IMG/VR virus record: IMGVR_UViG_3300041809_003036
Location: 1 to 26,345 of that record
DNA from: a virus
Length of the DNA stretch: 26,345 bases
Strand: one strand, 5' to 3'
A model generated the notes under the pieces. That model saw only the letters and a program-made list of their open reading frames with translations. It had not been told where the DNA came from and did no database searches. The position numbers were made by a program, and so were the translations under genes. Below are positions 1 through 26,345 of the stretch, in pieces; the first letter of the stretch is position 1, and the number at the start of each line of letters is the position of its first letter.

Positions 1-21
1 TGCGACGACGAGGAGAGGACA

Positions 22-891
22 TTGGCTGAAGTCGCGTTTCTCGGATTGGGCGTCATGGGCTATCCGATGGCCGGCCATCTCAAAGGTCGCGGCGGCCACG
101 ACGTCGTCGTCTACAACCGCACCGCGGCGCGGGCCGACATCTGGGTTGCGCAGCACGGCGGCGCGTCCGCCGCCACGCCGCGCGAAGCGGCGCGCGGCCG
201 CGCGGTCGTCTTCGCCTGCGTCGGCAACGACGACGATTTGCGCGCCGTGACGCTCGGCCCCGACGGCGCCTTCGCCGGCATGGCGAAGGGCGCGATCTTC
301 GTCGACCACACCACCGCTTCGGCGAACGTCGCGCGCGAGCTCGCCGCGGAAGCGGCGAAGCGCGGCCTTGGTTTCGTCGACGCGCCGGTCTCCGGCGGTC
401 AGGCCGGCGCCGAGAACGGCGCGCTGACGGTGATGTGCGGCGGCGACGAAGCGACCTTCGCCGAGGTCGAACCCGTGATCGCCGCCTACGCCCGCGCCTG
501 CAAGCTGATGGGGCCGGTCGGTTCCGGCCAGCTCGCCAAGATGGTCAACCAGATTTGCATCGCCGGCGTGGTTCAGGGGCTCGCCGAGGGCCTGCATTTC
601 GCCAAGCGCGCCGGCCTCGACGCCGAACGCGTGATCGACGTCATTTCGAAGGGCGCGGCGCAATCGTGGCAGATGGACAATCGCCACAAGACGATGATCG
701 CCGGCGCCTTCGACTTTGGCTTCGCCGTCGACTGGATGCGCAAAGACCTGGCGATCTGCCTCGACGAAGCGCGCCGCAACGGCGCGCATCTGCCGGTCGC
801 GGCGCTGGTCGATCAGTTCTATTCCGATGTGCAGGCGATGGGCGGCCGCCGCTGGGACACATCGAGCCTAATCGCGCGGCTGGAAAAGTAA
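22..891 (+). CDS. 3-hydroxyisobutyrate dehydrogenase-like NAD(P)-dependent oxidoreductase
   Basis: A cytosolic beta-hydroxyacid dehydrogenase of 289 aa, the usual length for this family, which oxidises 3-hydroxyisobutyrate or reduces tartronate semialdehyde or related short acids. The N-terminus carries the Rossmann dinucleotide motif GLGVMGYPMAGHL (residues 8-20). The substrate-binding signature DAPVSGGQAGA is at 120-130 and the catalytic lysine is K173 in GQLAKMVNQ, followed by the family KDL motif near residue 240. The start is TTG at 22, with AGGAG at 11-15 as ribosome binding site. A strong intrinsic terminator follows directly, so the gene ends its own transcript. It is host DNA outside the prophage. 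The family is certain; the exact substrate cannot be told from the sequence. Confidence 0.92.
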   Translation: MAEVAFLGLGVMGYPMAGHLKGRGGHDVVVYNRTAARADIWVAQHGGASAATPREAARGRAVVFACVGNDDDLRAVTLGPDGAFAGMAKGAIFVDHTTASANVARELAAEAAKRGLGFVDAPVSGGQAGAENGALTVMCGGDEATFAEVEPVIAAYARACKLMGPVGSGQLAKMVNQICIAGVVQGLAEGLHFAKRAGLDAERVIDVISKGAAQSWQMDNRHKTMIAGAFDFGFAVDWMRKDLAICLDEARRNGAHLPVAALVDQFYSDVQAMGGRRWDTSSLIARLEK

Positions 892-916
892 GGGAGGGCC
901 GAAGCCCTCCCCTTTT
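892..916 (+). terminator. Intrinsic terminator after the dehydrogenase gene
   Basis: GGGAGGGC (892-899) pairs perfectly with GCCCTCCC (904-911) around a CGAA tetraloop, followed by C and TTTT (913-916). It starts one base after the stop codon. The hairpin is symmetric and may also stop the convergent caspase-fold gene. A 12-bp direct repeat (CTTGCGTCACTT at 917-928 and 931-942) lies just beyond it. Confidence 0.9.
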
Positions 917-936
917 CTTGCGTCACTTCTCTTGCG

Positions 937-3258
937 TCACTTCGGACACGGCGGCTCGCCAGGCTTGCCGCAGGCGGGCGCTTTGCCGCCGGGCGGCGGG
1001 CCGACGTGGGGCGGCGGCGCACTCGGGGGCGGCGCCACGTGCGGCGGCGGCGCGGCGGGGGCCGGCGGCGGCGCGACATGAAGCTGCGGTTGCGGCGGCG
1101 GCGGGGCGGGGGCCGGCGGCGGGGCGAGCTTGATCTGCGGCGCCATGGTCTTGAGCGGCGCCGGACCCGGCGGCTTAGGCCCGCCGATTTCGCCCGGCGG
1201 CGGCCCAACTTTAAGCGACTTCACTTCCGGGTTCGGCGGCGGCGGCGCCAGCGGCGTCTTCAACGGCGCCGAGGTCGACAGCGGCTTCGGACCGCGGGCT
1301 CCGCTCGGACCCGGCGACGACGGAGCCGTCAACGGCGTCATGCCCGGCGCCGGCTTCAATCCGCTGGTCCCGCTCGACCCTGGCGACGGCGACGGCGTCG
1401 CCGGCGTCACGCCCGGCAGCGGCTTCAACCCGCTGGTCCCGCTCGGCCCCGGCGACGGCGACGGCGACGGCGTCAACGGCGTCACGCCCGGCGCCCGCTT
1501 CAATCCGCTCGGCCCTGGCGACGACGGCGCCGTCAATGGCGTTAAGGTCGGCGACGGCGCGCCGGTCGGCGGCGGGTCAGGCGGCGGACCGAGCGGCTTG
1601 CCCGGAGTCGAGCCGGCGGCAGGAGTCGACGGCAGCGGCGGCTTCGGCTTGACGCCGCCCGGCAGCGGCGACAACGGCGTCAAGGTCGGCGACGGCGCGC
1701 CGGTCGGCGGCGGGCCAGGCGGCAGACCGAGCGGCTTGCCCGGAGTCGAGCCGGCGGCCGGAGTCGACGGCGGCTTCGGCCTGACGCCGCCCGGCAGCGG
1801 CGGCGGAGGCGGCGGCGGATTCTGCGCTTGCGGCGGCGGGGGCGGCGGAGCGTCGCGCGGGGCGCGGCCCTCGTGGCGTCCGGCGTCGCGATAGGCGCGC
1901 GCGCCGATCAACAGCGGAATAGCGACCACAAGCGCCGGCAACACGCCAACCGCGCTCGGCGGCGCCGGCGGCGGCAGGTCGCGCCAATTGTCGTCTTCGG
2001 CCGCGTAGGAGAATTCCGGCGGCGGCGGAGGCGGCGGCGGGCCGTAGTCCGGGCCGTCGAACACATAGACCGGCTGGTCGGCGTAGACGTATTCCTCCTG
2101 CGGTGGCGGCGGCAGGTCGGCGTAGTCCTCCGGCGCGAACCCGCTTGGAGGCTGGGCCGCCGCGGCGAGAATCGCCAAGCGCCGTCCGGCGTCGGCGACA
2201 TGCGGCCCGTGCGGATAGCGGCGCAGATAGGTCCAGTAGGCTTGCGGCGTGTCCTGCGCCACGGCGCGGCGCCAGAACAGAGCCTCGCGCCGGGCGGCGA
2301 GAATCGCGCGCACGCGCTTCGCTTCCGGGGCGTTCGGATAGGCGGCGACAAAATCGGCGTAGCCTTGCAGCGTGTCGCGTCCGAGCGCGACCGAATAGGC
2401 TTGATCGGCCGGGAAGGCGCGGATCGGCTTGTTCGCCGAGTCGGCGTAGGCGGCGACGGCCGGCGGCGGCGGCGCGTCGGCGGCGCGCTCGAAGACGAAA
2501 TAGGGCGCGGAAAGCTTGGCCGCGCTCCACGGAACCTGTGCGCCGCCAGTCGCCTGGTTCACCTGGACGCGCGTCTGGGCGAAAACGTCCTCGATCGGCA
2601 CGCCGCCTTGGCGCATCGCTCCGGCCAGCGTCTTGGCGTAGACGCCATAGGGGCCTTGTTCGTCGCCGCCGATCGCGCCCGGCGCGGCGTTGAAGGCGAC
2701 GAGTTCGCCGGGATCGGGATCGACCAGCGCTAGGCCGCCGGCGAAAGGTTGACCCTGGCCGGGATAGGGGTTGGCGCGCGCCGCGTCGAGCACGACAATC
2801 CGCGCCCGTCCCGGCTCAGAGGCGAGCGCGTGGGCGAAGTCGGCGATGCGAACCGCCTCCATCGGCGTGTCCGAATCGCGGGCGAGCTGAGCGTCGACGG
2901 GAACGAAGAAATTATCGCCCTCGTATTGCACGCCGCGGCCGGCGAGATAGACGAAGGCTTGCATGTCCGGGCCGATCGTCGCCGCCTTGGCGAGAAAGTC
3001 GCGCATCGCCGCGCGCACGGAATTTTGGTCGAGATCGCGCGCGCCGACGACGTCGAACCCGGCCGCCTGCAGGGTCTGGGCGATCAGCGCCGCGTCGTTG
3101 ACCGGCGTGGCGATCGTCTGGTCGCCGTAGGTCGATTCGCCGATCACCAGAGCGATGCGGGGATTGGGCGGCGCAGCGCCTTGCGCGAATGTCACGGCAG
3201 GCGTCGCCCCCGCCAAGACAATCGCGGCGAACAGCGCGAGCGGCAAGCGTGCCATCAT
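937..3258 (-). CDS. Caspase-fold (peptidase C14-like) protein with substituted catalytic dyad and proline-rich tail
   Basis: A 773-aa protein. It has a signal peptide or N-terminal anchor (1-26, ending TFAQG), then a caspase p20-like domain (34-260). A linker follows with a hydrophobic segment at about 437-453, then about 300 residues of proline-rich repeats. Bacterial members of this fold normally read AGHG around the catalytic His and LDACR around the catalytic Cys. Here the segments read YLAGRGVQY (R108) and VLDAARANP (A160), so both catalytic residues are gone while the surrounding motifs (NFFVPVDA, GVPIEDVF) are kept. A proteolytically dead scaffold or ligand-binding protein is the natural inference. 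The start has GGGGAG upstream on the minus strand. The tail contains near-identical DNA repeats. Partners are unknown. Confidence 0.85.
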   Translation of the reverse strand: MMARLPLALFAAIVLAGATPAVTFAQGAAPPNPRIALVIGESTYGDQTIATPVNDAALIAQTLQAAGFDVVGARDLDQNSVRAAMRDFLAKAATIGPDMQAFVYLAGRGVQYEGDNFFVPVDAQLARDSDTPMEAVRIADFAHALASEPGRARIVVLDAARANPYPGQGQPFAGGLALVDPDPGELVAFNAAPGAIGGDEQGPYGVYAKTLAGAMRQGGVPIEDVFAQTRVQVNQATGGAQVPWSAAKLSAPYFVFERAADAPPPPAVAAYADSANKPIRAFPADQAYSVALGRDTLQGYADFVAAYPNAPEAKRVRAILAARREALFWRRAVAQDTPQAYWTYLRRYPHGPHVADAGRRLAILAAAAQPPSGFAPEDYADLPPPPQEEYVYADQPVYVFDGPDYGPPPPPPPPEFSYAAEDDNWRDLPPPAPPSAVGVLPALVVAIPLLIGARAYRDAGRHEGRAPRDAPPPPPPQAQNPPPPPPPLPGGVRPKPPSTPAAGSTPGKPLGLPPGPPPTGAPSPTLTPLSPLPGGVKPKPPLPSTPAAGSTPGKPLGPPPDPPPTGAPSPTLTPLTAPSSPGPSGLKRAPGVTPLTPSPSPSPGPSGTSGLKPLPGVTPATPSPSPGSSGTSGLKPAPGMTPLTAPSSPGPSGARGPKPLSTSAPLKTPLAPPPPNPEVKSLKVGPPPGEIGGPKPPGPAPLKTMAPQIKLAPPPAPAPPPPQPQLHVAPPPAPAAPPPHVAPPPSAPPPHVGPPPGGKAPACGKPGEPPCPK
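1538..1803 (-). repeat. Two near-identical ~130-bp tandem repeats encoding the Pro-rich tail
   Basis: Copy one (about 1538-1670) and copy two (about 1676-1803) match almost base for base, with a few substitutions and one short length difference. Both encode the motif GGVKPKPP...STPAAGSTPGKPLG...PPPTGAPSPTLTPL. A second family of shorter repeats, encoding SGTSGLKP-type units, lies at about 1310-1510. The repeats lie inside the caspase-fold gene and keep its frame, so they look like recent in-frame duplications. Confidence 0.8.
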
Positions 3259-3370
3259 GTGCTCTCCCCATCGCGGCCGATTGTGCGCCGCGAGACCGTG
3301 CTAATGAGGCTTTACGTCTGAACGACGTCTGAATAGGGGCGCCGTTGCGGCGGACCGACGCAGGTGTGCC

Positions 3371-3503
3371 GCGCAAGATCAAATGACATAGGCGGGATTG
3401 AGCGGGATTTGGCGGGCGGCCGCGGGCCTGAGGGCTGAAAACGTGGGCCTCTGCGGGCGTCGGCGGGAGCCGGCATAGCTCGGAGGGCGCGCAAGATCAA
3501 ATG
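3371..3503 (+). repeat. 15-bp perfect direct repeat, candidate transposase-binding sites
   Basis: GCGCAAGATCAAATG occurs at 3371-3385 and again at 3489-3503, 118 bp apart, in otherwise unrelated GC-rich sequence. A GCGGGA follows each copy about 8-10 bases downstream. Mu-family left ends carry several separated copies of the transposase recognition site, so this is a plausible pair of L-sites, but the match is to the layout, not to a known sequence. Confidence 0.5.
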
Positions 3504-3585
3504 GCGCAAAGCGGGAGGCGGCGGCCGAGCGGCGGTAATCTAAGCTGTTGAAACTGCGCGGGCGGCGTTTTGGCGGCGAGGTCGA

Positions 3586-3696
3586 ACCGGAAACCGGCCG
3601 CAAGGGCGGTGGGACGCGGAGAAACCGCGAAAAGGACCGGAAAACCGGGCGAAAACGCGAATATCGGCCGAAAAGAAGATTGTGGCGAACCGGAAA
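3586..3696 (+). repeat. Three evenly spaced ACCGGAAA direct repeats
   Basis: ACCGGAAA occurs at 3586-3593, 3636-3643 and 3689-3696, with periods of 50 and 53 bp, close to five helical turns. The copies sit in the gene-free left-end region and could be additional protein-binding sites for transposase or a nucleoid protein. There is no direct evidence of function. Confidence 0.35.
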
Positions 3697-3796
3697 GCGA
3701 AAGCGGCCTAAAAGGCGTCTTTTCGGGGTCTCAAACCGGCGGCGCGCCAGGCGCGGACGCCTCGCTAGGCAAACGACGCCGCTTCGAAATCGAGAG

Positions 3797-4075
3797 TCAA
3801 CGCGGGGTCGGCGACGGCGGCGGGGGCAGGCGGTCGCGGATCTCGCGAAGCAGGTCCCGCACGCCCTTCATCCAGCCAAAGATCAAGACGAGAATGCCGA
3901 CCGCAATCACACCCTCGAAAAGGGTCCAAACGGCCGACTCCCCGCCGACCGCGCCGGTCGCGACGATGACAAAGAGGACGAAATACGAAAGCGCCGCGAA
4001 ACCGAGCAGGCCGATCGCCAGACGGCCGAGAGCGTACCAATTTATAGCCCGTTCAACGGGCGCGCTCGAAGACAT
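3797..4075 (-). CDS. Small two-helix membrane protein downstream of the repressor
   Basis: This is a 92-aa protein with two hydrophobic segments (about 18-43 and 51-68). A charged amphipathic stretch (KGVRDLLREIRDRL) and a proline-rich end PPPPSPTPR follow, which should face the cytoplasm. It starts 10 bp after the repressor stop codon on the same strand, with GAGGG upstream, so it is probably co-transcribed with the repressor in the lysogen. I do not recognise a family. Position and topology fit a lysogenic-conversion or superinfection-exclusion protein, but that is inference from context only. Confidence 0.75.
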   Translation of the reverse strand: MSSSAPVERAINWYALGRLAIGLLGFAALSYFVLFVIVATGAVGGESAVWTLFEGVIAVGILVLIFGWMKGVRDLLREIRDRLPPPPSPTPR

Positions 4076-4085
4076 GGAAGGACCC

Positions 4086-4778
4086 TCACAACCGGTTGTC
4101 CCACCATATCACCTTGCCGATGATGGCCAAAGCGCCGTCGCGGCCGGGTTTGACGATCTCGATCGGGTAGCCGGCGTGATTGTCGGAAAGGATGGCGACG
4201 AAGCCCTCGCCGATGTCGCGCAGGCGCTTCAGACGCAGGTCGCGGCCCTGAATAAAGATGAAGATGTCGTCGAGCTTTTGCCTCTCGCGCGGCCCTTTGC
4301 GCGGAGGCGATCGGAACGGCCGTAGCTGCTTTTGACGCTCGTCGACGATCAGGATCGCGCCGTCCTGAATAGTGGGCGTCATCGAGTCGCCGGACGCCCG
4401 CAGACATGAGAGTTGAGCGTCGGGCGACGCGATCTTGCGAAGGAACTCGGCGGGGAACGGGAGTTCGCTGACGGCGCGGACGACGTCGGCGGCGCGCCCG
4501 GCGCCGGCCGCCGCCTGGACGTCGAGAACGGGGATTGTGACGACGTCGACGGCCGGCTCCGGGACGTTTGGCGGCAAGAAGAAATCGAGCGGCTTGTCGG
4601 ACGCTTTGGCGAGCGCGACCAGCTCGGCGAAGTCCGGCCAGGTCTTTCCGTCGATCCAGCTTTGCAGCGTCCGATAGCTGACGCCCGGATGGCCTTCGGC
4701 GAAGCGCATGGCGTTGCGCCTTCCGCCGATCGCTTCGGCGATGCGCTCCCGCAGACGGTCGAGCAAGTCATCCGGCAT
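4086..4778 (-). CDS. Prophage repressor, HTH plus S24/LexA-type autopeptidase
   Basis: A 230-aa lysogeny repressor, divergent from the early operon and in the place of the Mu c gene. The N-terminal part (about 1-65) is a helix-turn-helix domain (VSYRTLQSWIDGKTWPDFAELVALAKAS). The C-terminal part is an S24 peptidase: the nucleophile region is ASGDSM (S132), the general-base lysine probably K184 in RLKRL, and an Ala-Gly bond at about 91-92 (AAAGAG) is a likely self-cleavage site. This implies induction by RecA after DNA damage. A basic insertion (about 148-170) separates the two catalytic segments. The reading frame is open 51 codons further upstream, but that part crosses the operator, so I place the start at the ATG at 4778. 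A 12-bp palindrome (ACAACCGGTTGT, 4088-4099) covers its last codons. Confidence 0.88.
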   Translation of the reverse strand: MPDDLLDRLRERIAEAIGGRRNAMRFAEGHPGVSYRTLQSWIDGKTWPDFAELVALAKASDKPLDFFLPPNVPEPAVDVVTIPVLDVQAAAGAGRAADVVRAVSELPFPAEFLRKIASPDAQLSCLRASGDSMTPTIQDGAILIVDERQKQLRPFRSPPRKGPRERQKLDDIFIFIQGRDLRLKRLRDIGEGFVAILSDNHAGYPIEIVKPGRDGALAIIGKVIWWDNRL

Positions 4779-4823
4779 GACGGCGCCGCACGGAAAATTT
4801 CTGCGACCAAAAGCCAAGGACTC

Positions 4824-4852
4824 TTGACGCGGGTAGAAGAATTCTTCTACTT
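4824..4852 (+). promoter_or_regulatory. Early promoter with an 18-bp palindromic operator
   Basis: GTAGAAGAATTCTTCTAC at 4833-4850 is a perfect 18-bp palindrome between the divergent repressor and Ner genes. A TTGACG -35-like hexamer lies at 4824-4829, and TCTACT at 4846-4851 can serve as a poor -10 with 16-bp spacing. The palindrome would then fill the spacer of the rightward early promoter, where a repressor dimer would block polymerase. The operator is obvious in the sequence; the promoter hexamers are a best fit. Confidence 0.7.
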
Positions 4853-4873
4853 TGGCGTCTGCGCCGCCATCGA

Positions 4874-4902
4874 GTCGAAACTTTCTTCGGGCGCGTCGAA
4901 AC
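4874..4902 (+). promoter_or_regulatory. Paired GTCGAAAC repeats ahead of ner, possible second operator
   Basis: GTCGAAAC occurs at 4874-4881 and 4895-4902, exactly 21 bp apart, in the leader between the palindromic operator and the Ner start codon. Two-turn spacing on one face of the helix would suit a small regulator such as Ner. This is a weak, inferred site. Confidence 0.3.
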
Positions 4903-4912
4903 ATGGGCCAAA

Positions 4913-5242
4913 ATGCCTCGACCACGGACACTTACGGGCGGGTGGCACCCCGCCGACATCGTCGCAGCGGTGCGAAAGAAGGGGTCGTCGCTGGTCAGGA
5001 TCGCCGGCGATCTCGGTCTCACCAGCTCGGCCGGCTCGCGGGCGCTGATCATTCCCCACACGCGCGTCAACCTGGCGATCGCCGCCGTGATCGGCGTCGC
5101 CCCGCACCTGCTCTGGCCACAATGGTTCGACGCCGACGGTCGCCGCATCCGCGCGCGTTCTCCTCGCCCGCGCATCTCTTCCACGACTCGCGTTTCAGAG
5201 TCGATCCCCACCGCGTCCGCCCCCTCGAAATCCGCGGCCTGA
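4913..5242 (+). CDS. ner: Ner-like DNA-binding protein
   Basis: A 109-aa protein, first gene of the early operon. The N-terminal 75 residues match the Ner/Nlp winged-helix family: GWHPADIVAAVRKKGSSL, then a recognition helix region, then NLAIAAVIGVAPHLLWPQWF and DGRR. In Mu, Ner dampens early transcription and also represses the repressor promoter. The C-terminal 35 residues (Ser/Arg/Pro-rich) extend beyond the usual family length of about 75. I see no strong ribosome binding site ahead of the ATG. The gene ends 3 bp before the ParB-like gene. Confidence 0.88.
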   Translation: MPRPRTLTGGWHPADIVAAVRKKGSSLVRIAGDLGLTSSAGSRALIIPHTRVNLAIAAVIGVAPHLLWPQWFDADGRRIRARSPRPRISSTTRVSESIPTASAPSKSAA

Positions 5243-5245
5243 GAA

Positions 5246-6061
5246 ATGCCAGAGACTATCCGAATTGACGCCATCGACGCTAGCGGCCGGTTGCGGCCGG
5301 TCGAGCCCGACCACGTCGCCCTGATTGCCGCCTCGATCGAAGAGCGCGGCCTCAAAGAACCGCTCGTCGTGCGCCCGGCCGGCGACGGCTATAAGCTGAC
5401 GATCGGCGCGCATCGGCTCGCCGCGGTCAAGGCGCTCGGCTGGACCGAACTTGTCGTCGGCGACCAGGTCATCATCCGCGACGAGGCGGAGACCGACGCC
5501 AAAATCTCCGAGATCGACGAGAACCTGGCGCGCCACGAACTCAACGCGCTCGACCGCGCGGTGTTCCTTGCTGAGCGCCGCCGGCTCTACGAGGAGGCGC
5601 GCCGCGTGGCCTCGAAAGGCGGCGACCGGAAGTCCGAGCAGTTCAAAGCGCAATCGTTGCGAATGGATTTTTCGCCCCGATTTACCGAGGACGTCGCCGA
5701 GCGCGTCGGCCTGTCGGAGCGCACGGTTCAGCTCGCGCTGCGCATCGCCTCCGGCCTCGACCGCGAGGCGATGCAGACGCTGCGCGGCACGCGGATCGAG
5801 CGCAACCAACAGGAGCTGCTGGCGCTCGTCGAGTTGTCGGCGCCGCAACAGGTCAAGGCCGCCAAGGCGATCGCCGAGGGCGGGGCGAAGTCGGTGCGCG
5901 AGGCGCGCGTCGCGATCGGCCTCGACAAGGAAGTGGCCAACGATCCGCAGGGCCGCGCCTACGCCGCGCTGCTGGCCAATTGGGAGAAGGCCGACGCCAA
6001 GACCCGCCGGGCGTTCCTCAAGGCGATCGACGCGCAGATCGTCAAGCCGGCGAAGGGGTGA
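5246..6061 (+). CDS. ParB/Spo0J-like nuclease-domain protein
   Basis: A 271-aa protein. The ParB N-terminal domain (about 1-95) contains the phosphate-binding motif GAHRLAAVKALG, corresponding to the family box II. A KorB-like helix-turn-helix follows (FTEDVAERVGLSERTVQLALRIA, about 149-171), then a charged helical C-terminus. ParB proteins bind centromere-like DNA and slide as CTP-dependent clamps, but no ParA partner or obvious parS array is present here. Similar proteins are found in the early operons of Mu-like phages, where the role is not established; regulation or help in replication is possible. It starts 3 bp after ner. Confidence 0.85.
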   Translation: MPETIRIDAIDASGRLRPVEPDHVALIAASIEERGLKEPLVVRPAGDGYKLTIGAHRLAAVKALGWTELVVGDQVIIRDEAETDAKISEIDENLARHELNALDRAVFLAERRRLYEEARRVASKGGDRKSEQFKAQSLRMDFSPRFTEDVAERVGLSERTVQLALRIASGLDREAMQTLRGTRIERNQQELLALVELSAPQQVKAAKAIAEGGAKSVREARVAIGLDKEVANDPQGRAYAALLANWEKADAKTRRAFLKAIDAQIVKPAKG

Positions 6062-6066
6062 CGGCC

Positions 6067-6300
6067 ATGCGCGCCCCTGAGACCTATTCGAACCAAGACG
6101 TCGTTTACGCCGCCGCTCAGATCATGGAGCGCATCGTCCGCGCGCAGATCAAGGTCGTCACGCGCAAGATGTCCGCCGCGGAACGCGCCCGCTTTCTCGC
6201 CGATCTCAAGTCGGCGCTGCGGGTCATTCGCACGATCAAGAGCGTGTCGAAAGAGATCGTCGACGAACGCCCGGCCGCTGCGCCGGAGGCCGCCGTCTGA
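6067..6300 (+). CDS. Small helical protein between parB-like and transposase genes
   Basis: A 77-aa protein predicted to be almost all helix (SNQDVVYAAAQIMERIVRA, then RKMSAAERARFLADLKSALRVIRTIKS) with an acidic, alanine-rich end. No family is recognised. The ATG at 6067 lies 5 bp after the ParB-like stop, and its TGA overlaps the transposase ATG by one base, indicating translational coupling. Such small genes are common just upstream of gene A in Mu-like phages. Confidence 0.7.
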   Translation: MRAPETYSNQDVVYAAAQIMERIVRAQIKVVTRKMSAAERARFLADLKSALRVIRTIKSVSKEIVDERPAAAPEAAV

Positions 6301-8624
6301 TGCGCGACTGGCTCTCGCCTCAGGAACTCGCCGACCTCGCTTTGCCGGGCCTGCCCGACACCAAGCAAGGCTGGAACGAGCTGATCGACCGCGAGGGCTG
6401 GCTGCAGCGCAAAGGTAAGGTGAGGCCGCGCCGCGGCAAAGGCGGCGGCTTCGAATATCACGTCGATCTGCTGCCGCCGGCGGCGCTGGCGATTTACGCG
6501 GCGCGGGCGATCGGCGCGGTCGAGATCGCGCGCGACGACCTCGCCGCCGCCGCAGCCGACCCGCAGGCGGCGCAGCTCACGTTGCCGGCGCTGGAGTCGC
6601 GCGACGCGCGCCTGGCGTTGATCGCGGCGGCCGACCGCTTCGCCCGCAACGCCTCGCTGTCGCGCCGCACCGCCGACACCGCCTTCTGCGCGCTCTACGG
6701 GCTCGACAAACTCGACATCGCGCCGTGGATCAAGGCCGCCGTGCGCCGTCTTTCGCCGCGCACCCTCGCCCGCTGGCGCGAGCAGACGAAGCATGGCTCA
6801 TCCGCGCGGCTCGGCGTCGATCGCGGCGCGGCGCGGCGCGGCAAGGGGCTGCTGGCGACCGCCGAAGGCGGCGAGGTCAAGCGCTACATACTCGCGCTGG
6901 TTGCGCATCAGCCGCACCTTTCCGCAGATCACGTGCGCGAGTGCGTCGCCGCCAAATTCCCACAGCTTTCGCCGCCGCCGGTGCGGACCTTTCAACATGT
7001 TTTGAGGGACCTCAAACGGACCGAAGGCGCGCTGCTGGCCAAGATCACCAATCCCGACGCCTTCAAGTCGCGCTTCCGCCTCTCCGGCACGAAATCGCAC
7101 CCGGTTTCGCGCCTCAACGAGCTCTGGCAGATCGACGCTTCGCCCGCCGACGCGCTGTGCGTCGACGGCCGCCATTCGCTCTACGTCTGCATCGACATTT
7201 TCTCGCGACGGATCGCCATCCAGGTCACGCGCACGCCGCGGGCCGAGAGCGTCGCGCTGCTGATGCGCCGCGCCATCCTCGCCTGGGGCGTACCGGAGCG
7301 GGTCAAGACCGACAACGGCTCGGATTTCAGGGCCAAGGCGACGCAACGGCTGTTCGCCTCGCTGCAGATCGAGACCGAAGCCTCGACGCCGTTCTCGCCG
7401 GAGCAAAAAGGCCACGTCGAGCGCTCGATCGGCACGCTGCAGCGCGATCTCATGCCGTTGCTGCCCGGCTTCATCGGCCACAGCGTCAAAGACCGCAAAG
7501 TCATCGAAGAGCGCAAGGCGTTCTCGGCGCGGCTCGGCGAGAGCGACGCCGAAGCGTTCTGCGTCGAGTTGAAGGCCGCCGAGCTGCAGCGGCTGTGCAA
7601 CGAATGGGCGGAGAACCGCTACGCCCATCGCCCGCACGAGGGGCTTGCCGGCGCAACGCCGTTCGCGACAGCCGCCGCTTATCCAGGAAAGCTGAAGCGC
7701 ATCGACGACGTGCGCGCGCTCGACCTGTTGCTCGCGCCGATCGCCGGCAAGGACGGGTTGCGCACGGTCGGCAAGACCGGCCTGCGCATCGATCATTCGC
7801 ACTACATCTTCGCCGGGAAGATGCCTGGCGCGCCGGTGTTCGTGCGCATGGACCCGGCCGACATGGGCCGCGCCTTCGTCTTCGAGCCCGACGGCGAAAC
7901 CTATCTCGGCGAGGCGGTCTGTCCCGAACTCGCCGGCGTCGATCCGGCCGAAGCGGTGGCGCGGGCGCGCGCCGAGCAAAAGAAGCTGCTCGAAGCCGGC
8001 GCCAAGGAACTGCGCGCCGACATGCGCAAGATCAAGCCGCGCGACCTGGCGCAGGCGGTGCTCGGCCGCGCCGAGGAAAACGCGGCCAAGATCGTCGCCT
8101 TCCCGCGCGGCCACGACGTCTACGCGACGCCGGCGCTCGACGCCGCCGGCGAAGCGCTGCGGTTGCCGCCGCCGGCCCCGGAGCTGCCGTCGGCCGGCGA
8201 AGCGCGCGCGCTGATGGCGCAATACGAGCGGCGACACGACGCCAATGTCGCCAAGGTCGAGCGCGAACTCGCCGGTGCGCAGGCCGACTCAGCCGGCGAC
8301 GTCGTCGCGCTGCGAGCGCGCGCGACGTTGCCGCAGCGCATGGCGTTGTTTCGCGAACTCGACGCGCTCGATCGCAACGGCGTCGCTCTCGCGCCGAGCG
8401 ACATGAGCTGGCGCGACGCTTTCCGCCGCGCGCCCGAATTCATCGGCGCGATGACGACGCCGTCCGAGCGCTACCGCCACGTCCAGTTCCTGCTGGCGAT
8501 CCAGGCGACCCATGAGGCGCTGCATCCTTACGAGGACCGCTGGCTCTCTCACTACGCCAAGGGCGGCGAATACGAGACGACGGCCGGTCTGGTCGCAGAT
8601 TTTGGCGAGGCGGCGCTCAGGTAA
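6300..8624 (+). CDS. A: MuA-like DDE transposase
   Basis: A 774-aa transposase that would cut and join the phage ends during integration and replicative transposition. The N-terminus is a Mu-type winged helix (WLSPQELADLALPGLPDTKQGWNELIDREGW). The RNase H-like core has the acidic triad D279 (WQIDAS), D338 (KTDNGSDF) and E374 (GHVERSIGT), with 35 residues between the second Asp and the Glu. A beta-barrel Mu C-terminal domain follows (about 480-560), then a helical tail probably used to contact MuB. It overlaps the upstream gene by one base. Its length is longer than the 663 aa of Mu MuA, mostly in the tail. Family assignment is certain. Confidence 0.95.
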   Translation: MRDWLSPQELADLALPGLPDTKQGWNELIDREGWLQRKGKVRPRRGKGGGFEYHVDLLPPAALAIYAARAIGAVEIARDDLAAAAADPQAAQLTLPALESRDARLALIAAADRFARNASLSRRTADTAFCALYGLDKLDIAPWIKAAVRRLSPRTLARWREQTKHGSSARLGVDRGAARRGKGLLATAEGGEVKRYILALVAHQPHLSADHVRECVAAKFPQLSPPPVRTFQHVLRDLKRTEGALLAKITNPDAFKSRFRLSGTKSHPVSRLNELWQIDASPADALCVDGRHSLYVCIDIFSRRIAIQVTRTPRAESVALLMRRAILAWGVPERVKTDNGSDFRAKATQRLFASLQIETEASTPFSPEQKGHVERSIGTLQRDLMPLLPGFIGHSVKDRKVIEERKAFSARLGESDAEAFCVELKAAELQRLCNEWAENRYAHRPHEGLAGATPFATAAAYPGKLKRIDDVRALDLLLAPIAGKDGLRTVGKTGLRIDHSHYIFAGKMPGAPVFVRMDPADMGRAFVFEPDGETYLGEAVCPELAGVDPAEAVARARAEQKKLLEAGAKELRADMRKIKPRDLAQAVLGRAEENAAKIVAFPRGHDVYATPALDAAGEALRLPPPAPELPSAGEARALMAQYERRHDANVAKVERELAGAQADSAGDVVALRARATLPQRMALFRELDALDRNGVALAPSDMSWRDAFRRAPEFIGAMTTPSERYRHVQFLLAIQATHEALHPYEDRWLSHYAKGGEYETTAGLVADFGEAALR

Positions 8625-8647
8625 TCGCGTGCGCTCTTCCCGCAAAA

Positions 8648-8678
8648 CCCCGGCGCAGCGTGGCGTCACGCGCCGGGG
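8648..8678 (+). other. Strong hairpin in the A-B intergenic leader
   Basis: CCCCGGCGC (8648-8656) pairs perfectly with GCGCCGGGG (8670-8678), and the loop contains an inner GTG/CAC pair. No T-run follows on the plus strand, so it is not a classic terminator. It may stabilise or process the RNA between the transposase and MuB genes. Confidence 0.55.
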
Positions 8679-8698
8679 AGTCCCCGAAAGCGTTGGTC

Positions 8699-8724
8699 AA
8701 AAAAAGGGCCGCCCGAAGGCGGCC
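8699..8724 (-). terminator. Leftward intrinsic terminator between A and B
   Basis: GGCCGCC (8707-8713), CGAA loop, GGCGGCC (8718-8724) is a perfect 7-bp stem. Read on the minus strand, it is followed by C and seven T residues (complement of 8699-8705), which is the textbook form of an intrinsic terminator. No minus-strand gene is seen here, so it would stop antisense transcripts entering gene A from the right. On the plus strand it is only a hairpin without a U-tract. Confidence 0.65.
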
Positions 8725-8747
8725 GAGAAATTTCGAAGGTGGAAAGC

Positions 8748-9521
8748 ATGACAGACAACGCTCAAATCGTCAAACCGGGCTCGCTGGCGCCGTTGAAGAA
8801 CGTCGCCGGCTTCATGGCGCTGGTGACGAAACTGCAGCGGCGCGGGCCGCATCTGCCGAACCTCGGCGTGATGTACGGCCATTCGGGGCTGGGCAAGTCC
8901 TACGCGTCGATCTACGCCCAGAACAAGACGCGCGCGGTGCGGGTCGAGGTCGGCGAAAGCTGGAACCGCAAGACCTTCGTTCGCGCCATCCTGCTCGAAT
9001 GCGGCGTCACCGACCCGAAGGGCGCGACCGCCGACCTGGCCGCGCAAGCGATCAGCCTGCTCGGCGACGAACCGGCGCGGCCGCTGATCATCGACGAGGC
9101 CGACAAGCTGGTCGACAAGAAGCTGATCGAGACCGTGCGCGAGATCTCGGAAGCGAGCCAGGTGCCGGTGCTGCTGATCGGCGAGGAGCTGTTGCCGCAG
9201 AAGCTGGCGCGGGTCGAGCGCGTCCACAACCGGGTGCTCGACTGGTACGGCGCCGAGCCGTGCGACCTCGACGACTGCAAGCTGCTGGCGCGCATCTTCC
9301 TCAACGGCGTCAAGATCAGCGACGATCTGCTGGAGATCGTGCGGGTCAAGGGCGAGGGTCGGGCGCGCCGCATCGTCGTCACGCTTTCCGGCATGGCCGA
9401 CTGGGCGCGCAATTCCGGCGCGCGCGAGATCGACGCCAAGACCTATTCCGGCGCCGTGTTCACCGGCGAAGCGCCACGCGCCCGCTCGGGCAAGCTGATG
9501 CAGGCCGGGAGGTTTGCATGA
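8748..9521 (+). CDS. B: MuB-like transposition ATPase
   Basis: A 257-aa AAA+ ATPase that in Mu coats target DNA, delivers it to the transpososome and gives target immunity. Walker A is GHSGLGKS (44-51) and Walker B is PLIIDEAD (about 112-119). An AAA sensor-like stretch (VPVLLIGEELLP) follows. It is shorter than Mu MuB (312 aa) and appears to lack the extra N-terminal DNA-binding domain. I prefer the ATG at 8748, served by GAAGGTGG, over an in-frame GTG 9 bp upstream. Its stop overlaps the next start (ATGA). It is separated from A by a structured 123-bp gap, so its level may be set independently. Confidence 0.92.
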   Translation: MTDNAQIVKPGSLAPLKNVAGFMALVTKLQRRGPHLPNLGVMYGHSGLGKSYASIYAQNKTRAVRVEVGESWNRKTFVRAILLECGVTDPKGATADLAAQAISLLGDEPARPLIIDEADKLVDKKLIETVREISEASQVPVLLIGEELLPQKLARVERVHNRVLDWYGAEPCDLDDCKLLARIFLNGVKISDDLLEIVRVKGEGRARRIVVTLSGMADWARNSGAREIDAKTYSGAVFTGEAPRARSGKLMQAGRFA

Positions 9522-10108
9522 GCCCTCTCATCTTCAGGCTCGATCTGCCGCGCGGGCCAGATCACTACTGGAAAGCCGCCTGCGACTTCGGCCCGAAAGG
9601 CTTCACCGTCGGCGAACTCTTCTGGGCGACCAACGCCAAGACGCGCGGCGTCCTCAGCGAGTGGATCAAAGCGATGGTCGCGCGCGGCCTGATCGCGTTG
9701 ATCGAGAAGCGCGACGTCAAGCCGCGCGGCCAGTTCGTCTACGCCGTGGTGCGGCCGACGACGCGGGCGCCGATCGACCCCGACATCAAGCACGGCCGCG
9801 TCGCGCGTCATTTGTGGACGGCGATGCGCAACCTGCCGATGTTCACGGTCGGCGAACTCGCCGCCGCGGCTTCGACCGACGAGGTCATCATCTCGCACAA
9901 GAGCGCTTCCGACTACGTGCGCAAACTTGAACTCGCCGGGATGCTGGTGGTGGTGCGCGAGGCGAAACGCAAGAGCCTCAACTCCGGCGTCTACCGGCTG
10001 AAGAAGAGCGCCGACACCGGGCCGCTCGCGCCGCGCGAGATCAGAGCCAAAGTGCTGGTCGACCGTAACACCGGCAAGCCAATCGGACAGGCGGAGGCGA
10101 CGCTATGA
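9518..10108 (+). CDS. Tandem winged-helix protein of the early operon
   Basis: A 196-aa protein made of two similar halves. Each has FTVGEL followed by a helical stretch and a beta-hairpin ending: FTVGELFWATNAKT... to QFVYAVV, and FTVGELAAAASTDE... to SGVYRL. This looks like an internal duplication of a winged-helix fold, giving a protein able to bind two DNA half-sites. No named family is recognised. It overlaps MuB and the next gene by ATGA junctions, so it is translated with them. A role in regulating or assisting transposition is inferred from position. Confidence 0.8.
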   Translation: MSPLIFRLDLPRGPDHYWKAACDFGPKGFTVGELFWATNAKTRGVLSEWIKAMVARGLIALIEKRDVKPRGQFVYAVVRPTTRAPIDPDIKHGRVARHLWTAMRNLPMFTVGELAAAASTDEVIISHKSASDYVRKLELAGMLVVVREAKRKSLNSGVYRLKKSADTGPLAPREIRAKVLVDRNTGKPIGQAEATL

Positions 10109-10536
10109 CCGCGCCCCTTTTTTCGCCGGCCACGGCCGTTAACGTTAACCCGCGCGGCAAGACGGACTTCCTCGCCAACGCCCGCAAGGGCTGGGGCGAG
10201 ACGCCGCCGGACTGGATCGTCCGCCTCGCCGAGGAATGCGAGCGGACGTCGGCCTCCGACGTGGCGCGGCGGCTCGGCTATTCCGTCGCCGTGATCTCCG
10301 GCGTGGTGCTCGCCTCCTACAAGGGCGACGTCGGCAAGGTCGAGGCCAAGGCGCGCGGCGCCTACATGGGCGAGCTGGTCGATTGCCCGATCCTCGGCGA
10401 GATCGAGCGCGACCGCTGCATCAGCGAACAGAACCACCGTCACGCCGCGACGTCGGCCAACCGGGCGCGCCTCTACCGCGCCTGCCGCAACGGCTGCGAG
10501 CATTCGCGGCTGAAGAGGGAGGGCTGCGATGTCTGA
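10105..10536 (+). CDS. HTH protein of a Mu-like early operon
   Basis: A 143-aa protein. Residues 35-70 look like a helix-turn-helix (DWIVRLAEECERTSASDVARRLGYSVAVISGVV). The C-terminal part has three cysteines and histidines (CPILGEIERDRC, NHRH, ACRNGCEH), which could bind a metal. It starts on the ATGA overlap with the previous gene. A transcriptional regulator is likely; the target is unknown. Confidence 0.75.
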   Translation: MTAPLFSPATAVNVNPRGKTDFLANARKGWGETPPDWIVRLAEECERTSASDVARRLGYSVAVISGVVLASYKGDVGKVEAKARGAYMGELVDCPILGEIERDRCISEQNHRHAATSANRARLYRACRNGCEHSRLKREGCDV

Positions 10537-10834
10537 CCTTCTGTCCGAGCAGATCGCGCAGTTCCGCAGTTCGTGGGGCCGTTACATCGACGACGGCGTC
10601 GGCCTCACCGGCCAAGCGGTCGAAGCGCTCGACGGCCTGTTCGCCTCGTACGAGGCGCAGGCGCGCGTGCTGGAGGGCGGCGGCGCGCCGGATCTCGCGA
10701 CCTTCGACGAAATCTGCCGCGCCGCCTCGGCCGAAGCGCGCGTCGTCGCCGACGTGGCGAAGAGACTGGAGGCGACGACGCAGCGGCTACGCAGGGCCGA
10801 GATCGTCGCCTTTCCGCAGCGGGGAGAGGGATGA
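10529..10834 (+). CDS. Hypothetical helical early protein
   Basis: A 101-aa protein, probably a helical bundle or coiled coil (SEQIAQFRSSWGRYIDDG, EALDGLFASYEAQARVLEGG, ADVAKRLEATTQRLRRAEIV). Residues FRSSW and YIDDG are the only distinctive parts. It overlaps its upstream neighbour by 8 bp and its downstream neighbour by 4 bp, with GGGAGG ahead of the start. No function can be assigned. Confidence 0.7.
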   Translation: MSDLLSEQIAQFRSSWGRYIDDGVGLTGQAVEALDGLFASYEAQARVLEGGGAPDLATFDEICRAASAEARVVADVAKRLEATTQRLRRAEIVAFPQRGEG

Positions 10835-11475
10835 TGCGCGATCTTCCTCTCGCCACGATCCTCGACGTCGTCGCCGGCCGCTTCGGCCTCGCCGCGGCGG
10901 CGGTGCGCACGCAGGCGAGCGACGAAGCGCGCCAGGCGCGACGCGTCTTCTGCTACCTGGCGCGCGGGCTTAGCCGCGCCGAGCCGGTCGAGATCGGCGA
11001 GACGATCCTCGAGCGGCCGGCCGAAGTGCTCGCCGCCGCCGACGAGATCGGCGCGGCGCTCGACGCCGGCCGCGACCTGGCGGCGCTGGTGGTCGAGGCG
11101 GAGATCGAGCTGCTGGCGCTCGCCGGCGTCGCTGAGGCGCGCGGCTATCCGCTGCCGACGACAGCGTCGGCCAAGACGACGGCGATGCGCATCGTCGTCG
11201 ACGGTCGCGACAGTTTCACCGCGCCGCATTCCGACCTGGTGGCGCTCGCCGCCGCCTATCTCGCTCGGCTGAAGGCCGAGCCGGCGCCGCCGCCGACGAC
11301 GCGCGAACTGTCGCCGTTCATGCGCGCCGCCAAGGACTACGACCTCGCCGTCGCAGCGGCGCGCGAGGCCCGCTTCACCGCCCGCGAGCGCGGCGCCGTC
11401 GCGGCGCGCGACCGCGCTTTCAACGCCCTTCTTACCCGTCTCGGAGTCGATCATGTCGAAGTCGCCCAAGTCTAA
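10831..11475 (+). CDS. DnaA domain IV-like DNA-binding protein
   Basis: A 214-aa protein. Its N-terminal 70 residues resemble the DNA-binding domain IV of DnaA: VVAGRFGLAAAAVRTQ, then ARQARRVFCYLARGLS, then VEIGETILERPAEVLAA. In DnaA the last part would carry the DHTTV signature, which is replaced here. No AAA+ ATPase domain is present. The rest is helical and alanine-rich with a basic end. A phage protein that binds DNA like DnaA without ATPase activity could recruit or compete with host initiation; this is inference. It overlaps the Gam gene by 23 bp. GGGGAGAGGG upstream is a good ribosome binding site for the ATG at 10831. Confidence 0.7.
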   Translation: MMRDLPLATILDVVAGRFGLAAAAVRTQASDEARQARRVFCYLARGLSRAEPVEIGETILERPAEVLAAADEIGAALDAGRDLAALVVEAEIELLALAGVAEARGYPLPTTASAKTTAMRIVVDGRDSFTAPHSDLVALAAAYLARLKAEPAPPPTTRELSPFMRAAKDYDLAVAAAREARFTARERGAVAARDRAFNALLTRLGVDHVEVAQV

Positions 11476-11980
11476 GACCAAGGCCGGCGCGCCGGCGCCG
11501 CAGAGCCGCGAGGAGGCGGCGTCCTACATCCGCCGCATCGGCGAGAACGCGCGCATGATCGCGCGCTTCCAGGCCGAAATGAACGACGCGATCGCCAGGT
11601 TGAAAGAGGACGCGGAGAACGCCGCCGCGCCGCGCGCCGCCGAGATTGAGCAGTTGACCGAGGGCTTGCGCGCCTGGTGTGACGCCAACCGCGCCGCGCT
11701 GACCGACAACGGCAAGCGCAAGTTCGCCGATCTCGGCACCGGCAAGATCGAATGGAGGAAGTCGCCGCCGAGCGTGAAGGTCAAGGGCGTCGAGGCGGCG
11801 ATCGCCGCAATCAAGGCGCTCGGTCTGCCGTTCCTCCGCTCCAAGGAGGAGATCGACAAGGAGGCGATGCTCGCCGCGCCCGACAAGGCGCGCCTCGTGC
11901 CTGGCGTCACGGTCGGCTCGGAAGGCGAGTTCTTCGCCGTCGAGCCGTTCGAAGCCGAGCTGACGGGAGGCGTGTCGTGA
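11453..11980 (+). CDS. gam: Gam-like host-nuclease inhibitor
   Basis: A 175-aa Mu Gam family protein. In Mu, Gam is a Ku-like dimer that binds double-strand DNA ends and shields them from RecBCD or AddAB. The long N-terminal helix (YIRRIGENARMIARFQAEMNDAIARLKEDAE) and the core RKFADLGTGKIEWRKSPPSVKVKG are typical of the family, as is the C-terminal LVPGVTVGSEGEFFAVEPFE. Length matches Mu Gam (about 174 aa). The stop overlaps the next start (GTGA). Confidence 0.93.
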   Translation: MSKSPKSKTKAGAPAPQSREEAASYIRRIGENARMIARFQAEMNDAIARLKEDAENAAAPRAAEIEQLTEGLRAWCDANRAALTDNGKRKFADLGTGKIEWRKSPPSVKVKGVEAAIAAIKALGLPFLRSKEEIDKEAMLAAPDKARLVPGVTVGSEGEFFAVEPFEAELTGGVS

Positions 11981-12213
11981 GAACGTCTCTTGCGCTCGCA
12001 GGAGCGGTTTGCGCGCTCGTCGCGGCGGGCGCGGTTTGGGGCCGGGTCGAAAATCCGCTTTTCGCCTTCCTCGACTCGATGAGCCTGGTCGCCTTCGCGC
12101 TGGCTTTGCTCGTCGATCGCGATCGCATGATCGCCCTCGACGCCTGCGAACAGACGCTCGACCTACTAAACAGCCACCCGCTGCGCCAGGTCGACGGCGA
12201 GCGCCGCCAATGA
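11977..12213 (+). CDS. Small membrane protein between gam and gemA
   Basis: A 78-aa protein with two hydrophobic segments (LALAGAVCALVAAGAVWG at about 5-22 and MSLVAFALALLV at about 36-47) and a polar cytoplasmic tail. It starts with GTG at 11977, with GGGAGG at 11965-11970, overlapping the Gam stop, and ends overlapping the gemA ATG. Translational coupling on both sides supports it as a real gene. Function unknown. Confidence 0.75.
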   Translation: MRTSLALAGAVCALVAAGAVWGRVENPLFAFLDSMSLVAFALALLVDRDRMIALDACEQTLDLLNSHPLRQVDGERRQ

Positions 12214-12902
12214 CCTCCGCCGCCCAGACCCGCGCGATCCACGCGATGCGCCGCGCGCTCGATCTGACCGACGACGACTATCGCGGGCTGCTGAAGGCGC
12301 GCTTCCGCGTCGTCTCGTCGAGCGACCTCGACGAGCGCCAGGCCGGCGCGCTGATCGAGGAGCTGAAGGGTCTGGGCGCGCCGGCGGCGAGCGGCAAGCG
12401 GCCGGCGGCTAAGACCGCCAGCGGCAAGTACGCGCCGGTGCTGCAGGCGCTGTGGATCGCCGCGTGGAACCTCGGCCTGGCGCGCTCGCGCGACGACGCG
12501 GCGATGCTCGCTTTCGTCGAGCGCCAGACCGGCCTTTCCCACACGCGCTTTCTCGCCGACCCGGCCGACGCGGCGCGGGCGATCGAGGGGCTGAAGGCGT
12601 GGATCGCCCGCGACGGCGGCGTTACATGGCCGACCCAGTGTAACGCCGACGAAGCGAGGCGGCCGCTCGCCTGGCTACGCAAATACGCGGTGACGCGGGC
12701 GATTGCGGCGAAACTGCAGGCCGCGGGCGGCTTCGCGCCGTTTATCTCAGGTCAAGACATCTGGCCCGGCGACGTCGAGGCCTACGGCTACCGCCGCGGC
12801 CTGAAGGCGGCGTTCCGGTTTTACGACGAGGCGGACTGGGACCGCCTCGCCGCGTGGCTGGGCGCGCGCCTGCGCGCCGCGCCGGCGAAGCGAGGGGACT
12901 GA
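12210..12902 (+). CDS. gemA: GemA-like regulatory protein
   Basis: A 230-aa protein of the Mu GemA family, which modulates host gene expression and DNA topology during Mu growth. The N-terminal signature is clear: IHAMRRALDLTDDDYRGLLKARF, with SSSDLDERQAGALIEELKGLG following. The C-terminal half contains the family-type ALWIAAWNLGLARSRDDAAMLAFVERQTG. An alanine- and lysine-rich linker (PAASGKRPAAKTASGK) joins the parts. A 10-bp inverted repeat lies inside the gene (12617-12648). It overlaps the upstream gene by 4 bp. Confidence 0.9.
   Translation: MTSAAQTRAIHAMRRALDLTDDDYRGLLKARFRVVSSSDLDERQAGALIEELKGLGAPAASGKRPAAKTASGKYAPVLQALWIAAWNLGLARSRDDAAMLAFVERQTGLSHTRFLADPADAARAIEGLKAWIARDGGVTWPTQCNADEARRPLAWLRKYAVTRAIAAKLQAAGGFAPFISGQDIWPGDVEAYGYRRGLKAAFRFYDEADWDRLAAWLGARLRAAPAKRGD
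12617..12648 (+). repeat. Perfect 10-bp inverted repeat inside gemA
   Basis: CGGCGTTACA (12617-12626) and TGTAACGCCG (12639-12648) are exact reverse complements, 12 bases apart. Because it lies within coding sequence, both arms also have to encode protein. It could be an operator-like dyad for a middle promoter or an RNA hairpin. Confidence 0.6.
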
Positions 12903-12904
12903 CC

Positions 12905-13240
12905 ATGCCGACCTACGACGAAGAGGGACCGCCTCGGCCGCGCGCGCCGGCGCCGCCGCCTTCGCCGACGGAACGGGCGCGCGTCGAGCTGGCGGCGCTG
13001 GAAGCGCGCGCCGCCTACGCCAAGGCCGAATTCGCCGTCATCGCCGCCGAGGCGACGCTGCGCGCGCGCCACGCCCGCGAGACGATCGGCGCGGCGGAAG
13101 GCCGCGACGCTTTCGAGCGCTGCAAGGCGGCGCACGGCGCGGCGCAAACCGCCTTCCGCGTCTATCGCCGCGCCCGCCTCGCCGCCGATCGCGCCCAGCG
13201 CGCCGCACTGTCCGCCAGCCGCGTGGAGGAAGCGTCGTGA
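12905..13240 (+). CDS. Alanine/arginine-rich coiled-coil protein
   Basis: A 111-aa protein with a proline-rich start (PPRPRAPAPPPSPTE) followed by one long helical, alanine- and arginine-rich segment (about 28-107) likely to form a coiled coil. AGGGGAC precedes the ATG at 12905. No family is recognised. It overlaps the next gene by 4 bp. Confidence 0.65.
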   Translation: MPTYDEEGPPRPRAPAPPPSPTERARVELAALEARAAYAKAEFAVIAAEATLRARHARETIGAAEGRDAFERCKAAHGAAQTAFRVYRRARLAADRAQRAALSASRVEEAS

Positions 13241-13476
13241 GGCTCGACGAGCTCGCCGACGAGATCGCGCTCGACACGCTGGAGCGCGAGCAGCACGCGG
13301 CCAATCTCGAACGCGCGATCCTCGCCGGCCACGTCAAGCGCGACCTCGCCGACGTGCGGATGATGCGTTCGCGCCACCCGCGGGCGCGCGCCGCCGCGCG
13401 GGCGCTGAAGCTCATCGCCGCCTGGCGCGAGCGCCTGCCGGCCGAATTCATCGCCGAAGTGGAGCGCGAACCATGA
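13237..13476 (+). CDS. Small basic helical protein
   Basis: A 79-aa, highly charged, probably all-helical protein (LADEIALDTLEREQHAANLERAILAGHVKRDLADVRMM). It starts with GTG at 13237 behind a good GGAGGA, overlapping the upstream stop. No family or function is recognised. It is the last gene before a lower-GC insertion-like cassette. Confidence 0.65.
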   Translation: MRLDELADEIALDTLEREQHAANLERAILAGHVKRDLADVRMMRSRHPRARAAARALKLIAAWRERLPAEFIAEVEREP

Positions 13477-13482
13477 GCTGCG

Positions 13483-13711
13483 CCTATCCGCTTAACACCC
13501 AAGGAGCACTGAGATGACCTATCGAGTCGTGTATGGCGAGACGATGCCTGCGTGGGAACAAACATTCCCCACGAAGCGCGAGGCCGAGGCCTTCGCGAAC
13601 CGGCACAAGAGCTTTGGCGACTTGATCTTCGAAGTATCGAAGGTCGCTCCGAACGATCCGCCCAAGTCGCTTATGGCGGCGCTCGCTGCTCGTGGGCGCT
13701 AACCGGATAGG
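13483..13711. repeat. Imperfect inverted repeats flanking a 62-aa gene
   Basis: CCTATCCGCTTAAC at 13483-13496 and GCTAACCGGATAGG at 13698-13711 are reverse complements at 12 of 14 positions, including the outer eight (CCTATCCG / CGGATAGG). They bracket a single small gene that is less GC-rich than its neighbours. This resembles a small inserted cassette; no transposase is inside it. Confidence 0.5.
13514..13702 (+). CDS. 62-aa protein in a lower-GC cassette
   Basis: A 62-aa protein with a good ribosome binding site (AAGGAG at 13500-13505). The middle reads FPTKREAEAFANRHKSFGDLIFEVSK, suggesting a small alpha/beta fold. By my count the gene is about 60% GC, whereas the surrounding genes look near 70%. 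It uses codons rare in the neighbours (GTA, CTT, TAT, ACA). It is bracketed by imperfect inverted repeats and is separated by gaps in an otherwise overlapping operon, so it looks like a recent arrival. No family recognised. Confidence 0.7.
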   Translation: MTYRVVYGETMPAWEQTFPTKREAEAFANRHKSFGDLIFEVSKVAPNDPPKSLMAALAARGR

Positions 13712-13717
13712 CATGCC

Positions 13718-13963
13718 ATGATCCTCGCCGTTTCCGATCACGCCCTGGTGCGCTTCCTCGAACGCGTCGGCGGCCTCGACGTCGAGGATTTGCGCGAGCG
13801 GCTGACGATCTCGCTGGCGCGCGCCGCAGAGGCCGCGGCGGCGCTCGGCGCGGTCGATTTCACCGTCAAGGCCGACGGCCTCAGCTATCTCGTCTGCGGC
13901 GGGGTCGTCGTCACGGTGCTGCCCGAACACGCGACGGCGCGCGCGCGGACGCCGACCAAGTGA
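13718..13963 (+). CDS. Hypothetical protein upstream of the Mor-like activator
   Basis: An 81-aa protein. The start ILAVSDHALVRFLERVGGLDVEDLRERL resembles the opening of small phage proteins that share an SDHAxxRFLER motif. The second half, ADGLSYLVCGGVVVTVLPE, looks like a beta-hairpin, as in RelE-like or DUF4258-like folds. I do not claim toxin activity because no partner antitoxin is seen. It overlaps the Mor-like gene by 4 bp. Confidence 0.7.
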   Translation: MILAVSDHALVRFLERVGGLDVEDLRERLTISLARAAEAAAALGAVDFTVKADGLSYLVCGGVVVTVLPEHATARARTPTK

Positions 13964-14376
13964 AATACCTCTGGCTCGCCAATCTCTATCGCGAGATCGC
14001 CGAGGGCGCGGGGCTGGAGGCGGCGCTCGGCCTGGCGCGGGCGCGCGGCGGCTTGCGGATCTCGGTGCCGCGCAACCCGCGCGCCGCGCCGTGGCTCAAC
14101 GAGGCGATGGGCGAAGCCGGCGCGACGCTGCTGTGCGAACTCTACGGCGGCGAGCTGATCGACCTGCCGATCGATCCCGTCTCGGGCCAAGGCCGCAACG
14201 CGCGGGCGCGGCGCATCCGCGAGGCGATCCGCGAAGGCAAGCTGTCGGCCAACGAGATCGCCATGATGGCGTCGGTGACCCGGCGCGCCGTGTTCAAGGC
14301 CAAGGCGCAGCTCCGCGATCTGGCGCCGTCGCCCGATCTCTTCGCGCCTCTTTCCAAGCGCGAAGCGCGGGACTAA
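13960..14376 (+). CDS. mor: Mor/C-type late (middle) transcription activator
   Basis: A 138-aa DNA-binding activator. The pattern GLEAALGLARARGGLRISVP followed by LLCELYGGELIDLP matches the dimerisation half of the Mor family. ARRIREAIREGKLSANEIAMMASVTRRAVFKAKAQL is its C-terminal helix-turn-helix. Mu Mor (129 aa) and C form one family and turn on middle and late promoters. Only one such gene is seen here, so it may serve both roles. It starts with GTG at 13960. The 16-bp dyad 32 bp after its stop, repeated ahead of gene I, is the likely target site. Confidence 0.82.
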   Translation: MKYLWLANLYREIAEGAGLEAALGLARARGGLRISVPRNPRAAPWLNEAMGEAGATLLCELYGGELIDLPIDPVSGQGRNARARRIREAIREGKLSANEIAMMASVTRRAVFKAKAQLRDLAPSPDLFAPLSKREARD

Positions 14377-14407
14377 ACAACCCGCTCGGCGCGACCGAAG
14401 CGCCTTT

Positions 14408-14423
14408 GGTGAACTCGTTCACC
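14408..14423 (+). promoter_or_regulatory. Late-promoter dyad upstream of the endolysin (Plys-like)
   Basis: GGTGAACTCGTTCACC is an inverted repeat with 7-bp arms, between the Mor-like gene and the endolysin, 83 bp before the endolysin ATG. The same arms (GGTGAAC, then TTCACC) recur at 24706-24721. A CTAAG-containing -10-like sequence lies about 33 bp downstream of the dyad centre. Binding by the Mor-like activator is inferred from position and symmetry. Confidence 0.7.
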
Positions 14424-14451
14424 CTGCATTCGGGATCGCTCCGCTCCTAAG

Positions 14452-14489
14452 CCTGAAACGCACGCGACCGCTTCGCGGGCGTCCTCAGG
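14452..14489 (+). other. Hairpin in the late leader before the endolysin
   Basis: CCGC-TTC-GCGG (14468-14478) is extended by ACGC/GCGT with a 2-base bulge (14462-14482), and then by CCTGA/TCAGG (14452-14489). No T-run follows, so a leader structure is more likely than a terminator. Confidence 0.35.
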
Positions 14490-14505
14490 TTTCGGAGCGC
14501 TTCCC

Positions 14506-15348
14506 ATGTGGCCCGGTTTCGACGGCTCGCTCTACACCCGCGAGCAATTCGCCGCTCACGTCGCCGGCCTGACGATCGGCCCTTACGCCAAGTTCATCGT
14601 CATGCACGGCACCGGCTCGCCGACGCTGGCGCAATGGCAGGCGACGCCCGAGGCGCAGCGCGTCGCCAACCTGCAACGCTACTACGAGCAGAACCTCGGC
14701 TGGCAGCACGGACCGCATCTCTTCATCAGCCCTGAGCACATCGTCGGCTTTTCCGATCTGCGCGTGCGCGGCACGCATTGCTCGTGCTGGAACTTCGTCT
14801 CGATCGGCATCGAGACGGCGGGCAACTGGAACACCGAGGATTTCAACAGCGGCGACGGCGCGAAGGTGCGCGACAACTTCGTCTTCGCCGCGACGGTGCT
14901 GCACAAGCATCTCGGGCTGCGGCCCGACGGCTACGTCAAGGGCGTCTCCGGCCTGCATCTCCACCGCGAATGCGCCGCCGACGGACATTTCGAATGCCCG
15001 CACGCCGCTGGCGGAAACTTCGACAAAGACGACGTCGTCAAACGCATCCTGGCCGCGATGGACGCGCTGCCGGCGCTGGTCGCCAATCCGGCGCTGGTCG
15101 CCACGGCCGCCAAGCTGACGCCGACGCCGCCGGTCGAGCCGGCGCCTGGCTCCGTGGCCTGGCTGCAGCTTCGCCTCAACGCGTTCGGCGCGACGCCGGC
15201 GCTGAAGGTCGACAACGATTGGGGAGAGCTGACGCGCGACGCAATGCGCGCGTTTCAGAGGGCGCACGCCATTTCACCCACCTGGTCGCCAGACCCGGCG
15301 ACGATCGCCGCGCTGCGCGACGACCCGCCGCCCGCCAAGGCGGCTTGA
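14506..15348 (+). CDS. Endolysin: N-acetylmuramoyl-L-alanine amidase with peptidoglycan-binding domain
   Basis: A 280-aa lysis enzyme. The amidase_2 domain (about 25-185) would cut the MurNAc-L-Ala bond. Zn ligands are probably H34 (VMHGT), H153 (HLHREC) and C164 (FECPH). The C-terminal domain (about 200-270; WLQLRLNAFG, DNDWGELTRDAMRAFQRAH) is a peptidoglycan-binding module. There is no signal peptide, so export needs the holin. It is the first late gene, as lys is in Mu, although Mu uses a different type of enzyme. It lies behind the late-promoter dyad. Confidence 0.92.
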   Translation: MWPGFDGSLYTREQFAAHVAGLTIGPYAKFIVMHGTGSPTLAQWQATPEAQRVANLQRYYEQNLGWQHGPHLFISPEHIVGFSDLRVRGTHCSCWNFVSIGIETAGNWNTEDFNSGDGAKVRDNFVFAATVLHKHLGLRPDGYVKGVSGLHLHRECAADGHFECPHAAGGNFDKDDVVKRILAAMDALPALVANPALVATAAKLTPTPPVEPAPGSVAWLQLRLNAFGATPALKVDNDWGELTRDAMRAFQRAHAISPTWSPDPATIAALRDDPPPAKAA

Positions 15349-15375
15349 AACGGCTTTCAAACCGAGGAGCAAACG

Positions 15376-15558
15376 ATGAAGGGTTTCAAGACTGTCGCGT
15401 TCGGTCTCGCCGTCGCGATCATCCCGCCGGCGGTGACCTATCTCGGCGGCGTCAACTGGACGAGCCTCGGCATTTCGCCGGGCATGTCGGCGGCGATCGG
15501 CGTCGCGATCGTCGGCCTGCGCGCCATGACGACGACGGCGATCGGCAAGAGCGCCTGA
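15376..15558 (+). CDS. Small two-helix protein, probable holin
   Basis: A 60-aa protein with hydrophobic segments at about 6-24 (VAFGLAVAIIPPAVTYLGG) and 34-49 (PGMSAAIGVAIVGLRA) and positive ends. Size, topology and position directly behind the endolysin fit a holin or lysis-associated membrane protein; no signature proves it. GAGGAG lies upstream of the ATG. A short dyad, TTGAAACGGCTTTCAA (15345-15360), covers the gap after the endolysin. Confidence 0.7.
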   Translation: MKGFKTVAFGLAVAIIPPAVTYLGGVNWTSLGISPGMSAAIGVAIVGLRAMTTTAIGKSA

Positions 15559-15559
15559 C

Positions 15560-15781
15560 ATGGCGCAGGGGCTGACCACGAGCATCAAGGCCGAGGCGAA
15601 CGGCGACGTTCTGTCGATCGGCGACGTCGTGCGGCTCAATTCCGACGCGGTGCGGATGACGGTCGGCTCGATCGCCAACGGTCGCGTCGTCTGCCGTTGG
15701 CATGACGACGAGCGCGACCTGCTCTCAGAAGACTTCGACCCGCGCGAGCTGACCCTCGTGCCCAAGCGCGAGGCGGCTTGA
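15560..15781 (+). CDS. DUF2158-like small protein
   Basis: A 73-aa protein matching the DUF2158 (YodC-like) pattern: IGDVVRLNSDAVRMTVGSI, then RVVCRWHDDE. It is a small beta-rich fold of unknown role, often carried by phages and plasmids. It starts 1 bp after the holin-like stop. Family recognition rests on the GDVVRL...MTV...CRW pattern. Confidence 0.75.
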   Translation: MAQGLTTSIKAEANGDVLSIGDVVRLNSDAVRMTVGSIANGRVVCRWHDDERDLLSEDFDPRELTLVPKREAA

Positions 15782-15783
15782 CC

Positions 15784-16467
15784 ATGCAGTCGCACGCCGC
15801 GCTCGCCGATCTTGCCGGGCGGTCCTATCGCGGACCGTGGTCGGGGCGCGCGGCGTTCGACTGCGAATACGATCTGCTGCCGCTCGGCGACGACGAGCTC
15901 GGCGTCGTCATGCCGGGCACCAATCCCGACGACCCGCTCGACTGGCTGCGCGACATCGACGCGGCGCCGTGCTGGGTTCGCGGCGTCGGGCCGGTGCACG
16001 GCGGCTTCGGCCGCGGCGGCGAGGCGCTGTACGCGAAGATCGCGCCGACCATCGCCGGCGACCCGCGGCTGATTTCGTTCATCGGCCATTCGCTCGGCGG
16101 CGCGGAGGCGCAAACGCTCGGCGGGATCTTCGCCGCCCGCCAGCCGGGCCGGCGCTTTCGCGTCGTCACTTTCGGCGCGCCGCGCGTCGGCTTCCTCAAT
16201 CCGTGGCTCGGCCGTCTGCTGCGCCAGGGCGTCGAGCTGGCCGAATGGGCCCGCGCCGGCGACATCGTGCCCGAGCTGCCAATGCGGCCGCCGTTCAATC
16301 ATCCCAGCCGGCCGCGGCCGATCGGCGAGCCCGTCGACGGCACGCCCAAGGCGATCGACCTGTTCTTCCGCATCGCGCGCATCAGCCGCGAGATTGCCGC
16401 CAACCATTCGATCCAGTGCTATCGCAGCGACCTCGTCGCGCTCGGCGCTCCAGGAGGCGCGACATGA
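15784..16467 (+). CDS. Class 3 lipase-family alpha/beta hydrolase
   Basis: A 227-aa alpha/beta hydrolase. The nucleophile elbow is GHSLGG (S103), followed by VVTFGAPRVG, a hallmark of the lipase_3 family. D160 (AGDIVPELP) and H208 (ANHSIQCY) complete the triad. VVMPGTNPDDPLDWLRD supplies the oxyanion-side strand. There is no signal peptide, so the enzyme would act in the cytosol or be released by the holin. It lies in the lysis cluster, suggesting attack on membrane lipids at lysis or as a virion enzyme. I start it at the ATG at 15784 behind GAGG; an in-frame TTG lies 6 bp upstream. Confidence 0.88.
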   Translation: MQSHAALADLAGRSYRGPWSGRAAFDCEYDLLPLGDDELGVVMPGTNPDDPLDWLRDIDAAPCWVRGVGPVHGGFGRGGEALYAKIAPTIAGDPRLISFIGHSLGGAEAQTLGGIFAARQPGRRFRVVTFGAPRVGFLNPWLGRLLRQGVELAEWARAGDIVPELPMRPPFNHPSRPRPIGEPVDGTPKAIDLFFRIARISREIAANHSIQCYRSDLVALGAPGGAT

Positions 16468-16766
16468 AGACGACCCGGATCAAAGCCAAGACGTCGACGC
16501 CAACAAGCTGCGCGCCGAAGCCGAGCACGGTCGCTGTGCTGCTCTCCAGGCTCGACGATCTCGTCTCACGCGCCCACGCGACTCGCGGCAACGCTGAGGT
16601 GCTGGCTGAAGCCATCACCGGCGAGGTGTGCAGCACGATGCGTGACGCCCGCGACTCGGAGCGAGCCCCGTTGGTCGACGCCCTCGACGCTCTCGCCACG
16701 AGCCTTTCGGGTGCGCTCGACGGCATCGACGCAGCTCTCGACAAGGCGCGCGGCGCTCTCGGCTGA
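16464..16766 (+). CDS. Hypothetical helical protein
   Basis: A 100-aa protein, basic and Thr/Ser-rich at the start (KTTRIKAKTSTPTS), then two or three amphipathic helices (VAVLLSRLDDLVSRA, RAPLVDALDALATSLSGALDGIDAALDKA). It overlaps the lipase stop by 4 bp (ATGA) with AGGAGG upstream. No family recognised. Confidence 0.65.
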   Translation: MKTTRIKAKTSTPTSCAPKPSTVAVLLSRLDDLVSRAHATRGNAEVLAEAITGEVCSTMRDARDSERAPLVDALDALATSLSGALDGIDAALDKARGALG

Positions 16767-16769
16767 AAT

Positions 16770-16996
16770 CCGCGCGCCGGCGGGTTCCGGCCCTCCATCG
16801 AAAGGCGAAGCCAAGATGTACGCCGCCAAAATCGCCCTGGTCCTGATCGGCCTCGCAATCTTCGCAGCGGCGTTCGCCTTCAATGGCGCGCCGTCGGCCG
16901 GACCCATGCCGGCGCCGGCGATCATTGGCGGCCTCTTCGTCTTGGCGGCCTTGACGTTTCTCTAAACCCGTTCCGCGCGCCGGCGGCTTCCGGCGC
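16770..16996 (+). repeat. Duplicated hairpin element flanking a 49-aa gene
   Basis: A 21-bp sequence (16770-16790; 16973-16993) occurs twice with one mismatch, 203 bp apart. Each copy begins a few bases after a stop codon. The second copy folds into a perfect GCGCCGG / CCGGCGC hairpin (16977-16996) followed after 7 bases by AAATTTT, and could terminate transcription. The first has one mismatch in its stem. The arrangement suggests duplication with the small gene between them. Confidence 0.6.
16816..16965 (+). CDS. 49-aa membrane protein in the lysis region
   Basis: A 49-aa protein with two hydrophobic stretches (about 4-22 and 34-49) separated by a GAPSAGPMPAP turn. The ribosome binding site is weak (AAAGGCGAAG). 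It sits between two copies of a hairpin element. A second holin or antiholin is possible from size and place, but nothing proves it. Confidence 0.6.
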   Translation: MYAAKIALVLIGLAIFAAAFAFNGAPSAGPMPAPAIIGGLFVLAALTFL

Positions 16997-17054
16997 ATCT
17001 GAAATTTTCTCGGCCTCAAACGTGGTCGCGAAAATGATCGAAGGACTCGGAACC

Positions 17055-17468
17055 ATGTTGAAAGTCTTCGGAGCGCCCTTTGCGATGATCGCGGCGGCGC
17101 TCGTACTCGCCTTCGCGCCGGCCGGCTGCTCGACCACGCAGACGCAACAGTTCGCCCAGAACGCCGCGACCGACGCCGCGGCGATCGGCACGGTCAACAC
17201 GGCGCTCGTCCAGCTCAACGCGACCGTCATCGCCAATCAGGAACAACTCGCCGCCGCGCTGGCGAAGACCTACTGCCCGATCGTCAACGCCAGCGTCGCC
17301 CTCGGCGCGGCGATCAAGGCCGATCCAGCCGTCGCCAAGAACGTCCAGGCCGCGTTGACCAAGGCCGGCCCGACCGGCGCGCTCGCCTCCGACGTCTGCG
17401 TCGCCGCCGGCTTCGGACCGACGACGCCGGCCTCCTCCGCGCCCGCGGCGGCCGTGACGGCGAGCTGA
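17055..17468 (+). CDS. Secreted or lipoprotein-like protein with two cysteines
   Basis: A 137-aa protein with a hydrophobic signal (1-21) ending in APAGC, where C25 could be a lipidated cysteine; the lipobox is imperfect because of the proline. The mature part is Gln/Asn/Ala-rich. A YCP motif and a later VC stand 40 residues apart. I choose the ATG at 17055, which has AAGGA 9 bp upstream, over GTG at 17022 or ATG at 17034. It overlaps the next gene by one base. An outer-membrane spanin subunit is one possibility, but Rz/Rz1 features are absent. Confidence 0.7.
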   Translation: MLKVFGAPFAMIAAALVLAFAPAGCSTTQTQQFAQNAATDAAAIGTVNTALVQLNATVIANQEQLAAALAKTYCPIVNASVALGAAIKADPAVAKNVQAALTKAGPTGALASDVCVAAGFGPTTPASSAPAAAVTAS

Positions 17469-17806
17469 TGGCCGCGCCGATCGTCGCCTTCGTCATCGCG
17501 GCGTTGACCGGCGCGACTCTGGCCAAGGGGCCGCCGGCGCTGCTCGCGTTCGACGCCGCCGCGGCGCGCGTCGTGGCGATCGAACAACAGATCTGCCCGG
17601 CCGCAGGCCCGGCGGCGACGGCGCTGGCGACGATCAAGGCGACGAGCGTCGTCGCCGCGATCCGGACGCGGCTGGCGCGCGACGCGGCGCTGGTCTGCGC
17701 CGATCGGCCGACGCAGAACACCCCGGCGCGGCGGCTCGCCGCGGCGGCGGAGCTGCTGCTCGACATCGCCGAGGCGGACGGGCTGGCGACCAATCTGAGG
17801 AAGTGA
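17468..17806 (+). CDS. Secreted protein with signal sequence, paired with the preceding gene
   Basis: A 112-aa protein with a hydrophobic N-terminus (PIVAFVIAALTGATLA) likely to be a signal peptide or anchor. The mature part carries an ICP motif and a later VC (33 residues between), like its upstream neighbour, then a helical alanine-rich end. The two may be diverged paralogues or partners in the periplasm. It starts with the A of the upstream TGA. No family is recognised. Confidence 0.65.
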   Translation: MAAPIVAFVIAALTGATLAKGPPALLAFDAAAARVVAIEQQICPAAGPAATALATIKATSVVAAIRTRLARDAALVCADRPTQNTPARRLAAAAELLLDIAEADGLATNLRK

Positions 17807-17815
17807 GGGGCGGTG

Positions 17816-18136
17816 ATGCTCGATTGGAGCGAGGTTTGGCAGGGCTTGAGCGCCGCGGGTTCGATCAGCGCCGTGGCGCTGTCGCTCTACACGCTGATGA
17901 CGGCGCGCAACCGCAAAGACGTCGGCAACTTGCAAGACGCCAGCACGGACCATGAAAACCGCCTCACCAAACTCGAAAGCACGGTCGAGCATCTGCCGGA
18001 CGGCGACACGGTGCACGAACTACAGCTGTCGATGGTCGAGATGAAGGGGCAGCTCGCCGTCATCGTCGAACGCGTCGCGCCGATCAAGGCGATCGCCGAG
18101 CGACTGCAAGAAACCCTTCTGGAGCACGGCCGGTGA
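17816..18136 (+). CDS. DUF2730-like membrane-anchored coiled-coil protein (Mu gp25-like)
   Basis: A 106-aa protein. One transmembrane helix (about 12-30, AAGSISAVALSLYTLMTA) is followed by a charged coiled-coil (KDVGNLQDASTDHENRLTKLESTVEHLP, then MVEMKGQLAVIVERV). This is the DUF2730 layout found between the lysis and terminase genes of Mu-like phages. GAGGGG precedes the start; an in-frame GTG lies 3 bp upstream of the ATG used. It overlaps the next gene by 4 bp. Confidence 0.8.
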   Translation: MLDWSEVWQGLSAAGSISAVALSLYTLMTARNRKDVGNLQDASTDHENRLTKLESTVEHLPDGDTVHELQLSMVEMKGQLAVIVERVAPIKAIAERLQETLLEHGR

Positions 18137-18435
18137 GTCTGTCGGCGATCATGGAGCACGAGGCGCGGCTGGTGACGTTGCGCATGCTGGCCGAGCAGTC
18201 GGACGGGCGGCTCAACTCGTCGCTGTTGCGCGACGAACTGGCCGAGCGTTGGGCGATCAACCGCACGCGCGAATGGCTGCACACGCAATTGCGCTATCTC
18301 GCCGATTTGGGCGCCGTGCATCTGACCGAGGCGGGCTCGGTGCTGATCGCCGAAATCACCCGGCGCGGGCTCGACCACGTCGAGCGGCGCATCGCGCTCG
18401 ACGGCGTCAAGCGGCCCTCGCCGCCGGAGATCTGA
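18133..18435 (+). CDS. Mu gp26-like (VpaChn25_0724 family) winged-helix protein
   Basis: A 100-aa protein that reads like a small winged helix: MEHEARLVTLRMLAEQ, LNSSLLRDELAERW, WLHTQLRYLADLGAVHLTEAG, ITRRGLDHVERR...GVKRPSP. The pattern matches a family seen between DUF2730 and DUF3486 genes in Mu-like phages. It starts with GTG at 18133, overlapping the upstream stop, and ends 1 bp before the gp27-like gene. It may help DNA packaging as a terminase-associated DNA-binding protein. Confidence 0.82.
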   Translation: MSLSAIMEHEARLVTLRMLAEQSDGRLNSSLLRDELAERWAINRTREWLHTQLRYLADLGAVHLTEAGSVLIAEITRRGLDHVERRIALDGVKRPSPPEI

Positions 18436-18436
18436 G

Positions 18437-19018
18437 ATGGCCAGCGCGGATCGCCTCGGCCGCGGCCGCCTGTCGTCGCTCGATATGGCGCCCGACGAGG
18501 CGCAAGACGACATCTTTTGGGCGATGGGCGAGCTCAATCAGCGCAAGCGGACCCAGGCCGAGATCCTGTCCGACCTCAACGGGCGCCTCGCCGACAAGAA
18601 TTGTCCGCTGATCTCGAAGAGCGCCTTCAACCGCAAGGCGATGCGCGTCGCCGCGGCCGCCAGCCGGCTGGCCGAGCGGCGCGCGCTGTTCGAAGGCCTG
18701 GCGCCGCAGTTCACCGCCGAGCGGATGGACGAGGCCAACGTCGTCATCGGCGAGCTGATCAAGACGTTGATCACCGAAATGCTCGACGCCGACGCCGGGA
18801 CCTTCACGCCGAAAGGCGCGATGGAGCTGGCCCGCGCCCTCAAGCACAGCGTCGAAGCGCAGACGATCTCCAGCGAGGCCAAGCGCCGCGCGCTCGACGC
18901 CGCGAGCCGCAAGGTCGGCGAGGCGGTCGACAAGGTCGCCAAGGAGAAGGGCATCACCGCCGACACGCGCAACCGGATCATGGAGCAGCTCGGCGTCATC
19001 CGCGGGGGCGGCGCATGA
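18437..19018 (+). CDS. DUF3486 protein (Mu gp27-like, terminase small subunit role)
   Basis: A 193-aa protein of the DUF3486 family, proposed to be the small terminase subunit that recognises the left end of phage DNA. The N-terminal RGRLSSLDMAPDEAQDDIFWA is typical, followed by a likely helix-turn-helix (QRKRTQAEILSDLNGRLADKN, SKSAFNRKAMRV). A helical oligomerisation part (LARALKHSVEAQTISSEAKRRALDAA) and a C-terminal tail complete it. Mu-like phages package by headful from the left end. Good match in length and order. Confidence 0.9.
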   Translation: MASADRLGRGRLSSLDMAPDEAQDDIFWAMGELNQRKRTQAEILSDLNGRLADKNCPLISKSAFNRKAMRVAAAASRLAERRALFEGLAPQFTAERMDEANVVIGELIKTLITEMLDADAGTFTPKGAMELARALKHSVEAQTISSEAKRRALDAASRKVGEAVDKVAKEKGITADTRNRIMEQLGVIRGGGA

Positions 19019-19209
19019 ACGGCCTGCTGGCGCCGGCGCTGCTGTTCTGCGGCTGGATGATGATGCTCGACGGCCGCGCCGATGGCGAACGCGAGCGCGA
19101 ACAAGCCGGCGGCGGCGCGGCGCTGTTCGTCGCCGGCCTGATCGTCTTCACTTCGGGCGTCTTCGTGCTGATCAGCGCCGCTCGCGGCGCGCTCGTTGGC
19201 GCGGGGTAA
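19015..19209 (+). CDS. Small two-helix membrane protein
   Basis: A 64-aa protein with hydrophobic segments at about 3-19 (GLLAPALLFCGWMMMLD) and 34-55 (AALFVAGLIVFTSGVFVLISA), separated by a charged loop DGRADGEREREQ. It starts on an ATGA overlap with the gp27-like gene. Unknown function. Confidence 0.65.
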   Translation: MNGLLAPALLFCGWMMMLDGRADGEREREQAGGGAALFVAGLIVFTSGVFVLISAARGALVGAG

Positions 19210-19213
19210 AGCG

Positions 19214-19495
19214 ATGGACGCGCTGCGATCGCCGGAAGTCGAGCGGGCGGGCTATGCGACGATCGCCAAGGCGCTCGCGCGCTGCACTTTTGTGCCGGGC
19301 TGCTGGGACAAGCGCTTCGCGCGGGCGACGGCGGCTCTCGCCGATCACAATCCGGACTGGGAATTCACTGAGCGCCAGCGCGCCAGCTTGATCCGCCTGG
19401 CGCACAAATATCGTCGCCAGGTGGCGACCGAAGTCGTGATGCTCGCCCAGGATCTCGCCGAGGTCGAGGCGCTGAAGCAGGGCGTGTTGTCATGA
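19214..19495 (+). CDS. Hypothetical protein before the terminase
   Basis: A 93-aa mainly helical, basic protein (YATIAKALARC, CWDKRFARATAALADHNPDWEFTERQRASLIRLAHKYRRQV). It sits in the packaging module, 4 bp after the upstream gene and overlapping the terminase start by 4 bp. I know of similar short proteins at this site in Mu-like prophages but not their role. Confidence 0.7.
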   Translation: MDALRSPEVERAGYATIAKALARCTFVPGCWDKRFARATAALADHNPDWEFTERQRASLIRLAHKYRRQVATEVVMLAQDLAEVEALKQGVLS

Positions 19496-21111
19496 GCGCG
19501 CTGCCCACCGCCGCCGAGATCGCCTCGGCGCGCGCCATCACGGCAAAGGAATGGGCGGACCTGCGGCGGGAGTCGTTGGTCGCCGGGCCCGGCCTCGACG
19601 CGCGCGCGTCGCTCGGCGCGATCCTGCTCGGCTACCAGCAGCGCTTGTTGGCGACAACAGCGCAGTTCCGGGTGACGATCGTCGAGAAGTCGCGCCGCAC
19701 CGGGGCGACCTGGGGCGTCGGCGCGCAGGCCGTGCTGACCTCGGCCTCGAAGCGCTCCGAAGGCGGGATGGACAGCCTTTACATCGGCTACAACCTCGAC
19801 ATGGCGCGCGAGTTCATCGACTGCTGCGCGATGTGGGCGCGGGCGTTCGACGAAGCGCTGGTCGAAGGCGGCGTCCAGGAGTTCCTGTTCGACGACGGGC
19901 CGGACAAGGGCATCTCGGCCTTCCGCGTCCGCTTCGCCTCCGGCTTCGAGATCGTCGCGCTGGCCTCCCGCCCGCGTTCGCTGCGCGGCCGGCAGGGCTT
20001 CGTCATCATCGACGAGGCGGCGTTCCACGACGAACTGAAAGAGCTGATGAAGGCGGCGCTGGCGCTGCTGATCTGGGGCGGCCGGGTGCTGGTCATCTCG
20101 ACCCACAATGGCGAGGACAACTATTACAACGCCCTCGTCAAAGAGGCGCGCTCGGGAACGAAGGGCTACGGCTTCGTCCGCTTCGACTTCGACGATGCGC
20201 TGAAGGACGGTCTCTATCAGCGCGTCTGTCTGCGCACCGGCGAAACCTGGTCGGTCGAGGCCGAAGCGGCGTGGCGCGCCGGGATCATCCGCGAATACGG
20301 CGACGCCGCCGACGAAGAGCTGTTCTGCATCCCGAGCGAAGGCTCGGGGACATGGCTGCCGGGGCCGCTGATCGAGGCCCGCGCGCGGCCGGGCGTTCCG
20401 GTGCTGCGGCTGACTCGGCCGAAGGAATTCACCTTCTGGCCGGCGCACTTGCGCGAGGCCGACGTCGAGGCGTGGTGCGAGCGCGAGCTCTTGCCCGTGC
20501 TCAAGACGCTCGACCCGGCGCTGTGGCATTACGCCGGCGGCGACTATGGCCGCATCTCCGATCTCACCGTGCTGTGGGTGCTGGCGATCGCCCGCACGCT
20601 GCGGCGGGTCACGCCGTTCGTCGTCGAAATGCGCGGCATCCCGTTCGACCAGCAACGCCAGGTGCAGAAGTACGTCCTGGCGCGCCTGCCGCGCTTCGGC
20701 GCGTCGAAGCACGACGCGACCGGGCTCGGCATGGCGATGGCCGAATACGCCCAGCAGGATTTCGGCGCGTTGCGCTGCGAGGCGGTCAAGCTGTCGGTCG
20801 AGTGGTATCGCGAGCATGCGCAGCCGCTGAAAGCGGCGTTTGAAGACGACGCGATCGAGATCCCGGCCGACGCCGACATCGCCTCGGATCTTCGCCTCGT
20901 CCAGGTCAAGGGCGGCGTGCCGTTCATGCCGGCGGTCAAGAGCGGCCAGGCCAAGGACCGCCACGGCGACGCGGCGGTGGCGCTGATGCTCGCCTACGCG
21001 GCGACGCGGGCGGCGATGCTCGCCTACGACTACGACAGCCCGCGCACGGCGCGCGAAGCGCGGCCGGACGAAGACGAAGACGAGCGGCGCGATCGGGAGG
21101 GGCTGTGGTGA
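19492..21111 (+). CDS. Terminase large subunit (Mu gp28-like)
   Basis: A 539-aa packaging motor and headful nuclease. The ATPase part has a variant Walker A (EKSRRTGATW, about 64-73), Walker B GFVIIDEAAF, and coupling motif VISTHNG. The RNase H-like nuclease part has candidate metal-binding acids in AGGDYGR, DATGLG and the C-terminal RHGDAAVA. It ends in an acidic, basic-mixed tail. Size matches Mu gp28 (about 550 aa). It overlaps both neighbours, typical of this operon. Confidence 0.93.
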   Translation: MSALPTAAEIASARAITAKEWADLRRESLVAGPGLDARASLGAILLGYQQRLLATTAQFRVTIVEKSRRTGATWGVGAQAVLTSASKRSEGGMDSLYIGYNLDMAREFIDCCAMWARAFDEALVEGGVQEFLFDDGPDKGISAFRVRFASGFEIVALASRPRSLRGRQGFVIIDEAAFHDELKELMKAALALLIWGGRVLVISTHNGEDNYYNALVKEARSGTKGYGFVRFDFDDALKDGLYQRVCLRTGETWSVEAEAAWRAGIIREYGDAADEELFCIPSEGSGTWLPGPLIEARARPGVPVLRLTRPKEFTFWPAHLREADVEAWCERELLPVLKTLDPALWHYAGGDYGRISDLTVLWVLAIARTLRRVTPFVVEMRGIPFDQQRQVQKYVLARLPRFGASKHDATGLGMAMAEYAQQDFGALRCEAVKLSVEWYREHAQPLKAAFEDDAIEIPADADIASDLRLVQVKGGVPFMPAVKSGQAKDRHGDAAVALMLAYAATRAAMLAYDYDSPRTAREARPDEDEDERRDREGLW

Positions 21112-21380
21112 CGACGACGCGGACCATCCTGAAACGCCGCTTCGAGATCTCCAGCCCGGAGCTTCGCCAGCAGTTGGCGGAACTCGACGAGCATCGGCGC
21201 CGCCGCGACGCCTGCGGCGCTCACGAATTCGTCCGAACGTCGATCGACCTGCCGGCTTGGTATTGCCCGCATTGCCGTTGCACCGAACGGACGGACTACG
21301 TCCGCGGCTACGCGAGCGGCCTGATTGCCGCCGGCGCCGACCCGCGCCGCTTCATCGCCGACTACGGGACCTGGCCATGA
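21108..21380 (+). CDS. Small zinc-ribbon-like protein
   Basis: A 90-aa protein. C36, H39, C53, C56 and C58 (CGAH, then WYCPHCRC) could bind one zinc ion. The rest is helical with a C-terminal YGTWP. I use GTG at 21108, which gives a GTGA overlap with the terminase stop and a GGAGGGG at good distance; a GTG 3 bp earlier is possible. It lies between terminase and portal genes and overlaps the portal ATG by 4 bp. Role unknown. Confidence 0.7.
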   Translation: MTTTRTILKRRFEISSPELRQQLAELDEHRRRRDACGAHEFVRTSIDLPAWYCPHCRCTERTDYVRGYASGLIAAGADPRRFIADYGTWP

Positions 21381-23026
21381 TCGACCGCAGCACGCCGCGC
21401 GACCTGACCGCGGAGGAAAACCAGACCGGCATGCACGGTCCGTCGCCGGTGCTGGGGCCGGACGGTCAGGACGCGCGGCGCTACCTGGCGTTGCAAGAGC
21501 GCGAGGCGCTGAAGGAAGAGATCGCGCGGCCCGAGCTGATCGGCGTGCGCGCCTTCTGGGATCAATCGGTCGCCTCCGGCCTGACGCCGGAGCGCATGGC
21601 GACCATCCTGCGCAACGCGGTGCGCGGCGATCATCGCTACTTCCTCCAGCTCGCCGAGGAGATGGAAGAGCGCGACCTGCACTACAATTCGGTGCTGTCG
21701 ACCCGCAAGCGGGCGATCTCGTCGTTGCGGGCCGTCGTCGAGCCGTCGAGCGAGAAGCGGGTCGACAAGAAGGTCGCCGACGCGGTGCGCGACCTGCTCG
21801 GCGAGCCGCAGTTCCGCCACATGATGCGCGACCTCACCGACGCCTTCGGCAAAGGCTATTCGGGCGTCGAGATCATCTGGGGCGAGCGCGACGGGCTGTG
21901 GCGGCCGGCCGCCTACCGCTGGCGCGACCCGAAATATTTCACCTTCGACTTCGTCTCGCGCTCCGAGCTGCGGCTCGCCGTGCTCGGCACGATCGACGGC
22001 GTCGCGCTGCCGCCGGCGAAGTTCATCGCCCACACGCCGAAGTTGAAGAGCGGCATCCCGATCCGCGGCGGCTTCGCCCGCCTCGCCGCCTGGGGCTGGA
22101 TGTTCAAGAACTTTGCGATCAAGGATTGGGCGGCGTTCCTCGACGTGTTCGGCATGCCGATCCGGGTCGGCAAGTATCACCCGGCGGCGACGGCGGAGGA
22201 CCGGCGCAAGCTGCTGACGGCGGTCGCCTCGATCGCCGTCGACGCGGCGGCGATCATCCCGGAGTCGATGGCGATCGAGTTCATCGAAGCGAAGAATTTC
22301 GCCGACAAGCCGTTCGAGGGCATGGCTCGCTACATGGACGAGCAGCTGTCGAAGGTGGTGCTCGGCCAGACCATGTCGACGGACGGCCACGCCGGCGGCC
22401 TGGCGCAGGCGAAGATCCACAACCTGGTCAGGATCGACATCAAGGAAGACGACGCCGACCAGGTCGCCGCGACGATCAATCGCGACCTGGTGGCGCCGTT
22501 CGTCGAGCTCAACTTCGGCGCCGACGCGCCGAAGCCGACCGCGATCTTCCCGGTCGCCGAGCCGGAAGACGTCGCGGCGGTGACCAATTCGCTCGGCGTG
22601 CTGGTGCCGCTCGGCCTGAAGGTTTCGATGCGCGAGGCGCGCGAGAAGATCGGCTTCGGCGAGCCGGACGCCGACGAGGAGCTGCTGACGGCGCCGCAGG
22701 GCGGCAAGCCGAAGGCGGCTGAGACCCCGAGCGCTCTCGACAAGGCGTGGAACCGGGTGGCGCTCAACGCCGAGGGCGGCTCGGCGGTCGCGCTCGACGA
22801 GGTCAACGACATCGCGGCGACCGGGGCCGAGGATTGGGCGCCGCAGCTATCGCCGATCGTCGCCAAGGTGCTCGCCGCGGCGAACGCGGCGCGGTCCTAC
22901 GAGGAGTTCCGGGCGGCGCTCGACAAGCTCGCCGGCGAGATCGCCGCCGACCCGCTGGCCAAGAGCCTGGCCGCGGCCGGGCTGAGAGCGCGGGCGCTCG
23001 GCGATCTCGGCCTCGGCAAGCCGTAA
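21377..23026 (+). CDS. Portal protein (DUF935, Mu gp29-like)
   Basis: A 549-aa dodecameric portal protein of the DUF935 family that forms the DNA gate of the head. Recognisable parts are ERMATILRNAVRGDHRYFLQLAEEMEERD, LHYNSVLSTRKRAI, YGRDPKYFTFD-type core (here YRWRDPKYFTFDF), FAIKDWAAFLDVFGMPIRVGKY, and LGQTMSTDGHAGGLAQAKIHN. The C-terminal part is a variable extension rich in Ala and Asp. Order (28, 29, 30) is that of Mu. Confidence 0.94.
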   Translation: MIDRSTPRDLTAEENQTGMHGPSPVLGPDGQDARRYLALQEREALKEEIARPELIGVRAFWDQSVASGLTPERMATILRNAVRGDHRYFLQLAEEMEERDLHYNSVLSTRKRAISSLRAVVEPSSEKRVDKKVADAVRDLLGEPQFRHMMRDLTDAFGKGYSGVEIIWGERDGLWRPAAYRWRDPKYFTFDFVSRSELRLAVLGTIDGVALPPAKFIAHTPKLKSGIPIRGGFARLAAWGWMFKNFAIKDWAAFLDVFGMPIRVGKYHPAATAEDRRKLLTAVASIAVDAAAIIPESMAIEFIEAKNFADKPFEGMARYMDEQLSKVVLGQTMSTDGHAGGLAQAKIHNLVRIDIKEDDADQVAATINRDLVAPFVELNFGADAPKPTAIFPVAEPEDVAAVTNSLGVLVPLGLKVSMREAREKIGFGEPDADEELLTAPQGGKPKAAETPSALDKAWNRVALNAEGGSAVALDEVNDIAATGAEDWAPQLSPIVAKVLAAANAARSYEEFRAALDKLAGEIAADPLAKSLAAAGLRARALGDLGLGKP

Positions 23027-23030
23027 GCCG

Positions 23031-24221
23031 ATGGCCGAGGCGAATGACATGCCGGGCGTCTTCGACCATCCGCCGGCCGAGGTGCAGCGCTACTTCGACG
23101 CCAAGTCGATCAAGCCGAGCTTCGACTGGCGCGACCTGTCGTTCGACGAGCACGCCCACGCCTTCACCGTCGCCAAGAGCGCCGGCTACGACATTCTTGG
23201 CGACGTCAAATCGGCGCTGTCGAAGGCGATCGCCGAGCGCCAGGACTATTCCGAATTCGCCAAGGCGCTGGAGCCGACGCTCAAAGCCAAGGGCTGGTGG
23301 GGCAAGACGCGCGAGTTCGACCCGTTGACCGGCGAAGAGCGCATCGTCCAGCTCGGCTCGCCGGCGCGGCTGAAGACGATCTATTGGGCCAACGTCAATT
23401 CGGCCTACGCTGCGGGCGAATGGGAGCGCGTCCAGCGCACCAAGCGCGTGCTGCCGTTCCTGCAATATCTGCACACGACGGCGGAGCATCCGCGGCCGCA
23501 GCATCTCGCCTGGGTCGGGACGGTGCTGCCGGTCGACAGCGCCTGGTGGGCGACGCACTACCCGCCCAACGGCTGGGGTTGCCAGTGCCGCGTGCGCCAG
23601 CTCTCCGACGCCGAGGCCGAGGGCGCCGGCTACAACGCCGACGATCCCGACGAGCCAGCCGACTTCGGCACGCAGCGGTTCGTCAACAAGCGCACCCGCG
23701 ACATCGAAGAGGTTCCGGTCGGGATCGATCCGGGCTGGGCGCAGAACCCTGGCATGCAGCGCGCGCGGACGGCGGCGGATTTCATCGCCGGCCGCGTCGA
23801 CGCGATGAGCCCGGAGGCGCGCGAGGCGGCGGTCGCCGATCTCGCCGACTCGTGGCTGCTGCAGCGCATTGCCTCGGGAACGATCCGCTTCGATCCGGCC
23901 TCCGCAGATCCGGCGATGGTCAATCGCGGCCAGATCGCCGTGCCGATCGCGGCATTGACGCCAGAGATCCACGATCGCCTCAGGGCGCCGTCGTTCACGG
24001 TGCGGTTGTCGGTCGCCGACGCCGAGCGCATCGGCGCGCCGCCGGAGAGCTACGCGCTCGTCCAGGCGCTGATCGACAATGGCGAAGCGTCCGACGTCGC
24101 CGGAACGATCGTCGTCGCCGGCGAGCTCGCCGGCGAGACCTGGAGCGCCGCGCTGCGCCGCGACGCGACGGCCGGCGGCGCGCTCTATCTCGAAAGCCTC
24201 GACCGGGTCGACGGGGAGTGA
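23031..24221 (+). CDS. F: Mu F-like head morphogenesis protein (gp30-like) with C-terminal extension
   Basis: A 396-aa minor head protein. The phage Mu F-like domain ends in the hallmark motifs HPRPQH (153-158) and PPNGWGCQCRV (178-188). These motifs and the position after the portal define the family, needed for head assembly or DNA injection. The C-terminal third (about 290-396) has a separate fold: VRLSVADAERIGAPPESYALVQALIDNGE and ETWSAALRRDATAGGALYLESLDRV. It recalls the nuclease-like PBECR domains that are often fused here, but the catalytic residues cannot be judged by eye. It starts 4 bp after the portal stop. Confidence 0.9.
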   Translation: MAEANDMPGVFDHPPAEVQRYFDAKSIKPSFDWRDLSFDEHAHAFTVAKSAGYDILGDVKSALSKAIAERQDYSEFAKALEPTLKAKGWWGKTREFDPLTGEERIVQLGSPARLKTIYWANVNSAYAAGEWERVQRTKRVLPFLQYLHTTAEHPRPQHLAWVGTVLPVDSAWWATHYPPNGWGCQCRVRQLSDAEAEGAGYNADDPDEPADFGTQRFVNKRTRDIEEVPVGIDPGWAQNPGMQRARTAADFIAGRVDAMSPEAREAAVADLADSWLLQRIASGTIRFDPASADPAMVNRGQIAVPIAALTPEIHDRLRAPSFTVRLSVADAERIGAPPESYALVQALIDNGEASDVAGTIVVAGELAGETWSAALRRDATAGGALYLESLDRVDGE

Positions 24222-24326
24222 GCCGAGACGGCCGCGACCCGGATTGATTGCAACGCGCCAGGAGCGGCCTCGCCGCCCTCGGCGCCCGCCACCATAGCGG
24301 CGCGGGCCGACTTTCGCGCCCACGGC

Positions 24327-24343
24327 TTAAAATGGCCTTTTAA
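24327..24343. terminator. AT-rich dyad between convergent genes, possible bidirectional terminator
   Basis: TTAAAATGGCCTTTTAA has 6-bp arms around a 5-base loop. It is AT-rich inside a very GC-rich gap (24222-24413), between the rightward F gene and the leftward small gene. Both transcripts would end here. The stem is weak for an intrinsic terminator, so confidence is limited. Nothing else is seen in the gap. Confidence 0.4.
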
Positions 24344-24413
24344 CGGCGAAGCTGGCGGCGACGGTCGGGCGTCAAAACCGCCCGCGGCGCGCCGGGCGGC
24401 GAAATCGGGCCGT

Positions 24414-24653
24414 TCAGCCGACGAAATGGACCGGGCAGGTCTCGTAGCGGCCGAAGGTCGGGCGCAGCGGACAATCGGCTGTCAGCTCGGCGAGGAAGTC
24501 GGCCGTCGATTGCGCGCCGCGCTCGCGTCGAAGCTTGGCGACGGAATAGTCGCCGCGCCGGCCGCAGCGGTCGCAGGCGACGACGACCCGGCCGCGGCGC
24601 AGTTCGGCGAGCGTCTGGGGGAAGCGGCTGGGCATCGCAGCGCCGGCGTTCAT
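24414..24653 (-). CDS. Small inverted zinc-ribbon-like protein (moron-like)
   Basis: A 79-aa protein on the opposite strand to the rest of the late region. Four cysteines (C27, C30 in CDRCGRRGDY; C61 in ADCP; C73 in ETCP) fit a zinc ribbon. I have seen this CxRCGRxGxY...DCP layout in short proteins of alphaproteobacterial genomes and prophages, function unknown. The start is uncertain: ATG at 24653 or at 24635, neither with a strong ribosome binding site. It stands where Mu has gene G, so it looks like a moron or control gene expressed apart from the late operon. Confidence 0.72.
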   Translation of the reverse strand: MNAGAAMPSRFPQTLAELRRGRVVVACDRCGRRGDYSVAKLRRERGAQSTADFLAELTADCPLRPTFGRYETCPVHFVG

Positions 24654-24705
24654 GCAATCGCGTCGGAAGGGGAAGGGCTCGAGCTCGGCGCCTGAGCTGT
24701 CGCAG

Positions 24706-24721
24706 GGTGAACAACTTCACC
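24706..24721 (+). promoter_or_regulatory. Second late-promoter dyad upstream of gene I (PI-like)
   Basis: GGTGAACAACTTCACC repeats the arms of the dyad at 14408-14423 exactly (GGTGAAC, 3 variable bases, TTCACC). It lies in the gap between the inverted small gene and the protease gene, where a new promoter is required. CAATTA, about 36 bp from the dyad centre, is a possible -10. In Mu, the activator C opens promoters at just these two places, Plys and PI. Regulator identity is inferred. Confidence 0.72.
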
Positions 24722-24757
24722 AAAGCGGCGACGCGGCGCGTGCGGCCAATTAGCCAC

Positions 24758-25771
24758 GTGACCGCAAAAACCGCAACCCCCTTGCTAGCGCTCTGCGACG
24801 CCGCAGCTTCAGCGGCCGCCGGCGTCGCCATCGCCCTCGCGGCGGAGAGCGGCGCGCCGGATTGGGTGCAGCTCATGCCCTCCGGTCCGACGCTGCAGGG
24901 GCGCGACGGCCGAAGCTGGAGGGTCGACGATGTAAACCGTCTTGTCGCTCAGTTCTCGCCGCCGTTCGTCATCGACTACGAGCACGCCCAGGACCGCCTG
25001 GCGGTCAACGGGCAGGAAGCGCCCGCCGCCGGCTGGATTGAACAGCTCGATGTGCGCAACGGCGGCGAGATCTGGGGACGCGTCGAATGGACGCCGCGCG
25101 CCAAGGTCGCCATCGCCGCGCGCGAATACCGCTTCATCTCGCCCGCCTTCACCTATTCGCCGGCCGACGGCTCGGTTCAAGCGCTGATCGGCGCGAGCCT
25201 GGTCAACCGGCCGAATTTCGTCATGACCGCCCTCAACGCGCAGGAGTCCTCCATGCAGAAAGACATCGCGGCCGCGCTCGGCCTGGCCGAAACGGCGCCG
25301 TGGCCCGAGATCCTCACCGCGATCGACAAGCTGAAGACGTCGACGGCGCTCAACGCCGCGCAGCAGCCCGACCTCGCCAAGTTCGTGCCGCGCGCCGATT
25401 ACGAGCTGGCACTCAACCGCGCCGCCACCGCCGAGGCGAAGATCGCCGCCGACGGCAAGGCCGCGCTCGAAGCCCGGCTCGCAGCGGCGATCGACGGCGC
25501 GGTCAAGGCTGGCAAGGTCGCGCCGGCGTCGCGCGAGTTCTACCTCGCCACCTGCCGCACCGCCGAAGGCCTGGCTGAATTCGAGAAGTTCGTCGCCAAG
25601 GCGCCGACCGCGTTCACCGAAGTCGTCGACCCGCGCAAGGAAGAACCCGGCGCCGGCGGCGTCGCCCTCAATTCCGAGCAGCTCGCCGTCGCCAAGGCGC
25701 TCGGCATCGATGCGAAGACGTTCGCCGCCGACATCGCCAAGCGCGCCGCCGCGCGCGCCGAAGCCGCCTGA
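24758..25771 (+). CDS. I: Mu I-like prohead protease/scaffold precursor (gp32-like)
   Basis: A maturation protease of about 337 aa. The N-terminal protease part runs from WVQLMPSGPTLQGRDGRSW through FVIDYEHAQD and PAAGWIEQL to YRFISPAFTY and LIGASLVNRPNF, as in the Mu I family. The C-terminal part is a helical scaffold (AKIAADGKAALEARLAAAIDG). An in-frame GTG at 24707 would lengthen it by 17 residues, but that codon lies inside the late-promoter dyad, so I prefer GTG at 24758, which starts with the family-like TAKTATPLLALCD. Ribosome binding is not obvious there, so the start remains open. A second start at 25253 makes the scaffold alone. Confidence 0.88.
   Translation: MTAKTATPLLALCDAAASAAAGVAIALAAESGAPDWVQLMPSGPTLQGRDGRSWRVDDVNRLVAQFSPPFVIDYEHAQDRLAVNGQEAPAAGWIEQLDVRNGGEIWGRVEWTPRAKVAIAAREYRFISPAFTYSPADGSVQALIGASLVNRPNFVMTALNAQESSMQKDIAAALGLAETAPWPEILTAIDKLKTSTALNAAQQPDLAKFVPRADYELALNRAATAEAKIAADGKAALEARLAAAIDGAVKAGKVAPASREFYLATCRTAEGLAEFEKFVAKAPTAFTEVVDPRKEEPGAGGVALNSEQLAVAKALGIDAKTFAADIAKRAAARAEAA
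25253..25771 (+). CDS. Z: Internal in-frame scaffold start (Mu Z-like)
   Basis: Inside gene I an ATG at 25253 follows an AGGAG at 25242-25246 with 6-base spacing, the best ribosome binding site in this stretch. It would give a 172-aa helical scaffold (MQKDIAAALGLAE...) without the protease part. In Mu the scaffold Z is made in exactly this way from the 3' part of I. The peptide junction is right where the protease motifs end. Expression is inferred. Confidence 0.7.
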   Translation: MQKDIAAALGLAETAPWPEILTAIDKLKTSTALNAAQQPDLAKFVPRADYELALNRAATAEAKIAADGKAALEARLAAAIDGAVKAGKVAPASREFYLATCRTAEGLAEFEKFVAKAPTAFTEVVDPRKEEPGAGGVALNSEQLAVAKALGIDAKTFAADIAKRAAARAEAA

Positions 25772-25830
25772 GGCCCGCCCGCGGCGCGCGTCCAAGCCGC
25801 CGCCGTTGAAACCTGTTTGAAAGGCCCGTC

Positions 25831-26265
25831 ATGACCGCCCTCGTCGCCTCCCGCCTGATCAAGGAACTCGCCACCGTCACGACGCGGCGGTTCCCCGTCG
25901 CCGCCAACGCCGCCGTCTGGGAAGGCGGCATGGTCGCCCTCTCGGGCGCCGGCGCGGCCGCCGTCGCCGTTCCCGCCAGCGCCAACGTCGCGCTGAAGGT
26001 CGTCGGCGTGGCGCAGGCCGACGCCAACAACCTCGGCGGCGCCGCCGGCGCGCTGACGCTCGACGTCAAGATCGGCGTCTTCCTGATGAACAACAGCGCG
26101 ATCGATCCGCTGGCGCTCGGCGACGTCGGCAGCCCTGTCTACGCGGTCGACGACAACACCGTGTCGAAGACCGGCGCGCCCGCCGCCGGCGCGCCCACCC
26201 AGCCGCAGGCCGGCTGGCTCTGGAGCATCGACCCGAGCGGCGGCGTGTGGGTCCGCTTCCTCTAA
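25831..26265 (+). CDS. Small head protein, decoration-like
   Basis: A 144-aa protein between the protease/scaffold and major capsid genes, the usual site of a capsid decoration or stabilising protein. The sequence is Ala/Gly/Val-rich and beta-strand-rich (GGMVALSGAGAAAVAV, NVALKVVGVAQADANN, LDVKIGVFLMNNSA, GSPVYAVDDNTVSKTG), and ends GWLWSIDPSGGVWVRFL. The layout resembles DUF2190-type or D-like trimers, but I see no decisive motif. GAAAGG precedes the ATG. Confidence 0.72.
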   Translation: MTALVASRLIKELATVTTRRFPVAANAAVWEGGMVALSGAGAAAVAVPASANVALKVVGVAQADANNLGGAAGALTLDVKIGVFLMNNSAIDPLALGDVGSPVYAVDDNTVSKTGAPAAGAPTQPQAGWLWSIDPSGGVWVRFL

Positions 26266-26303
26266 CCAGCTCGCCGTCGTCGACGGCTTAACGGAGTTCG
26301 CAA

Positions 26304-26345
26304 ATGGCGCCGCGCCCGATTACCCCCGCTCTCCTCGAAGCGATG
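26304..26345 (+). CDS. T: Major capsid protein T (5' end only)
   Basis: The first 14 codons (MAPRPITPALLEAM) of a gene cut by the window edge. ITPALL is like the opening of Mu-type major head subunits (gp34, T). CGGAG at 26291-26295 is a suitable ribosome binding site, and order after I/Z and the decoration protein agrees. A GCCGTCG-T-CGACGGC dyad (26273-26287) lies upstream. Identification rests mainly on position. Confidence 0.6.
   Translation, partial: MAPRPITPALLEAM

Follow-up and report, generated by a model that had tools for sequence, protein, structure and literature searches.

The window analysed here is the 26,345-base sequence of a virus record. It carries a Mu-like prophage and, outside that prophage, a bacterial gene for a 773-residue pseudo-orthocaspase whose catalytic dyad has been lost. 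The best reading of its product, to which we give a probability of roughly 0.6, is an exported, proteolytically dead scaffold or binding protein of the Rhizobiales cell envelope, built on a caspase fold. The loss of the active site is real, and the dead caspases to which the protein belongs, already described as pseudo-orthocaspases (PMC6426788), are an old and well-kept family. What is new here is a displacement of conservation from the active site to a helical YWxY module, a C-terminal cysteine pair, the existence of carriers with a single C14 protein and the absence of an association with photosynthesis.

Genomic setting

The left part of the prophage occupies 3365..26345 on the plus strand and encodes a repressor, a ParB-like protein, a transposase, GemA, an endolysin, Gp27, a terminase, a portal, a minor head protein and a Mu I protease. 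A related phage contig (L213) shows BLAST similarity to the window from 3340 onward, and when the window, L213 and L214 are read in parallel, their common start, TGTG, lies at 3365, where the left end reads TGTGCCGCGCAAGATCA; upstream of this point the flanks differ. Because the start codon of the caspase gene lies 107 bp outside this end, and because the flanks differ in L213 and L214, the gene is bacterial and not viral, and phage cargo was rejected as its source. Within the left end (3365-3503), the 16-bp sequence CGCGCAAGATCAAATG occurs twice, at 3370 and at 3488; the two copies are possibly transposase-binding sites. Deeper in the phage region, the ORFs at 8660-10108 and 14485-16407 have little annotation: one of 482 aa matches a PHROG regulator family at its C-terminus only, and two on the minus strand, for which Pfam gave no hit, may simply reflect open frames in GC-rich DNA.

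On its other side, the caspase gene converges with a gene of the 3-hydroxyisobutyrate dehydrogenase type (22..891, plus strand; assigned by Pfam and synteny), whose best matches, 71-78% identical, come mostly from Hyphomicrobiales genomes. The same convergent arrangement is found in 21 further loci, including Microvirga and Rhizobiales bacterium 62-17, and this synteny across many Rhizobiales also marks the caspase gene as bacterial. Since this dehydrogenase gene is the only widely conserved neighbor in a crude all-frame clustering of nearby ORFs, the surroundings give no hint of an operon partner. In two plasmid-borne Rhizobium relatives (L259 and L260) the pseudo-caspase gene stands directly upstream of a same-strand MipA/OmpV-family gene, and in L260 curlin genes lie on its other side. 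An Rfam scan of the whole window gave no match, and the PADLOC models of anti-phage defense matched the protein with no family at E values up to 1.

A caspase fold without its catalytic dyad

The ORF at 937..3258 runs on the minus strand from an ATG at 3258 and is real beyond chance, because residues 34-250 (2509..3159, minus strand) match Peptidase_C14 (PF00656) with an E value of 1.8e-26 and a score of 93.7 bits, where the cut-off is 21.4, and orthologues share 40-58% identity across some 360 residues. An AlphaFold2 model, computed from a shallow alignment of eight sequences (the window protein and related loci) and with a mean pLDDT of 73.6, predicts a caspase fold: residues 29-258 superpose on MALT1 with a Z of 24.4 and an rmsd of 2.1 Å over 193 residues at 21% identity, and Z exceeds 20 against both MALT1 and caspases. 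The paracaspase domain of MALT1 is thus the closest solved fold to the p20 domain, and the structural match spans residues 29-260. MALT1 itself is an active cysteine protease with Ig domains, unlike the window protein, in which PF00656 was the sole Pfam match. In the NCBIfam scan of the protein the sole hit, to caspase_w_EACC1, stayed below threshold (25.5 bits, cut-off 140).

The original prediction held that both catalytic residues of this caspase-fold protein are replaced within otherwise well-kept motifs, and the sequence bears this out. Codon 108, at the position of the catalytic His, is CGC for Arg (2935..2937, minus strand), and codon 160, at the position of the catalytic Cys, is GCG for Ala (2779..2781, minus strand). 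The surrounding motifs, YLAGRGVQYEGDNFFVPVDA and VVLDAARANP, correspond to YAGHGVQ and LDACRNN in 46 relatives with an intact His-Cys dyad (hereafter HC); both positions were placed by alignment with relatives, and R108 falls on the His of ‘YAGHG’ in a phmmer alignment with MALT1. The dyad is not hidden elsewhere, because the p20 domain contains no Cys and a single His (H143), and the only Cys of the whole protein are C763 and C771; a check of all Cys and His positions in p20 revealed no alternative dyad. The protein therefore lacks the His-Cys dyad of an active C14B protease, falls under the definition of a pseudo-orthocaspase, a bacterial p20 protein in which at least one of the two dyad residues is replaced, and is probably proteolytically dead. 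Pseudo-orthocaspases are further described as lacking a p10 domain; the observations that bear on this are the single Pfam match, to PF00656, and a structural match extending over residues 29-260.

The internal hydrophobic segment and the Pro-rich tail of about 300 residues that had also been noticed are both present. Residues 435-453 (1900..1956, minus strand) are the most hydrophobic stretch of the protein (Kyte-Doolittle 2.28), and the Pro-rich tail covers residues 455-762 (973..1896, minus strand), with 117 Pro among the 319 residues from 455 to 773 (37%). A conserved membrane segment at 435-453 was not adopted: by eye, Microvirga and plasmid-borne relatives show Pro-rich hydrophobic sequence there and no membrane-type stretch. 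Beyond these features, the present analysis adds the minus-strand reading, a predicted Sec signal peptide at residues 1-25 (ending in TPAVTFA|QG; 3184..3258, minus strand), recognized by sequence reading and its hydrophobic stretch, a helical module at residues 283-366 and the C-terminal Cys pair.

A clade of cysteine-less pseudo-orthocaspases

Direct whole-protein scans of genome and viral contigs gave no match, because the search patterns fell in variable parts, and the dehydrogenase gene was used as bait instead. A profile built from six orthologues was then run against 397 genomes of the order and against 61 relatives of another carrier, yielding 136 usable sequences: 87 pseudo-orthocaspases, 46 HC proteins and three further non-HC proteins outside the clade. 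Being made from pseudo members, the profile favors such members; even so, any HC orthologue sharing the helical module should have reached a high score, and no such protein turned up. The 87 pseudo sequences form one clade (SH-aLRT 100 in a first tree), which is split from the HC proteins with UFBoot/SH-aLRT support of 100/99 in a more careful tree of 53 rows.

Across these 87 sequences, Cys never occurs at position 160, which is Ala in 66, Ser in 13, Gly in six, and Thr and Pro in one each. Position 108 holds eight residue types (Y42, L13, H8, I8, V6, R5, Q3, E2) and ranks among the most variable columns of the clade. The window protein groups, with support of 100/97, with L123 (R/A) and with L129 and L162 (both E/A); R/A recurs in L087 and L124 elsewhere in the tree and occupies at least three separate places in all, and four relatives carried on plasmids, found in Methylocapsa, Phyllobacterium and Rhizobium, have Y/A. 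The alignment therefore speaks against the R/A pair as a state shared by a clade; it is one state of a drifting site and not a special one. At another locus (L154:6248-12101, minus strand) two pseudo-caspase genes, H/G and H/A, are adjacent, and their tails end in repetitive Arg/Glu/Ala sequence, not in a Pro-rich one.

Pseudo-orthocaspases of Rhizobiales, of YS, YA and HA types and with prolonged C-termini, were published in 2019, and the accessible parts of that report (PMC6426788) describe proteins like the present one: a p20 domain without the HC dyad, Ala in place of Cys alongside either a replaced or an original His, and a long C-terminus devoid of recognized domains, in the same order. 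The R/A combination is absent from the common pairs named in those parts, which also make no mention of three features that mark the clade studied here: the helical module with its YWxY motif, the pair of Cys at the C-terminus and the synteny with the dehydrogenase. Active-type HC orthocaspases of Rhizobiales (e.g. L175-L185) share the p20 fold and differ in their intact His and Cys, their conserved R161, N163, D199 and G200 and the usual lack of a C-terminal Cys pair. A catalytically dead p20 protein that is the sole caspase homologue of its cell is also known from Synechocystis, where the knock-out of SyOC tolerates H2O2 better (PMC7889975). SyOC resembles the kind of protein found here by description, not by alignment; it is cyanobacterial, and its class has a TAT-like N-terminus (PMC6426788). 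For alphaproteobacterial pseudo-orthocaspases, no mechanism was found in the literature searched.

Displaced conservation and a C-terminal cysteine pair

Residues H108, C160, R161, N163, D199, G200 and S205 are 96-100% conserved in HC proteins and degenerate or changed in the clade. Conversely, all 85 clade members that reach this region share R324, E325, W329, Y341, W342, Y344, G351 and L361, residues that are mostly not invariant in HC proteins, some of which show a weaker version of the module with W329 conserved. Conservation has thus shifted from the active site to the helical YWxY module (residues 283-366; 2161..2412, minus strand). Residues 262-387, when predicted alone, give helical hairpins with a mean pLDDT of 86.7, and their matches to BamD and TPR proteins are weak (best Foldseek E 1.2, Z 6.6, with BamD). 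With an E above 1, this Z and no Pfam match for the module, the names TPR or BamD-like were not accepted, and it is treated here simply as a helical-hairpin module.

The protein ends in CGKPGEPPC (C763 and C771; 946..972, minus strand). A C-terminal Cys pair occurs in 40 of 62 complete clade members, against 0.03 expected when each tail is shuffled, and in five of 46 HC proteins, against 0.64 expected; as the sequences are related and not independent, the test shows only that the position of the pair is non-random. Endings such as CGKPGEPPCPK, CGRPGLPACH and CPPNQPRC follow a long, mostly Pro-rich stretch, and the pair is also present in L010, L018, L123, L162, L257 and others. Because the predicted signal peptide would direct the protein to an oxidizing compartment, C763 and C771 probably form a disulfide loop in the periplasm.

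Taken together, these features make it most likely that the protein has no enzymatic role and serves in the cell envelope for binding or as a scaffold. The p20 fold would be retained as a binding or structural domain working together with the conserved helical hairpins, and the long Pro-rich tail would carry the probable disulfide loop at its end.

Alternative explanations

The protein might instead act as a decoy, or as a dominant-negative regulator, by pairing with an active C14 caspase in the cell that makes it, as cFLIP does with caspase-8. Further C14 genes are held by 16 of 41 carrier genomes, and in two related sequences (L168:6251-9637 and L169:6209-9589, both minus strand) a single ORF of 1127-1129 aa joins a p20 with intact HC dyad, a coiled-coil-like stretch rich in charge, an LS pseudo p20, the helical module and a Pro-rich tail, so that in this lineage the two p20 types may act as a pair. 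The fusion is known here from just these two sequences, however, and in the other 25 of the 41 carriers the dead protein is the sole PF00656 protein, a count that covers PF00656 only and draft genomes that may miss genes. A general role in regulating an active C14 caspase, including that of the decoy proposed among the possible functions, is therefore unlikely.

Decay is less probable still. A gene on its way out could have acquired R/A by drift, in keeping with the wide variation of the His site, and in the present strain the prophage 107 bp upstream may separate gene and promoter, so that a recent loss of expression in this lysogen is conceivable. Against decay, the frame is open over 773 codons with signal peptide, helical module and Cys pair all intact, and the dN/dS values (NG86) of 14 close pairs of dead-dyad relatives range from 0.044 to 0.174, with 0.079 and 0.140 in two HC pairs; these values describe pairs of relatives, the closest relative of the window gene being 58% identical. 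The original prediction had taken the double replacement as a sign of selection for a non-proteolytic role. A stable role is upheld, since the whole clade has lost the Cys, relatives are under purifying selection and no other decay is seen; selection of the R/A pair itself is not.

An enzyme using different, non-Cys chemistry in the same pocket could account for the retained fold and for the full conservation of D158, G107 and Y104, but the two catalytic columns vary, as does the substrate loop (D199, G200), and no new conserved polar set has appeared at the site, which makes such an enzyme very improbable. Hardly credible is a component tied to anoxygenic photosynthesis, a link proposed for alphaproteobacterial pseudo-orthocaspases from an order-level correlation (PMC6426788), since reaction-center genes (PF00124) occur in 10 of 52 carriers and in 65 of 345 non-carriers among the 397 genomes of the order (odds ratio 1.03, p 1.0, by a statistic that ignores phylogeny).

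Meaning for the family

An exported, dead caspase-fold scaffold of the envelope thus remains the preferred reading for the window protein. Its extension to the family as a whole is tentative: exported dead caspases with a YWxY helical module, a Pro-rich tail and a terminal disulfide loop may serve as envelope scaffolds in Rhizobiales, and the fusions with live caspases in some lineages could make regulated dead/live pairs outside the cytoplasm. The published photosynthesis link (PMC6426788) finds no support in this clade. Pseudo-orthocaspases are numerous, and the member found in the window leads to a clade with clear signatures; the invariant helical module, the terminal Cys pair and the single-copy carriers make it testable whether a dead fold functions in the absence of a live caspase.
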